A stretch of DNA of 64,000 nucleotides from Qipengyuania marisflavi (lineage in GTDB: Bacteria; Pseudomonadota; Alphaproteobacteria; Sphingomonadales; Sphingomonadaceae): positions 1 through 64,000 of the forward strand of contig NZ_VCAO01000001.1 in assembly GCF_005884405.1 (NCBI RefSeq), read 5' to 3'. This document shows, piece after piece, positions 1 through 64,000 of this stretch; the first letter of the stretch is position 1; every line of letters begins with the position of its first letter. The notes under the pieces were generated by a model. The model saw only the letters and a program-made list of their open reading frames with translations, had not been told where the DNA came from and made no database searches. The translations under genes and the position numbers were made by a program.

Positions 1-9309: not shown

Positions 9310-9686
9310 GGCTGGATCTCCCCTGCGAGCTTGTCCGCGATGCGCTGCTCGAGTTCGGAGGTTGCGTCTTCGGCAGCGCCCGCGAGCACGGCCTCGGCAA
9401 CCAGCACCACGCGGCCGTCATGGCCCATGTCGGCAACGGCGCTTTCGGCGGCCTTGAGGTAGGCAAGGCTAGCCGCCTGGACGACCGCCGGATCGGCATC
9501 GGCGCGCGCGGCTTCCTCGACGAATGTCCCGATGGTCTCGGCGAGCCGGACCGTGACGATCCGCTGCTCTGGCGAGCTGGTGACCTGCTGCGTAATCCAC
9601 GCACCCCACAGGAGCGCGGCAACGAGCAAGGCTACGGCGAGGAGTTTCGGGCCCAGCTGGCTAAGTGGGAGGTTCAGTCTATCCAT
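9306..9686 (-). CDS. trbI: TrbI-like F-type conjugation protein
   Basis: A 126-residue protein with one N-terminal membrane helix (LLAVALLVAALLWGAWI) and a helical periplasmic tail containing VTVRLAETIGTFVEEAAR. Size, topology and position between traC and traW match TrbI of F-type systems, an inner-membrane protein that affects pilus retraction. The start at 9686 is preferred because it gives the short N-terminal cytoplasmic part expected; upstream in-frame sequence overlaps the neighbouring gene and is low-complexity antisense translation. It overlaps the small membrane gene by 8 nt. The assignment is partly positional. Confidence 0.75.
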   Translation of the reverse strand: MDRLNLPLSQLGPKLLAVALLVAALLWGAWITQQVTSSPEQRIVTVRLAETIGTFVEEAARADADPAVVQAASLAYLKAAESAVADMGHDGRVVLVAEAVLAGAAEDATSELEQRIADKLAGEIQP

Positions 9687-10086
9687 GGCGGGGAGATCCT
9701 TCGGCGAGGCGGCGATCGAGGCGGCGCAGGAAAGCCGGCAATCGCAGCAGGGCGAGGCCGCCGGCTGCGATGAGGAATGCGATCTGGAGGTCCTGGGCAA
9801 AGAAGCGGCGCGCGACCGGTTCAGCGGTGCGGTAATGGTCGGCAAGATTGCCGATCTGCGCGAACAGCGCCGTCAGGTCCCATCCAGCGATGAGAAGGAA
9901 CACGAACAGCGGCAGGCCGAGGACCAGCAGCAGCGTGCTCGCCGCGAAGCTTGCCGTTTCGATCAGCACCAGGCAGGTGCCCTGGGACAGCGCCAGCCAG
10001 TCGATCACACGGTGCTTGTCGCGGGCTTGTCTGACTGACGGAAGCGGCACGCGATCTATGAGCGTGGTGGTCTCGAGCACCATCAT
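9679..10086 (-). CDS. Small membrane protein between traC and trbI, unknown function
   Basis: A 135-residue protein with two or three hydrophobic segments (about 34-72 and 99-118) and basic ends. It overlaps the 3' end of traC by 4 nt and the 5' end of trbI by 8 nt, so it is translated as part of the operon and is unlikely to be a chance frame. I do not recognise a named family. Its position inside the core secretion operon suggests a membrane accessory of pilus assembly or of the TraC ATPase, but this is inference from position only. Confidence 0.75.
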   Translation of the reverse strand: MMVLETTTLIDRVPLPSVRQARDKHRVIDWLALSQGTCLVLIETASFAASTLLLVLGLPLFVFLLIAGWDLTALFAQIGNLADHYRTAEPVARRFFAQDLQIAFLIAAGGLALLRLPAFLRRLDRRLAEGSPRHG

Positions 10087-12632
10087 GCGCCTCCTTCCAC
10101 ACCTGCGACCAGCGCGACTGCGCGCTCGAGCGGCATGCCGTTTTCGACATGGCGGCGGATCGCGGCATAGGTGTCAGGATCGGAGGAGAAGATGGTTGCC
10201 GAGAGTGGGTCGAGCACCAGGCGTCCAACGGCTTCCATCTCGGGACCTTTGAGGTAGATCTCGCTGTACTCGGTGCCCGAGCGCTTGAGGCTGCGGATCA
10301 GCGTCTCGGTCCGGTCGTCCATGTCGAGCCGGGCCTCCTTGCGGAAATCGGCGATGGTCTCGGGCTTCTGTTGGAGCACCAGCATCCAGTCGCTGTTTTC
10401 GAGCGCGGCGCGCGCACCATCGGACTTGTAGTAGTCGTTCAAGGACTGGGTCGCGGTCGCAAGCGCGCCGCCATATTTGCGCGCGGTGCGGGCATAGGTC
10501 TCGACGAACTCGCCCATCGAACCGCCCTTGAGCATCGCCCAGGCCTCGTCGATCAGCAGCAGCTTCTTGGTCGAGCGCGACGAGCGCGTCATCGCCTGAC
10601 CGGTCATGAACATGATTGCCGAGAGGACAACGCTTCGAAGCTCCTCGCGGGACGCGAGGTCGCTCATCTCGAAGACGGTGAAATCGTCTTCGAGCGCGAA
10701 ACTCGCTTTCCCCGAGAAGAACCCGGCATAGCTGCCACCGCGGCAGAAGGGCGCGATCGCTGTGGCGAGATCCTTGCCCGCCTCGTTCTCGCTCTGATGG
10801 AGCGCATGCGCGACGTCGTCGATCGCCCCGCCGCTGCCGAGCGCTTCCCACACCTGCGTCACCGCGCGGTCGATCAGCCCGCGCTCCGTGTCCGAAGGCG
10901 CGGCGCTTGGCCGCGCCATCTGGCCAACGATGGCCTTGATCATGGCGAAGCAGTCGAGCCGGTAATCCTCGTCTTCATGCGCGCGCGCATCGTCGACCAT
11001 CGAGAAGGGGTTGAGCGAGAATCCCGAGGCGAGCGTGAACTCGACGAAGCGGCCGCCCTGTAACTTGACCGAATGCTCAAAACTGCGTCCGTCGTCGATC
11101 ACCACGACCTTGGCGCCCGCGCCGCGCAGCGCGGCGCACAGCTCCTGCAGCAGCACCGACTTGCCCGAGCCCGACTTTCCGCAGATCGCGATGTTGTGGT
11201 TGCCCGCCGCGTTCTCGAAGGGCGACCAGAAGAAGGGCTGGCCGCGCCGTCCGAGGAGCAGCAGGTGCGGGATCGTCCCGCCGAGATACTCGCCCTGCAG
11301 GGGGGCGATATTGGCCGCGGTGGTCGAGAGCATGGTCCGGAAGCGTTTGAGCCGCGCAAGGTCGTGGACCAGACCATCGGCGAGGCTCAACGGGAACGAG
11401 GCGACGAGGCCCTGGAGCTGGAGGAAGCGCTCGTCGGCAAGGTCCCATCCGGCCGCCTTGTAGATCGCCTTGACCGTGCGCTCATGCGCATCGCCTTCGC
11501 CGAGCGGCGAGATCGTGGTGAGACCATAGAACAGCTTGACGAGCTTCTTGCCCGCCTGGAGTTCGGCCTGGACGTGTCTCCATTCGGCCGATTGCTCGCC
11601 AAGCCTAGGGAGGAAGCGCGCGCTCTTCGTTTCCGAAAGGCTGGTGGTGCGCATGAACTTGTAGCCGGCGCGCGCCGAGGCGGCCTCCTGGTCGGGATAG
11701 TGCAGGCACAGCATTGTCGCGGCGGGACAGGGAAAGCGCAGCTTGTCAGTAAACATGTCGCCGATGAGCCGCGCGCATTCCCACGGTGCCCAGCGCTCAG
11801 GGGTAGAGCGCACGCCGTAATGGCGCACATCGAAGCGGTCGGGATAGCATTCACCTACCTGAGGCACGCCATCTCGCGAGCGCCCGGTCTCGCGGAAGCG
11901 CTCGGTGCGCAAGATAAGCCGGTCGTCCTCGACCTCGAGTTCGATATCGCGGCGGATGGCCTGCGCGTCGAGCGTGTCCTCGCGGTTCCAGTGGGTGAGA
12001 TCGGGTTCGCGCGCTGTCGTCGGCGAGGTGAGTTCGTCGACCAGTGCGAGCAGGCCTGCGGGCTCGAGCCTGTTCGATGCAAGGCCGAGCGAGTTCAGCA
12101 TCCCCGCCATCCCGTCGCGGCATTCGGTGAGTTCTGCATCGGTCACGTTTCCGGGCACCGGAACGCCCAGCGACAGCACGAGACGCACATGGCGCGCATG
12201 AAACGGCGCGTGTGCCGAGCCCGACTTCCAGACGAGATCGTAGAGCCGGTTGGTGCGGGCCTTCGCGATCGCTTCGTAGATCCCGCCCTGCTCGTAGCGC
12301 GGCGCGAACCAGGGGCCGACGATGGCGCCGATGCGCGGAGACGCGAAGTTCAGCACCTGCAAACAGGCGCCTTGCGGCAGGCTCTCGGAGAAGAACTGCC
12401 CGAGGATTTCACCGGTGCGCTCATCGGCGCCGATGAGCGGGGTGACTTCGAGAATGAAGCCCTTCGAGTGCGCGTTCCGGTAGAGCCCCGGGCCCTCGTC
12501 ATAGATGCGGTACGGAAGCCAGTCCGACAGCATGTCGAGCGCGAAACGCGGCTGCGCATGGTCGGCTTTCTTCGCATCGCCGAACAGGCCAGCGAGGAGC
12601 GCGTCGCGCGCAGAGGATAGCGAGAGGTTCAC
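10083..12632 (-). CDS. traC: TraC, type IV secretion ATPase (VirB4 homologue)
   Basis: An 849-residue cytoplasmic ATPase that powers pilus assembly at the inner membrane. It shows the F-type TraC N-terminal domain, a Walker A motif (GKSGSGKS, about residue 484), a Walker B motif (LLLIDEAW, about residue 690) and the downstream ATATQSLNDYY segment typical of VirB4/TraC ATPases. The length equals F TraC. It overlaps traV upstream by 4 nt and the small membrane gene downstream by 4 nt. No damage is seen, so the core motor of the system appears intact despite the traG truncation. Confidence 0.94.
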   Translation of the reverse strand: MNLSLSSARDALLAGLFGDAKKADHAQPRFALDMLSDWLPYRIYDEGPGLYRNAHSKGFILEVTPLIGADERTGEILGQFFSESLPQGACLQVLNFASPRIGAIVGPWFAPRYEQGGIYEAIAKARTNRLYDLVWKSGSAHAPFHARHVRLVLSLGVPVPGNVTDAELTECRDGMAGMLNSLGLASNRLEPAGLLALVDELTSPTTAREPDLTHWNREDTLDAQAIRRDIELEVEDDRLILRTERFRETGRSRDGVPQVGECYPDRFDVRHYGVRSTPERWAPWECARLIGDMFTDKLRFPCPAATMLCLHYPDQEAASARAGYKFMRTTSLSETKSARFLPRLGEQSAEWRHVQAELQAGKKLVKLFYGLTTISPLGEGDAHERTVKAIYKAAGWDLADERFLQLQGLVASFPLSLADGLVHDLARLKRFRTMLSTTAANIAPLQGEYLGGTIPHLLLLGRRGQPFFWSPFENAAGNHNIAICGKSGSGKSVLLQELCAALRGAGAKVVVIDDGRSFEHSVKLQGGRFVEFTLASGFSLNPFSMVDDARAHEDEDYRLDCFAMIKAIVGQMARPSAAPSDTERGLIDRAVTQVWEALGSGGAIDDVAHALHQSENEAGKDLATAIAPFCRGGSYAGFFSGKASFALEDDFTVFEMSDLASREELRSVVLSAIMFMTGQAMTRSSRSTKKLLLIDEAWAMLKGGSMGEFVETYARTARKYGGALATATQSLNDYYKSDGARAALENSDWMLVLQQKPETIADFRKEARLDMDDRTETLIRSLKRSGTEYSEIYLKGPEMEAVGRLVLDPLSATIFSSDPDTYAAIRRHVENGMPLERAVALVAGVEGGA

Positions 12633-13213
12633 TTGGGCTCTCCTTCGGGCAGAACAGGGTGGGGCACCTGGCCGGGGGAGGGGGAACGACCAGGTGCCCC
12701 GGGGTCCGGCGCTTTGGCACCGGGCAGCTCCGTCAGATCCTGTGAGGGGATGACCAGGACATCGGGAGGCTGCTGGGGGGAGGGATTGGAATGCTGGAAT
12801 GGACGTGCTTCTGCGGCGGCGGGCGGCGGGCCTTCCGCTTCAGCCGGGCGCGCCAGTGCGCGCAGAACGTCGCCGGTCGAACGCGGCGCGCGCCAGCGCT
12901 CGGCAGCGCGATCGGGCAGCACGACATGAACGACCCGGGCCTCGTGGATGCGGCCCGCCTCGTCGCGGTAGCCCGCAACGACGATCCGCAATTCGCGATC
13001 ACCGACCCCGTGCGCTCGCGCAGAGGCATGACCGGACCGTTCTGCCTGTGAAGCGCGGGTGGCGGCATCGTCGATCATCGAGGTTGGCGCGCAGCTTCCC
13101 TCCGGCGCGCGGCAGGAAAAGTCGCCCTTGACGTTGCCGCCAAGCGTCGCGCAGCTGGCGATCATCAAGGAGAGGGTTGCCGTCGCTCCGACACGGGTCA
13201 CACGGCCGCTCAT
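12629..13213 (-). CDS. traV: TraV, outer-membrane core-complex lipoprotein
   Basis: A 194-residue lipoprotein: the hydrophobic N-terminus ends in the lipobox SLMIASC (Cys 21), followed by a short TraV-like region with two further cysteines (FSCRAPEGSC) and a long proline-rich C-terminus (about residues 125-194). TraV with TraK and TraB forms the outer-membrane-spanning core, as VirB7 does. The start at 13213 gives the lipobox and an ATGA overlap with dsbC; further upstream the frame is only antisense to dsbC. The proline-rich tail is low in sequence information, so family support comes mostly from the N-terminus and order. Confidence 0.82.
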   Translation of the reverse strand: MSGRVTRVGATATLSLMIASCATLGGNVKGDFSCRAPEGSCAPTSMIDDAATRASQAERSGHASARAHGVGDRELRIVVAGYRDEAGRIHEARVVHVVLPDRAAERWRAPRSTGDVLRALARPAEAEGPPPAAAEARPFQHSNPSPQQPPDVLVIPSQDLTELPGAKAPDPGAPGRSPSPGQVPHPVLPEGEPK

Positions 13214-14088
13214 TGCTTCAATCCGGTCTTGGCATTGGCAAATGCGCGCAGTGTCTTTGCATCGCGGTAGCCGTGCAGCACCGCACCGTCGCGCGCTCTG
13301 ACGATCACCGGGGTTCCGGCAAAGCCGTTGGCCTGTGCAAAGGCTTCGTTGGCATCGAGCGCAGCTGCTTTCTTGCAGGCAGCGCGCGGTTCGAGGTGCT
13401 TGCCGGTGTAGGCGGCATGGAGCGCCCCGACCGGATCGGCGGCGCACAGCACCGCCTCGGACATGCGGCGGCTCGATGCGCCGAAGATCGAGATCGGCCG
13501 CTCCTCGACAAGGACGCCTGCCTTCTCGAGTTCGCCGGTGAGCCGCTTGCAGTAGCCGCACTGGAAATCCGAGAAGACAACCAGCTTCGGCCCCTTGGGA
13601 TTGCCCCACAGGATCGCGCCTACTGCGGGCAAGACTTTGAGATCGACATGCGTCGCGGCCCGCCTGTCGCGGGGTTCTGCAACGTCGTGCCGACCGGCAG
13701 TGTCCTCGCCGGCAGCGCGGGCTGCGCCGGCGGCGAGCAGGTCGGGATTGAGTTCAAGCAGGCGCGCGGCGGTTACGTCGCGCCGCTCCTCCATGTCGTA
13801 GAGCCGCCCGACGAAGAGGTAGCGTGCCGCTTCGTCGATGTAGAACAGCGTCTCTCCCGAGACGACCTCGCACCACGGCGCGAATGTCTTGCAATCGAGC
13901 GCGTCGATCGGTGTCTTGGGCAGACGAAGCTTGAGCGCTTCAACCACATTCTGCGTGATCGCGGCCTGCGCCGGCATGGCGGTCACTACCGCGACACCGC
14001 TTGTAAGGAGGGCTGCTGCGCTGGCGGCGGCGAGCGATATGTGCGCGGCGCGCGCCTTGAGGCCGGGCCGCTGGTTCGAGTAGTTCAT
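13210..14088 (-). CDS. dsbC: DsbC-like periplasmic disulfide isomerase of the tra operon
   Basis: A 292-residue protein with an N-terminal membrane/signal segment (about 18-40), an N-terminal dimerisation-like region containing APWCEVVSGETLFYIDEAARYLFVG-type sequence, and a thioredoxin fold with a CGYC active site near residue 176, preceded by VVFSDFQ. A later segment, GFAGTPVIVRARDGAVLHGY, supplies the cis-proline region. This is the layout of DsbC/TrbB-type isomerases linked to F-type transfer systems, where they fold Cys-rich TraN, TraU and TraH. It overlaps traV and traB by 4 nt each. Confidence 0.88.
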   Translation of the reverse strand: MNYSNQRPGLKARAAHISLAAASAAALLTSGVAVVTAMPAQAAITQNVVEALKLRLPKTPIDALDCKTFAPWCEVVSGETLFYIDEAARYLFVGRLYDMEERRDVTAARLLELNPDLLAAGAARAAGEDTAGRHDVAEPRDRRAATHVDLKVLPAVGAILWGNPKGPKLVVFSDFQCGYCKRLTGELEKAGVLVEERPISIFGASSRRMSEAVLCAADPVGALHAAYTGKHLEPRAACKKAAALDANEAFAQANGFAGTPVIVRARDGAVLHGYRDAKTLRAFANAKTGLKQ

Positions 14089-15368
14089 TGGGGTGTGCTC
14101 CTGACATGGACGCCGTCGAGAAAGACGATCTCGACTGCGATGCCGGTCGGCATCTCGACGACGGGTTGGTACTGTTCTGCGCGTTCGATGAGGTATTTGC
14201 TGACCGTGTCGGCGGCTTCGCCCGCGCCCTGGCCGAGGCCGCCTGCGAGAATGTCGGTCGGCGAGAGCGCGTCGCGCCTGCCGTCGCTGCCGACAGGCTG
14301 CGCAAAGATGCCGTTGGCATTGGCCGAGAAGCCGCGTCCGAACCCGCCGACGATCCCGGCGAGCAGCGCCTGGCTGACGAGGCTGCCTTCGCGGCTGACG
14401 ACATTGCCGCGAACGCCCGACTTGCCGGCAAAGGCGATGAACCCCTTGACCTCGCTCACCGCAAAGCGTCCGCCCGGTTGCGCACAGGTCATGCGCACAA
14501 GCTTGACGTAAACCTTCTCGGCCGAGAGATCGCCGCGCGCCGCGCCGTTGACGAGGCAGCCGGTGAGATCGGTGGTGAGAAGCTTGTTGCCCTGCAGCAC
14601 CGAGCGCGCCGGACCGGTGATACGCAGCACCACGGGCAGCGGATCGCTCTGGCTGGTAACGCCCGTCGAGGCGTCGACCCCGACGATCACGGTGGCAGGT
14701 GCATAGCTGTTGGGCGGCAGGTAATCGCGGCTTGCCTCGAGCAGCAGCGTCGGCGCGCTTTCGATTGCCTTGGTCTTGGCGGCGCCCGGCTTGTCGGATG
14801 AGAAACTCAGCAGGCTTGCCTTGGGTTCGCTGGGTGGCTCGAGCGCTCCGGGAGGGAAGCCCGGAGCCCGCGGATCGGCTGAGGGAACCGGCGTAACTGG
14901 GGGATTGGCGCGCACCGTCTCGAGTTCCGAGCGCAAGGCGGCGTTCTCGGCCGAGATCGCATCGATCGCCGCCTGACCGTCGCTGATCATCCGCGCGTTT
15001 TCGCCGCGCAATGTCTCGAGCTCCTGCTCGATCGAGGCCTTGGGAAGCTGGCTTTCCTGCAGGTCCTTGATCGCGCGGCCCTGCGCATCAAGACGGTTGC
15101 CATAAGTGGCGACGAATTCGCGCTGCGAGAGATTGCGATTGACCAGCGCGCCGGTCTCGATCGTGGTCGCGCCCGCGCCGCCGGCGCCGGCTTCATCCTC
15201 GCCGCCGAAGATGAACATCGAACCGGAGATGAGTGCCACCCCGCCGATGCCGGCGAGCAGCAGCTTCTGGCGCTGCGCGACCGTGCGGTTGAGATTGCGC
15301 CGGGCTTCGCCGCGCGTCTCGTCCTTGGGCGCTGCGGCGGGCGTATCGTGTCTGTCGGTATCGGCCAT
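14085..15368 (-). CDS. traB: TraB, inner-membrane-anchored core-complex protein (VirB10-like)
   Basis: A 427-residue protein with a cytoplasmic N-terminus, one membrane helix at about 36-55, a coiled-coil region (about 95-150, RAIKDLQ ... SELETVRAN), a proline-rich linker (about 150-185) and a VirB10-like C-terminal beta domain containing DLTGCLVNGAARGDLSAEK and GVRGNVVSREG. TraB spans the periplasm and joins inner and outer membrane complexes. It is slightly shorter than F TraB (475). It overlaps traK by one base and dsbC by 4 nt. Confidence 0.92.
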   Translation of the reverse strand: MADTDRHDTPAAAPKDETRGEARRNLNRTVAQRQKLLLAGIGGVALISGSMFIFGGEDEAGAGGAGATTIETGALVNRNLSQREFVATYGNRLDAQGRAIKDLQESQLPKASIEQELETLRGENARMISDGQAAIDAISAENAALRSELETVRANPPVTPVPSADPRAPGFPPGALEPPSEPKASLLSFSSDKPGAAKTKAIESAPTLLLEASRDYLPPNSYAPATVIVGVDASTGVTSQSDPLPVVLRITGPARSVLQGNKLLTTDLTGCLVNGAARGDLSAEKVYVKLVRMTCAQPGGRFAVSEVKGFIAFAGKSGVRGNVVSREGSLVSQALLAGIVGGFGRGFSANANGIFAQPVGSDGRRDALSPTDILAGGLGQGAGEAADTVSKYLIERAEQYQPVVEMPTGIAVEIVFLDGVHVRSTPQ

Positions 15369-16123
15369 TATTCGAGCCCTCCCTTCGCAAAGACGAGGAA
15401 GGCCTGCGTGCTCTCGCCGGGCTGGAGACTGTCGCGGCCATAGGCAAAGGCCAGCGCCCCGGCGGGCGCCTCGCGTTCACCGGCAAGGTCGACGGGCATC
15501 GGGCCGAGATTGCGCAGGGTGAAGGCCTGACCGATCAGCTCGGCACCTTCATATTCGGCGACCTGCTGCACTTCGAGGCTGTCGGTGCGGCGTGGTCGCG
15601 AGAGTTCGGCGCGCGCCCGGAAGCCCGGCAGAACACCGTCGCTCGCCATCGCCTCGATCAGGCGGATCGCGGCTTCGTCGCGCGTCGCTGCATAGCCTTC
15701 CCATTCGCTCGCCTGGGACTTGGCGAGCGCGGGATTGGTGACGAAGAGCTGGCTCGCTTCCTCGCCATCGACGCGGCAGGCGAACTTATAGACATAGCCC
15801 GCGCTGCTGGTCGCGAAGAAGCTGACTCTGGCGCTCGCATATTGCAGCGGCACCGAGACATAAATGTCGCCGCGCACCGGTTCGTGGGTCACCTCGAAAT
15901 CGTTGTAGGGATAGCCGCTCGCCATCTTCGAGACATTGGCGAAACCATCCTCGATGAGGGCGATACGGGTCAGCGCGCCGCGCGCGAGCACGCAATCGAT
16001 CGCGGCGCCATCAGCGGCCTCGACGAACTGGTCGGCATGTGCCGGTGAAGCGTAGGCGGCCGTGGCGATTGCCAGCGCAACGCTGGTCAGCGCGGCGGGG
16101 AAGGGGCGGGATAGGAGTGTCAT
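15368..16123 (-). CDS. traK: TraK, outer-membrane core-complex protein (VirB9-like)
   Basis: A 251-residue secreted protein with a signal peptide (AAYASPAHAD). The middle contains the TraK pattern (GALTRIALIEDGFANVSKM and VTHEPVRGDIYVSVP), followed by a C-terminal beta domain. TraK associates with TraV at the outer membrane and with TraB across the periplasm. Length matches F TraK (242). It overlaps traE by 4 nt and traB by 1 nt, continuing the tightly coupled operon. No anomalies are seen. Confidence 0.9.
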   Translation of the reverse strand: MTLLSRPFPAALTSVALAIATAAYASPAHADQFVEAADGAAIDCVLARGALTRIALIEDGFANVSKMASGYPYNDFEVTHEPVRGDIYVSVPLQYASARVSFFATSSAGYVYKFACRVDGEEASQLFVTNPALAKSQASEWEGYAATRDEAAIRLIEAMASDGVLPGFRARAELSRPRRTDSLEVQQVAEYEGAELIGQAFTLRNLGPMPVDLAGEREAPAGALAFAYGRDSLQPGESTQAFLVFAKGGLE

Positions 16124-16689
16124 GGGTTCTCCTCCTCGGTTTCGGTTGGGAGCTGGCGGAAGCCGGTGAGGCCGAGGCTGAGGCCGCGGCGGTTCCAGCT
16201 GAATTCGAAGCTGCGCTGCTGGCTCGCGATCACCTGCGCGCCGACAAAGGTCTTGAGCGTTCCGGTGACGGTCGCGGTGAGCGCCTGCGGGTCGACCTCC
16301 ATCCGCGAGATGACGAAGGCCTGGCTGATGTCCGAGCCGCGTTGCTCGTCGACGATCTTGACGAGCTCGGCCTTGAGGCGGCCGTGCGCAGAGGGATCTG
16401 CCACCTTCAGGACCTGTTCCATCCAGTAGTCGAGGCTCTCGGGTGCGCGATTGAGCAGCATCAGCGCGGTGTCGCGGGTGACAAGCTCGAGGTAGTGCGC
16501 ATCGGTCGCGCCGCTGCCGAGCGTCAGGCGCTCGCTCGTGACAGGCACGAGGATCATGCTTTCCTCGCGCGTTGCCGCCGCGCCGACCGCCAGCAGGCTG
16601 GTAAGGCCGAGAACGGATGCCAGCGCGGCAAAGCGGTTACGCTGCTTGAGGTGACGCTGCGCTTCCTCGTAGGCGAATTCGTGTTTCAT
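16120..16689 (-). CDS. traE: TraE, inner-membrane pilus assembly protein (VirB8-like fold)
   Basis: A 189-residue protein with a basic N-terminus (MKHEFAYEEAQRHLKQRNRF), one membrane helix at about 20-40 and a periplasmic NTF2-like domain, the layout of F TraE (188 residues). The segment GTLKTFVGAQVI is family-typical. TraE is part of the inner-membrane platform for pilus assembly. It lies 12 bp after traL and overlaps traK by 4 nt. Confidence 0.9.
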   Translation of the reverse strand: MKHEFAYEEAQRHLKQRNRFAALASVLGLTSLLAVGAAATREESMILVPVTSERLTLGSGATDAHYLELVTRDTALMLLNRAPESLDYWMEQVLKVADPSAHGRLKAELVKIVDEQRGSDISQAFVISRMEVDPQALTATVTGTLKTFVGAQVIASQQRSFEFSWNRRGLSLGLTGFRQLPTETEEENP

Positions 16690-16701
16690 GGATGTCCTCC
16701 C

Positions 16702-16989
16702 TCAGCCTGCGAGCAGGCGACAGTGGGAGGGCGGCGTGGCTTTCAGCCCGAGGAAGCTCCCCGGCAGATACCAGTAGGCAGCATGCACCAGTTTCGACCC
16801 TGCACCTGAAGCTTTGGCCTTTCGAAGGGCGAACCAGGTCATGACCGATAGGCCGGTGCCGATGATGATGTGCTGCGCAAGGATGCCCCAGGCGAACGGG
16901 ACGAGCAGTCCCGCAAACTCGTCGATGGTCCAGAAACCGATGAGCTCCGGATCGTCGAGCCGCCGTGGAACGAGGTATCTGTCGGCCAT
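16702..16989 (-). CDS. traL: TraL, small inner-membrane pilus assembly protein
   Basis: A 95-residue protein whose N-terminus (YLVPRRLDDPELIGFWTIDE) is diagnostic of TraL. It is followed by two hydrophobic segments at about 25-63, and the C-terminus ends in a short soluble tail with YWYLPGSF. TraL corresponds to VirB3 and sits with TraE and TraC at the inner membrane. It lies 26 bp after traA and 12 bp before traE, the standard A-L-E order. Confidence 0.93.
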   Translation of the reverse strand: MADRYLVPRRLDDPELIGFWTIDEFAGLLVPFAWGILAQHIIIGTGLSVMTWFALRKAKASGAGSKLVHAAYWYLPGSFLGLKATPPSHCRLLAG

Positions 16990-17015
16990 GCCGCCCTCCC
17001 GTCGTTAGACCGCGA

Positions 17016-17342
17016 TCAGATGGTCGCGGTCACGACCGAGGTGACGATCGGCACACCGGTGCCGACGCCGATACCGACACCGACCGGGACCGCGACCTGC
17101 CCGAGGGCGAAGCGGCCCGAGGCGAGCGCGATAAGCCCGCCGGCAAGGCTGAGGACGGTGATGATTTTCCCGCCCGAACCTTCGAGGAAGTCGGTAAATT
17201 TCTGCAGCGCCGGATCAAAGGTCGTATCGGCACCGGCATAGGCGGCACCGGCGCAGGCGAGCGCAATGGCGGCCGGAAGAATATAGTTGCGGGCACGAAT
17301 GCCTTTGCTGGATTGGCGCTGAAGAGTGATTGCTTTGGTCAT
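17016..17342 (-). CDS. traA: TraA-like prepropilin, first gene of the tra operon
   Basis: A 108-residue protein with a basic N-terminus, a hydrophobic leader (about 20-36) ending at a peptidase-like AAYAGAD site, and a mature part with two hydrophobic segments separated by a short polar turn (SGRFALGQ), as in F-type pilins. The start at 17342 is supported by a GGAG ribosome-binding site 6-9 bp upstream; an upstream extension to 17519 has no such support. It would be matured by the S26 peptidase encoded at 8803-9309 and assembled into the conjugative pilus. The assignment rests on size, topology and operon position, because pilin sequences diverge. Confidence 0.8.
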   Translation of the reverse strand: MTKAITLQRQSSKGIRARNYILPAAIALACAGAAYAGADTTFDPALQKFTDFLEGSGGKIITVLSLAGGLIALASGRFALGQVAVPVGVGIGVGTGVPIVTSVVTATI

Positions 17343-17376
17343 CGAGGAACTCCGTTTCGAACATTGGCAGCGATGC

Positions 17377-17391
17377 GTTCGCTGTATGTTC
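17377..17391. promoter_or_regulatory. LexA-like box before traA (GTTC-N7-GTTC)
   Basis: The + strand reads GTTCGCTGTATGTTC, 35 bp upstream of the traA start. Direct GTTC-N7-GTTC is the established LexA site of many Alphaproteobacteria. A second copy lies at 17617-17631 and shares extra bases beyond the core (TGTTCTTT). It could equally be the operator of the adjacent HTH regulator. Confidence 0.5.
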
Positions 17392-17616
17392 TTTCCTCGA
17401 TTGGAAGGCAGGGTGTAGGAAAACGGAAACTGCAGCACGCGGTATTCCGACCAAGAGAAATCGTCGATTCTGGGCAATCTGACCGGGTTTTGCGCGACCG
17501 GTGCAGACATTGCGGCCAAGAATACCGATCATTGCGCCACCCATACCGAAATCTGAGATCGAGGGACCGGAATCTGCGCGAATCAAATCGTGTGACGATG
17601 AGCCGGTTTCCTACGT

Positions 17617-17631
17617 GTTCCTTATTTGTTC
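17617..17631. promoter_or_regulatory. Second LexA-like box before the HTH regulator (GTTC-N7-GTTC)
   Basis: The + strand reads GTTCCTTATTTGTTC, 75 bp before the regulator start at 17706. Same core and spacing as the site at 17377, so the two gene groups leaving this region may share control. The rest of the 363-bp interval 17343-17705 holds no gene that I can support. Confidence 0.5.
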
Positions 17632-17705
17632 TTTTTCCTTTCCTACAGTTTGACGCGTTGCCTAGCCTGTTGGTGATTCGCTAAAGATCACCGGAAGCAG
17701 GAACA

Positions 17706-18167
17706 ATGGCGCGAAACGCAAACGACAAATGGGAAGAACTATCGCGAGGAGTCGCAGCTTTCCTCGACCATGCCGTGGACGAAAGTGGCAAGTCCCGGCG
17801 GACGATTGCCGCACAGACGAATATCAACAAGGACGCGCTCCGACGCATCCTCGCCGGGACACGGTCAGCCACACTGCCAGAGGCGCTGGCCATCCTTGAC
17901 GCGAGCGGACACGCGCCGCGCACCTCCCTGATGCTGGCACTCGCGGGGTACTCGCAGCGTAGCGAGGATTGGCAGAATAGCGGCGTGCTGGAATTTCTTG
18001 AAACCTTCATAAGCGAGTTGCCGTCTGCTTTGGATCAGGCGCTGGGCGAGAGGCTGCTCGATGTGAGACCGCGCTGGGCAAAGGGGACCGCGCACCGCAC
18101 CGCCGGTCTCCTGTCGGATCACCTCGCGCAACTGGAGCGGCAGGATGAACAAAGCTTCGCTCTCTGA
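17706..18167 (+). CDS. Small helix-turn-helix regulator divergent from the tra operon
   Basis: A 153-residue protein whose residues about 28-60 read as an HTH (SRRTIAAQTNINKDALRRIL, then an AGTRSATLPEAL turn), similar in form to XRE-type repressors, followed by a helical C-terminal half of unknown fold. AGGA lies just upstream of ATG 17706. It is divergent from traA across a region with two repeated operator-like sites, so control of transfer is likely, but this is inference. Its 3' end overlaps the AlpA-like gene by 23 nt, indicating a two-gene unit. Confidence 0.72.
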   Translation: MARNANDKWEELSRGVAAFLDHAVDESGKSRRTIAAQTNINKDALRRILAGTRSATLPEALAILDASGHAPRTSLMLALAGYSQRSEDWQNSGVLEFLETFISELPSALDQALGERLLDVRPRWAKGTAHRTAGLLSDHLAQLERQDEQSFAL

Positions 18168-18435
18168 AATGACGACCGGTCTCGAAACGGACGCGGAAGC
18201 CGTTCCTGTCGAGCCAACGCCAGACCGGCTCATTCGTCTTCCCGAGGTCATGGCGCGCGTGGGCCTGCGCCGAACGGCAATCTATCAGCGGATGCGCGAA
18301 GGCCGTTTTCCAAAGTCGCGTTCGCTCGGTCCCCGTTGCACGGTTTGGGTCGAATCCGAGATCGATGACTGGATCGGTTCTGTTGTCGAACGCACCGACG
18401 AGATATGTCAGAACACGCCCCGAATTTCGAGATGA
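18145..18435 (+). CDS. AlpA-family DNA-binding protein
   Basis: A 96-residue protein with the AlpA/MerR-like winged-helix pattern: RLPEVMARVGLRRTAIYQRM, REGRFPKSRSLG and a closing VWVESEIDDWI. AlpA-type proteins are common on prophages and integrative elements, where they regulate integrase or excision genes and act as excisionase-like factors. It starts inside the end of the preceding HTH gene (23-nt overlap). Position between transfer and cargo genes suggests control of island mobility. Target genes cannot be seen in the window. Confidence 0.82.
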   Translation: MNKASLSEMTTGLETDAEAVPVEPTPDRLIRLPEVMARVGLRRTAIYQRMREGRFPKSRSLGPRCTVWVESEIDDWIGSVVERTDEICQNTPRISR

Positions 18436-18482
18436 TCATGTCTTGCGTCCCGTCACTGCTCCCATAAACGCCCTCTGTCCGG

Positions 18483-18869
18483 CTAGCCGGAAAGCACTTC
18501 GATTATCCGGCATTCGCCAACCGCTCCGTGCTGGCAGTCGTCGACCATATGGCGCAGTTCGGTTCGCAGTTTTCGCAAGTCACCAAGCTTCCGATCCACC
18601 TCGCGCAGGTGGAGGCTGGCAATAGAGTCCACGGCTTCGCACGATTGCGATGGATCATCCGCCAAAGAAAGCAATTGGCGCACCTCCGCCATGGTGAAGC
18701 CGAGGTCGCGTGCGCGGCGGATAAACCGCAATCTGGCCAATTCGGTCGGGCCATAGTCCCGGTAGTTGCCGGCGGTGCGTGGTGGTTCCTCCAGCAATCC
18801 GGTCCGTTCGTAGTAGCGGATGGTTTCGGCGGTCGTGCCGGTCTTCCGCGCCAGGGCACCAATCTTCAT
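18483..18869 (-). CDS. MerR-family heavy-metal regulator (CadR/PbrR-like)
   Basis: A 128-residue activator-repressor with the MerR HTH (MKIGALARKTGTTAETIRYYE), a dimerisation helix and three cysteines at 77, 112 and 120. This spacing matches the Cd/Pb/Zn-sensing CadR/PbrR group (C77, C112, C119 in CadR) and differs from CueR (C112, C120 without C77), so divalent soft metals are the likely inducers. The C-terminus is short and lacks the His-rich tail of some CadR proteins. The start at 18869 is set by the conserved first residues. It faces the metal-resistance run at 18952 onward across a classic MerR promoter. Confidence 0.9.
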   Translation of the reverse strand: MKIGALARKTGTTAETIRYYERTGLLEEPPRTAGNYRDYGPTELARLRFIRRARDLGFTMAEVRQLLSLADDPSQSCEAVDSIASLHLREVDRKLGDLRKLRTELRHMVDDCQHGAVGECRIIEVLSG

Positions 18870-18885
18870 GGGTTTCTCGCAATGC

Positions 18886-18916
18886 TTGACCTTGTAGCCA
18901 CTACAAGGTGCATAAG
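18886..18916 (+). promoter_or_regulatory. MerR-type promoter and operator for the czc/cus run
   Basis: A -35 TTGACC (18886-18891) and a -10-like CATAAG (18911-18916) are separated by 19 bp. The spacer holds a perfect palindrome with 9-bp arms ACCTTGTAG and CTACAAGGT around CCA (18889-18909). Over-long spacers with a central dyad are the hallmark of promoters activated by MerR-family metal sensors. It reads rightward into DUF3703 and beyond. Confidence 0.88.
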
Positions 18917-18951
18917 ACAATTCGAGGATGCAAGCAGAACGGTAAAATCCT

Positions 18952-19314
18952 GTGGCAAAGAAGGACATTATTGAACTTATCGAAGCTGAGCGGCGCGTTT
19001 TCCGTACCGCCAGGCAGTCTGGTGACCGGGCTTTGGCTTGGACCGCGCTCGAGCGAGAACATATTCTGGGCCAGGGCTTCTTCGGGCCGCACCTTCGTTC
19101 ACATATGACGATGCTGGGCTATGCGGTTGAAACCCGCGATGGCCGGGAAGTTCTGGGGCAGGTCATACGTCTTTCGCTCGCTCCCCTTGGCAATCTCACC
19201 GGACGGCTTCCTTGGGGGAGTACCGGACGCGCAAACGTGAGCGCGTTCGCGCCAATGCCATACCCGGACGACCTCTCAGAGGTTCTTACGATCTCTTCTG
19301 GCGAAGCTCGCTAG
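18952..19314 (+). CDS. DUF3703 family protein
   Basis: A 120-residue soluble protein with the DUF3703 pattern: WTALEREHILGQGFFGPHLRSH, MLGYAVETRDGREVLGQVIRL and a GRANVSAFAPMPYPDDL end. The family is frequently found beside MerR regulators and heavy-metal efflux genes; its biochemical role is not known. Conserved His residues (in REHILGQ and HLRSH) could bind metal, which is inference. The start is GTG at 18952 with only a weak ribosome site. It is the first gene after the MerR promoter. Confidence 0.8.
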   Translation: MAKKDIIELIEAERRVFRTARQSGDRALAWTALEREHILGQGFFGPHLRSHMTMLGYAVETRDGREVLGQVIRLSLAPLGNLTGRLPWGSTGRANVSAFAPMPYPDDLSEVLTISSGEAR

Positions 19315-19322
19315 CTCGCGCC

Positions 19323-19967
19323 ATGGCAATTCTCTCCAACGAACAGGTTGAACGCCTCTACGACAAGAACGCGGGAATCTATGACCGATTGGTCTCGGGG
19401 TTTCGGTGGGCCGGTCTTGGTCGCTGGCGACGCGATCTGGTTAACCGGCTTGAACTCAACGCCGGCGACCATGTGGTGGATCTGTGTGCTGGCACCGGCG
19501 CAAACCTCGCGTTTCTGCTTGAGAGAGTAGGACCAAGCGGCAAGGTGACGCTGGTCGACCTTTCGCAAGGCATGCTCGACCAAGCCCGTCGACGAGCGAA
19601 GCGCCTGCGAGCAAGTAATGTCGAATTTGTGCAGTCAGACGTAGCCGCCTTCCGCTTTCCGAGCGAGACTAGCGCAGTCATCAGCACCTTTGGACTGGAA
19701 ATGCCACCTGACTACGCCGCGATCATCGAGCGCGCCTCGGCTGCTCTCCCGACGGGTGGCCGGATGGCCCTGCTTGGCCTGAAGCACCCCGAGCGCTGGC
19801 CGCGATGGCTGATTGAAATCGGCATATTGCTGACCAAACCGTTCGGTGTGGCGCGGGAATATGAAGAGTTCCGCCCTTGGCTTCCAGCACGCCAGTTTCT
19901 GCGTGAAGTTCATTTCCGCGAGTTTCTAGCCGGTTGTGCGTATGAATTCGTCGGTGCCAAATCGTGA
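19323..19967 (+). CDS. SAM-dependent methyltransferase (UbiE-like class I)
   Basis: A 214-residue enzyme with motif I VVDLCAGTGANL, an acidic loop after VTLVDLS, and post-motifs ISTFGLEMPPDYAAII and GGRMALLGLKHPE, like UbiE/COQ5-type methyltransferases. The substrate is unknown. The start at 19323 begins a typical NEQVERLYDKNAGIYD opening; the frame is open further upstream but overlaps DUF3703. It lies 8 bp after DUF3703 and overlaps the next gene by a few bases, so it belongs to the metal-induced unit. Such genes are sometimes seen in metal islands, but I know of no defined role. Confidence 0.82.
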   Translation: MAILSNEQVERLYDKNAGIYDRLVSGFRWAGLGRWRRDLVNRLELNAGDHVVDLCAGTGANLAFLLERVGPSGKVTLVDLSQGMLDQARRRAKRLRASNVEFVQSDVAAFRFPSETSAVISTFGLEMPPDYAAIIERASAALPTGGRMALLGLKHPERWPRWLIEIGILLTKPFGVAREYEEFRPWLPARQFLREVHFREFLAGCAYEFVGAKS

Positions 19968-19969
19968 TC

Positions 19970-20383
19970 ATGAAAAGACAAGCGCTCAGACAGCCGTGGT
20001 TGCGCGAGCTTTGCAAGGCTCCTAAAGGGTTGAGTAACGTGCCGCGTTTTGTGTTGCCCTTCCTTGCGATCATCGCCATTCTTTTCGGTAGTGTCCTATC
20101 GTTACCTGACGCGCATGCTTCAGAAGGCGAAAGCTTCGTTCATGCGGCCGATCACGTTTATGCGCATGGGGCTGACCACTTCGATAGGAATGATCCCGAG
20201 CCGGACCATGATGGTCAGGATCATTCGGCAACGCATCATCACAATTGCAGCTTCGGTCTCGCCGATAGTGGAGTGTTCCTGGGGTCGCCCTTTGCGCGCA
20301 CGAATAGCCTGAAGGGTCTGCTTGCGACTTCGATGCTCACCTCGCGCGCGCCGCCGGTTCTGATCCAACCTCCCAAAGCCTGA
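19970..20383 (+). CDS. His-rich exported or membrane-anchored small protein
   Basis: A 137-residue protein with a hydrophobic segment at about 28-48 ending SLPDAHAS, followed by a His/Asp-rich stretch (HAADHVYAHGADHF ... HDGQDHSATHHHNCSFG) suited to binding metal in the periplasm. Small proteins of this kind, including CzcI-like ones, often precede czcCBA. A GTG at 19964 is an alternative start overlapping the methyltransferase stop. It lies 62 bp before czcC. The family is not identified; the metal-binding role is inferred from composition and context. Confidence 0.68.
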   Translation: MKRQALRQPWLRELCKAPKGLSNVPRFVLPFLAIIAILFGSVLSLPDAHASEGESFVHAADHVYAHGADHFDRNDPEPDHDGQDHSATHHHNCSFGLADSGVFLGSPFARTNSLKGLLATSMLTSRAPPVLIQPPKA

Positions 20384-20445
20384 CAGCAAATCATGTGCGA
20401 GTGCGCCTGCGCGCGCTCGATTGGTTTCAGTCAGGAGATACAATA

Positions 20446-21684
20446 ATGCGGTGCTTTGCACTGGCCGCGGCCTTGATTGCCGTGTCCACGGGTTCGCCAG
20501 TATTGGCACAGGAAACAGTTACACTCGAGGAAGCGCTCGCTCGAGCGGGCGTCGGCATTGAAGGGGAAGATGACCCTTCCAGCAATCCACGGGTTTACGG
20601 CCCTCAGGCGGAGGCCGAAGCCGCGCGTGCGGCTATCGACCAAGCACGCCTCCGACCCAATCCCGAGCTATCGCTTGAGGCCGAGAACATCGCGGGCTCC
20701 GGCGCTTTCTCCGGGCTGCGATCGACCGAATATACCCTAGCGATCGGTCAGCCGCTCGAACTCGGCGGCAAGCGAAGCGCACGCATCGCGAGCGCACGCG
20801 CATCGTCCGATTTCGCCGGCTTGCAGAGCGAATTTGCCTTGTCGCAACTCGCTTTGGGGGTGCGCGAGCGTTATGTGCAGGCCGTCGCCGCAGGCCAGCG
20901 CCTCGTTCTCGCGCGGGAAATCGTCGAGCGAAACCGTGAACTGACGCGGATCGCCAACGTGCTTGTAGAGGTCGGGCGGGAGCCGCCTCTTCGAGCTATG
21001 CGTGCACAAGCTACGCTTGCCGAGGCGGAGGCCGAATTGCAGGCTGCACAAGCAGACGATTTAGCAGCACGTCAGGCGCTCGCGGCTCTCTGGGTATCCG
21101 GACAGCCCAATCCCGCAGTATCGAACGTCTTTCCTGACTTATCGCCGCCCCTTGCGCCGCCGGTTTCCGAAGATCCGTTGCAACTGCGCATTGCGGGCGC
21201 TCGAACCACCTTTGCTGAAGCCGAAATTGCGCGTGAGCGCTCGCTTGGCGTTCCCGACCCAACGCTGTCGGCAGGTGTGCGCCGTTTTGAGGAAAGCAGC
21301 GATCAAGCGTTCATCGTCGGGATTTCCATTCCGCTTCCCTTTCGCAACCGCAACCAGGGCAACATCGCAGCCGCCGAGGCGCAATACCGCGCGGCAAGCG
21401 CGAGCGAGGCGATAGCCGAGGCGGACTACCGCGTGGAGTTCGAGCGGACGCGAACGCTTTATCTGGCCACCGAAACGCGTGTGGAGACCCTCTCCAGCGC
21501 ATCCCTGCCGCAGGCTGAGGAAGCGCTCAGGCTCGTCGAAATCGGCTACCGCAATGGCAGATTTCCGCTGATCGAAGTTCTGGCGGCTGCCGAAGCGCGC
21601 GACGCCATTCGTGAAAATCTGATTCAGGCAGAAGAGACCCGCGGCCTGCTCGCGGCGCGGCTCATCTGGCTCACCACACAGTGA
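20446..21684 (+). CDS. czcC: CzcC-like outer-membrane efflux protein
   Basis: A 412-residue TolC-family protein with a signal peptide (ending SPVLAQE) and two repeated coiled-coil arms, each ending with family motifs such as RLRPNPELSLEAENI-type text near residues 65-85 and GYRNGRFPLIEVLAA near 370. It forms the outer-membrane channel of a tripartite cation efflux pump with CzcB and CzcA. The start at 20446 follows from the signal peptide. The stop overlaps the region of the czcB start, consistent with one transcript. Confidence 0.9.
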   Translation: MRCFALAAALIAVSTGSPVLAQETVTLEEALARAGVGIEGEDDPSSNPRVYGPQAEAEAARAAIDQARLRPNPELSLEAENIAGSGAFSGLRSTEYTLAIGQPLELGGKRSARIASARASSDFAGLQSEFALSQLALGVRERYVQAVAAGQRLVLAREIVERNRELTRIANVLVEVGREPPLRAMRAQATLAEAEAELQAAQADDLAARQALAALWVSGQPNPAVSNVFPDLSPPLAPPVSEDPLQLRIAGARTTFAEAEIARERSLGVPDPTLSAGVRRFEESSDQAFIVGISIPLPFRNRNQGNIAAAEAQYRAASASEAIAEADYRVEFERTRTLYLATETRVETLSSASLPQAEEALRLVEIGYRNGRFPLIEVLAAAEARDAIRENLIQAEETRGLLAARLIWLTTQ

Positions 21685-21695
21685 GGCCCATTTCC

Positions 21696-22847
21696 ATGAA
21701 ACGTAGCCATTTGATCGCCGTAATCGGTGTCCTGATCTTGCTGGCCGCCTTGGCCTGGGTCTTCTGGCCCGCTGACTCAAACGGGCCCGACCAGCAAGCG
21801 GAACAAGGTGAAAAGAGCGAAGTCCCCGAAGGCGTTCTGCTGATCGACGCGAAGCAGATCGCAGCTTCGTCGATAGAAATCGAAGCTGTCCAATTCGGCG
21901 CAGCAACGGAGCTTGTATTCCCAGCGACCGTCGCCGCGGCGCCGAATGCCAGCGCACGGATCGATGCGCGTGCATCCGGTGTGGTGAGGAGCGTGAACAA
22001 GATGCTGGGCGATTATGTCAGGCAGGGGGAGGCGATCGCGCGGATCGAGAGCGCTGATGCTGCCGGACTGGCTGCGCAGGTCGCTACCGCGCGTGCGCGG
22101 GTCAATGAACTGTCTGCGCTCTACGACCGCGAAAAGCGGCTGTTCGAGGCCAATGTGACGGCCCGGCAGGATCTCGAAGCGGCGCAGGCCAATCTGCAAG
22201 TGGCAAGATCGGAGCTGTCACGCGCACAAGCTGCATCCGCCGCTGCTGGTGTCAGCGGGGATGGACGTTCGCTGGCCGTGACGAGTCCGATTTCAGGGCA
22301 GATCACCAGCGCGCCGATCGTGCTTGGCTCCTACGTCTCCGCCGGTGAAGAGATGTTCCAGATCGTGAACGCGAGCGGCTTGCAAGTGCAGGTTGCTCTG
22401 CCCGCCAGTGATGCTGCGAGAATTAGGCCCGGCGACGAGGCAACGCTGGAATTCGGAGAGGAGCGGGAGATCGGCGGACGTGTGCGCTCGATAACCCCCG
22501 CGCTCGATCCGGAAAGCCGCAGCGCAACCGCAGTTATTTCGCTCGCTGGAGCGGTCCCCGGATTGCAGCCAGGCGCATTCTTGCAGGCGCGCATCCGGCC
22601 CTCAGGTGAAACCGATGCGACCTTGATCTCGGTGCCTGAATCCGCAGTTCAGATGGTCGAAGGCCGTGAAGTGGTGTTCGTTCGCACGCGTACCGGCTTT
22701 CGGGCGATGCCTGTCGTGACGGGATCGCGCTCGGGAGGGCGCATCGTGATCGAGTCCGGATTGCAGAATGGCCAGCGGATCGCGACCGAAAACGCCTTCC
22801 TGCTCAAAGCCGAACTCGGAAAAGAGGAGGCCGAACATGGACATTGA
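21696..22847 (+). CDS. czcB: CzcB-like periplasmic membrane-fusion protein
   Basis: A 383-residue adaptor with an N-terminal membrane anchor (LIAVIGVLILLAALAWVF), a lipoyl-like half motif (SGVVRSVNKMLGDYVRQGE), an alpha-hairpin (about 115-175, ARARVNELSALYDREKRL), and beta-barrel domains (ITSAPIVLGSYVSAGEEMFQI). It links CzcA to CzcC. GTG at 21681 is an alternative start five codons upstream that overlaps the czcC stop. The gene ends 11 nt inside czcA. Confidence 0.9.
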   Translation: MKRSHLIAVIGVLILLAALAWVFWPADSNGPDQQAEQGEKSEVPEGVLLIDAKQIAASSIEIEAVQFGAATELVFPATVAAAPNASARIDARASGVVRSVNKMLGDYVRQGEAIARIESADAAGLAAQVATARARVNELSALYDREKRLFEANVTARQDLEAAQANLQVARSELSRAQAASAAAGVSGDGRSLAVTSPISGQITSAPIVLGSYVSAGEEMFQIVNASGLQVQVALPASDAARIRPGDEATLEFGEEREIGGRVRSITPALDPESRSATAVISLAGAVPGLQPGAFLQARIRPSGETDATLISVPESAVQMVEGREVVFVRTRTGFRAMPVVTGSRSGGRIVIESGLQNGQRIATENAFLLKAELGKEEAEHGH

Positions 22848-25800
22848 TCGGTCTGAAAGCGGCTTCGAGGAGGAGCGCAGCAGCCATGATGGCGTGATTG
22901 GCAGCGTCCTAGACTGGTCTGTTCGAAACCGCTGGGCGGTCGTGGTTCTGGCCCTCTGCGTAGCGATTTGGGGGGCTTTCAATCTCGCCCGATTGCCCAT
23001 CGATGCGGTGCCGGACATCACCAATGTTCAGGTGCAGATCAACACCGAGGCACCGGCGCTCTCGCCCTCGCAGATCGAAACGCAGGTAACCTTCCCTGTC
23101 GAAACCGGCATGGCCGGAATCGAGGGACTGGAGATGACCCGCTCGATCTCGCGCAATGGCTTTAGCCAGGTCACGGCGATCTTTGAGGAAGGCACGGATA
23201 TCTATTTCGCGCGATCGCAGGTGGAGGAACGGCTCGCCACGCTCGCCTCTTCGCTTCCTGCAGGCGCGGAGCCGTCGATGGGTCCGATTGCGACCGGTCT
23301 CGGCGAGGTGTTGATGTATACCATCGAGTTTGAGCATCCGGGCGGAACCGATGCGCCCAAGGGTGGTGCTGTTGGCTGGCAGAATGACGGCAGCTTTGTC
23401 ACGGACCGGGGCGAGCGATTGGACACGGCGGTGGCGAGAGCCGCCTATCTGCGTACGGTACAGGATTGGGTCGTCGCGCCGCTGATGCGTTCGGCCAACG
23501 GCGTGGCGGGCGTAGACTCGATCGGTGGCTTTGAGAAGCAGTACTTGGTGCAGCCAGACCCCGACCGCCTCAACGGCTACGGCGTTTCGCTCGACCAGCT
23601 GATTACCGCGCTGGAAGCGGCGAACCAGGCCGAAGGCGCCAACTTTGTCGAACGGGCTGGCGAAGCTCTTCTTGCACGGGTCGATTCCCGGCTGAATTCC
23701 GTAGAAGACATTGCGCAGGCAGTGGTGGCAACGCGCGAAGGTGTGCCGATCCGCGTCGGCGACGTGGCAACGGTCGAAATTGGCGGCGATCTCCGCACAG
23801 GTGCAGCCTCGCTGAATGGCGAGGAAGCCGTCGTCGGTACTGTGCTGATGCGCGCAGGCGAAAACAGCCGCACCGTAGCTGCGGGTGCTGCCGACAGGCT
23901 CGACGAGGTACGGTCGTCGCTTCCAGCAGGAGTTGAGGCGGAGATCGTCTACAACCGTTCGACACTCGTCGATGCGACCATCGTGACGGTACGCAACAAC
24001 CTTGTCGAGGGCGCGCTGCTCGTCATTGTCGTTTTGTTCCTGCTGCTTGGAAACATCCGCGCCGCCATCATTGCAGCTCTGGTCATCCCTTTGTCGATGC
24101 TGATGGCAGCTATTGGCATGAACCGGCTTGGCGTATCTGGCAACCTGATGAGTCTTGGTGCGCTTGATTTCGGCCTGATTGTCGATGGCGCTGTCATCAT
24201 CGTCGAAAACAGCATCGCGCGCCTCGCCGCAAGGCAGGAGCACGAGGGACGTTTGCTCACACTGCGCGAACGCCTTGCCGAGACGCGGGCAGCGGCGCAT
24301 GAGATGATCAAGCCAACGGTGTATGGCCAGGCGATCATCTTTCTGGTTTTTGCGCCGCTCCTCACCTTCACCGGGGTTGAGGGCAAGACATTTTCGCCCA
24401 TGGCCATCACGGTGATGCTGGCACTTGCCTCAGCATTCATACTCTCGCTTACTTTCGTCCCAGCGATGATCGCTCTCTTGCTGAACAAGAAAATCAACGA
24501 GCAGGAAGCAAAGCCCATCCGATTGGCGAAAGAGCGCTATGGTCCGCTGCTGCGCAGAGCGCTTGCCCGTCCATGGCCTGTCATCGGTACCGGAGTCGGC
24601 GTGTTCGCGCTCGCGGCGCTTGTCTTCAGCTTCATCGGCAGCGAATTTACACCGCAGCTCGACGAGCGTGATCTGGCTGTCCAGTCATTGCGTATTCCTT
24701 CCACCCCACTGGAGCAGTCGCTTACAATGCAGCGCCAGGTCGAAGCGCGATTGAAGCAATTCCCGCAGGTTGAGCTGGTATTCTCGCGCACCGGCACGGC
24801 AGAGGTCGCGACCGACCCTATGCCGCCGAACATCTCGGATGCCTATGTTATCCTCAAACCGCGCGAAGAATGGCCGGACCCCTCGCTGTCTAAGGATCAG
24901 CTTGTAAGCGAGATGGAAGAGGCGCTCGGTAATCTCGTTGGTAATCTCTACGAATTCAGCCAGCCCATCGAGCTGCGCTTCAACGAGCTCATCGCAGGCG
25001 TTCGCGGCGATGTCGCGGTCAAACTCTACGGGGATGATCTTACGGCTATGACTGCGGCTGCAAACCAGGTCGCGGTCGTGCTCCGCGGTGTCGAGGGCGC
25101 GGCCGATGTGAAGGTCCAGCAGGTTTCGGGTTTTCCGACGCTCGATATAGCCTTCGATAGGCCAACGATTGCGCGCTACGGCCTCACGGTCGAAGACGTG
25201 GCGCAGTCCGTTGCCATAGCGCTTGGAGGTCGAAACGCAGGGCTGGTGTTCGAAGGCGATCGACGTTTCGATGTCGTGGTCAGGCTATCGGATGCAAATC
25301 GCAATGACTTCGACCAGCTCGGATCATTGCCGATCGTGCTTCCCAATGGAGGAACCGTGCCGTTGCGCGCAGTGGCAAAGTTTCAGGTGATTGATGGCTT
25401 GGCCGAGGTCCGGCGCGAGCAGGGTCGCCGGCTGGTGATCGTATCCGCCAACGTGCGCGAGCGCGATCTTGGGTCATTCGTCGAACAGGCGCAATCCGAG
25501 GTCGCTGCAGGCGTTGATTTGCCTTCCGCATCGTTCATCGAATGGGGCGGTCAGTACCAGAACCTGCAACAGGCTCAGCAGCGTCTGCTGATCGTGGTTC
25601 CGCTCGCCTTCGGCGTCATCTTGTTGCTCCTGTATTTGGCGGTCGGCGGTTGGGTCCCTGCGCTGGCGGTGTTCAGCGCAATCCCCATGGCACTGGCTGG
25701 CGGGGTCTTTTTCCTGGCTATGCGCGGCATGCCTTTTTCCATCTCGGCAGCGGTGGGGTTCATTGCTCTCTCCGGAGTTGCGACGCTGAACGGCCTCGTC

Positions 25801-26115
25801 ATGATCACAGCGATCAAGCAGCGTCTCGAACAAGGCTTGGAACTGGGCGACGCGATCATCGAGGGCGCGATCGCACGGCTGCGGCCAGTGTTGATGACAG
25901 CGCTTGTCGCATCGCTCGGCTTTGTTCCGATGGCGCTTGCGACGGGAACCGGGGCCGAAGTGCAACGTCCATTGGCTACGGTTGTCATTGGCGGGTTGAT
26001 CACCGCCACCGCGCTCACCCTGTTCGTATTGCCAGCCATTGTAAGCCTGATCTTCGCGAGAAAACCGCGCGCGACCCAGGTTGAGACATCAGCAGCAGCG
26101 AGGAGCGACAGCTAG
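22837..26115 (+). CDS. czcA: CzcA-like RND heavy-metal efflux transporter (HME1 type)
   Basis: A 1092-residue inner-membrane proton antiporter with 12 predicted membrane segments and two large periplasmic loops. The fourth membrane helix carries DFGLIVDGAVIIVEN, the HME1 signature (DFG-x3-DGA-x4-EN) associated with Co/Zn/Cd export. The first loop has an unusual insertion around residues 165-200 (EHPGGTDAPKGGAVGWQNDG). The start at 22837 is preferred over 22768 because the latter lies deep within czcB. It overlaps the P-type ATPase start by one base. Confidence 0.94.
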   Translation: MDIDRSESGFEEERSSHDGVIGSVLDWSVRNRWAVVVLALCVAIWGAFNLARLPIDAVPDITNVQVQINTEAPALSPSQIETQVTFPVETGMAGIEGLEMTRSISRNGFSQVTAIFEEGTDIYFARSQVEERLATLASSLPAGAEPSMGPIATGLGEVLMYTIEFEHPGGTDAPKGGAVGWQNDGSFVTDRGERLDTAVARAAYLRTVQDWVVAPLMRSANGVAGVDSIGGFEKQYLVQPDPDRLNGYGVSLDQLITALEAANQAEGANFVERAGEALLARVDSRLNSVEDIAQAVVATREGVPIRVGDVATVEIGGDLRTGAASLNGEEAVVGTVLMRAGENSRTVAAGAADRLDEVRSSLPAGVEAEIVYNRSTLVDATIVTVRNNLVEGALLVIVVLFLLLGNIRAAIIAALVIPLSMLMAAIGMNRLGVSGNLMSLGALDFGLIVDGAVIIVENSIARLAARQEHEGRLLTLRERLAETRAAAHEMIKPTVYGQAIIFLVFAPLLTFTGVEGKTFSPMAITVMLALASAFILSLTFVPAMIALLLNKKINEQEAKPIRLAKERYGPLLRRALARPWPVIGTGVGVFALAALVFSFIGSEFTPQLDERDLAVQSLRIPSTPLEQSLTMQRQVEARLKQFPQVELVFSRTGTAEVATDPMPPNISDAYVILKPREEWPDPSLSKDQLVSEMEEALGNLVGNLYEFSQPIELRFNELIAGVRGDVAVKLYGDDLTAMTAAANQVAVVLRGVEGAADVKVQQVSGFPTLDIAFDRPTIARYGLTVEDVAQSVAIALGGRNAGLVFEGDRRFDVVVRLSDANRNDFDQLGSLPIVLPNGGTVPLRAVAKFQVIDGLAEVRREQGRRLVIVSANVRERDLGSFVEQAQSEVAAGVDLPSASFIEWGGQYQNLQQAQQRLLIVVPLAFGVILLLLYLAVGGWVPALAVFSAIPMALAGGVFFLAMRGMPFSISAAVGFIALSGVATLNGLVMITAIKQRLEQGLELGDAIIEGAIARLRPVLMTALVASLGFVPMALATGTGAEVQRPLATVVIGGLITATALTLFVLPAIVSLIFARKPRATQVETSAAARSDS

Positions 26116-28607
26116 TGACACGGAATATCGAACTCGAACTATCGTCGCTTCTCCCGGACATTCCGAGCGACACCGACAGATGTATCGCTCGGCTGCAGTC
26201 GTTGCTCAGTTCGCGGGCCGGGGTGCATGCGGTCGAGGTCCTTGCAGGATCGAACAGTACACCTGCCCAGCTTGCAATATCTTACGATCCCGATCGTCTC
26301 ACGATCGCGCGGATCAGAGAACTTGCGCACGTAGCAGGAGCGGAAATTTCCGGGCGCTACGGGCATGTTGTGTGGCAAACCGAGGGCATTAATTCGGTGC
26401 GCCGGGCGCAGACGGTCGCAGATCTGGTAGCCCGCGAATCCGGCGTACTTGAAGCAAATGCCGATGCGAGCGGAAAGCTGGTCGCCGAGTTCGACCGCCG
26501 GCGTACCGATGAGACCGCGATTGCCAATGCGCTGCAAGAACTGGGGGTTTCAATCAAGGCCGACAAAATCGCCGCAAATGCCAGGGATGCTGAAGAACAC
26601 CGCCATGACGATAAAGATCATTCCGGGCACAGTCACGGCGGCATCTTCGGCGCTAATACTGAACTCTTTTTCTCGCTCGCTTCGGGCGCATTTCTCGCCA
26701 TCGGCTTCGGGATCGAGAAACTGTGGGACGGGCATCCGGTCTGGCTGCCGTTCGCTTGCTATATAGCGGCATATTTCTTCGGAGGCTTCTTCACTCTCCG
26801 AGAGGCGTGGGACAATTTGCGCCTCCGCCGGTTCGAAATCGACAGCCTCATGCTTGTCGCCGCTGCGGGCGCCGCCTTTCTCGGGGAATGGGCCGAAGGC
26901 GCGCTACTGCTGTTCCTGTTCAGTTTCGGCCACGCGCTCGAACACTACGCGATGGGGCGCGCGAAGAAAGCTATCGAAGCGCTCGCCGAGCTTGCCCCGG
27001 ACACCGCACGGGTAAAGCGCGGACCTGACGTAGTTGAGATCCCGGTCGAGGAGCTTGCGCTAGGCGACGTGGTAATCGTGCGTCCGAACGAACGCCTTCC
27101 GGCTGACGGCTTCATCTTGGACGGCGTCAGTGCCATCAATCAGGCTCCGGTGACCGGCGAAAGCGTGCCGGTCGACAAGAGCGCGGTTTCGGATGTCGCT
27201 TCTGCGCGCGCCAATCCTGACAATCTTGCGGATGACAATCGCGTCTTCGCGGGGACGATCAACGGATCGGGCGCGCTCGAAGTGGAAGTGACCCGGCGAT
27301 CGAGCGATACGACCCTAGCCAAGGTCGTCCAAATGGTGAGCGAAGCCGAGGCTCAGCAATCTCCTACCCAGCGCTTCACGCAGCGCTTCGAGCGAATTTT
27401 CGTGCCTGCCGTGCTCGCTCTGGCCGGCCTGCTCCTTTTCGCATGGGTTGTCATCGACGAGCCGTTCCGCGACAGTTTCTACCGGGCGATGGCGGTGCTT
27501 GTGGCTGCGAGCCCGTGCGCTTTGGCGATCGCGACCCCGAGCGCGGTCTTGTCCGGAGTGGCCAGAGCTGCACGCAGCGGCATTCTGGTGAAGGGCGGCG
27601 CGCCGCTCGAGGATCTCGGTGCGCTCAAGGCCATCGCGTTCGACAAGACCGGTACTCTTACCGAAGGCGAACCCCGCATTACCGATGTCGAACCCGAGCA
27701 GGGTGTATCTGAAAACGAACTGCTTGCGATTGCTTCGGCGGCTGAAAATCTGAGCGATCATCCCCTGGCACAGGCGATTGTCAGGGACGGCAAGCAGCGG
27801 CTCGGCGATGAGACTCTGCCCGAAGCTACCAATCTCGAAAGCTTCACAGGCAAGGGCATCACCGCGCTTGTCGGCGGTGAGCGGGTGTGGATCGGAAAGC
27901 TCGAAATGTTCGGGCAAGACGGGGTCCCTCCGCTCAGTGCCGAACTGTCGGATGCTATCGAGGGCATGCGCGAGCGCGGGCGAACGACAATGGGCGTTCG
28001 CTCGGAAACGCGCGATCTCGGAGCGATCGGTTTGCTCGACACGCCGCGAGCGGCGGCAAAGGCGACGCTCGAAGCGTTGCGCGGCCTCGGGATCACCCGA
28101 ATGATCATGATCTCGGGCGACGACCAAAGAGTGGCCGATGCGGTTGGAACGGAAGTCGGCCTCGACGAGGCCTGGGGCAATCTCATGCCCGATGACAAGG
28201 TCAAGGCCATCCGCAAGCTTGCCGGCCAGGACAAGGTTGCGATGGTCGGAGACGGGGTCAATGACGCTCCGGCCATGGCGAATGCCACCGTCGGGATAGC
28301 AATGGGGGCTGCCGGATCGGACGTTGCATTGGAGACAGCCGATGTCGCGCTGATGGCCGATGATCTCGCCCGACTGCCTTTCGCCGTCGATCTGAGCCGA
28401 CAGACCCGGTCGATCATCCGGCAGAATATGATCGTCAGTCTTGGAATTGTTGTCGTGCTCATCCCGGCAACCATTTTCGGTCTCGGGATAGGCCCCGCTG
28501 TCGCGGTTCACGAGGGATCAACGCTGATCGTGGTCGCCAATGCGCTTCGCCTTCTGGCGTATAAAGAGAAGGGCAGCACAAAAGACATAGCGGAGAAGCC
28601 AGTATGA
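26115..28607 (+). CDS. P1B-4-type metal-transporting ATPase (CzcP-like)
   Basis: An 830-residue P-type ATPase with SPC in the metal-site helix (residues 466-468), the phosphorylation site DKTGT (Asp 510), an HPLAQ nucleotide-site motif, GDGVNDAP, and HEGST in the last helix (His 799). SPC plus HEG(G/S)T defines the P1B-4 group, which exports Co, Zn or Fe and includes CzcP. The first 190 residues are unusual for this group: they resemble two degenerate HMA folds without CxxC, ending in a His-rich strip (EEHRHDDKDHSGHSHGG). GTG start at 26115 overlaps the czcA stop by one base; the stop overlaps the CDF start. Confidence 0.9.
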   Translation: MTRNIELELSSLLPDIPSDTDRCIARLQSLLSSRAGVHAVEVLAGSNSTPAQLAISYDPDRLTIARIRELAHVAGAEISGRYGHVVWQTEGINSVRRAQTVADLVARESGVLEANADASGKLVAEFDRRRTDETAIANALQELGVSIKADKIAANARDAEEHRHDDKDHSGHSHGGIFGANTELFFSLASGAFLAIGFGIEKLWDGHPVWLPFACYIAAYFFGGFFTLREAWDNLRLRRFEIDSLMLVAAAGAAFLGEWAEGALLLFLFSFGHALEHYAMGRAKKAIEALAELAPDTARVKRGPDVVEIPVEELALGDVVIVRPNERLPADGFILDGVSAINQAPVTGESVPVDKSAVSDVASARANPDNLADDNRVFAGTINGSGALEVEVTRRSSDTTLAKVVQMVSEAEAQQSPTQRFTQRFERIFVPAVLALAGLLLFAWVVIDEPFRDSFYRAMAVLVAASPCALAIATPSAVLSGVARAARSGILVKGGAPLEDLGALKAIAFDKTGTLTEGEPRITDVEPEQGVSENELLAIASAAENLSDHPLAQAIVRDGKQRLGDETLPEATNLESFTGKGITALVGGERVWIGKLEMFGQDGVPPLSAELSDAIEGMRERGRTTMGVRSETRDLGAIGLLDTPRAAAKATLEALRGLGITRMIMISGDDQRVADAVGTEVGLDEAWGNLMPDDKVKAIRKLAGQDKVAMVGDGVNDAPAMANATVGIAMGAAGSDVALETADVALMADDLARLPFAVDLSRQTRSIIRQNMIVSLGIVVVLIPATIFGLGIGPAVAVHEGSTLIVVANALRLLAYKEKGSTKDIAEKPV

Positions 28608-29242
28608 GCTGCAACGATGACTTCGATCTGGATTCGGCGGACAAACGACGCACATTGTGGATCGTATTGTGGCTCAACGTCGCAATCGCGGTTGGTTTCT
28701 TTGTCGTTGCCTATTTTGCGGACTCGAACGCGCTCTTGGCCAACGGGCTCGACAATTCTTCCGATGCATTTGTCTACGCGCTCAGTCTTCTGGCTCTCAC
28801 CCGTTCGCAATCCTGGAAACGAGGGGCCGCGCGTTTCTCAGGCATCATGCTCCTGATCTTCGCCGGAGGTGTTATCGCCGATGCCGTCAGGCGTTTCATC
28901 GAAGGCTCGGAGCCGGGCGGCCTGATGATGATCGCCATGGCGGCCATCGCGGCGGTGGTGAACCTCATCTGCCTGCGCATGCTCCAGAAGCTTCAGCAAA
29001 AGGATGTTAATCTGCGCGCAGCGACCACCTTTAGCTTCAACGATTTCATATCGAACGGCGGCATCATCGTCGCCGGGATCATCGTTATGCTTACAGGCGC
29101 AAATTGGCCGGATCTCGTGGTTGGGATCGCGGTTGCTGGCATTGCCCTGTATGGCGGGATCGATATCCTTCGCGATGCGCACAGGGATAAGCATAAGGAA
29201 GCGGGCACCGAACATATCAAAGGCGACGAATTCGGAAGATGA
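28604..29242 (+). CDS. CDF-like cation transporter without C-terminal domain
   Basis: A 212-residue membrane protein with six predicted helices (about 18-40, 44-62, 76-97, 103-126, 138-160, 165-188) that stops right after the last one, so the usual cytoplasmic CDF regulatory domain is absent. Helix 2 keeps an Asp-bearing site (GLDNSSDAF). Helix 5 reads SFNDFISNGG where canonical CDF members have HxxxD, so the transport site differs. Short family members of this type are usually annotated as cation transporters. It overlaps the ATPase gene by 4 nt, suggesting joint Zn/Co/Cd detoxification. Confidence 0.8.
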   Translation: MSCNDDFDLDSADKRRTLWIVLWLNVAIAVGFFVVAYFADSNALLANGLDNSSDAFVYALSLLALTRSQSWKRGAARFSGIMLLIFAGGVIADAVRRFIEGSEPGGLMMIAMAAIAAVVNLICLRMLQKLQQKDVNLRAATTFSFNDFISNGGIIVAGIIVMLTGANWPDLVVGIAVAGIALYGGIDILRDAHRDKHKEAGTEHIKGDEFGR

Positions 29243-29306
29243 TGCTCGAAATTCGCATTTTGGTCGCTGGATTGCCTCGGCTCCGTATTCAGACTATCGC
29301 AGGTTC

Positions 29307-29708
29307 GTGAAGTTTGTTCGCGCCTTGACCCTGATTTGCTTCAGTTTCGGACTGTTTGTGCAGGTTGCTGCGCAAGCGGCCGTTCCGCAGAGCGATATGG
29401 CTGGGTCGGCTGATTGTGCTGAAATGGCGCAAAGCATGGCCGAGCACTGCATGTCTGAACACGCGATGCCCGAACAGATGGTTTCCGAAACGGACTCCAC
29501 CGAACAGCATGGCTCATGCTGCGAGATGAGCCTCGATTGTCTCGTAGCCATGAATTGCCTCCCGCCGCTAGCGCTTGCGGGTCCGGGACTGGCGCATGCA
29601 GGACCGTTTCCTGTTGCGCCTACGTATCTGGCCGCTAGCGCCAGCAGGCTCGACGGCCAGCCTCGACCGCCGGAATCTCCCCCTCCACAAACTGAACTCA
29701 CCATCTAG
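29307..29708 (+). CDS. Cys/Met/His-rich exported small protein
   Basis: A 133-residue protein with a signal peptide (VRALTLICFSFGLFVQVAAQA) and a Cys/Met/His-rich region (DCAEMAQSMAEHCMSEHAMPEQM, later HGSCCEMSLDC and MNCLPP), suggesting copper or silver binding in the periplasm. GTG 29307 is the only plausible start in frame. It lies 64 bp after the CDF gene and 121 bp before the cus genes. Similar small proteins precede cusCBA-like operons in other sphingomonads as far as I recall; no function is assigned. Confidence 0.62.
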   Translation: MKFVRALTLICFSFGLFVQVAAQAAVPQSDMAGSADCAEMAQSMAEHCMSEHAMPEQMVSETDSTEQHGSCCEMSLDCLVAMNCLPPLALAGPGLAHAGPFPVAPTYLAASASRLDGQPRPPESPPPQTELTI

Positions 29709-29829
29709 CATTTCCCGGGCGGTGCTCTGCGCCGTTTGCGAGCTTGACGGATTACTTGACTTGCGCCGTGTCGATTGACGCGTACGCCGCAGTCGTTCCC
29801 GGCCAGTTCGCTTTGAAAGAGTGAGAATT

Positions 29830-31065
29830 ATGGATTGGCGAATTGGCTTGTTGCCGTTTTCGGCCCTGCTCAGCGCACAAGCTGCGCAAGCGCAGTCTGT
29901 CGGATACGAAGAAGCCCTTGCATCGGTAAGAGTCGAGCAACCCGCTCTAGAAGCTGGCGCGCTGCGTGTGCAATCACGGCGCGAGGCTGCGGAAGCGGCA
30001 GACGAGCTTCCTGACCCGCGTGTACGCGCAGGGGTTATGAATCTTCCGGTCAGCGGTCCCGCGGCGTTCGAGCTTGACCGGCAACTTCCTACGCAAGTCG
30101 CCATCGGTATCGAGCAGGAGATACCCAACCTCGCCCGCCGACGGGCGAAATTTGGCGTTGCCAGTTCGGAAGTGAGGCTAGCCGAAGCGCGCCTGGGTGT
30201 GACCGACCGTGATCTCCTCGCCGATGCGGGAACGGCTTGGGTGAGGCTCTATTATGCGCAGGCGCGGATTGAGCTTGCCCACGCCGCGCTGGACGAATTG
30301 AGGGCATTCGTACCCGCAGCGAACAGCGCCGTCGCCTCCGGGTCGGCCCGCCCGGCAGAGAGTCTGGCGATCCGGCGCGAACTGCTTGGGATCGAGGATG
30401 CAGCGACGTCGATCGAGGCCGAGCGCGAGACGGCGCAAGCGCAGCTTTCCCGATACATACCGTTCCCTGACCCGGTTGCCTTGGGTGAGGCTCCCACGGC
30501 GGCTCTGGATGAAAACCAGCTTCGCTTCGAACTGGAAGAGAATCCCGAACTCATTCTGGCCGATGCGGAACAAGATCGGGCCGAAGCCGGTGTGGCGCTC
30601 GCTCGCGCTGAAAAGCGGCCGGATTTTGGGGTGAGCGTCACCTATGGTCGTCGCGACCAGGCGTTTGGCGATGCGGTGTCGGTCATGGGGTCGATTACTC
30701 TTCCGATCTTCACCGACCGGCGGCAGAATCCGCGCATCGCCGCCGCCGAAGCCGATGCCGCTGCCGCTTTGGCCGACCGCGAGGATCGCAGGCGCGCGCT
30801 GGTTGCGGATTTCGAAGCCCATCTCGCCACTTGGCGCAGCACTACGCGCCAATGGCGCCGCGCGCGTGATGAACTTCTTCCGCTCGCGCGTGACCGCGTT
30901 GAGCTCGAGACAGCCAGCTTTGCGGCCGGGCGTGCCGATCTCGTCGATGTGATTGCGGCGAAATCCGCACTTGCCCTGCTCGAGCTGGAAATTCTCGAAC
31001 GCGAACAGGCGGCGGTGCAGGCGGCGGTCAAACTACAACTCACATACGGGGAGGGCAGGCCATGA
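29830..31065 (+). CDS. CusC-like outer-membrane efflux protein
   Basis: A 411-residue TolC-family protein with a signal peptide (AQAAQAQS) and no lipobox, unlike E. coli CusC. It has two coiled-coil repeats (about 45-190 and 240-400) with the terminal SFAAGRADLVDVIAAKSAL motif. It should form the outer-membrane channel for the CusBA pump that follows. GTG 29821 is an alternative start three codons earlier. The gene overlaps the cusB start by 4 nt. Confidence 0.87.
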   Translation: MDWRIGLLPFSALLSAQAAQAQSVGYEEALASVRVEQPALEAGALRVQSRREAAEAADELPDPRVRAGVMNLPVSGPAAFELDRQLPTQVAIGIEQEIPNLARRRAKFGVASSEVRLAEARLGVTDRDLLADAGTAWVRLYYAQARIELAHAALDELRAFVPAANSAVASGSARPAESLAIRRELLGIEDAATSIEAERETAQAQLSRYIPFPDPVALGEAPTAALDENQLRFELEENPELILADAEQDRAEAGVALARAEKRPDFGVSVTYGRRDQAFGDAVSVMGSITLPIFTDRRQNPRIAAAEADAAAALADREDRRRALVADFEAHLATWRSTTRQWRRARDELLPLARDRVELETASFAAGRADLVDVIAAKSALALLELEILEREQAAVQAAVKLQLTYGEGRP

Positions 31066-32552
31066 ACTCCGTGCTCGAACGATTTACGCAGCGCCAACGC
31101 TTGTTTGCGGCTGGGCTAGGTATTGCCCTTGTCAGCCTGGCTGCTGGCTACGGTCTTCACATGCTCGGCGGCGAGAGCAGCGGGGCTGGGTCGGCGACGG
31201 ATACTGACTGTGAGGACGTGCTCTATTGGTACGATCCGATGGTGCCCGGACAACGCTTTGACGAGCCCGGTAAGTCGCCCTTCATGGACATGATGCTGGT
31301 TCCCAAGTGCGCGGGAGAAGCTGCGGAAGCGGGCGTCCGGATCGATCCGGGCCTTGTCCAGAATTTCGGCATTCGCACTGCAGCGGCCGAGTTCGGAGTT
31401 CTCGAGCCGGAAATCACCGTGACGGGCGTCCTCGCGTACAACAGCCGGGATGTTGCCATCGTCCAGCCAAGAGCGGGCGGATATGTCCAACGCACCTATG
31501 GTCTTGCACAGGACGATGTCGTGCGTCGCGGCGCTCCGATAGTCGACATTCTTGTCCCTGACTGGGGCGGCGCGCAGCGTGAATACATTGCTGTGCTCGA
31601 TACCGGCGATCAGGCACTTGCAGACGCGATGCGGCAGCGCATGCGCTTGCTCGGCATGACCGACGCAATGATCGCGTCGGTTGAACGCACACGCAGAGCT
31701 CAAAACACGATCACCGTCACGGCTCCCGTGGGCGGTGCCGTAACAATGCTTGGGGTGCGCTCGGGCATGACTGTAATGGAAGGTCAGACTTTGGCCGAGA
31801 TTACGGGCTTTACGCCGATATGGCTTGAAGCTTCGGTTCCTGAAGTCCAGGCCGCAAATGTCCGGCAGGGCCAGCCCATCAGTGCGACCTTGGCAGCGTA
31901 TCCGGATCAGCGATTTGCGGGACGGATTGTTGCCATCCTTCCAAGCGCCGATGCCGCGAGCCGAACCATCACCGTTCGGGCTGAGCTACCCAATCCGCGC
32001 GGCAGGTTGAAACCGGGGATGTTCGCGCAGGTGTCGCTTTCACCCGACACACGGCGAGCCTTGCTGGTACCGTCGGAGGCGGTCATTCGAACCGGACGCC
32101 GAAATCTCGTGATGCTCAAGCAGGATGAAGGCGCGTTCCTGCCTGCTGAGGTCGAAATCGGGCGCGAAGCGAATGGCAGGACAGAGATACTCGCAGGCCT
32201 TGCGGAGGGCGAGCAGGTCGTCACTTCAGGTCAGTTCCTGATCGACTCCGAAGCAAGTCTTAGCGGGATCGACGTCAGGTCGATCGATGGGACCATGAGC
32301 ATGGCGTCGGAAGGCTCGCCAAACATGAGGACGTACACCGCTACGGGAAGAGTGACGAAAATCGCTGGTGCTTCGATCACTCTCAATCACGCGCCGGTTC
32401 CCGCTCTCGAATGGCCGAGCATGGTCATGCCCTTCGCACTCGAAGACGCCGCTCTAGTTGACGGTATTGAACCGGGCGACAAGGTCGAGTTTACGTTCTC
32501 GCAGCACGACACCGGTCCGCGTATCGAATCCATTCGGAAGACCGACCGATGA
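31062..32552 (+). CDS. cusB: CusB-like adaptor with metal-binding N-domain and fused CusF domain
   Basis: A 496-residue membrane-fusion protein. After the membrane anchor (about 12-35) comes a heavy-metal-binding domain ([17 protein letters not shown] ... [15 protein letters not shown]), then the usual lipoyl, hairpin and beta-barrel domains (about 95-400). The last 75 residues form a CusF-like fold with conserved ligand pattern ([18 protein letters not shown]: His, Trp, Met, Met). This puts the Cu/Ag chaperone on the adaptor itself, in addition to the free CusF protein encoded at 35695. It overlaps cusC and cusA by 4 nt each. Confidence 0.92.
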
Positions 32553-35500
32553 TCGCGCGCATAATCGATGCATCGATCGCCAATCGGTTTTTCATCGTTC
32601 TGGCGGCTATCGCGGTCACGCTGGCTGGCTTCTGGGCGGTGCGCGCAACGCCTGTCGATGCGATCCCCGATCTGTCTGATGTGCAGGTCGTGGTGCGGTC
32701 TAATTATCCGGGCCAAGCTCCGCGCATCGTTGAGGATCAGGTCACATACCCGCTCGCAACGACGATGCTCTCGGTGCCGGGCGCGGAAACGGTGCGCGGC
32801 TATTCGATGTTCGGCGACAGCTTCGTCTATGTGATCTTCGAGGACGGTACGGACCTCTACTGGGCGCGCTCGCGCGTGCTGGAATATCTCAACCAAGTGC
32901 AAAACGAACTGCCCGAAGGTGTGACAAGCTCGCTGGGGCCGGACGCGACGGGGGTGGGCTGGATTTACGAATATGCTCTCGTCGACCGAACGGGGAACAG
33001 CGATCTTGCTGGGCTCAGAAGTCTTCAGGACTGGTTCCTGCGCTATGAGCTCCAGACCATCCCCGGCATTGCAGAGGTTGCAAGCGTTGGCGGCATGGTC
33101 AAGCAGTACCAGGTCGTGCTGGAACCCTACCGGATGGCTTCGCTTGGCGTCACATACAGCGATGTCGTGCGTGCCATCCAGGCCTCAAATCAGGAGGCCG
33201 GCGGATCGGTGGTTGAAATGGGCGAGGCCGAATTCATGGTCCGCGCTTCGGGCTATCTCACATCTCTCAACGACTTCAGACAGATTCCGCTGAAATCGGT
33301 GGGTAACGGTATCCCCGTCACCTTGTCCGATGTCGCCACGATCCAGCTTGGCCCCGAAATGCGGCGAGGAATCGCCGAACTCAATGGCGAAGGCGAGGTC
33401 GCAGGCGGTATTGTCGTGCTCAGACAGGGTGAGGATGCGCGGGCAACCATCGCGGCTGTCGAAGAGAAGCTCGACGTGCTCCAGGCCAGTCTTCCCGAAG
33501 GGGTCGAGATTGTCACGACCTATGATCGTTCGAAGCTGATCGATGCCTCGATCGAAAACCTGACCGGAAAGCTCATCGCCGAGTTTATTATCGTCGCGAT
33601 CGTTTGCGCGCTATTCTTATGGCATGTGCGGTCAGCATTGGTGGCGATCGTCACGCTTCCATTGGGGGTGCTGGCGGCCTTTATCGTGATGCGTTTTCAA
33701 GGGGTCGATGCGAACATCATGTCCTTGGGCGGCATAGCCATCGCAATCGGCGCGATGGTCGACGCTGCCATCGTCATGATCGAGAACGCGCACAAGCATA
33801 TCGAGCATTGGGAAGAGGACCATCCCGACGAGCAGATGTCCAACGATGAACGCTGGAAACTGATTGCGGACGCATCGAAAGAGGTGGGGCCAGCGCTGTT
33901 TTTCAGCCTCCTGATCATAACCCTATCGTTCCTGCCGGTGTTTACTCTGCAGGCGCAGGAAGGCCGCCTTTTTTCCCCACTGGCCTTTACCAAGACCTAT
34001 GCCATGGCGGCGGCCGCCATTCTGTCGGTGACACTGGTTCCCGTACTCATGGGCTGGCTGATCCGCGGCAAGATACCCAAGGAGGACACCAACCTCCTCA
34101 ATCGCTTGCTGACCAACGCCTACCGGCCCGGTCTTGATTGGGTAATGCGCCGACCGAAAACCACATTGGTTGTGGCAGGCCTCGTATTCCTTACAGCGCT
34201 GGTCCCGTTCACCCGCCTTGGAGGAGAATTCCTGCCGCCGCTCGACGAAGGCGACTTGCTTTATATGCCAAGCGCGTTGCCTGGTCTGTCTCCTGGTGAA
34301 GCGTCGGCATTGCTTCAGCGGACTGATCGACTGATCAAATCCGTACCCGAAGTCGACACCGTGTTCGGCAAGGCAGGACGCGCGGATACCGCAACAGACC
34401 CGGCACCGCTCACGATGTTCGAGACGACCATCCGGTTCAAACCTCGAGAAGAGTGGCGACCCGGAATGACGCCGGAGAAGCTCGTCGAAGAGCTTGATCG
34501 TGCGGTGCAGGTGCCGGGGCTCGCCAATGTCTGGGTGCCCCCGATCCGCAATCGCATCGACATGCTCGCGACCGGTATCAAGAGCCCGATAGGCGTGAAA
34601 GTGTCTGGCGAGAACCTTGGCGAGATCGAGCGCGTGGCGTTGCAGGTCGAGAATGTCGCAAAACAGGTTCCCGGCGTCAGCTCCGCTTTGGCAGAGCGTC
34701 TTTCGGGAGGCCGCTATGTCGATGTGGACATCGACCGGGTCGCTGCGGCGCGTTTCGGGCTGAATATCGCCGATGTTCAGCAGATTGTGTCAGGCGCGAT
34801 CGGCGGCGCGAATATCGGCAGAACGGTCGAAGGATTGGCGCGATATCCCATCAATGTGCGCTATCCGCGCGAGATCCGCGACAGCCTCGCAGAACTGCAC
34901 GCGCTGCCTTTGCTAACCCCCTCTGGCCAGCAAATTACGCTCGGCACCGTAGCGCAGGTGAGCGTCAGCGATGGCCCCCCGATGCTCAAGAATGAGCAAG
35001 GCCGTCTCATCAGCGTGGTCTATGTCGATACGCGCGGGCGCGATTTGACCTCGGTCGTAAGCGATCTTCAGGCGGCAGTTTCAGAGGGCGTCGATCTGCC
35101 TGCCGGTGTAAGCATTTCCTACGCGGGCCAGTTTGAATATCTCACCCGCGCCAATGAGCGGTTGCAGGTCGTCGTTCCCGCGACGCTCGGCATCATTTTC
35201 GTTTTGCTGTACCTGATCTTCCGCCGCTTCGACGAAGCGCTACTTGTTATGGGCACGCTGCCCTTTGCCCTCACCGGCGGCTTCTGGCTGCTCTATCTGA
35301 TGGGCTACAACCAGTCTGTTGCGACATCGGTGGGTTTTATTGCGCTTGCCGGTGTGTCTGCCGAGTTCGGCGTCATCATGCTGATCTACCTCAAGTCTGC
35401 GCTGGCCCGGCGCAGCGGTGCCCTCGATGCGGACGGCGTGGGCGAAGCCATCAGGGAGGGTGCTCTTCTGCGCGTGCGTCCCAAGGCGATGACCGTGGCC

Positions 35501-35716
35501 GTCATTCTTGCCGGTCTCTTCCCTATCCTCATTGGAACCGGCGCAGGTTCGGAGGTCATGAGCCGCATCGCCGCGCCGATGGTGGGCGGCATGATCACCG
35601 CGCCGCTGCTTTCGATGTTCGTTATCCCCGCCGCATATTTGTTGATGCGGCGCCCCCGGCCCGAACGGCCAACCCAACCGCAAGGAGAAGAAGAATGCGT
35701 ACCACAACCCTCATGA
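32549..35716 (+). CDS. cusA: CusA-like RND copper/silver efflux transporter (HME4 type)
   Basis: A 1055-residue inner-membrane transporter with RND topology. Helix 4 contains [20 protein letters not shown], the CusA/SilA-type pattern that marks monovalent Cu/Ag exporters, in contrast to the HME1 pattern of czcA at 22837. The N-terminus reads [23 protein letters not shown] and periplasmic loops have normal size. It exports Cu(I) or Ag(I) via CusB and CusC. It overlaps cusB by 4 nt and the cusF start by 22 nt. Confidence 0.94.
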
Positions 35717-36078
35717 GCCTACTGGCCTTTCCGCTGGCGCTGGCGGCCTGCGATTCTGGCCAGGACACTGCCGACATGAACGACATGCCGATGGCAGAAA
35801 ATGAAATGATGATGGACGGCGAGGATATGCCAATGATGGAACCTGGCAGCGAAATGCAAACCGTCAGCGCAGAAGGCACGGTCACTGCAATCGATGCCGA
35901 AGCGGGCACGATAACCGTCGACCACGGTCCGGTCCCAGCGATCGAATGGCCTGCGATGACCATGGCTTTTGAAGCCGATGAGCAACTGCGCAGCGAAGTA
36001 AGCGTCGGTGAGGGAATTGCCTTTGAATTTCGTACTGGTTCTGAAGGCAGTGTGATCACGTCGATCACGAAGGAGTAA
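35695..36078 (+). CDS. cusF: CusF-like periplasmic copper-binding lipoprotein
   Basis: A 127-residue protein with lipobox LALAAC (Cys 19), a Met/Asp/Glu-rich linker ([21 protein letters not shown]) and a C-terminal CusF beta-barrel with the Cu(I)/Ag(I) ligands [17 protein letters not shown] (His, Trp, Met, Met). It would carry copper to CusB/CusA while tethered to a membrane. E. coli CusF is soluble and lacks the Met-rich linker. The start lies inside the 3' end of cusA (22-nt overlap). The CusF domain clearly resembles the one fused to cusB. Confidence 0.93.
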
Positions 36079-36134
36079 ATAGGTTGGGTGGTGCCAGGCA
36101 AATCTGGTGCCGCCCATCGCGAAACAGGAGGAGC

Positions 36135-37679
36135 ATGATCCGGATACCGCGCATCACCCAGGCATTCCCCGTGGACCGCCGCACACTGATCAAAAGCGCT
36201 GGTTTTGCTGCTGCAGGCTTTGCCGCGTTCCCGCTTGCGGGATGCAAAGCGCAAGACGCATCGATGCTGGACAGCACTGACGGGTCCAATCCACTCGCTA
36301 TACCGCCCTTGCAGCGTGGCGAGATTGAGCAGGGCGCACGGGTTTTCCGCCTGTCTTTGACACCGGGCCAGAAGGAATTCGTCCCCGGTGTTGCTTCGCC
36401 CACCATCGGCATCGACGCACCCTATCTGGGACCGACGCTTGAAATGCGCCGGGGCGAGTGGGTGCAGTTTCATATCGACAACAAGCTGGCCGAAGGCGCT
36501 ACGGTCCATTGGCATGGTTTCGAACTTCCTGCCGCAGCCGATGGCGGACCGCATCAGTTGATCCGTCCCGGCGAACGCTGGAGCCCCTCTTTCGAAGTTC
36601 GCCAGCGGGCTTCGCTCTACTGGTGTCATTCGCATTTGGAACGCGAAGCCGGGCCGCAGGTCTATGCCGGGCTTGCCGCGCCGATTTTTGTTCGCGATGA
36701 CGAGGAAGAGCGCCTCGACTTGCCGAGCGACTATGGCGTCGACGACATTCCGCTGATCGTGCAGGACCGCGTCATCGATGGATCCGGCCGCTTGGTGTAC
36801 CCGCTGAGCATGCACACGCGGATGATGGGCGTGCGCGGGAGCCGGATATTCGTCAACGGCACTGAAAACGCTGTGTTCGACGCACAGACAGGCCAATTGC
36901 GGCTGCGCATCCTCAATGGATCGAACGCCCGCCTTTACGATCTTTCGCTCGAAGGTGATCGTTCGATGCAACTGATCGCGAGCGATGGCGGCTTGCTCGA
37001 TCGTCCGCACATCGTCCGCTCGGTCAGGCTCGCCCCGGGGGAGCGCGCGCAGGTAATTATCGATCTCTCGGAAGGACGCCCGCTTCGCCTTCTTGCCAGC
37101 AGTCCCGAAAACGCCATGGACATGATGGGCGGACGCGGAATGATGGGCGGCGGGATGACGGGGCGCGGCGATAGCGGCGATGCTTCCGCAGACGTGTTTC
37201 AAATCCTCGATATCAGGCCGGCAAGTTCGGCCCAGCGCATCAGGGTGCCGACACAACTGGCATCGCTTGCTCCACCCGACCTGTCGTCAGCCGTCCGAAC
37301 CCGGCGTTTCGTTCTCGACATGGGCATGATGGGCGGCGGAATGTCCATTAACGGTGCTGCGATGGACATGAATGTGATCAACGAACGTGTGCCGGTCGGC
37401 CAATGGGAAATCTGGGAGATCGCCAACGCTTCGATGATGGCCCACCCGTTTCATATCCATAACGTCCAGTTTCGTGTGATCGACCGCGATGGCCGAGCGC
37501 CCCCACCATTGGAAACCAGTTTGAAGGATACCGTGATCGTCAACCCGCGCGAGCAGGTACGCCTTCTCCTGCGTTTTGAAGAACACACCGACCCAGACCT
37601 GCCCTACATGTATCACTGCCACATTCTCGAACACGAGGATGCAGGCATGATGGGGCAGTTCGTAGTCGTGAAGAGCTAG
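36135..37679 (+). CDS. Multicopper oxidase, CueO/CotA-like, with Met-rich insert
   Basis: A 514-residue oxidase with all four copper motifs: HWHGFEL (about 140), WCHSHLE (about 178), HPFHIHN (about 438) and HCHILEHEDAGMM (about 496), so types 1, 2 and 3 copper sites appear intact. The N-terminus has twin arginines (DRRTLIKSAGFAAAGFAAF), suggesting Tat export, and an LAGC lipobox-like end. A Gly/Met-rich stretch (about 330-350, DMMGGRGMMGGG) may bind Cu(I). It probably oxidises Cu(I) in the periplasm. AGGAGG precedes ATG 36135. It lies 12 bp before the copper ATPase. Confidence 0.92.
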   Translation: MIRIPRITQAFPVDRRTLIKSAGFAAAGFAAFPLAGCKAQDASMLDSTDGSNPLAIPPLQRGEIEQGARVFRLSLTPGQKEFVPGVASPTIGIDAPYLGPTLEMRRGEWVQFHIDNKLAEGATVHWHGFELPAAADGGPHQLIRPGERWSPSFEVRQRASLYWCHSHLEREAGPQVYAGLAAPIFVRDDEEERLDLPSDYGVDDIPLIVQDRVIDGSGRLVYPLSMHTRMMGVRGSRIFVNGTENAVFDAQTGQLRLRILNGSNARLYDLSLEGDRSMQLIASDGGLLDRPHIVRSVRLAPGERAQVIIDLSEGRPLRLLASSPENAMDMMGGRGMMGGGMTGRGDSGDASADVFQILDIRPASSAQRIRVPTQLASLAPPDLSSAVRTRRFVLDMGMMGGGMSINGAAMDMNVINERVPVGQWEIWEIANASMMAHPFHIHNVQFRVIDRDGRAPPPLETSLKDTVIVNPREQVRLLLRFEEHTDPDLPYMYHCHILEHEDAGMMGQFVVVKS

Positions 37680-37691
37680 GAAGGACAGGCG

Positions 37692-40022
37692 ATGAGCAAG
37701 AACGAGAGCGTAATCGAGGGTACTGCGATCGACCCGGTTTGCGGCATGAGCGTTGCAATCGACGGGGCTCAGCATATCGCGACGCATGATGGCGCGAAAC
37801 ACTATTTCTGTTCGCCGCGCTGTCACGACAAGTTCGTCACCGATCCCGAGCTCTATCTCTCGGGCGCGCATCTCGACGCGGTCGAGGATGTGCCCGAAGG
37901 CACGATCTACACCTGCCCGATGCACCCTGAAATCCGCCAGCCCGGGCCAGGTTCATGCCCGATTTGCGGCATGGCGCTCGAACCGGAAACGGTTTCGCTG
38001 GGCGATGGCCCCGACCCCGAACTGGTCGACATGCGGCGTAGGTTCTGGTGGAGCGCACTGCTTACGCTGCCTCTGTTCGTCTACGCGATGAGCGACATGG
38101 CACCGGGGCTCAGTTTCGACGGGCTGATCGAACCTGCCTGGGCGCAATGGGCGCAGTTTGCCCTTGCCACACCGGTTGTTCTTTGGGGAGCCTGGCCGTT
38201 CTTCGTTCGGGCCATCCAGTCGCTCAAGACGCGCAATCTCAACATGTTCACGCTGATCGGGTTTGGCGTTGCCATCGCCTATCTGTTCAGCGTGGTGGCG
38301 ACGGTCGCGCCCGATCTGTTCCCTGCAGCGTTCCGCGACCATTCGGGACGGGTCGGGGTCTATTTCGAGGCGGCAGCGGTCATAACCACGCTTGTCCTGC
38401 TCGGACAGGTCCTCGAGCTCAAGGCCAGGGGCTCGACCTCGAGCGCCTTGCGCGCATTGCTCGAGCTGGCACCGCCCAGCGCGGTCAAGATCTTCGGCTC
38501 CGGCGATGAGCGCGAGGTGCCGCTCGACCAGCTGGCCACAGGCGATCGTCTGCGCGTCCGCCCCGGCGATAAGGTTCCGGTCGATGGAGAAATCGAGGAG
38601 GGATCGAGCGCCATCGACGAATCCATGATCAGCGGCGAACCGCTTCCGGTCGCCAAACAGGCTGGCGACACAGTCATCGGCGGCACAGTCAACCAGACTG
38701 GTGGGTTCATTATGCGCGCAACCGGCGTGGGCAAGGACACGATGCTGTCCAAGATCGTCCAGATGGTGGCCGAGGCGCAGCGCAGCCGCGCACCGATCCA
38801 GCGACTGGCGGATCAGGTGGCGGGCTGGTTTGTGCCTGCGGTGGTGGTGATAGCCATCGCCACCTTCGTGGTCTGGGGAATCTGGGGTCCCGCACCTGCG
38901 CTTGCCTACGCATTGGTCAATGCCATTGCGGTCCTGATCATCGCTTGTCCCTGCGCGCTTGGTCTCGCTACGCCGATGTCGATCATGACCGGCACGGGCA
39001 AGGGTGCCCAGCATGGCATCCTGATCCGCAATGCCGAGGCGCTGGAGACACTCGAGAAGATCGATACGCTAGTGGTCGACAAGACCGGCACGTTGACGAT
39101 GGGCAAGCCCGATCTGGTGGCGGTGACGCCAGCAGAAGGAATCGACGAAGCCGATTTCCTGGCTGCGGTTGCAGGCGTCGAAATGGGGAGCGAACATCCG
39201 CTGGCCCACGCCATCGTCGAAGGTGCGCGGACGCGCGGGGTCTCGCCCGCCAATGCCACGGATCTCGCTTCGACGACCGGGGAAGGTGTTGAAGCCAATG
39301 TCCAGGGCCGCCGGGTTGCGATCGGCAATGAGAAGATGATGCGGCGCGTCGGGATCGATGACGAGGCCTGGCTCGGCACGGCCGAAAGTGGCCGCAGGCA
39401 GGGTCAAACAGTGATGTTCGTGGCATTCGATGGCCGTCCGGCAGGGCTCATCGCGGTGGCCGATCCGATCAAGCCTACCAGTGCAGCGGTCATTGCGGCA
39501 CTGCACAAGCGCGATATCCGGGTCGTTATGCTCACGGGCGACAGCCGCGGCACTGCCGAAGCGGTCGCCCGTGAAATGGGAATCGACGAAGTGCATGCGA
39601 ATGTCTCGCCCGAAGACAAGCACCGCAAGATCGAAGAGCTGAAAGCGCAAGGTCGCCGGGTCGGCATGGCCGGGGACGGGATCAACGATGCTCCTGCGCT
39701 GGCTGCCGCCGATGTTGGTATTGCGATGGGCACCGGCACCGATGTCGCAATCGAAAGCGCAGGCGTGACGCTGGTTCGCGGCGACCTGACAGGAGTGGTG
39801 CAGGCCATCGTGCTGTCGCGTGGGACGATGCGCAACATCCGGCAGAACCTGTTTTTCGCCTTCGCTTACAACACACTCGGCATTCCGGTCGCGGCAGGCG
39901 TGCTGTATCCCTTCTTCGGAGTGCTGCTCAGCCCGATGATTGCGGCCGCAGCCATGAGCCTCTCTTCCGTATCGGTGATAGGCAATGCGCTGCGGCTGCG
40001 GGGTCTGCGCCTCGAAGTCTGA
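37692..40022 (+). CDS. copA: Copper-exporting P1B-1 ATPase with YHS and metal-binding domains
   Basis: A 776-residue ATPase. Instead of HMA repeats the N-terminus has a YHS domain (about 14-58, DPVCGMSV ... [11 protein letters not shown]) and a heavy-metal-binding domain (about 75-100, [22 protein letters not shown]). Then follow CPC in the transport helix (about 419), DKTGT with Asp 463, the EHPLAH nucleotide motif, [10 protein letters not shown] and MSLSSVSV in the last helix, a P1B-1 feature. It exports Cu(I) or Ag(I) to the periplasm where CusF and the oxidase act. It ends 12 bp before the convergent MBL-rhodanese gene. Confidence 0.95.
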
Positions 40023-40033
40023 CAGGCCAAACT

Positions 40034-41386
40034 TCAGCCATGCGCGTTTTTCCAAGCGCCCATGGAACCGAGATAGATGTCGAGGCGCTTGAAGCCCTGG
40101 CTTGCGAGCCAGCCTGCCGCAACGCTCGCCCGCATGCCGCTCGCGCACATCAGCGTGTAGTGGCGGTCGCGGTCGAGCTCTTTCCATCGCGTGTTGAGCT
40201 CGCCAACATAGATATGCTCTGACCCGTCGATGCTTGCATCTTGTCGTTCGTCCGCGTCGCGCACGTCGAGCAAAGTCCATTCGCAGCTGTCTTGATCGAG
40301 CCTGCGCGCGACTTCCTCGGTGCCAATCATGGGAATGCTGCGCATCGCTTTGCCCTGAGCAGCGGCTGGAACCACGCCGACATAGCCGCCGACAACATTA
40401 TCGAGACCGATGCGCACCAGATGGGCCATGGCGTGGGCTAGCTGGTCTTCCTCGGAAGCGACGAGGGCAATCCTGTCGCCTTCACCGAGGAACCATCCGG
40501 CAAAGGCCGGTATCATTCCCACCGGAAGGCACATGGCACCCGGCATATGACCGGCGGCATAGGCGAGCGGCTCGCGCACATCGACCAGGTGATCGGCGCC
40601 GCTCTCGCGAAGGTCGTCCAGCCCCAGACGCCTTGGCCGCATAATCCGCGGCGCGGCATCGGCCCCTTCGAGGTTAAGCCGTTCCATCAGCCGGAAATAG
40701 GGAGGTTGGTAGTGGTGTTCTGCTACCTTCGCCTTGATGAACTCATCGCGGTCGGAGATGCGCAGGCGCGGGTTGTTGCGCCGCTCGTGGCCGATTGTCG
40801 AGAATTCCCGGTCCGCCATTCCCGACCCGCAGACCGAGCCCGCACCATGCGCCGGGTAGATGATCGCCTGGTCGCCGAGGCGGCAAAGTTTCTGCAGGGA
40901 GTCGAAAAGAAGGCCCGCGACTTCTTCCTTGCGCTCGGGATAGAAATCGGTGCGTCCGACATCGCCGACGAACAAGGCATCGCCGGTAAAGACGCCGACC
41001 GGTCCCTCGGAATATTCGCTGTCATGGATGACGAAAGCGAGATGATCGTCGGTGTGTCCAGGTGTTTCAAGCACTTCGATCTTCAATTGACCCAGCTCGA
41101 AACAATCGCCTTCGCGCGTAGTGTTGGCGAAGGCCACGTTTCCGGCCGGATTGGGACCGTGGTGAACCGTCGCACCAGTCAAGTCCGCAAGGATCGGCGA
41201 GCCGCTGAGCAGATCCTCATTGCGATGGGTTTCGAAGATATGCGTTATCTCCAGCCCTTCAGCCCGGGCCCTTTCGACATAGACCTCGAAGTCCCGGCGC
41301 GGATCGATGACCGCTGCCTGTCCGCCCGAACCGATGATGTAGGAAAGGTGCGAGAGGCCAGGGGTTTTGATCTTCTCCAGAAACAT
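40034..41386 (-). CDS. Metallo-beta-lactamase-fold hydrolase fused to two rhodanese domains
   Basis: A 450-residue protein: an MBL domain (about 1-215) with THIFETHRNEDLLSG, the variant metal motif of persulfide-dioxygenase-like MBL-rhodanese proteins, plus GHTDDHLAF and FTGDALFVGDVGRTD; a first rhodanese domain (about 250-340) without an active-site Cys; and a second (about 350-445) with the active loop CASGMRAS. The family handles sulfane sulfur (glutathione persulfide or thiosulfate). It is transcribed leftward from a region with an inverted repeat at 41416. Sulfur handling next to copper genes may protect against Cu-thiol chemistry; this is inference. Confidence 0.87.
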   Translation of the reverse strand: MFLEKIKTPGLSHLSYIIGSGGQAAVIDPRRDFEVYVERARAEGLEITHIFETHRNEDLLSGSPILADLTGATVHHGPNPAGNVAFANTTREGDCFELGQLKIEVLETPGHTDDHLAFVIHDSEYSEGPVGVFTGDALFVGDVGRTDFYPERKEEVAGLLFDSLQKLCRLGDQAIIYPAHGAGSVCGSGMADREFSTIGHERRNNPRLRISDRDEFIKAKVAEHHYQPPYFRLMERLNLEGADAAPRIMRPRRLGLDDLRESGADHLVDVREPLAYAAGHMPGAMCLPVGMIPAFAGWFLGEGDRIALVASEEDQLAHAMAHLVRIGLDNVVGGYVGVVPAAAQGKAMRSIPMIGTEEVARRLDQDSCEWTLLDVRDADERQDASIDGSEHIYVGELNTRWKELDRDRHYTLMCASGMRASVAAGWLASQGFKRLDIYLGSMGAWKNAHG

Positions 41387-41415
41387 ACAATTTTCCTTAT
41401 CTGTTGCTCAAAACT

Positions 41416-41437
41416 TGTAACGTTCGGGCTTGTTACA
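41416..41437. promoter_or_regulatory. Inverted repeat TGTAAC-N10-GTTACA before the MBL-rhodanese gene
   Basis: Perfect 6-bp arms separated by 10 bp, 30 bp upstream of the MBL-rhodanese start, in the 72-bp gap after the preceding co-directional gene. It is a plausible operator. The regulator is not in the window, as far as I can see, and chance cannot be excluded for 6-bp arms. Confidence 0.35.
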
Positions 41438-41458
41438 GAACGATAAATGATACGACGC

Positions 41459-42163
41459 TCAATCGATACCGAGTTCGGCCTTGATGGCACCAGGACTTTC
41501 GAAACGTTCGGCTTCGGGCCTGCCGATGGCAGGCTTTGCGTTGATCCAGGTGTCTTCGCACACGAATTCAAGCAGGCTCGCCGCGAGATCAGCATGACGG
41601 CACCGGAAACAGCCTTCCGCCAGCCGCTCGTCCGTAATCACGGCGTCGCCAGTGTAAGGCTCATCCAGCAGCCAGCCCGGCCGTGCGGCCGTCCATTTAA
41701 TACCTTGGGCGTCGCTGAGCATCACTTCCATGGAGCGCATCTGCTCGAGTATATTGAACAATGCAGGCTTGGCAGTGAGTTCAAACCAGGCCGGGACGCT
41801 CGACTGATGTTCGACGAAGGCAGCGGAGATTACGGCAATGCGGTCGATCTTCGCTTGTGCCATCGCCTCGAGCAGGTTGCGCGTGCCATCGGTATAGAGC
41901 GGCGGTGGATCGATCGCATTGCCCGGACCGAAAGCGACACCGAGGGTCGAGATAACCGCGCGGCAGCCATCGAGATCGCCCGCGAAATTATCCGACAGCA
42001 CATCGCATTCGATATATTCGAAGTCGCCCACCCGCTCGCCTGGCCCAGGCACGGTGTGTTCAAAGGCGCGGATCGGTATGTCTCGGGCAATGGCACGCCT
42101 CAAGAGCTCGGTGCCGGTCTTCCCGCCTGCGCCGAAGACAGCGATGGGCCTCGTATCGGTCAT
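41459..42163 (-). CDS. NAD(P)-binding Rossmann-fold protein (atypical SDR)
   Basis: A 234-residue protein that opens with a strand and glycine motif typical of NmrA-like/atypical SDR proteins (RPIAVFGAGGKTGTELLRR), followed by VISTLGVAFGPGN and DGTRNLLEAMAQAKIDRIAVISAAF. It lacks the classical YxxxK pair in an obvious position, as many of these proteins do. Likely a nucleotide-dependent oxidoreductase or redox sensor; substrate unknown. The start at 42163 is chosen from the Rossmann N-terminus; upstream in-frame sequence is unrelated. It is followed after 72 bp by the MBL-rhodanese gene. Confidence 0.8.
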   Translation of the reverse strand: MTDTRPIAVFGAGGKTGTELLRRAIARDIPIRAFEHTVPGPGERVGDFEYIECDVLSDNFAGDLDGCRAVISTLGVAFGPGNAIDPPPLYTDGTRNLLEAMAQAKIDRIAVISAAFVEHQSSVPAWFELTAKPALFNILEQMRSMEVMLSDAQGIKWTAARPGWLLDEPYTGDAVITDERLAEGCFRCRHADLAASLLEFVCEDTWINAKPAIGRPEAERFESPGAIKAELGID

Positions 42164-42255
42164 CTGCTTGTTCCTGTAAAAATGGTGAGGGCGACGAAGG
42201 GCGGAGGCGCGGGCGCTTGGGTTAGCCGACGGCCCGCCCATGCGCCCTGCCAGTA

Positions 42256-42744
42256 TCAGGCTCCGTCGGCCGGACAGGTGGTATAACCCCAAAAGCCGAA
42301 CTCATCCTTGGCTCTTGGTGCTGCCACGATCATCTCCTGCATTTGCAGGCCCGCATCGCCTTCATCATCCAGCATGCGGGTTTTGATCCGAAGCTCGCCG
42401 TTCGCATAGCTGCCAGGGCCATCGGCGGTCACGGGGATCAATTTGCCATTGATCTTGATCGCTCCGCCCCCGTCACCGTCATAGACAAACGAGGGAAAGG
42501 CCACTTCGGTCAGGCGGAACTGGCAGGCCTGTCCTGCGCCCAGAGCAGCAAGGTCCGCGTCATTCATGGTCCCGGGAAGCATGAGGCCCGGGTCAACATT
42601 TGCCAGTGCACTGGCCGCGTCCTCGATCGGCGCGGCAGTGGCAGGCGGGTCGAGCTGGGCTTCGCGGTCGTTGCCCGGAGCGGTGTTCGAATTGCAGGCG
42701 GCAAGCGGCAGCGCGATGAGCGCCGTGAAAGCTATCTTGTTCAT
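42256..42744 (-). CDS. Lipoprotein of unknown function
   Basis: A 162-residue protein with a clear lipobox (LIALPLAAC, Cys 17), an Ala/Pro-rich linker and a compact domain (about 70-160) with two cysteines (QACQFRL and TTCPADG) and conserved-looking segments FPSFVYDGDGGGAIKINGKLIPV and DEFGFWGY. I do not recognise the family. It overlaps DUF305 by 4 nt and is the last gene of a five-gene minus-strand unit that starts at 45889. A periplasmic partner of the redox or ion-handling proteins of that unit is possible but unproven. Confidence 0.75.
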   Translation of the reverse strand: MNKIAFTALIALPLAACNSNTAPGNDREAQLDPPATAAPIEDAASALANVDPGLMLPGTMNDADLAALGAGQACQFRLTEVAFPSFVYDGDGGGAIKINGKLIPVTADGPGSYANGELRIKTRMLDDEGDAGLQMQEMIVAAPRAKDEFGFWGYTTCPADGA

Positions 42745-43268
42745 GGCTGCATCTCCTCGGGCAGGCGTTCTTCGGTTCGAGGACCGTTCTGCTCGATATC
42801 GTCTATGAGGTATTTCATCTCGGCGATTTCGCGGCGCTGTGCGACAATGATGGCCTGCGCGAGTTCGCGCACGCGAGGATCTTTCAGGCTCGCGCGTTCG
42901 CTGGTCATGATCGCGATTGAGTGGTGCGGGATCATTGCTGCCATATATTCGGTATCGTCAACGGTGGTCTGGCTGCGCACCAGCCATAGTGCGAGCGCGA
43001 ACACAAAGGCCCCGACGCCCAGGATGATCAAGTTCTTGGTCCGGTCCTTGTACATGCCCCACATGAAGAGCAGCATGACAACCATCATCATCGCGCCCAT
43101 GACGAACATCATCCAGAAGCGCGTTTCGCTCCAGAAAAGATCATCGACGGTAAAGGTGTTGGCATACATCAGGAAGAACATGATCACGGTCGAGGTCGAC
43201 ACCATGGCCATGAATCGCCAGTAGCTGCCGCCCCCTCCCTTGTCCGAGTGGGAGGTCTTTTCGGTCAT
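42741..43268 (-). CDS. DUF305 protein with three membrane segments
   Basis: A 175-residue protein: three hydrophobic segments (about 17-37, 50-72, 78-95) followed by a DUF305 helical domain containing DTEYMAAMIPHHSIAIMTSERA, with the PHH motif and several Met, and ending ERLPEEMQP. DUF305 is a ferritin-like helical domain common in copper and stress operons, probably metal-binding. It overlaps the channel gene and the lipoprotein gene by 4 nt. The start at 43268 is set by ATGA overlap; upstream in-frame sequence is antisense to the channel gene. Confidence 0.88.
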   Translation of the reverse strand: MTEKTSHSDKGGGGSYWRFMAMVSTSTVIMFFLMYANTFTVDDLFWSETRFWMMFVMGAMMMVVMLLFMWGMYKDRTKNLIILGVGAFVFALALWLVRSQTTVDDTEYMAAMIPHHSIAIMTSERASLKDPRVRELAQAIIVAQRREIAEMKYLIDDIEQNGPRTEERLPEEMQP

Positions 43269-43678
43269 GCTTTTTCTCCTTTTTGCATCATGGTCCAGAA
43301 TAGCTGCGCCGAGCAGCTGATGAGAGCGAAGCCGGTAAGGGCCTCGACGCCGGCGAGAACTCTCAGGTGCTCGGTCGGATAAATGTCGCCCAGGCCCAGT
43401 GTGGTCACGTTGATGAGCGAGAAATAGAAGTAGTCCATCCAGTCCATGGAAGGCGCCTTGTCGAACCCTCCCAGGCCCCATTGCGCGCCCAGCCAGAAAC
43501 CTGCGGCAAAAAGGATCGCGACCAGGAAATGCGACGCGAGCACGAGTAGCGAGACTGCAAGCTTTCCCAGCGTATCGCGGCGGCGATCGAGAAGCCGGTG
43601 GCCGACACCCAGAATGGCAAGGTGGGAAGCGACGGCTGCAAGGAACAGAAAGACGGCGAGAAGGAGCGCGGTGATCAT
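43265..43678 (-). CDS. Two-helix ion channel-like membrane protein
   Basis: A 137-residue protein with four hydrophobic segments (about 1-25, 40-62, 76-92, 105-130) and a pore-loop-like motif TTLGLGDIYP between the last two, close to the TVGYGD potassium filter of two-transmembrane channels (PF07885 type). The filter has Leu where Tyr is usual, so selectivity may differ. It overlaps its neighbours by 4 nt on each side, so it belongs firmly to the operon. Potassium or other cation movement is inferred from the motif alone. Confidence 0.8.
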   Translation of the reverse strand: MITALLLAVFLFLAAVASHLAILGVGHRLLDRRRDTLGKLAVSLLVLASHFLVAILFAAGFWLGAQWGLGGFDKAPSMDWMDYFYFSLINVTTLGLGDIYPTEHLRVLAGVEALTGFALISCSAQLFWTMMQKGEKA

Positions 43679-44424
43679 GCGAGAAGCTTCGCGCCCATCC
43701 ACAGACCCATTCCGATCATGAACAGATTTTCGGTCAGCGAGACGAAGCCGAGCGGCACATTGCTGCCCCCACCGACGCAAGCGCATTTGAGCTCACGCTT
43801 GTCGATGTAGACAGCCTTGAAGACGCTGACAGTGCCGACGGTGCCAATGAACAATGCCAGCGGGGCCGAGAGCCAGGTCAGCGCGCCTGCGGTCATCAGA
43901 ATGCCGGCAGCGGCTTCGCCGAACGGGTAGACGAAGCCATAGGGCACCCAGCGCCGTGCGAGCAGATCGTAGTTGAGGAACATTGTCGAGAAACTGCGCA
44001 CGTCCTGAAGCTTCTGGACGGCGAGCAGGGTCATCGACAGGCTGACGAACCATTCCGCGGCCCGGACGGTGAACAGATCGTCAAAAAACGCCCAGCTCAG
44101 CCCTAGCGCGAGCAGCAGCGCGACCGCGAAAATCGCAATGACCGGCTGATAGCTGGTCTCGCCTTCCTCTGGCTGCGAACGGCTCTTGCCGAAGAACTCG
44201 CGGACATCGTCATAGCCGCCAATGCGCTTGTCTTCGATAAAGGTCTGCGGGGTGGTCTCGACGTTGTGCTTGTCCTTGAATGCGTCGGTTTCCTCCCTGC
44301 TGGTCAGGTGATGATCCTCGACCTCGAAGCCTTGCCGTGTGAGGAGATCGACCGTCTTGATGCCATAGGGACAGACATGGTCCTCCATGACCATACGGTA
44401 GACCGCCGCTGTTCGGGTCGTCAT
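43675..44424 (-). CDS. Glutaredoxin-MauE/DoxX fusion membrane protein
   Basis: A 249-residue protein with an N-terminal glutaredoxin domain (about 8-80; HVCPYGIK with a single active Cys 18, then TTPQTFIEDKRIGGYDDV) joined to a MauE-like membrane domain of four or five helices (about 95-245) containing KCACVGGGSNVPLGFVSLTENLFM. MauE/DoxX proteins move reducing equivalents across the membrane. The fusion suggests export of thiol redox power to the periplasm. A GGAG site precedes ATG 44424. It follows the APC permease by 112 bp and overlaps the channel gene by 4 nt. Confidence 0.87.
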   Translation of the reverse strand: MTTRTAAVYRMVMEDHVCPYGIKTVDLLTRQGFEVEDHHLTSREETDAFKDKHNVETTPQTFIEDKRIGGYDDVREFFGKSRSQPEEGETSYQPVIAIFAVALLLALGLSWAFFDDLFTVRAAEWFVSLSMTLLAVQKLQDVRSFSTMFLNYDLLARRWVPYGFVYPFGEAAAGILMTAGALTWLSAPLALFIGTVGTVSVFKAVYIDKRELKCACVGGGSNVPLGFVSLTENLFMIGMGLWMGAKLLA

Positions 44425-44536
44425 GAATCGCTCCATCTGTTTTGCCTGACGTTTCTCGTGCTCAACGCCGGTTTTCGGTGAACGGTTTCGAAAAAGCCCG
44501 GCGTAAAAGCGGCAAAGCTGGTTGAAGAAGGTGCCA

Positions 44537-45889
44537 TCACCTTTTCTCTCCTGACCCATCATCTTCAGGAGATGCGGGCGCTTCGGAATTGCGCGAGAGG
44601 TAGATCCATTCTCCCACGAAGACTGCGACGATGCCGATCGCCGCGTAGGCGACAACGGCAGGATCGCTGCGCAATTTGGCCGCGGTAAAGGCTGCGAGGA
44701 CCACGCCATCTGCCGCGAGCGCTGTCAGAAGTATTGTTGCGCGCGCGCCGACTTCCTTGCGCAGGTGGCGCAGGACGCCCCAGTGAACCAGCATATCCAT
44801 GACGAGGTAGAAGAAGGCGCCCAGCGAGGCGATCCTTGACAGATCGAACAGGACCGCAAGCGTCCCGGCAATGACCACCGTATAGACCAGCATGTGGCTG
44901 CGAATCCCGCCGCTCATGCCGAAATGGCTGTGCGGGATCATCTTCATGTCGGTCAGCATCGCAAGCATGCGCGACACGGCAAATACGCTCGCTATCACGC
45001 CCGAAGTGGTGGCGGCGATCGCGATCGCCACGGTGAAATAGAAGCCCAGTTCTCCCAGCGCCGGACGCGCCGCAGCCGCGAGCGAATAATCGCGCGCCTC
45101 GACGATCTCGGATATGCTCAGGCTCGAACCCACCGCCACTGCGACAAGCAGATAGATCACGATGCAGACGGCTATCGAGATCATGATGGTTCGGCCGACA
45201 TTCTTGTGCGGGTCAACGATTTCGCCGCCGCTATTGGTAATCGTGGTGAAGCCTTTGAAGGCGAGGATCGAGAAAGCAACCGAGGCGAGCAGGGCTTCTG
45301 CATTGGTCAGCGAAACGGACTGCGAAAATGCGCCTGATGAAAATCCGCTGGCCCAGATCGCCGCGACTGCGAACAGCGCGATACCGCCGATCTTGATGGC
45401 GGACATGATGAGCGAGAAGCCGCTTACCGACTTGTTGCCCGCTGCATTGACGAGATAGGCGAAGATGATGAGTGCAAGCGCTGCCAGCGAAACGAGCCAC
45501 CCGCTGCTTTCGAGGCCAAACGGGCGCAGCGCGTAAGTCGCAAAGGTGCGGGCCACGAGGCTTTCATTGATGACCATCGACAGAGCCATCAGGAGCGATG
45601 CCGACGCGGCAATGACGCCGGGTCCGTAGGCCTTCTGCAAGATCATCGCGATGCCGCCCGAAGACGGCCATTTGTTCGACATCTTGATATAGCTGTAGGC
45701 CGCCAGCGAAGTTACCAGCGCGCCGGCGATGAAAGACAGGGGGAAGAGCGGACCGGCGAGCTCGGCGATCTGCCCGGTCAGCGCGAATATGCCGGCACCG
45801 ATCATGACGCCGGTACCCATCGCAACGCCGCCCAGCAGGGTTATCGAGCCAGCCGTTTCGCTTTGATTCTCGTGCTCATGGTCTTGCAA
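44537..45889 (-). CDS. APC-superfamily amino-acid permease-like transporter
   Basis: A 450-residue membrane protein with about 12 hydrophobic segments. The first has the APC signature GVMIGAGIFALTGQIAEL, with FKGFTTITNSGGEIVDPHKNVGRTI in the middle, typical of the amino acid-polyamine-cation family. Substrate unknown. TTG 45889 is the start; GGGGAAAG lies 4 bp upstream. A promoter of the motif shared with the ECF cassette lies 51-77 bp upstream, so it is the first gene of a redox/ion unit. A link to thiol or cysteine transport is speculation. Confidence 0.85.
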   Translation of the reverse strand: MQDHEHENQSETAGSITLLGGVAMGTGVMIGAGIFALTGQIAELAGPLFPLSFIAGALVTSLAAYSYIKMSNKWPSSGGIAMILQKAYGPGVIAASASLLMALSMVINESLVARTFATYALRPFGLESSGWLVSLAALALIIFAYLVNAAGNKSVSGFSLIMSAIKIGGIALFAVAAIWASGFSSGAFSQSVSLTNAEALLASVAFSILAFKGFTTITNSGGEIVDPHKNVGRTIMISIAVCIVIYLLVAVAVGSSLSISEIVEARDYSLAAAARPALGELGFYFTVAIAIAATTSGVIASVFAVSRMLAMLTDMKMIPHSHFGMSGGIRSHMLVYTVVIAGTLAVLFDLSRIASLGAFFYLVMDMLVHWGVLRHLRKEVGARATILLTALAADGVVLAAFTAAKLRSDPAVVAYAAIGIVAVFVGEWIYLSRNSEAPASPEDDGSGEKR

Positions 45890-45939
45890 GACTTTCCCCT
45901 GTCGATGGTCTCCCGTGAAAGAAAGATTATGTCGACCAG

Positions 45940-45966
45940 TACGTTCGCCCTTGCCGCGTCCCTCAA
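45940..45966 (-). promoter_or_regulatory. ECF-type promoter before the APC permease unit
   Basis: On the minus strand TTGAGGG (45966-45960), 16 bp, then CGTA (45943-45940), 51 bp before the start at 45889. It has the same two elements and exact spacing as four other sites at 47628, 47664, 49018 and 54550. The remaining part of the 45890-46101 gap shows no gene I can support. Confidence 0.75.
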
Positions 45967-46101
45967 AAAACTTTCAGGACAAAGCCGGAGAGTTGCGTTT
46001 TGCTCGGGGCGCTCGAGCAAATTGCGGCCTAAAGCGGACTGCCTGCGCGACCGAAAAACGCTCCGCGAGTTTCAAGGCAAGCGGCCATCGCCGCCGATCT
46101 G

Positions 46102-46377
46102 CTACGTCCTGAATCGGTTCCGGAAAAATCGCAGCATTGGCACCCCAATGATCGCGATGTACCAACCGTACAAAAAGCTGCCGAGAGCGCCTGCCAGAAA
46201 GCCCGAGATGGTCAGCCATTCGAACCCGGGAAGCAGCGGCGCCCACGCTTCGTGCATATGCGCCTGTTCGGGCGCGAGCAGGCCGAAACCGATGCAGATC
46301 AGGTAGCTGAAAAGCAGGAAGAGGCTGAGTGTCCAGCCCCATATCAGTATTGAGGTTTTGACCGAATAGTCTGACAT
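46102..46377 (-). CDS. DUF5676 family small membrane protein
   Basis: A 91-residue protein with two hydrophobic segments (about 10-32 and 55-80) and the DUF5676 pattern APLLPGFEWLTISGFLAGALGSFLYGWYIAIIGVP. The family is usually found in copper, silver and mercury resistance islands; the function is not known. It follows DUF411 by 44 bp and probably ends the three-gene unit led by the methyltransferase at 47572. Confidence 0.85.
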   Translation of the reverse strand: MSDYSVKTSILIWGWTLSLFLLFSYLICIGFGLLAPEQAHMHEAWAPLLPGFEWLTISGFLAGALGSFLYGWYIAIIGVPMLRFFRNRFRT

Positions 46378-46421
46378 GATGGTCCTCCGTTAGAGTTGGC
46401 GCTGAGATGGCTTGTCCATGG

Positions 46422-46889
46422 TCACGGGTAGGATGCGAAAACGCGCTGCCCGCCTGAGCCGAAGGCGATGACATCATACGGCTGCACCCGGTCCCCGGCT
46501 TCCATTCCGGGCGAGCCAAGCGGCATTCCGGGCACAGCCAGGCCTGCCACGCCTTCGGGGCTTTCGCGTAATAGTTTCGCGATGGCATCGGCGGGCACGT
46601 GGCCTTCGATGATATAGCCATCGACTTCCATCGTGTGGCACGACCACAGATCCTGCGACACACCCCTGGCTGTCTTGAGCGCAGCCATGTCGTCGGTGTC
46701 GACCGAGGCGACCTCTGCTTCGAGTCCGTGTTCTACGTGACCGGCCCAATTGAGACAGCAGCCGCACCCTGCGTCGCGGAACATGGTGTAGGTCGCGGCC
46801 TGGGCCGCATTCGAGCAGGCTGCAATGGCGAGGAGGAGCGAGGCCGCCAGCGAACGGCGTAGCGGTCTCGAATCTTTCATGAGGTTCAT
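46422..46889 (-). CDS. DUF411 (CopG-like) periplasmic metal-binding protein
   Basis: A 155-residue exported protein with a signal peptide (AIAACSNAAQA), a thioredoxin-like opening TYTMFRDAGCGCCLNWAGHVE with CGCC, and the DUF411 core LWSCHTMEVDGYIIEGHVPADAI and GLAVPGMPLGSPGME. DUF411 proteins bind copper and are linked to copper resistance. An intact copy sits here and a broken paralogue is at 56630-57077. It overlaps the methyltransferase stop by 4 nt, so they are co-translated. Confidence 0.92.
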   Translation of the reverse strand: MNLMKDSRPLRRSLAASLLLAIAACSNAAQAATYTMFRDAGCGCCLNWAGHVEHGLEAEVASVDTDDMAALKTARGVSQDLWSCHTMEVDGYIIEGHVPADAIAKLLRESPEGVAGLAVPGMPLGSPGMEAGDRVQPYDVIAFGSGGQRVFASYP

Positions 46890-47572
46890 TGAGCATTGCC
46901 TTTCTTGATGCCGCGCCAGAGAGAAATGGTTCCGGTCGCGGTATGGATACGATCGAGCAATTCGGCGTCCGCGAAAATCTCGGCGAGCAATTTCTCGACG
47001 GCTCCGTCGGCGCTCGGCTGGGTGTCCTTGACGCCGTCGAGAAGCTGAACGCTCGAACGGAACAGCGCGCGCATGAGTGGAGCATCCTGCCGCATATAGT
47101 CGGCAATCAGCGCCATGCCCCCGGGGGCGAGCAGGTTCTCGATCTGGTCGAGGATCGCGCGCTTTTGCGATACGGGGACCTGGTGAAGGACGAGGCTGCT
47201 GACGATCTTGTTTGGCCGCCAGCCGTCGGAAAGCTCGAGACTATCGAGAAAGCCGTTGTGCCACCGGACCATATCGGCTCCGGCACCGAACTTGCGCTGC
47301 GCGATAGCCAGCGCTGCGGGGTCGGGCTCAACGCCGATGAAGCCGGCTTCGGGGCAGTTGGCCATCAGCGCCCTGAGCAAGGTCCCGGTGCCGCACCCGA
47401 CATCGATGACCTTGTCGCCGGGCAGCAATGCGGCCTTTTCGACGATTGCGCGGCGCCACCGTCTCTCGCGCGTAAAGACTGCGATCGCGCGATCATAGAA
47501 CGGCGTGAGCCAGCTTTTGCCCAGCGGCGGAGTGAACTCGCGCTCTTTTGGCGGAACTGCCGCGCTTTTCAT
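46886..47572 (-). CDS. SAM-dependent methyltransferase in the ECF-controlled block
   Basis: A 228-residue class I methyltransferase with motif I VIDVGCGTGTLLRAL, motif II around GFIGVEPDPAAL and post-motif ILDQIENLLAPGGMALIADY. It is unlike the UbiE-type enzyme at 19323 in detail. The substrate is unknown. It is the first gene of a minus-strand unit with DUF411 and DUF5676. An ECF-type promoter lies 56-82 bp upstream, divergent from the sigma cassette. Confidence 0.85.
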   Translation of the reverse strand: MKSAAVPPKEREFTPPLGKSWLTPFYDRAIAVFTRERRWRRAIVEKAALLPGDKVIDVGCGTGTLLRALMANCPEAGFIGVEPDPAALAIAQRKFGAGADMVRWHNGFLDSLELSDGWRPNKIVSSLVLHQVPVSQKRAILDQIENLLAPGGMALIADYMRQDAPLMRALFRSSVQLLDGVKDTQPSADGAVEKLLAEIFADAELLDRIHTATGTISLWRGIKKGNAQ

Positions 47573-47627
47573 GCCATGGCTCCTATTCGACGCTGGTACT
47601 TGCCGCTGTTGCTTGACTTACTCCTCT

Positions 47628-47654
47628 TACGCGTCGCCGACCCGCACCCCTCAA
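47628..47654 (-). promoter_or_regulatory. ECF-type promoter before the methyltransferase-DUF411 unit
   Basis: On the minus strand TTGAGGG (47654-47648), 16 bp, CGTA (47631-47628), 56 bp before the start at 47572. Its -35 stands back to back with that of the opposite promoter at 47664, the two forming CCCTCAA-N9-TTGAGGG. Confidence 0.8.
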
Positions 47655-47663
47655 AAAAGAAAC

Positions 47664-47690
47664 TTGAGGGTTTGCGCGAAGCATCGCGTA
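47664..47690 (+). promoter_or_regulatory. ECF-type autoregulatory promoter before the cnrYXH-like cassette
   Basis: TTGAGGG (47664-47670), 16 bp, CGTA (47687-47690), followed by TAG and an AGGAG ribosome site before ATG 47721. ECF loci are commonly autoregulated, which supports assigning this motif to the sigma factor encoded just downstream. Confidence 0.82.
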
Positions 47691-47720
47691 TAGGAACCGT
47701 GCAACCGACAGGAGCAAGGG

Positions 47721-48017
47721 ATGCGTGACAATCAGACACTCGATGCGATGCTCGGCACCATGGCCTCGCAGAAGGCTGGCGACGTGCCGCCCGACTTCAT
47801 GAACGGCGTCTGGCAGCGCGCAGGGCAGCTGGGGGAAATTGCCGATCAGCGGCGCAGAATGGCCTTGTTCGCCGGTCTGTTTGTCGTCGGCCTAACGGCA
47901 GGCGCAGGGACCAGCGGATGGCCGTCCGAAAACGGCGCTCCTACAGAAATTGTTGGCGAGAGCCTCGTTGGCGGAGAATCCCTGTCACCCGCTGCATTGC
48001 TTCATGTGGGGTCATAG
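47721..48017 (+). CDS. CnrY-like small membrane anti-sigma factor (putative)
   Basis: A 98-residue protein with a cytoplasmic N-terminal half (about 1-45), one membrane helix (about 46-65, MALFAGLFVVGLTAGAGTSG) and a short periplasmic tail. Size, topology and place directly before a CnrX-like sensor and an ECF sigma factor match CnrY (95 residues), which holds CnrH inactive at the membrane. Sequence similarity to CnrY itself cannot be judged by eye, so this call is mostly by organisation. AGGAG precedes the ATG; the gene ends 3 bp before the sensor. Confidence 0.7.
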   Translation: MRDNQTLDAMLGTMASQKAGDVPPDFMNGVWQRAGQLGEIADQRRRMALFAGLFVVGLTAGAGTSGWPSENGAPTEIVGESLVGGESLSPAALLHVGS

Positions 48018-48020
48018 ACG

Positions 48021-48455
48021 TTGAAGAAGTTTCACCTTGTCCTTGCGGTCCTGCTGGCGGCGCTCGCCGGATGCCTAGGAGCGCTTGCCGCCGATCGCTG
48101 GGCCAACAACGATGCCGAGGGCGGCCTGCACCAGTTCGTGCACGATGAGCTGTCGCTCACGGCTGACCAGGAGCAGCGGCTCGATGCGCTCGAAGCGCGT
48201 TTCGCGGTAGAACAGGCAAGGCTCGAAGCCTCTGCGCGCGCAGCCAACGCCCAGCTCGCCCAGGCAATGGAAACCGAGCAAGAATACGGGCCCGAAGTCA
48301 GTGCCGCGATCGACGAGGTGCATGCGCGCATGGGCGATTTGCAAAAAGCGACCGTGCGCCACGTCTTCGACATGCGGGAAATTCTCGATTCCGATCAGCA
48401 GCTCCAGTTCGACCGGAAAGTGTCCGCGGCCCTCACGCGCGATCCGCGTGACTGA
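48021..48455 (+). CDS. CnrX-like periplasmic heavy-metal sensor
   Basis: A 144-residue protein with an N-terminal membrane anchor (about 5-24) and an all-helical periplasmic domain of the metal-resistance/CnrX type. Its residues His37, His41, Glu58, His114 and Met118 reproduce the spacing of the CnrX nickel/cobalt ligands His42, His46, Glu63, His119 and Met123 exactly. The sensor probably passes a metal signal to the CnrY-like protein to free the sigma factor. The start is TTG at 48021 behind GGGG. It is followed by the sigma gene after 6 bp. Confidence 0.88.
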   Translation: MKKFHLVLAVLLAALAGCLGALAADRWANNDAEGGLHQFVHDELSLTADQEQRLDALEARFAVEQARLEASARAANAQLAQAMETEQEYGPEVSAAIDEVHARMGDLQKATVRHVFDMREILDSDQQLQFDRKVSAALTRDPRD

Positions 48456-48461
48456 CCAGCC

Positions 48462-49028
48462 TTGGCAGCGGTGGATGACACTTCGGATGAAGCTCTGATC
48501 GGGCGGGCGATAGCCGGTGACAAGCGGGCGTTCACAGCTCTCGTCGAGAGCGAGATCGCCCGGTTGATTGCGCTTGCCACGCGCATGCTGGGTTCACCAT
48601 CGCGGGCCGAAGATGTCGTTCAGGACGGTCTCGCGTCGGTCTGGCTGACACGTCATCGCCTCGATCCGAGCAAGCCCATCGGTCCCTATTTGACGACAAT
48701 CGTTCTCAACCGGTGCCGCGACAAGCTCCGCCGCAGGAAAGTTATTGGCTTCCTTGGTTTGCCGGATGGGCGGGAAGCCGACGCCGTTGCCGACGATGCC
48801 CCTAATCCCGAAAATGTTGCCGGAGCCCGCGAACAGCTGCGGCTGGTCCAGGCCGAAATCGGGCGCTTGCCGGTGCGCCTACAAGAGGCGCTCGTGCTGG
48901 TCACTGTCGAGGGGTACAGCCAGGCCGAGGCTGCCGAGCTGCTCGGCACCACCGAGAAAGCCGTCGAGACGCGCATCTATCGTGCGCGCAACCGGCTGAA
49001 GGAGCGGTTCGAAAAGTTTGAGGGGTAG
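48462..49028 (+). CDS. ECF sigma factor (CnrH-like)
   Basis: A 188-residue group 4 sigma factor with region 2 (ALIGRAIAGDKRAFTALVE ... RAEDVVQDGLASVWL) and region 4 (LPVRLQEALVLVTVEGYSQAEAAELLGTTEKAVETRIYRAR); the linker is short. It directs RNA polymerase to stress promoters when released from the anti-sigma factor. The start is TTG at 48462, 6 bp after the sensor gene, consistent with translational coupling. A promoter for copA overlaps its last codons. The repeated TTGAGGG-N16-CGTA motif in the block is proposed as its target. Confidence 0.93.
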   Translation: MAAVDDTSDEALIGRAIAGDKRAFTALVESEIARLIALATRMLGSPSRAEDVVQDGLASVWLTRHRLDPSKPIGPYLTTIVLNRCRDKLRRRKVIGFLGLPDGREADAVADDAPNPENVAGAREQLRLVQAEIGRLPVRLQEALVLVTVEGYSQAEAAELLGTTEKAVETRIYRARNRLKERFEKFEG

Positions 49029-49044
49029 GGCAGCTGACCGCGTA
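49018..49044 (+). promoter_or_regulatory. ECF-type promoter before copAB
   Basis: TTGAGGG (49018-49024), 16 bp, CGTA (49041-49044), 32 bp before the start at 49077. The -35 overlaps the stop end of the sigma gene, so copAB can be raised above the level of the regulatory cassette. Confidence 0.8.
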
Positions 49045-49076
49045 TGTGACGGTATACGCATTTTCAGGAGCCCCCT

Positions 49077-50927
49077 ATGCCTGCCCTCAATCGCCGAAGA
49101 TTCCTTGGAACAAGTGCTAGCGGGCTGGGCCTGCTTGGTCTCTCCGGTGCCATGCCGGCCTGGGCGCGCGGCGCGGACATCCTTGCAGGAAACGCCCGCA
49201 AAGGGCTGGATGAAGTATCCGGGCCGAATATCGACCTCACTGTCGCGCGGTCTGCCTTTGCAACCGGCAACAGACGCGGCGGCGCCATCGCCGTCAACGG
49301 CACGATCCCCGGCCCGTTGTTGCGTTTGAAGGAAGGCACGACCGTCCGATTGAACGTCCATAACCAGCTCGAGGAAGACACCTCGATCCACTGGCACGGG
49401 CTGCTCGTGCCATTCGAACTCGACGGGGTGCCAGGTGTAAGCTTCCCCGGCGTCAAGCCCGGAGAGACCTTCACCGCTGAATTCCCGGTGCGCCAGTCGG
49501 GCACCTACTGGTGGCACTCGCATAGCGGCCTGCAGGAACAGGCCGGGCATTACGGCGCCATTGTGGTGGATCCGGCTGGACCCGATCCGGTCCAGGCGGA
49601 CCGCGAATATATCGTGGTGCTCAGCGAATTCAGCGAAATGTCGCCCCACACGATTTTCGACAAGCTCAAGAAGGGCGAAGGCTACTTCAACTACAACATG
49701 AATACCTGGACCGACGACTATCCGCTTTCGGGCGAGGATCGCCGGATGTGGGCGAGAATGCGTATGATGCCGACCGACCTTAGCGATGTGTCGGCCCCAG
49801 CCTACACTTACCTGCTGAACGGTCATGGCCCGCTCGACAATCTGGAATATCTCTTCCGTCCGGGCGAGCGCGTGCGGCTGCGCTTCATCAATGCCGGGGC
49901 CATGACCTTCTTCAATATCCGCATTCCAGGCCTGCCGATGACCGTCGTTCAAGCCGACGGGCAGAACGTCGAGCCGGTCGAAGTGGACGAGTTCCAGATC
50001 GGCGTCGCGGAGACCTACGACGTCGTCGTGACGCCGGGTGAGCAGCAGGCGTACACATTGGTGGCCGAGTCGGTGGATAGGTCCGGAATGGGGATCGCAA
50101 CGCTTGCGAGCGCGCCTGGCGCGCGCGCGGCCATTCCGCCGCTGCGCGATCCCCCGCTTCTGACCATGGCTGATATGGGCATGAGCGGTATGGACCACGG
50201 GGCTGGCAGCAACGATGCCGGTATGACCGGCATGGATCATGGCGCCGGCGGTATGGCCGGAATGGACCACGGATCGAGCGGAGCGGCTGGCGCGGATGGG
50301 ATGTCCGGTATGGATGGCGGTTCGGCGGAGATGGCCGGAATGGCTGGCATGGCGGGAGGTATGCAGATGCGCGATACATCGCTCCTGCCTCCCGACGTGA
50401 AGGTCGGGCCCGGTCTCGACATGGTCTCGATGAACCCGGTCGACCGTATGGGCGACCCCGGCATCGGCCTTGCCGATGTCCCCCACCGCACCCTCGACTA
50501 TCGCAAGCTCCGCTCGCTGACACCTCATCAGGAGGGGCGGACTCCCTCGCGGCGGATGGAAATCCATCTCACCGGGAACATGGAACGCTATATGTGGTCG
50601 TTCGACGGCAAGAAGTTCTCCGCCGTCTCCGACGAGCCGATCCGCTTTGCCTATAACGAACGCGTGCGTGTCAAATTGATAAACAACACGATGATGGCGC
50701 ACCCGATCCACTTGCATGGGCACTTCTTCGAACTGGTTAACGGCGCACCTGCCGATCGTCAGCCGCTCAAGCACACGGTTAACGTGCAGCCGGGCGGCAG
50801 CGCGCAGTTCGACCTGACGGCGGACGAGCCGGGCGACTGGGCCTTCCACTGCCACCTTCTCTACCACATGCATGCCGGGATGTTTCAGATCGTCACTGTC
50901 GCCAATCCCGATGGGAGCGAAGCATGA
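49077..50927 (+). CDS. copA: CopA/PcoA-type multicopper oxidase
   Basis: A 616-residue periplasmic oxidase with a Tat signal (NRRRFLGTSASGLGLLGLSG), copper motifs SIHWHGLLV (about 104), WWHSHSG (about 144), HPIHLHGHFFE (about 541) and HCHLLYHMHAGM (about 591), and a Met/His/Gly-rich insert at about 364-430 with repeated GMDHG units. This is the PcoA/CopA layout. It oxidises and sequesters copper in the periplasm and works with the outer-membrane CopB. It differs in type from the shorter oxidase at 36135. It overlaps copB by 4 nt. Confidence 0.95.
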   Translation: MPALNRRRFLGTSASGLGLLGLSGAMPAWARGADILAGNARKGLDEVSGPNIDLTVARSAFATGNRRGGAIAVNGTIPGPLLRLKEGTTVRLNVHNQLEEDTSIHWHGLLVPFELDGVPGVSFPGVKPGETFTAEFPVRQSGTYWWHSHSGLQEQAGHYGAIVVDPAGPDPVQADREYIVVLSEFSEMSPHTIFDKLKKGEGYFNYNMNTWTDDYPLSGEDRRMWARMRMMPTDLSDVSAPAYTYLLNGHGPLDNLEYLFRPGERVRLRFINAGAMTFFNIRIPGLPMTVVQADGQNVEPVEVDEFQIGVAETYDVVVTPGEQQAYTLVAESVDRSGMGIATLASAPGARAAIPPLRDPPLLTMADMGMSGMDHGAGSNDAGMTGMDHGAGGMAGMDHGSSGAAGADGMSGMDGGSAEMAGMAGMAGGMQMRDTSLLPPDVKVGPGLDMVSMNPVDRMGDPGIGLADVPHRTLDYRKLRSLTPHQEGRTPSRRMEIHLTGNMERYMWSFDGKKFSAVSDEPIRFAYNERVRVKLINNTMMAHPIHLHGHFFELVNGAPADRQPLKHTVNVQPGGSAQFDLTADEPGDWAFHCHLLYHMHAGMFQIVTVANPDGSEA

Positions 50928-52240
50928 AGATTCGTATTACCAGCCTGCTCGCATCGATCGCAGTCGGCTCAGTTCTCGCCTCCCCCGCTGCGGCGCAGCA
51001 TGCCGGTCATTCGCCCGCGGAGCCGCAGCAGAGCGCCGAGGCGCAGGCTGACGCCAAGACAAAGTGCGAAGAAGAAGCCCAGCGCCATCGCGCGATGGGG
51101 CACCCGGTAGCCGAAGGAGCTTGCGAACCAGTGGCCCAGCCTGAAGTTGCCATGGATCATTCGACGATGGACCATTCGACTATGTCTCATGGTTCGACGA
51201 CCGCTCAGGATGGTCATTCGGGCATGGCAATGCCGATGGACGCTGCCCGTCCGGAGACTACACCCGGGAGTCATGAAGGAATGGATCATGGCTCGATGCC
51301 GCATGGCACGCCTGCCGAAGGCGCGATGGATCATTCGCAGATGAACCAAGGCGACATGGGTCAGGCGGAAGCCAGCAACTCGTCGATGGACCATGGGCAG
51401 ATGGATCACAGCCAGATGAACCATGGGCAGACGGGATCGCAGGATATGCAGGGCATGGACCATTCGGCGATGCAGATGGGCTCGAACGACGATATCCCGC
51501 TGCTGCCGCCTCCTCCCGAAGCCGGGAGCGGTCCCGCGCGCGCGGCGGTCGCGATCTGGGGCGAGGAAGCCATGAACGAAGCGCGGCGCGAACTTGTCCG
51601 CGAGACCGACGGCGGGATGCGCTTCTGGTTTCAGGGCGACCGGCTCGAATACCGCGCCCGCGAGGGAGTGGATGGATATCTTTGGGACATCCAGGGCTAT
51701 TATGGTGGTGATATCGACAAGTTCTGGTTCAAATCCGAGGGCGAAGGCAGCTTCGGTGAGCCTGTCGAGGGAGCCGAAGTCCAGGCACTCTGGAGCCGGG
51801 CGATCGCTCCCTTTTTCGACCTACAGACAGGTGTGCGCCAGGATTTAACAGGACCCGAGCGCACCCATGCTGTCATTGGCATACAGGGCATTGCTCCCTA
51901 CCAGTTCGAGGTCGACGTTGCAGCGTTCGTATCGAACAAGGGTGATGTAACCGCGCGCTTCGAGGGCGAGCTTGATCAGCGCATCACGCAGCGGCTGATC
52001 CTCCAGCCGCGAGCCGAAATCGCTCTTTCGGCTCAGGATATTCCCGAACTCGGCATTGGCGCTGGCCTCGACCGGATCGAGGCAGGTCTGCGTCTTCGCT
52101 ACGAGTTCGCACGCGAATTCGCGCCCTATGTCGGCGTCTCCCAGGAGTGGCGGATCGGTCAGAGTGCCGATTTTGCACGCGCCGCAGGGGAAGACCCTAG
52201 CGTGACGAATTACGTCGTGGGCATGCGATTCTGGTTTTAA
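50924..52240 (+). CDS. copB: CopB/PcoB outer-membrane copper resistance protein
   Basis: A 438-residue exported protein: signal peptide (SPAAAQH), a long Met/His/Asp-rich region at about 10-195 with many MDHS/MDHG repeats, then a beta-barrel domain (about 200-438) typical of CopB, including RYEFAREFAPYVGVSQEWRIGQSADFARAAG and a terminal GMRFWF suitable for outer-membrane insertion. It probably binds or exports copper. The His/Met-rich part is longer than in many homologues. It starts within the copA stop. Confidence 0.93.
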   Translation: MKIRITSLLASIAVGSVLASPAAAQHAGHSPAEPQQSAEAQADAKTKCEEEAQRHRAMGHPVAEGACEPVAQPEVAMDHSTMDHSTMSHGSTTAQDGHSGMAMPMDAARPETTPGSHEGMDHGSMPHGTPAEGAMDHSQMNQGDMGQAEASNSSMDHGQMDHSQMNHGQTGSQDMQGMDHSAMQMGSNDDIPLLPPPPEAGSGPARAAVAIWGEEAMNEARRELVRETDGGMRFWFQGDRLEYRAREGVDGYLWDIQGYYGGDIDKFWFKSEGEGSFGEPVEGAEVQALWSRAIAPFFDLQTGVRQDLTGPERTHAVIGIQGIAPYQFEVDVAAFVSNKGDVTARFEGELDQRITQRLILQPRAEIALSAQDIPELGIGAGLDRIEAGLRLRYEFAREFAPYVGVSQEWRIGQSADFARAAGEDPSVTNYVVGMRFWF

Positions 52241-52256
52241 GAGAAGGAAATATACA

Positions 52257-52817
52257 ATGAGGATAAGACTATCTCTAAGCGCGGTCGCCCTGGCCTTGGC
52301 TGCAGGCGGCACTCCCGCCCTGGCACAATCCATGGATCATTCCGCGCACTCGGACCCTATGGCTTCGACGCAGATGGACCATACGGAGCAGGGCATGAAC
52401 CACGCCGAGCATATGGATGCGATGAATGATGACGTTGCGGAAGCCGAGGCGGTTCTGACATCATATCGGGATGCCCTGACGTCGCGCGATGCAGAGGCCA
52501 TGGCCGCGCTGTTTGCCGAGGAATCCTTCGTTTACGAAAACGGCAAGGCGGAAGGCAGCTTCACGTATTACATGGAGCATCACCTGGGACCGGAACTCGA
52601 TGCAATAACCAGCTTCACCTTCGGCGAACCGACGCTCGCAGTCACCCGGATGGGACATATGGCGTATGGCCGCGAATCGTACACCTATCGGATCGAACTG
52701 GCCGACGGCCGCGTGATCGACCGCGAAGGCGTTGCGACCTCGGTGCTTGCCCATGATGCGGATGGCTGGAAGATCGTTCAGTACCATTCGTCGTCACGAG
52801 CGCCGCGTAACAACTGA
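52257..52817 (+). CDS. Exported NTF2/SnoaL-like protein with His/Met-rich N-terminus
   Basis: A 186-residue protein with a signal peptide (GTPALAQS), a His/Met-rich linker (MDHSAHSDPMASTQMDHTEQG ... HAEHMD) and an NTF2-like domain (about 60-180; LTSYRDALTSRDAEAMAALFAEE, and VIDREGVATSVLAHDADGWKIVQYHSS). NTF2-like proteins have varied roles; the N-terminal repeat resembles that of copB, suggesting copper binding. AAGGA precedes the ATG. It follows copB by 16 bp and precedes the PepSY gene by 20 bp. Confidence 0.83.
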   Translation: MRIRLSLSAVALALAAGGTPALAQSMDHSAHSDPMASTQMDHTEQGMNHAEHMDAMNDDVAEAEAVLTSYRDALTSRDAEAMAALFAEESFVYENGKAEGSFTYYMEHHLGPELDAITSFTFGEPTLAVTRMGHMAYGRESYTYRIELADGRVIDREGVATSVLAHDADGWKIVQYHSSSRAPRNN

Positions 52818-52837
52818 TTTGATCGGGGGAACACCGA

Positions 52838-53572
52838 TTGGCGACACGCTCTTTCAAGCTGCGTCTGCATGTGCTGGGCAGCAAGCTTCACAAATGGCTG
52901 GCAGTCTTTGTCGGCGTCCAGGTGCTTCTATGGATGGCCACCGGGGCGCTGATGTCGTTCCTCGACATCGAAGAGGTCCGGTCCGAACATGTCGTTTCGC
53001 GCGCACCGGAGGTTCTGCCCGCTAATGCTGCCATGCCCGAGTGGCTCGATAGCAGGGAGGGGGTGGTTTCCCTTGCGACGCGCGCGGTCGGCGGCAGGAC
53101 AGTAACCGAGATCCGTCGGGACGATGAAAGCGTCTCGCTCCGCGACCCGAACAGCGGCGCTCTCCTTTCGCCTCTTTCGAGCGCGAGCGCACAGGCCATC
53201 GCTCGCCATGCTTGGACGGGGCCACCAACCACCATAGCGACCACGCGCCTCATCGAAGGTGCTGTCGGGACCGAATTCCGGGGTCCGTTCCCCGCGTGGC
53301 AGATTACCTATGGCGATGAGGACAATACCCGCGTCTACATCGATGCATCGAGCGGCTCGGTGCTCGCTGCCCGCAGCGACACCTGGCGTCTGTTCGATTT
53401 TATCTGGGGGCTGCATATCATGGACTGGACGCAGCGCGACCGCATCAACAGCTGGTGGCTGCTACTGTTCGGGATCGGCGGGACAATCATCGCGGTTTCG
53501 GGCTTTGTCCTGCTTGCCAACCGGTTTCCCAGGATCAGGCGGCGGGCGAAACATGTGCCGAATGCCCCCTGA
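52838..53572 (+). CDS. PepSY-domain membrane protein
   Basis: A 244-residue protein with an N-terminal membrane helix (LHKWLAVFVGVQVLLWMATGALMSF), a periplasmic PepSY region (about 60-180, containing DNTRVYIDASSGSVLAARSDTWRLFDFIWGLHIMDW) and a C-terminal helix (LLLFGIGGTIIAVSGFVLLANRF). This resembles a half of PiuB/PepSY-TM proteins found in iron and copper operons, which may be ferric or cupric reductase-like. The start is TTG at 52838. It is the last gene of the copAB unit. Confidence 0.82.
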   Translation: MATRSFKLRLHVLGSKLHKWLAVFVGVQVLLWMATGALMSFLDIEEVRSEHVVSRAPEVLPANAAMPEWLDSREGVVSLATRAVGGRTVTEIRRDDESVSLRDPNSGALLSPLSSASAQAIARHAWTGPPTTIATTRLIEGAVGTEFRGPFPAWQITYGDEDNTRVYIDASSGSVLAARSDTWRLFDFIWGLHIMDWTQRDRINSWWLLLFGIGGTIIAVSGFVLLANRFPRIRRRAKHVPNAP

Positions 53573-53585
53573 AGCCGCTCCCAGT

Positions 53586-54026
53586 TTAATCAGGTTCGGC
53601 TCGGGCAAAGCGGACCAGAAGGATCGTTAGCGCGGGCACGATCGTCCACATCGCGATCGGGATCAGCGCCAGTCCCGTCACTGGCTCTTGCGGCATCAAC
53701 TCGCTGTAGCGCCAGCTCAGGAAACTGTTTGCCGGAAGCGATGTGGCGATCATTTCGACGGCGATCGCGACGACAAGCCCGAAGCCGAAATAGATCGCAT
53801 AGGGCATTTTGGCGGCTTGCCAGAGCCACGCGTGCCCGCCACGTAATCCTGCAAGGCTATAAGCTGTCAGCAGGATCACGCCATCGCCCAGGCTTGCAAT
53901 GCCGCAGCGAATGGTCCGCTCGAAGGGTTCGAGATCACCCGGTTCGAAGAATGGCATCTGGAAAATCTCCCAGACGAACGCGATCAGGCTCCCGCAAATA
54001 AGGATCAGCCAATGGGTTCTGGTCAT
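53586..54026 (-). CDS. Membrane protein of unknown function
   Basis: A 146-residue protein with four hydrophobic segments (about 5-22, 45-63, 75-97, 118-140). A conserved-looking opening, WLILICGSLIAFVWEIFQMPFF, suggests a real family of unnamed inner-membrane proteins. It is convergent with the PepSY gene (13 bp apart). The start at 54026 is preferred to 54092 because it begins just before the first helix. No motif indicates its function; location points to the copper block. Confidence 0.68.
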   Translation of the reverse strand: MTRTHWLILICGSLIAFVWEIFQMPFFEPGDLEPFERTIRCGIASLGDGVILLTAYSLAGLRGGHAWLWQAAKMPYAIYFGFGLVVAIAVEMIATSLPANSFLSWRYSELMPQEPVTGLALIPIAMWTIVPALTILLVRFARAEPD

Positions 54027-54119
54027 GTTGCAGGTACGCCCGAAAAATCTGCGCCAGCAAATAGCAAGCGGCCGGATTTCCACTTCCTGCATAGCGCCTT
54101 CGCTGCCCCAAAGCCCGGA

Positions 54120-54407
54120 TCAGTCATGATTTTCGCGGCCCTCCGACTCGGCCATGCGAGCAGCGCGTTTGAGAAATTTCCGCATGTCACCTGCTGCCAG
54201 TTCGGTAAGCGGGTGCCGGCTCGCATCGGGGCGCGGTTCGATCATGTCCGCACGTTTCCTAATCTGTTCGATCTGTTCATCGCTCGCCCCGGACAAAAGG
54301 CCAAGAACTATGTTCTCGAGAGTAATGAGGCGAATGCGCATTTGCACCAGATCGGCATGATCGGGCTCCGGGATATCCCAGCTGCCGTTCTCATTGACCG
54401 TGCTCAC
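54120..54407 (-). CDS. Small soluble protein, unknown function
   Basis: A 95-residue protein of mostly helical, charged composition (MRIRLITLENIVLGLLSGASDEQIEQIRKRADMIEP). GTG at 54407 has a good GGAGAAG site 6 bp upstream. No family recognised. It precedes the membrane gene at 54026 by 93 bp, and the sequence between shows nothing clear. A real gene is likely from the ribosome site and codon texture, but evidence is limited. Confidence 0.58.
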   Translation of the reverse strand: MSTVNENGSWDIPEPDHADLVQMRIRLITLENIVLGLLSGASDEQIEQIRKRADMIEPRPDASRHPLTELAAGDMRKFLKRAARMAESEGRENHD

Positions 54408-54549
54408 GACTGCTTCTCCGACGGCTCTGCTGGCACCATGATACTCCCCATTCGTCGTTATCGGCTTCTCTCAAAAAGGTGGCCGAAAAACAGCACCGCT
54501 GCAACCGGCCGTGCTTCGGCCCACCAGCCCCACCGCTGCTGCGGATTGT

Positions 54550-54576
54550 TTGAGGGGAAGAGATGGCGGCTGCGTA
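54550..54576 (+). promoter_or_regulatory. ECF-type promoter before the Met/His-rich protein unit
   Basis: TTGAGGG (54550-54556), 16 bp, CGTA (54573-54576), 54 bp before the start at 54631. It matches the four other sites of the block in both elements and spacing. Confidence 0.78.
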
Positions 54577-54630
54577 AAGAGGATGACTGCACACAGCATC
54601 CACCGCAAGACCGACGAAAGGAAATCGACC

Positions 54631-55020
54631 ATGAAACTGACAGTTCTAGCTTTCGCGCTCGCCACCGGCCTGGCAACCACCCCGGCAATGGCCCGGCAAC
54701 AGCATGACCACGGGGATCAAGCGGCGGCGCAGCAGCAGTCACACGCTGGCCATATGATGCAGGATTCGGCGGCCATGACGGCCCACCGCGAGAAGATGGC
54801 TGAAATGCGCGCGCTGATGCAGCAGGCCCACGCGGCGAGCGATCCTGCCGAACGCCAAAGGCTTATGGCCGAACATCGTGCAAAAATGCAGGAACACATG
54901 GCGGGCATGATGCAGGGGGACAACGCCGATATGATGGCGGCCTGTCACCAGCACATGATGATGATGCATGACATGATGGAGCAGATGGCGGCTCACGAGA
55001 ACATGGCGCAAGACGATTAG
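54631..55020 (+). CDS. Met/His-rich exported small protein
   Basis: A 129-residue protein with a signal peptide (LATTPAMARQQ) and a helical body full of Met and His (AHREKMAEMRALMQQAHAA, HRAKMQEHMAGMMQG, CHQHMMMMHDMMEQMAAHENM). It probably binds copper in the periplasm, like other small Met-rich chaperones. AAAGGAAA precedes the ATG. It stands 54 bp after an ECF-type promoter and may share its transcript with the DUF2231 and lipoprotein genes, although a 215-bp gap follows. Confidence 0.78.
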   Translation: MKLTVLAFALATGLATTPAMARQQHDHGDQAAAQQQSHAGHMMQDSAAMTAHREKMAEMRALMQQAHAASDPAERQRLMAEHRAKMQEHMAGMMQGDNADMMAACHQHMMMMHDMMEQMAAHENMAQDD

Positions 55021-55235
55021 GAGGCGGTGGCCGGGCTCTCGCTTTGTGCCTGAGCCTGGCCACACTCTTACCAGGGCGCGGTGCAAGGCAGGAGGTCCGA
55101 CCATCTCGTGAGTAAAATTTGAACCCTCACGCGTCGACGATCGCCGCGCTCTATCACCGCAAGAGATGAAGGTTCGCAGAGCATTACAGACACAATAGGT
55201 TGCACGACCATCGCCAAGACCGGAGCCCGTAGAGA

Positions 55236-55865
55236 ATGAAACGAATACAATTCATGGCTATTGTGGCCGCCAGTCTGCTCTGGATAAGTCCGGCCCAGGC
55301 CCATGGCGACGAGGAACATGGCGAAGCGGCCAGTGCTGTCGTCTCCGATGCGGCGTCAAAAGATATCCAGGCTGCGCAGGGGCACGGCGACACGGCTGCT
55401 GATCATGACGGGGCGAAGGGACAAGATGCAGACGAAGGCGACAAGGGCGTGGTCGGTGTGCTCAAGTCGCTGCATCCCGCCACCGTACACTTTCCGATCG
55501 CCTTGTTCTTTATGGCCGCTCTCACCGAGCTATTCGTCATCGCACGGAAGGGCACAGGCCTAGAGTCGGCAGTGCGCGTACTTGTTTATGGCGGTGCCGC
55601 CGGGGCGGTCGTGGCGGCCATATTCGGTTGGATCCATACCGGTCTCTGGTTCGGCGGAGATACTGCGATGCAGGTTCATCGCTGGAACGGAATGCTGATC
55701 GCGGTTCTCGGTCTGGCGATGGCCTATCTGGCGAGCCGTGCTTCCGCGAGCCGGACCGCGTTTCGCGCCGCAATCTTTGCCATGGCCGCTCTAGTGCTGG
55801 TGCAGGGATTTCTGGGCGGCGAGCTTGCGCACGGTGCCAATCATCTTGGTATCTTCTGGCTTTGA
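55236..55865 (+). CDS. DUF2231-like membrane protein with His-rich leader
   Basis: A 209-residue protein: signal peptide (ISPAQAHG), a His/Asp/Glu-rich stretch (GDEEHGEAA ... GHGDTAADHDGAKG), then four helices with DUF2231 features (LHPATVHFPIALFFMAALTE, HRWNG, GGELAHGANHLG). The His residues in helices could hold haem or metal. The role is unknown; neighbours suggest copper or redox stress. It precedes the lipoprotein gene by 8 bp. The 215-bp gap before it holds no clear motif. Confidence 0.8.
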   Translation: MKRIQFMAIVAASLLWISPAQAHGDEEHGEAASAVVSDAASKDIQAAQGHGDTAADHDGAKGQDADEGDKGVVGVLKSLHPATVHFPIALFFMAALTELFVIARKGTGLESAVRVLVYGGAAGAVVAAIFGWIHTGLWFGGDTAMQVHRWNGMLIAVLGLAMAYLASRASASRTAFRAAIFAMAALVLVQGFLGGELAHGANHLGIFWL

Positions 55866-55873
55866 AGGATAGA

Positions 55874-56284
55874 ATGATGCGCAGATCAAATCGGAACGCG
55901 TTTGTTGCCCCCCTTGCTGCGGCGGCATTGGGGCTAGGGCTCGCTGCCTGTGATCAGACGCAGGACACTTCATCAGAAGCTGAAGCCTTGCCACTGTATA
56001 CGGCCCCGCCGACCGAGAGCACAGGTGCTGGCGAAGGCGAAAGAGACAACGCTGCCTTTCCCGCTGGAGAGGCCAACACGAACCGGTCGGGTGAAGCTGC
56101 GACTGCCGGTAGGCAACCAGACCGACCGGCGAGCACTCCGGTAGTAGCGTCGTCCCCTGCGGCCACTCCCCCGCCGGTGAATGCCCAGCCTAGCAACACA
56201 CCCGATCCTCATGCGGGCCACTATATGCCATCCATGCCCGACCATGACATGCCCTCGATGTCCGATCAGGCGCATGGATCGTGA
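55874..56284 (+). CDS. Small Pro/Ala-rich lipoprotein with His/Met tail
   Basis: A 136-residue protein with lipobox LGLAAC, a disordered Ala/Pro/Thr-rich body and a C-terminal His/Met tail (DPHAGHYMPSMPDHDMPSMSDQAHG) that could bind copper. ATG 55874 is directly followed by a second ATG. It lies 8 bp after the DUF2231 gene, so both are likely co-transcribed. It is the last intact cargo gene before the island edge. No named family. Confidence 0.7.
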   Translation: MMRRSNRNAFVAPLAAAALGLGLAACDQTQDTSSEAEALPLYTAPPTESTGAGEGERDNAAFPAGEANTNRSGEAATAGRQPDRPASTPVVASSPAATPPPVNAQPSNTPDPHAGHYMPSMPDHDMPSMSDQAHGS

Positions 56285-56304
56285 CCTGGCGTTTCGCCTT
56301 CTGA

Positions 56305-56323
56305 TCGGCCCAAAAACGGCCGA
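56305..56323 (+). terminator. Possible weak intrinsic terminator after the lipoprotein gene
   Basis: A 6-bp stem (TCGGCC/GGCCGA) with a 7-nt A-rich loop, followed by CGCTCGTTTT. It lies 21 bp after the last cargo gene. The stem is short and the T-run begins late, so it may be inefficient. Confidence 0.4.
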
Positions 56324-56396
56324 CGCTCGTTTTACCAGTCACTACGAATAACAAGTCGTCGTTTGCCAAAGGCGCTTTATCTCATCTGTCCGATTT

Positions 56397-56418
56397 TGGG
56401 GGTATTGATGGGGGTATT
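56397..56418. repeat. Two direct TGGGGGTATT repeats near the island edge
   Basis: Copies at 56397-56406 and 56409-56418. Short G-rich direct repeats of this kind are, from memory, seen near attachment sites of tRNA-targeting tyrosine integrases, where they may be arm sites. The rest of the 56285-56629 interval contains the possible terminator and the tandem repeat at 56478; I see no gene in it. Confidence 0.5.
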
Positions 56419-56477
56419 TGCAAGACGACTCAAAAAGTTTATTAGGTAAATCAGCACGTTATATGCTCTCTATATTT

Positions 56478-56509
56478 CCCTCCTCCGCTACCACCCTCCT
56501 CCGCTACCA
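56478..56509. repeat. Tandem 16-bp repeat resembling a tRNA 3' end (candidate attachment site)
   Basis: CCCTCCTCCGCTACCA occurs twice head to tail (56478-56493, 56494-56509). The sequence looks like the T-stem, acceptor and CCA end of a tRNA, but the upstream bases are not tRNA-like, so both copies are fragments. This suits an attachment-site duplication from integration of one or two elements. The tRNA isoacceptor is not certain. Confidence 0.6.
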
Positions 56510-56629
56510 TTTCGTGACCGCTTGGCTCACGCAGGCTTTGTGCCACTAATCACGGCCACACCTTGATCCCACAGAGATCGACAGCGTAGGGGAGCAACCT
56601 CACTCTGCTGCTGTCGGAGACGCATCATT

Positions 56630-57077
56630 ATTGGCTCCCTTTCGCTCAAACTCCGCAATGCGGGTCTGTTCGTCTCGCTCGCATTGGGGGTGCTGGCCTG
56701 TGCCCCGGCTGCCCATAGCGCCGTCTACACAATGTACCGTGATGCCAATTGCGGCTGCTGCCTTGCATGGCGCGACCATCTGGAAGGCGGGGGCGCAGGA
56801 TGTAGCGGATATGGCGGCTTTGAAAGAACGGCTGGGTGTCCCTCAGCAGCTATGGTCATGCCACACCATGGAGATCGAAGGCTATATCATCGAAGGGCAT
56901 GTACCTGCCGAGGCCATTGCCAAATTGCTGAAAGACCGGCCCACCGATGTGACCGGACTGGCCGTGCCGGGAATGCCGATTGGCTCACCGGGTATGGAGC
57001 AGGGCGGCCGCGTCCAGCCATATCAAGTGATCGCTTTCGGACCCAAAGGCTTTGCGGTGTTCGCAAGCTATCCATGA
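56630..57077 (+). pseudogene. Frameshifted DUF411 gene
   Basis: The first part in one frame reads LALGVLACAPAAHSAVYTMYRDANCGCCLAWRDHLE, the signal peptide and CGCC end of DUF411. The core continues in another frame (DVADMAALKERLGVPQQLW, SCHTMEIEGYIIEGHVPAEAI, GLAVPGMPIGSPGMEQGG). The switch is around 56785-56800 and comparison with the intact paralogue at 46422 suggests that a few codons are also missing there. No good start codon precedes the signal peptide. It is probably an inactive older copy left at the island boundary. Confidence 0.83.
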
Positions 57078-57137
57078 CCACACCACAGGCCCAGCGGCGA
57101 TGCCGCTTGGCGTAAGGTGGTGATGGCCAGGAAATGC

Positions 57138-57212
57138 TGGCTGGGGTGGCAGGATTCGAACCTGCGCATGCCGATACCAAAAACCGGTGCCTTACCGCTT
57201 GGCTACACCCCA
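57138..57212 (-). tRNA. tRNA-Gln (UUG)
   Basis: The minus strand folds as a full cloverleaf with acceptor TGGGGTG/CACCCCA, discriminator G and encoded CCA. The T arm contains GGTTCGAATCC and the anticodon loop reads TTTTGGT with anticodon TTG, giving glutamine. It marks the start of the ordinary chromosome, and its 3' end points towards the island, so it is also a candidate integration target. Confidence 0.95.
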
Positions 57213-57261
57213 GCAGGCGGTGGTCCCTATAACGCCTCTGGGGCGGGTGTGAAGGGCCGGA

Positions 57262-58107
57262 TCAGACTTTCTTGCCTGCAAAGTCGGCGGGGGAGTGGCG
57301 TTCGAGCAATTGCTCGCCCTCATCGCCCCATGCCTTGTTGACGATCCGGCCTCGCCGCACGGCGGGTCGCTCGCCTATTTGCCTGGCCCAGCGTGCGACG
57401 TTTTTGTAATCGTCAATGGCCAGAAAGGTCTTGGCCTCGCCGTAGATTTTTCCGTCAACAAAGGGGGCCAACCATGGGAAGGTGGCGATATCCGCGACGG
57501 TGTATTCCGGTCCGCCCAGATATTCGCTTTGCGCCAGCCGCTGATCAGCAACATCGAACAGCCGCTTGGTTTCCATGGCAAAACGGTTGATCGGATATTC
57601 CAGTTTTTCGGGCGCATATGCGTAGAAATGGCCGAAACCGCCGCCGATAAAGGGGGCGCTACCGACTTGCCAGAACAGCCAACTCAGCACTTCGGCGCGG
57701 CTGGTGTCGGTGGGCAGGAATGCGCCGAACTTCTCGGCCAGATGGATCAGGATCGCGCCGCTTTCGAACAGGCGCACCGGCTCTGCACCGCTGCGGTCGA
57801 GCAGGGCGGGTATCTTGGAATTGGGATTTACGCCGACAAATCCGCTGGTGAACTGATCGCCTTCGCTGATGTCGATGGTCCAGGCATCGTATTCTGCATC
57901 GTGGCCGGCTTCGATCAACTCTTCCAACATGACAGAGGCCTTCACCCCATTGGGCGTGGCGAGCGAATAGAGCTGCAGCGAATGCTCGCCCACGGGCAGT
58001 TCGCGATTATCACGCGCGCCAGCGGTCGGGCGGTTGATATTGGAGAATTTGCTGCTGGTATCCGTATTGGTCCAGACTTCGGGCGGGGTGTAAGCGGCAT
58101 CGGCCAT
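57262..58107 (-). CDS. yghU: YghU-like glutathione S-transferase / disulfide-bond oxidoreductase
   Basis: A 281-residue GST-fold protein of the Nu class: an N-terminal extension (WTNTDTSSKFSNINRPTAGAR), the thioredoxin-like domain with SLATPNGVKASVMLEEL, NPNSKIPALLD and RLFESGAILIHLAEKFG, and the helical domain with YTVADIATFPWL. YghU reduces organic hydroperoxides and disulfides with glutathione. The start at 58107 is set by the conserved N-terminus. Downstream, the 49 bp to tRNA-Gln hold nothing else. Confidence 0.92.
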   Translation of the reverse strand: MADAAYTPPEVWTNTDTSSKFSNINRPTAGARDNRELPVGEHSLQLYSLATPNGVKASVMLEELIEAGHDAEYDAWTIDISEGDQFTSGFVGVNPNSKIPALLDRSGAEPVRLFESGAILIHLAEKFGAFLPTDTSRAEVLSWLFWQVGSAPFIGGGFGHFYAYAPEKLEYPINRFAMETKRLFDVADQRLAQSEYLGGPEYTVADIATFPWLAPFVDGKIYGEAKTFLAIDDYKNVARWARQIGERPAVRRGRIVNKAWGDEGEQLLERHSPADFAGKKV

Positions 58108-58210
58108 GCGTGTTCTCCTGAGCTGACAAGCGGTTGCATGGCTAGGTGGGGAAGCGCGGGTTGGCAGGCAAGTGGAACCCGATGGCCGCGCCAAGAGTAT
58201 TGCCTACGCC

Positions 58211-59212
58211 ATGAACAAGCTCATCTACATCGACGATGATTTGCCGGGGGTCACGCGAAAGCGTGCGGGCAAGGGCTGGGCTTATTACGATCCATCAGGT
58301 GATCTGATCACTGATCGGCAGGAGAAAAAGCGGCTGAACGCAGTGGCGCTGCCGCCGGCCTATGTCGATGCGTGGTTCTGCCCCGGCGGCAACGGCCATA
58401 TTCTGGCCACCGGCTATGACGCCAAGGGGCGCAAGCAATATCGCTATCACCCGGAATTCCGCGCGATGCGCGAGGCCGAGAAGTTCGATGGCTGCCAGAC
58501 ATTTGGCAATTTGCTGCCGCTGGTGCGTAAGCGGGTCGAGAGCGATCTTGCCGACCGCACACTGACCCGCGAACGAGCGATTTCCAGCGTGGTGCGCCTG
58601 CTCGATTTGGGCGCGGTGCGGATCGGAAATGAAGGGTATGCGCAGCGTAACAAGAGCTTTGGGGCGACGACCCTGCGGCGGCGTCATGCGGAACTGACCG
58701 GCAAGACGTTGAAGCTGCGGTACAAGGGCAAGCATGGGCTGCTGCGTGAAGTGACGCTGACTGATGGCAGTCTGGCGCGGGTTGTGCGCAAGATGCAGGA
58801 TTTGCCTGGCCAGAATTTGTTCAAATATGTCGACGATGATGGGGAGCGTCATGCCGTCAGCTCGTCCGACGTGAACGAATATTTGCGTGAAACCATGGGT
58901 GAGGATTTTACCGCCAAGAATTTCCGCACCTGGCACGCCAGCGTGCTGGCATTCGGTCATTTGGCGGAGGCCGAGGGGCAGCTGACGATCAAGGCGCTAC
59001 TAGACGTGGTGTCCGGCCATCTTGGCAACACGCCAGCAGTGACGCGCCGCAGCTATATCCATCCGGCAGTGATTGACTGTGTTGACCACCAGGAACAATG
59101 GCGAGCCGACTTGCAACTCCCGCGCGCTACAAAATGGCTGACCCGCGAGGAGCGGGGTTTGCTGGAATTCCTGAAAGTCAGCCCAGCGGCGAAGGAAATC
59201 CTTGCAGCTTAG
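58211..59212 (+). CDS. DNA topoisomerase IB
   Basis: A 333-residue poxvirus-type topoisomerase I. It has the N-terminal YDPSGDLITD region, catalytic-pocket residues in VVRLLDLGAVRIGNEGYAQRNKSFGATTLRRRH, KTLKLRYKGKHG, FRTWHASVLA and RRSYIHP with catalytic Tyr 282. It relaxes supercoils via a 3'-phosphotyrosine. Type IB enzymes are common in sphingomonads. The start at 58211 begins the conserved MNKLIYIDDD. It is followed at once by a hairpin. Confidence 0.93.
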   Translation: MNKLIYIDDDLPGVTRKRAGKGWAYYDPSGDLITDRQEKKRLNAVALPPAYVDAWFCPGGNGHILATGYDAKGRKQYRYHPEFRAMREAEKFDGCQTFGNLLPLVRKRVESDLADRTLTRERAISSVVRLLDLGAVRIGNEGYAQRNKSFGATTLRRRHAELTGKTLKLRYKGKHGLLREVTLTDGSLARVVRKMQDLPGQNLFKYVDDDGERHAVSSSDVNEYLRETMGEDFTAKNFRTWHASVLAFGHLAEAEGQLTIKALLDVVSGHLGNTPAVTRRSYIHPAVIDCVDHQEQWRADLQLPRATKWLTREERGLLEFLKVSPAAKEILAA

Positions 59213-59229
59213 TATCCTTTCGGGATACT
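59211..59229 (+). terminator. Hairpin after the topoisomerase gene
   Basis: A perfect 7-bp stem (AGTATCC/GGATACT) with loop TTTCG starts at the topoisomerase stop. It lacks a T-run, so it may be a processing or pausing structure more than a terminator. It also covers the only SD-like GGGA before ATG 59233. Confidence 0.45.
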
Positions 59230-59232
59230 CTT

Positions 59233-59484
59233 ATGGTCATGCACTGCGCAGGCCAGAAAATCAGGGAATGGCGTGAAGCGCACATTCCGCCTCTGTCAGC
59301 GGAGGACTTTGGCGCGCAATATGGATCACCTGCAGCATGGCCAAGCCGGACGGTCTATGGCTGGGAAGCCAAGGGCCGGATCGCCCGTGCTGCAGTGCAG
59401 AAACGCCTTTCCCAACTCGGCATCTGTGAACCTGCCGACTGGCTCGAACCACCCATTATATCCCCGTCCAAAAGGAGCGCCCGA
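59233..59484 (+). other. HTH-like coding stretch in frame with NAD synthetase
   Basis: From ATG 59233 (or 59239) 84 codons run without a stop into the NAD synthetase start. The product reads like a small XRE/Cro-type HTH (GQKIREWREAHIPPLSAEDFG, then RTVYGWEAKGRIARAAVQKRL and ICEPADWLEPP), a pattern I know from small regulators in sphingomonads. It has no good ribosome site of its own; the hairpin at 59211 abuts it. It could be a fused N-terminal domain or a remnant that lost its stop. Confidence 0.6.
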
Positions 59485-61545
59485 ATGAGCGCCAGCAGCA
59501 CCCACGCGTTTTATGATCGACACACGCATGGTTTTGTCCGCGCCGCCACCGCGACCCCGCGAGTACGGACCGCCGATGTTGCATACAATGCCGAGGCCAT
59601 TCTGGAACAGGCGCGCAGCGCGCAGGATCAGGCGGTCGATCTGTTGCTGTATCCCGAACTGTGCCTGTCATCCTATGCCATCGACGATCTGCATTTGCAG
59701 ACTGCCTTGCTGGATGCCGTGGAGGCAGAGCTGGAGGCGATTGTCGCCGCGACCCGCGATCTGGCCACTGTGCTGGTGATTGGTGCGCCGCTGCGCCGCA
59801 ATGGCCGCATCTACAATTGCGCTCTGGCGATTGCGCGGGGGCGCATTCTGGGTGCGGTGCCCAAAAGCTTTCTGCCCAATTACCGTGAATTTTATGAGAA
59901 GCGCTGGTTCGCGCATGGTCGTGATTGCACCGGGCTGACCATCAATTTGGGCGGGGAAAATGTGCCTTTCGGCACCGATCTGATCTTTGCCGCTCAGGAC
60001 CGTCCGGGTTTTACCTTCGGCATCGAAATCTGCGAGGATTACTGGTCGCCTAACCCTCCGGGGACTATGGCTGCGCTTGCCGGTGCGACGATCCTGCTGA
60101 ACCTTTCCGCATCCAACATTACCATCGGCAAATCTGACGAGCGCCATATGCTCAGCCGCGCCAGCTCCAGCCGCTCGGTTTGCGCCTATGCCTATTCAGC
60201 GTCGGGTTATGGCGAGAGCACCACCGATCTTGCGTGGGACGGGCAGGGGATGATTTACGAGCTGGGTGATCTGATGGCCGAAAGTACTCGCTTCGACCGC
60301 GAGCCGGAGCTGTGCGTCGTCGATATTGATACGCAGCGCATTCTGGCCGAACGGTTGCGCATGGGCACTTTCAACGATGCCGCAGAGGCCGAGGGGCGTC
60401 CCGAAGACAGCTTTCGCCGCATCACCTTTGATCACCAGCCGTCGCCGGGTGATCACGGCCTGAAACGCGCCATCCGCCGCTTCCCCTTTGTGCCTAACCG
60501 GCGTGAAAAGCTGGACGAGGATTGCTACGAAGCGTTCAACATCCAGGTCGATGCGCTGATGCGGCGGATCGAGGCGACGCACGCCAAGTGCCTCACCATC
60601 GGCATTTCGGGCGGGTTGGACAGCACCCACGCGCTGCTCGTGGCGGCCAAAGCGATGGACCGGCTGGGCCGGCCGCGCAGCGACATTCGTGGTTACACCA
60701 TGCCCGGTTTCGCCACCTCCGATGACACAAAGTCCAATGCGTGGCGGCTGATGAAGGCGGTGGGCATCACTGCTGATGAAATCGATATCCGCCCCACCGC
60801 GCGCCTGATGCTGGAAAATATCGGCCATGCCTTTGCCGATGGCGAGCCGGTTTATGACACGACCTTCGAAAACGTGCAGGCGGGCCTACGCACCGATTAT
60901 CTATTCCGGCTGGCGGGGCAGCATGGCGGATTCGTGCTTGGCACTGGCGATCTGAGCGAGCTGGCGCTGGGCTGGTGCACCTATGGCGTCGGCGACCAGA
61001 TGAGCCATTACGGCGTCAATTCGGGCATTCCCAAGACGCTGATCCAGTATCTGATCCGCTGGAGCGCGCAGACCGGCGAATTTGACGCGGATACCGGCGC
61101 AGTGCTGGAAGATATCGTAGCCACAGAAATCAGCCCTGAGCTGGTCCCTGCGGGTGAGGATGGCCAGATCCAGTCGACGGAAAGCATCATCGGGCCTTAC
61201 GAGCTCAATGATTTTTTCCTCCACCACATCATTCGCTGGGGGCAGAAACCCAGCCATGTGGCGTTTCTGGCATGGCACGCATGGCAGGACGCACAGACCG
61301 GGGTGTGGCCCATCGATTTCCCGGAAGAGCGCAAAAACGCTTACGACCTTGCGACCATTTCCAAATGGCTGGAAAACTTTTTGAAACGCTTCTTCGGGTT
61401 CAGTCAGTTCAAGCGCAGCGCCTTGCCCAATGGCCCCAAGGTCAGCTCCGGCGGAGCGCTAAGCCCGCGGGGGGACTGGCGCGCACCCAGCGATGCGGTT
61501 GCCGATGTGTGGCTGAAGGAATTGCGTGAGAATGTGCCTGACTAG
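59485..61545 (+). CDS. nadE: Glutamine-dependent NAD(+) synthetase
   Basis: A 686-residue two-domain enzyme. The nitrilase-like glutaminase domain (about 1-320) carries the Glu/Lys/Cys triad regions (LLYPELCLSSY, VPKSFLPNYREFYEKRWF, GIEICEDYW). The synthetase domain (about 340-686) has the ATP loop GISGGLDSTHAL near 373, GTGDLSELALGW and VNSGIPKTLI. It makes NAD from deamido-NAD with glutamine as nitrogen donor. AAAAGGAG 6-7 bp before ATG 59485 supports this start, although the frame is open further upstream into an HTH-like region. The 3' end overlaps ilvE by 4 nt. Confidence 0.95.
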   Translation: MSASSTHAFYDRHTHGFVRAATATPRVRTADVAYNAEAILEQARSAQDQAVDLLLYPELCLSSYAIDDLHLQTALLDAVEAELEAIVAATRDLATVLVIGAPLRRNGRIYNCALAIARGRILGAVPKSFLPNYREFYEKRWFAHGRDCTGLTINLGGENVPFGTDLIFAAQDRPGFTFGIEICEDYWSPNPPGTMAALAGATILLNLSASNITIGKSDERHMLSRASSSRSVCAYAYSASGYGESTTDLAWDGQGMIYELGDLMAESTRFDREPELCVVDIDTQRILAERLRMGTFNDAAEAEGRPEDSFRRITFDHQPSPGDHGLKRAIRRFPFVPNRREKLDEDCYEAFNIQVDALMRRIEATHAKCLTIGISGGLDSTHALLVAAKAMDRLGRPRSDIRGYTMPGFATSDDTKSNAWRLMKAVGITADEIDIRPTARLMLENIGHAFADGEPVYDTTFENVQAGLRTDYLFRLAGQHGGFVLGTGDLSELALGWCTYGVGDQMSHYGVNSGIPKTLIQYLIRWSAQTGEFDADTGAVLEDIVATEISPELVPAGEDGQIQSTESIIGPYELNDFFLHHIIRWGQKPSHVAFLAWHAWQDAQTGVWPIDFPEERKNAYDLATISKWLENFLKRFFGFSQFKRSALPNGPKVSSGGALSPRGDWRAPSDAVADVWLKELRENVPD

Positions 61546-62639
61546 ATGTGCGTAACCCAGCCATGCGTGTCCGCAATGGTGCCCTTTTGCACGCCAACCA
61601 ACCGGTTACGGATCTTGGTCGCCAGCTGACCGGGACCGCCTGAGCCGATGGTAAATTCCGTGTCGCCGTCCAACACGGTGCCGACAGGCGTGACCACAGC
61701 GGCAGTGCCACAGGCCATCGTTTCCAGCAGTCGCCCGCTCTGCGCATCATCGCGCCATTGTTCGATGCTGTAGGGCTCTTCGCGAACGGTCAGCCCTTCT
61801 TCGCACAGCAGCTGGATCAGGCTGTCGCGGGTGATACCGGGCAGGATTGTGCCGGTCAGCGGCGGGGTCACCACGCTGCCGTCATCGAATACGAAGAACA
61901 AATTCATGCCCCCCAGTTCCTCGACCCATTTGCGCTCTACCGCGTCGAGAAACACGACCTGATCGCACCCTTTGGCTGTCGCCTGTGCCTGCGGCACCAG
62001 GCTGGCAGCGTAATTGCCGCCGGTCTTAGCAGCACCGGTGCCGCCCTTTGCGGCGCGAACGTAGTCGCGGGCGACCCAGATTTTCACAGCGGGCGCGCCT
62101 GATTTGAAATAGCCACCGACCGGGCTGGCGATAAGGATGTATTTGTACTGCCGCGCCGGACGCACGCCCAAAAATGCCTCGGATGCGAACATGAAGGGGC
62201 GCAGGTACAGTGCCCCGCCGGGAATGGTTGGCACCCACTTGCGGTCCACCGCGACCAGCTGGCGGATCGAATCAAGGAACAGAGCTTCGGGCAGTTCAGG
62301 CATCGCCATGCGCCGCGCGCTGTCATTGAAGCGGCGCGCATTGGCATCGGGCCGGAACAGCGCAATCGCACCGTCTTCCTGCTGATAGGCCTTCATGCCC
62401 TCGAATATTTCCTGCGCATAATGCAGCACCGCCGCAGCGGGATCGAGCGTGATGGGGCCGCGCGGGCCGAGCACGGCCTGATGCCAGCCGCCTTTGTCCG
62501 CGTCATAATCCACCACCACCATGTGATCGGTGAACAGCGTCCCGAACCCGGGATCTTTCAGCGCCTCGTCGCGCGCAGCGTCAGGAGTGGGGGCGGGGTG
62601 GGGCACATGTTCGAAATCGGGTGTCGGCGCATCGGCCAT
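61542..62639 (-). CDS. ilvE: Branched-chain amino acid aminotransferase
   Basis: A 365-residue PLP-dependent class IV aminotransferase of the longer (BCAT2-like) type, with GPITLDPAAAVLHYAQEIFEGMKAY, the Lys-containing GAAKTGGNYAASLVPQAQA, VFLDAVERKWVEELGGMNLFFVF, and GTAAVVTPVG near the end. It makes the last step of Leu, Ile and Val synthesis. The gene is convergent with nadE with a 4-nt overlap. No feature suggests special control apart from the neighbouring short gene at 62826. Confidence 0.95.
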   Translation of the reverse strand: MADAPTPDFEHVPHPAPTPDAARDEALKDPGFGTLFTDHMVVVDYDADKGGWHQAVLGPRGPITLDPAAAVLHYAQEIFEGMKAYQQEDGAIALFRPDANARRFNDSARRMAMPELPEALFLDSIRQLVAVDRKWVPTIPGGALYLRPFMFASEAFLGVRPARQYKYILIASPVGGYFKSGAPAVKIWVARDYVRAAKGGTGAAKTGGNYAASLVPQAQATAKGCDQVVFLDAVERKWVEELGGMNLFFVFDDGSVVTPPLTGTILPGITRDSLIQLLCEEGLTVREEPYSIEQWRDDAQSGRLLETMACGTAAVVTPVGTVLDGDTEFTIGSGGPGQLATKIRNRLVGVQKGTIADTHGWVTHI

Positions 62640-62738
62640 CTGGCATCTCTCCTGCTCGCCAAGCCGATATTAGCGCGAAGCCGCGAGGGCAAGGGTGCGG
62701 ATGCCCGGCGGCTCAGGAAAATTGCGCTCAGATATGAG

Positions 62739-62771
62739 AAAGGCGGCCCCGCCGAAACGAGAACCGCCTTT
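62739..62771 (-). terminator. Hairpin after the 18-codon gene
   Basis: An 8-bp stem (AAAGGCGG/CCGCCTTT) with a 17-nt loop, 55 bp after the stop at 62826 in the minus direction, followed by a weak T-tract. A smaller hairpin AGCGGC/GCCGCT lies at 62781-62799. Together they suggest a short structured transcript. Confidence 0.5.
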
Positions 62772-62825
62772 CACATGGTCAGCGGCCGGAAGTGCCGCTC
62801 ACAAAGCCTTACTCGGCAAGGAATG

Positions 62826-62882
62826 TTACCGAATATGCTCCGTAGGGATCTTCACCGACCTCGCTACTGAACCATGAGACAT
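62826..62882 (-). CDS. 18-residue ORF with near-perfect Shine-Dalgarno sequence
   Basis: The product would be MSHGSVARSVKIPTEHIR. GAAAGGAGGTGATCC stands immediately before the ATG, complementary to the full 3' end of 16S rRNA, although the spacing to ATG is short if only the GGAGG core is counted about 6 bp away. It is followed by two hairpins. The peptide is not recognised; it may be a small protein or a leader in a short RNA. The 432-bp gap 62640-63071 otherwise holds no supported gene. Confidence 0.5.
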   Translation of the reverse strand: MSHGSVARSVKIPTEHIR

Positions 62883-63071
62883 CGGATCACCTCCTTTCAA
62901 GCTTGTGAGCTGGAGCCCGCGCTTCACCGGGGCCCGGGATCCGCGTGTGCCGCTGATCCTGCCTTCAATTTGTTGCGCCGGGCGCGTTAAAACAAGTCTT
63001 GTAAAAAAGTTTTCCCATGTCAGAATTGTCCTTTGTGGCCTGGCAGACTTGCTGGGCCTTTTTTGCGAGCT

Positions 63072-63623
63072 TCAGCGGCAATCCTCGATCACGCGGGTCA
63101 CTTCGGCCCAGGCCGGGATGTACAGCGCTGGCTGGCCGGGTACTTCCACCGCAAATCGCCCAATCGTCAGCGCCATCGCATCCAGCAGCGGATCTGCTGC
63201 CGTAACAGAAGCGCTGACAGCGCCGCCGCCATTTGCGGCCTTGGCAGCAAGCGCGCGGGTGGTGGTTTCGGTTCTGATGATTACGCTGCTGTCGCTGCGC
63301 TGGTCAGGCAGATAGCGAATCATGGCGATCTGGCGCGAATTGCTGGTGCACCCCAGCGCGAACAGCGGCGTGTCATTGCTGGAGCCGAATCGTGCCATTG
63401 TCCCACCATTCACGGCGCCATAGGTCCAGTTGCCCACGCTTTGCGGGGCATCAAGCCAGCTCGACATGGTCGGCACAGGTACGGGCGGCGGAGGCGGGGC
63501 GGGGCGCGGTGCAGGCACAGCGGCTGTCTCCGGGACCGGCGTCGGCTCGGGTGCCGGCACACAGGCCGCGATGGTGAAGGATAGCGCCAGCGCGCCGCCG
63601 AGATGGACATAGATCGGTTTCAT
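63072..63623 (-). CDS. Putative lipoprotein with proline-rich linker
   Basis: A 183-residue protein with lipobox (TIAACVP, about Cys 21), a Pro/Ala/Val-rich linker (about 22-52) and a compact domain (about 55-183) with two cysteines (GCTSNSRQIAMIRYLPDQ and EDCR at the end). It resembles hypothetical lipoproteins of sphingomonads; no function is known to me. The start at 63623 follows from the lipobox. It is divergent from tlyA with a 34-bp gap. Confidence 0.8.
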   Translation of the reverse strand: MKPIYVHLGGALALSFTIAACVPAPEPTPVPETAAVPAPRPAPPPPPVPVPTMSSWLDAPQSVGNWTYGAVNGGTMARFGSSNDTPLFALGCTSNSRQIAMIRYLPDQRSDSSVIIRTETTTRALAAKAANGGGAVSASVTAADPLLDAMALTIGRFAVEVPGQPALYIPAWAEVTRVIEDCR

Positions 63624-63657
63624 GTCCCACCAATGATCGCTAACGCACTTGTTTCCA

Positions 63658-64000
63658 ATGCCTATCAAACGCCGCCTCGATCAAATGCTGGTAGACCGCG
63701 GGCTCGTAGAGAGCCGCACGCGGGCGCAGGCGCTGGTAATGGCGGGGCTGGTGTTCTCTGGCGAAACCAAATTGGCCAAGCCGGGGCAGCAGCTCCCCGA
63801 GGATGCGCCGCTGGATGTGCGCGGCCGCGATCACCCCTGGGTGTCGCGCGGCGGTATCAAACTGGCGCATGCTATCGAACATTTCGGACTGGATCCGTCG
63901 GGCGTCACCGCGATGGATGTGGGCAGCTCAACCGGCGGGTTTACCGACGTTTTGCTGCAAGGCGGGGCGGATCATGTCTTTGCAGTGGATAGCGGCACCA
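63658..64000 (+). CDS. tlyA: TlyA-family rRNA 2'-O-methyltransferase, 5' part
   Basis: The first 114 codons of a TlyA/hemolysin A-type protein, cut by the window edge. It has an N-terminal S4 RNA-binding domain (RLDQMLVDRGLVESRTRAQALVMAGLVFSG) and the start of a Rossmann methyltransferase domain (AMDVGSSTGGFTDVLLQGG, HVFAVDSGT). TlyA methylates 16S and 23S rRNA in mycobacteria. ATG 63658 is the conserved start. Confidence 0.93.
   Translation, partial: MPIKRRLDQMLVDRGLVESRTRAQALVMAGLVFSGETKLAKPGQQLPEDAPLDVRGRDHPWVSRGGIKLAHAIEHFGLDPSGVTAMDVGSSTGGFTDVLLQGGADHVFAVDSGT

Follow-up and report, generated by a model that had tools for sequence, protein, structure and literature searches.

Five copies of the bipartite sequence TTGAGGG-N16-CGTA, each placed upstream of a gene or gene group of a copper/redox block, very probably represent the -35 and -10 promoter elements recognized by an ECF sigma factor of the CnrYXH type (gene at 48462-49028) that would be wired to copper genes. 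They would amount to a precise promoter code, open to testing, for copper resistance across a widespread bacterial family.

Five sites and their proposed target units

The window analysed here is a stretch of 64,000 nucleotides, for which an earlier note had listed the five sites; each of the five was present at the coordinates given there, with zero mismatches. Sites 1 (45940-45966) and 2 (47628-47654) are on the minus strand, upstream of the APC permease unit and the methyltransferase-DUF411 unit, respectively. Sites 3 (47664-47690), 4 (49018-49044) and 5 (54550-54576) are on the plus strand, upstream of the anti-sigma/sensor/sigma cassette, copA and the gene for a Met/His-rich protein, respectively. 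Site 3, which is arranged back to back with site 2, would confer autoregulation on the cassette. The distances from the end of CGTA to the start codon were 50 (APC), 55 (methyltransferase), 30 (anti-sigma), 32 (copA) and 54 (Met/His-rich) bases, and fit the range of 31-56 bp noted earlier.

When spacers of 8-29 were tried in the window, five matches were obtained at 16 alone, one at 25 and zero at the rest. Dinucleotide shuffling of the window (300 shuffles) produced 4 matches altogether, with a maximum of one per shuffle. TTGAGGG itself has nine copies in the window, four of them outside the sites, at 889, 24377, 30298 and 49084 (minus strand); the first two had been noticed before, at the slightly deviating positions 888 and 24374. 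A scoring matrix trained on exact-core sites only gave the five sites scores of 38.6, 34.3, 34.3, 29.5 and 19.8, and in 15 shuffled windows the highest score of each fell between 0 and 22.9. The lowest value, 19.8, belongs to the site at 47664 before the anti-sigma gene; since one of the 15 shuffles scores higher, the case for this site lies in its exact motif and its conservation, not in the matrix. A candidate sixth site, GTGAGGG-N16-CGTA at 36008, was rejected: it falls within the last part of a CusF-like ORF (35695-36078) and its score of 11.3 is within the shuffled-window range. The sites are thus established as sequence elements, and their promoter activity is what we infer.

The genome scan that the earlier note had named as a possible refutation placed the motif above background. 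In the whole genome (2,669,685 bases, 18 contigs), the exact motif occurs five times, every copy in this block. With up to one mismatch allowed, there were 25 matches, comprising the 5 exact sites and 20 with one mismatch; as the reversed control motif gave 19 matches at this stringency (0 exact), the one-mismatch sites are background. Further regulon members elsewhere in this genome were therefore not found, either as exact sites (zero) or as one-mismatch sites above background. Among the matches listed for 119 family genomes, 80 of 121 exact sites had a relative of this sigma factor (at least 75 bits, among the matches listed) no more than 30 kb away. The remaining 41 were distributed at about equal rates, 15 in the 39 genomes with such a sigma factor and 26 in the 80 without one.

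Site 4 precedes copA, encoding a copper-resistance multicopper oxidase (49077-50927, plus strand; TIGR01480, 776 bits), which is followed in the same direction by the copB, SnoaL-like and PepSY_TM genes (50924-53572); their spacing suggests that they are probably co-transcribed with copA. The methyltransferase (46886-47572), DUF411 (46422-46889) and 91-residue membrane protein (46102-46377) genes are on the minus strand (46102-47572), as are the APC permease, glutaredoxin-MauE, ion channel, DUF305 and DUF6692 genes (42256-45889), which, again from their spacing, probably form one unit. The Met/His-rich protein (54631-55020, plus strand), recognized from its sequence and with zero Pfam or NCBIfam matches, is probably secreted. 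Minus-strand ORFs at 53586-54092 and 54120-54407 and a plus-strand ORF at 55236-55865 have no dedicated site. The earlier proposal of a site before every gene group thus holds for five units and not for these three, and its 42-56 kb regulon contracts to about 42.3-53.6 kb plus 54.6-55.0 kb. No nickel/cobalt efflux gene was found among the site-bearing units; the targets are copA, copB, DUF411 and others.

A CnrH-like sigma factor and a CnrX-type sensor

The ECF sigma gene that had been placed inside the block was confirmed by Pfam sigma regions 2 and 4 at 48462-49028 on the plus strand. In a profile search against the PDB, its product (188 residues, one Cys, no C-terminal extension) matched CnrH best (4cxf, 1.9e-48), followed by SigW (1.9e-33); its identity to CnrH, presumably a member of group ECF20, is 34%. 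The preceding gene (48021-48455, plus strand) encodes a periplasmic metal sensor related to CnrX and NccX (Metal_resist, 1.4e-15; best PDB match NccX, 1e-26). The kinship of both proteins is established at the sequence level. Residues H37, H41, E58, H114 and M118 of the sensor are invariant and align with His42, His46, Glu63, His119 and Met123 of CnrX, the first four of which we take to be metal ligands. Met123 of CnrX is required for Co/Ni signalling (PMC7689651, in the part available). Because the ligand set is that of the nickel/cobalt sensor, copper as the natural trigger, plausible as it may be from the target genes, should not be taken for granted. A question of metal selectivity arises here, as one His/His/Glu/His/Met arrangement serves nickel/cobalt in Cupriavidus and apparently copper in this block.

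The putative anti-sigma factor (47721-48017, plus strand; 98 residues) was assigned by its position in the cassette; a single long helix is predicted over its hydrophobic stretch. It has zero Pfam or NCBIfam matches, CnrY was absent among its PDB profile matches up to E 10, and a comparison with CnrY by hhalign gave a probability of 0.25%. The PDB rows that ranked highest were WD-40 repeat proteins, none with a stretch that passed alone, and homology to CnrY was not found. The AlphaFold model is poor (mean pLDDT 59.8), and the agreement with CnrY is in position and size only. The description of the cassette as cnrYXH-like is upheld by the kinship of the sigma factor and the sensor and by the gene order; sequence resemblance of the anti-sigma protein to CnrY was not detected.

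We infer that these elements form a regulon that is metal-triggered, as the earlier note had called it. In the resting state, the membrane anti-sigma factor, probably together with the CnrX-type sensor, would hold the sigma factor off RNA polymerase. Metal binding at the His/His/Glu/His/Met site of the sensor would then free the sigma factor, which would transcribe the cassette that encodes it as well as four targets, namely copA-copB-SnoaL-PepSY, methyltransferase-DUF411-membrane protein, APC/glutaredoxin-MauE and the Met/His-rich protein gene. The likely outcome is that periplasmic copper would be oxidised, bound and exported.

Relation to known ECF systems

The CnrYXH system of Cupriavidus metallidurans pMOL28 and the NccYXH system share with the window the order of anti-sigma, sensor and sigma genes, with a promoter for target genes (a predicted one in the window) immediately downstream of the sigma gene. 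They also share the promoter core, (G/A)AGGG...CGTA, a likeness that is established: (G/A)AGGG-N15-17-CGTA is found upstream of cnrY, cnrC, the ncc regulatory genes and nccC. The spacing is 15 or 17 in Cupriavidus cnr/ncc, in contrast to 16 in the window. Two published Cupriavidus starts coincide with the ninth base after CGTA (start coordinates in the available part of PMC9045368). A point against our reading is that the cnrY start is labelled RpoD-dependent in the accessible portion of PMC11647585. An additional GAGGG-N16-CGTA within the cnrB coding sequence indicates that some such matches occur by chance. While CnrYXH and NccYXH direct the CnrCBA/NccCBA efflux genes, in the window it is copA/copB and further copper or redox genes that would be targeted, through a larger number of putative promoters. 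As these are not nickel/cobalt efflux genes, we speak of CnrYXH-type signalling and not of a nickel/cobalt resistance determinant.

Other ECF sigma factors linked to copper differ in their control. CorE of Myxococcus xanthus, like the window sigma factor, governs copper genes including a multicopper oxidase, but is regulated through a Cys-rich C-terminal extension of its own and a CxC motif (PMC10141476, excerpts); the window protein has neither of these hallmarks of the CorE type, and a separate sensor accompanies it. SigF-NrsF of Caulobacter crescentus is likewise an alphaproteobacterial system, with a copper-induced SigF, but its anti-sigma factor is NrsF, its regulon comprises DUF692, DUF2282 and DoxX genes, and pcoAB is induced separately (PMC8224329, excerpts). 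Copper-responsive SigAb of Acinetobacter also has small anti-sigma proteins in its operon, but the order is sigma, aabA, aabB, there are only three direct targets, and the portion of PMC12153292 consulted does not mention a CnrX-type sensor. Full-text searches of an open-licence library turned up no description of a regulon of the present kind.

Conservation in relatives and alternative readings

In the loci of the best 80 of 567 relatives, TGAGGG-N16-CGTA occurred 248 times, in 78 of the 80 loci and absent from 2; over the same loci, 40 permuted motifs gave a mean of 0.875 and a maximum of 6, and the reversed motif gave 0. Motif conservation in homologous islands, which the earlier note had suggested checking, is thus very strong, and related copies of the circuit, start signals included, exist in many related bacteria. 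Pairing each site with the closest downstream ORF that matched any of 21 window proteins by BLAST (at E 1e-5 or better) placed 242 of the 248 upstream of homologues of the window's metal genes, although some DUF2231 assignments may stem from a His-rich stretch; the other six were at cut locus ends. Within these best 80 loci, the core follows the sigma gene, before copA, in 73 (23 of 25 clusters) and occupies the divergent position in 75 (24 of 25 clusters), while the identities of the sigma factors fall as low as about 49-54%. It also precedes APC homologues (32 sites, 5 clusters), methyltransferase homologues (36 sites, 4 clusters) and Met/His-rich homologues (20 sites, 2 clusters). Four anti-sigma, three divergent and one copA position of this set were without any form at up to one mismatch. 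These data establish the conservation and position of the sites. The core was also present near the cassette in three loci from three other alphaproteobacterial families (L181-L183), in a scan that scored up to 10 candidates per genome and gave at least 5 of 385; at a Caulobacter plasmid cassette (L170), an upstream core site was not found.

Five loci (L086-L089 and L092) are 97.7-99.9% identical over 12.5 kb; these copies are thus not independent, and the sequences indicate that the block has moved between genera. A tRNA-Gln gene was rejected as attachment site, as no 14-mer of 57080-57260 repeats within the window. The near-identity of the five loci might be extended to the whole set, the sites being retained through the recent shared origin of a single mobile block, without selection. 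This is scarcely credible, being already contradicted by the retention of the core across so many clusters at such low sigma identities and by the little information carried by the middle of the spacer.

With 9 bp between them, sites 2 and 3 are inverted relative to each other, and a MerR-type regulator gene is present at 18486-18968, so that TTGAGGG could be imagined as the operator of a conventional DNA-binding regulator recognizing a dyad-like CCCTCAA...TTGAGGG pair, with CGTA incidental. We reject this reading as highly improbable: each of sites 1, 4 and 5 is a single, directional element, CGTA is held at exactly 16 bp, the gap between the paired boxes differs among relatives, and the two-part core also stands before the Cupriavidus cnr/ncc genes, at the published starts. 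If the sites are promoters, the sigma factor might still respond to nickel/cobalt like CnrH, the copper genes being induced by those or several metals alike. The conservation of all five CnrX residues, including the Met needed for Co/Ni signalling, favours such a response, which we nevertheless regard as unlikely, though a serious contender. The site before copA, counted as the one most often kept, the composition of the site-bearing units and the cassette of Sphingobium pMI1, which adjoins copC, copD, a metal ATPase and cueR, all point instead to copper.

Combining the promoter reading with these observations, we tentatively suggest, at somewhat less than even confidence, that a CnrX-type sensor re-tuned to copper with its complete nickel/cobalt ligand set, the sigma factor and their own promoters make up a self-contained circuit carried by mobile elements among sphingomonads. 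It would be wired by fusion of the sigma gene end, in many lineages its stop codon, to the copA -35 box, with the self-activating promoter weakened by a -35 G-to-A change in several lineages. In the window, the -35 box of the copA site is formed by the final codons of the sigma gene, with the TAG stop one base past TTGAGGG. Of the 73 with a copA site among the best 80 relatives' loci, 50 use the TGA of the core as the stop codon of the sigma gene. The stop codon within a -35 box, the back-to-back promoters and the fixed 16-bp spacing give the anatomy of a compact, portable genetic switch. AAGGG was found at the divergent position in 0 of these 80 loci and at the copA position in 0 of the 79 uncut ones; at the anti-sigma position, 37 of the 80 carried GAGGG and 35 carried AAGGG.

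The five sites and the genes that follow them

The earlier note had placed TTGAGGG-N16-CGTA at 45940-45966 and 47628-47654 on the minus strand and at 47664-47690, 49018-49044 and 54550-54576 on the plus strand, and all of these coordinates proved exact. They are the sole exact matches in the 2,669,685 bases of the genome, where the reversed pattern has none. When one mismatch was allowed, 25 matches (the five plus 20 one-mismatch forms) were obtained versus 19 for the reversed control, so that the signal is confined to the exact sites. When the window was shuffled 300 times with its dinucleotides preserved, the pattern turned up four times in total. Of the spacers from 8 to 29, only 16 gave five matches; 25 gave one. 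At the five sites, CGTA ends 30-55 bases upstream of the start codon.

Upstream of the ECF sigma gene (48462-49028) are genes for a 98-aa protein without a Pfam match, the putative anti-sigma (47721-48017), and for a sensor with the Pfam domain Metal_resist (48021-48455). Downstream of it follow copA (TIGR01480, 776 bits), copB, a SnoaL-like gene and a PepSY_TM gene, with the gene for a Met/His-rich protein to their right. A methyltransferase, a DUF411 protein and a 91-aa membrane protein are encoded divergently from this cassette, and to the left of that unit lie the APC permease, glutaredoxin-MauE, ion channel, DUF305 and DUF6692 genes. The units at 53586-54092 (minus), 54120-54407 (minus) and 55236-55865 (plus) within the block carry no site. 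Where the earlier note took the whole 42-56 kb block as one metal-triggered ECF regulon, we retain the core of the proposal, that a single dedicated ECF sigma very probably uses the sites as its promoters, and limit the proposed regulon to the site-bearing units. More metal genes, lacking the motif, lie at 20395-40022 (two RND-type systems, two P-type ATPases, a CusF-like protein and a second multicopper oxidase).

Kinship with the Cnr system

Against PDB sequences, the sigma profile matched CnrH best (1.9e-48), followed by SigW (1.9e-33), and the seven matches of the sensor profile were all NccX or cnr sensors (1e-26 to 2e-23). Sensor residues H37, H41, E58, H114 and M118, invariant among 18 aligned sensors, align with H42, H46, E63, H119 and M123 of CnrX, the first four of which are metal ligands there. 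PMC7689651 gives Met123 a role in Co/Ni binding and signalling. The aligned residues are those of a Ni/Co sensor, while the target genes point to copper as the possible trigger metal. Profile comparison detected no similarity between the anti-sigma and CnrY, and the putative anti-sigma step of the mechanism is therefore based on position and size only. A search of open-licence full texts yielded no account of a sphingomonad copper regulon of the CnrYXH type, which, given that coverage, argues only weakly for novelty.

GAGGG-N17-CGTA precedes cnrC on pMOL28 (L166) and nccC on an ncc-bearing Cupriavidus plasmid (L167), while the ncc regulatory genes have GAGGG-N15-CGTA and cnrY has AAGGG-N17-CGTA upstream; a further GAGGG-N16-CGTA inside cnrB is presumably a chance match. 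The cnr starts published in PMC9045368, 53286 and 54660, coincide with the ninth base downstream of CGTA. That paper terms cnrYp and cnrCp CnrH-dependent and also mentions an RpoD promoter upstream of cnrY, and start 53286 is labelled RpoD in a later paper (PMC11647585). In a class-wide sample, at least 5 of 385 genomes have the sensor; L181, L182 and L183, loci from three other families of the class, show GAGGG-N16-CGTA two or three times around its gene, and a Caulobacter plasmid cassette (L170) has no core upstream.

Conservation and anatomy of the probable promoters

From a scan of 84,980 species' genomes we used the best 80 of 567 relatives' loci, which group into 25 clusters at a sigma identity of 90%. 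TGAGGG-N16-CGTA was present in 78 of the 80 loci, with 248 occurrences overall, versus a mean of 0.875 (maximum 6) for 40 permuted motifs and 0 for the reversed motif. Other spacers were rare in these loci (L086-L165), except 13 (24 loci), 18 (10) and 25 (9), found once per locus, whose recurrence probably reflects shared coding sequence. A homologue of a window protein starts within 400 bp downstream of 242 of the 248 sites: CopA (73 sites, 23 clusters), DUF2231 (38, 18), methyltransferase (36, 4), anti-sigma (35, 11), APC (32, 5), Met/His-rich (20, 2), DUF411 (7, 2) and CopB (1 site). The remaining six sites are located at cut ends of loci. Among 65 sites from 24 clusters, the spacer middle carries little information; some resides in the first three and the last two spacer bases, and in roughly eight A/T-rich bases immediately 5′ of TGAGGG. 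The resulting matrix scored the window sites 38.6, 34.3, 34.3, 29.5 and 19.8; as a score of 22.9 was obtained with one of 15 shuffled windows, the lowest-scoring site, at 47664, is not proven by the matrix on its own.

GAGGG-N16-CGTA follows the sigma gene in 73 of these best 80 loci and occupies the divergent position in 75; as related loci share descent, neither these counts nor those below represent independent events. The sigma stop codon is the TGA of TTGAGGG in 50 of the 73 (19 clusters); in 18 more, the window's kin included, it comes one base past the box, which is thus built from the last sigma codons. Upstream of the anti-sigma gene, 37 loci (13 clusters) have GAGGG as the −35 core, 35 (8 clusters) have AAGGG and four have another form, with no form within one mismatch in the other four. 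AAGGG never occurs at the divergent or copA positions, and pMOL28 likewise has AAGGG at cnrY and GAGGG at cnrC. This pattern suggests that the self-activating cassette promoter may be tuned down.

Distribution and mobility

The exact site is present in 53 of 119 family genomes, our own counted. When 121 listed exact sites were compared with sigma matches of at least 75 bits, 80 had such a relative within 30 kb; the 41 others show no preference for sigma-bearing genomes, 15 being located among the 39 genomes whose sigma match scores 95 bits or more and 26 among the remaining 80. An exact site lies near the sigma gene in 32 of those 39. Five of the remaining seven have one-mismatch forms (L068, L069, L077, L078 and L081), and two, G020 and G076, were outside the one-mismatch comparison. 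The single other sampled genome of the genus (G078) has no exact site and no close sigma relative (best match 8.5e-11).

Window positions 42461-55010 are 99.9% identical to a locus of Pseudopontixanthobacter vadosimaris (L086), and 42462-55019 are 99.8% identical to one of Altererythrobacter xiamenensis (L087), of a different genus from L086; one of the two could be a close relative of our organism. G060 belongs to a different genus, yet its cassette stretch shares 97.0% identity with ours, versus 83.3% for rpoB. Cassette identity also exceeds that of rpoB, by a smaller margin, in G036, G054 and G062, and does not in G051 and G058 (75.6% and 76.4% versus 80% and 84-90%). F-type conjugation genes (TraG_N, TraH, TraU, TraC and TraK) lie at 214-16123 on the minus strand, 0.2-16 kb into the window, so that an integrative conjugative element may carry the metal block as cargo. 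At the block's right edge is tRNA-Gln (57138-57212), beyond which ordinary genes of the chromosome follow (topoisomerase IB, NAD synthase and aminotransferase); no 14-mer attachment repeat for this tRNA was found within the window. A second DUF411-like coding stretch adjoining the tRNA (56631-57115), apparently split over two reading frames, is either a pseudogene or a sequence error. Relatives of the sensor are also plasmid-borne, with 79 such records, of which 40 are predicted to be conjugative. On Sphingobium plasmid pMI1 (L168:679-5152), a cassette relative adjoins copC, copD, a metal P-type ATPase gene and cueR.
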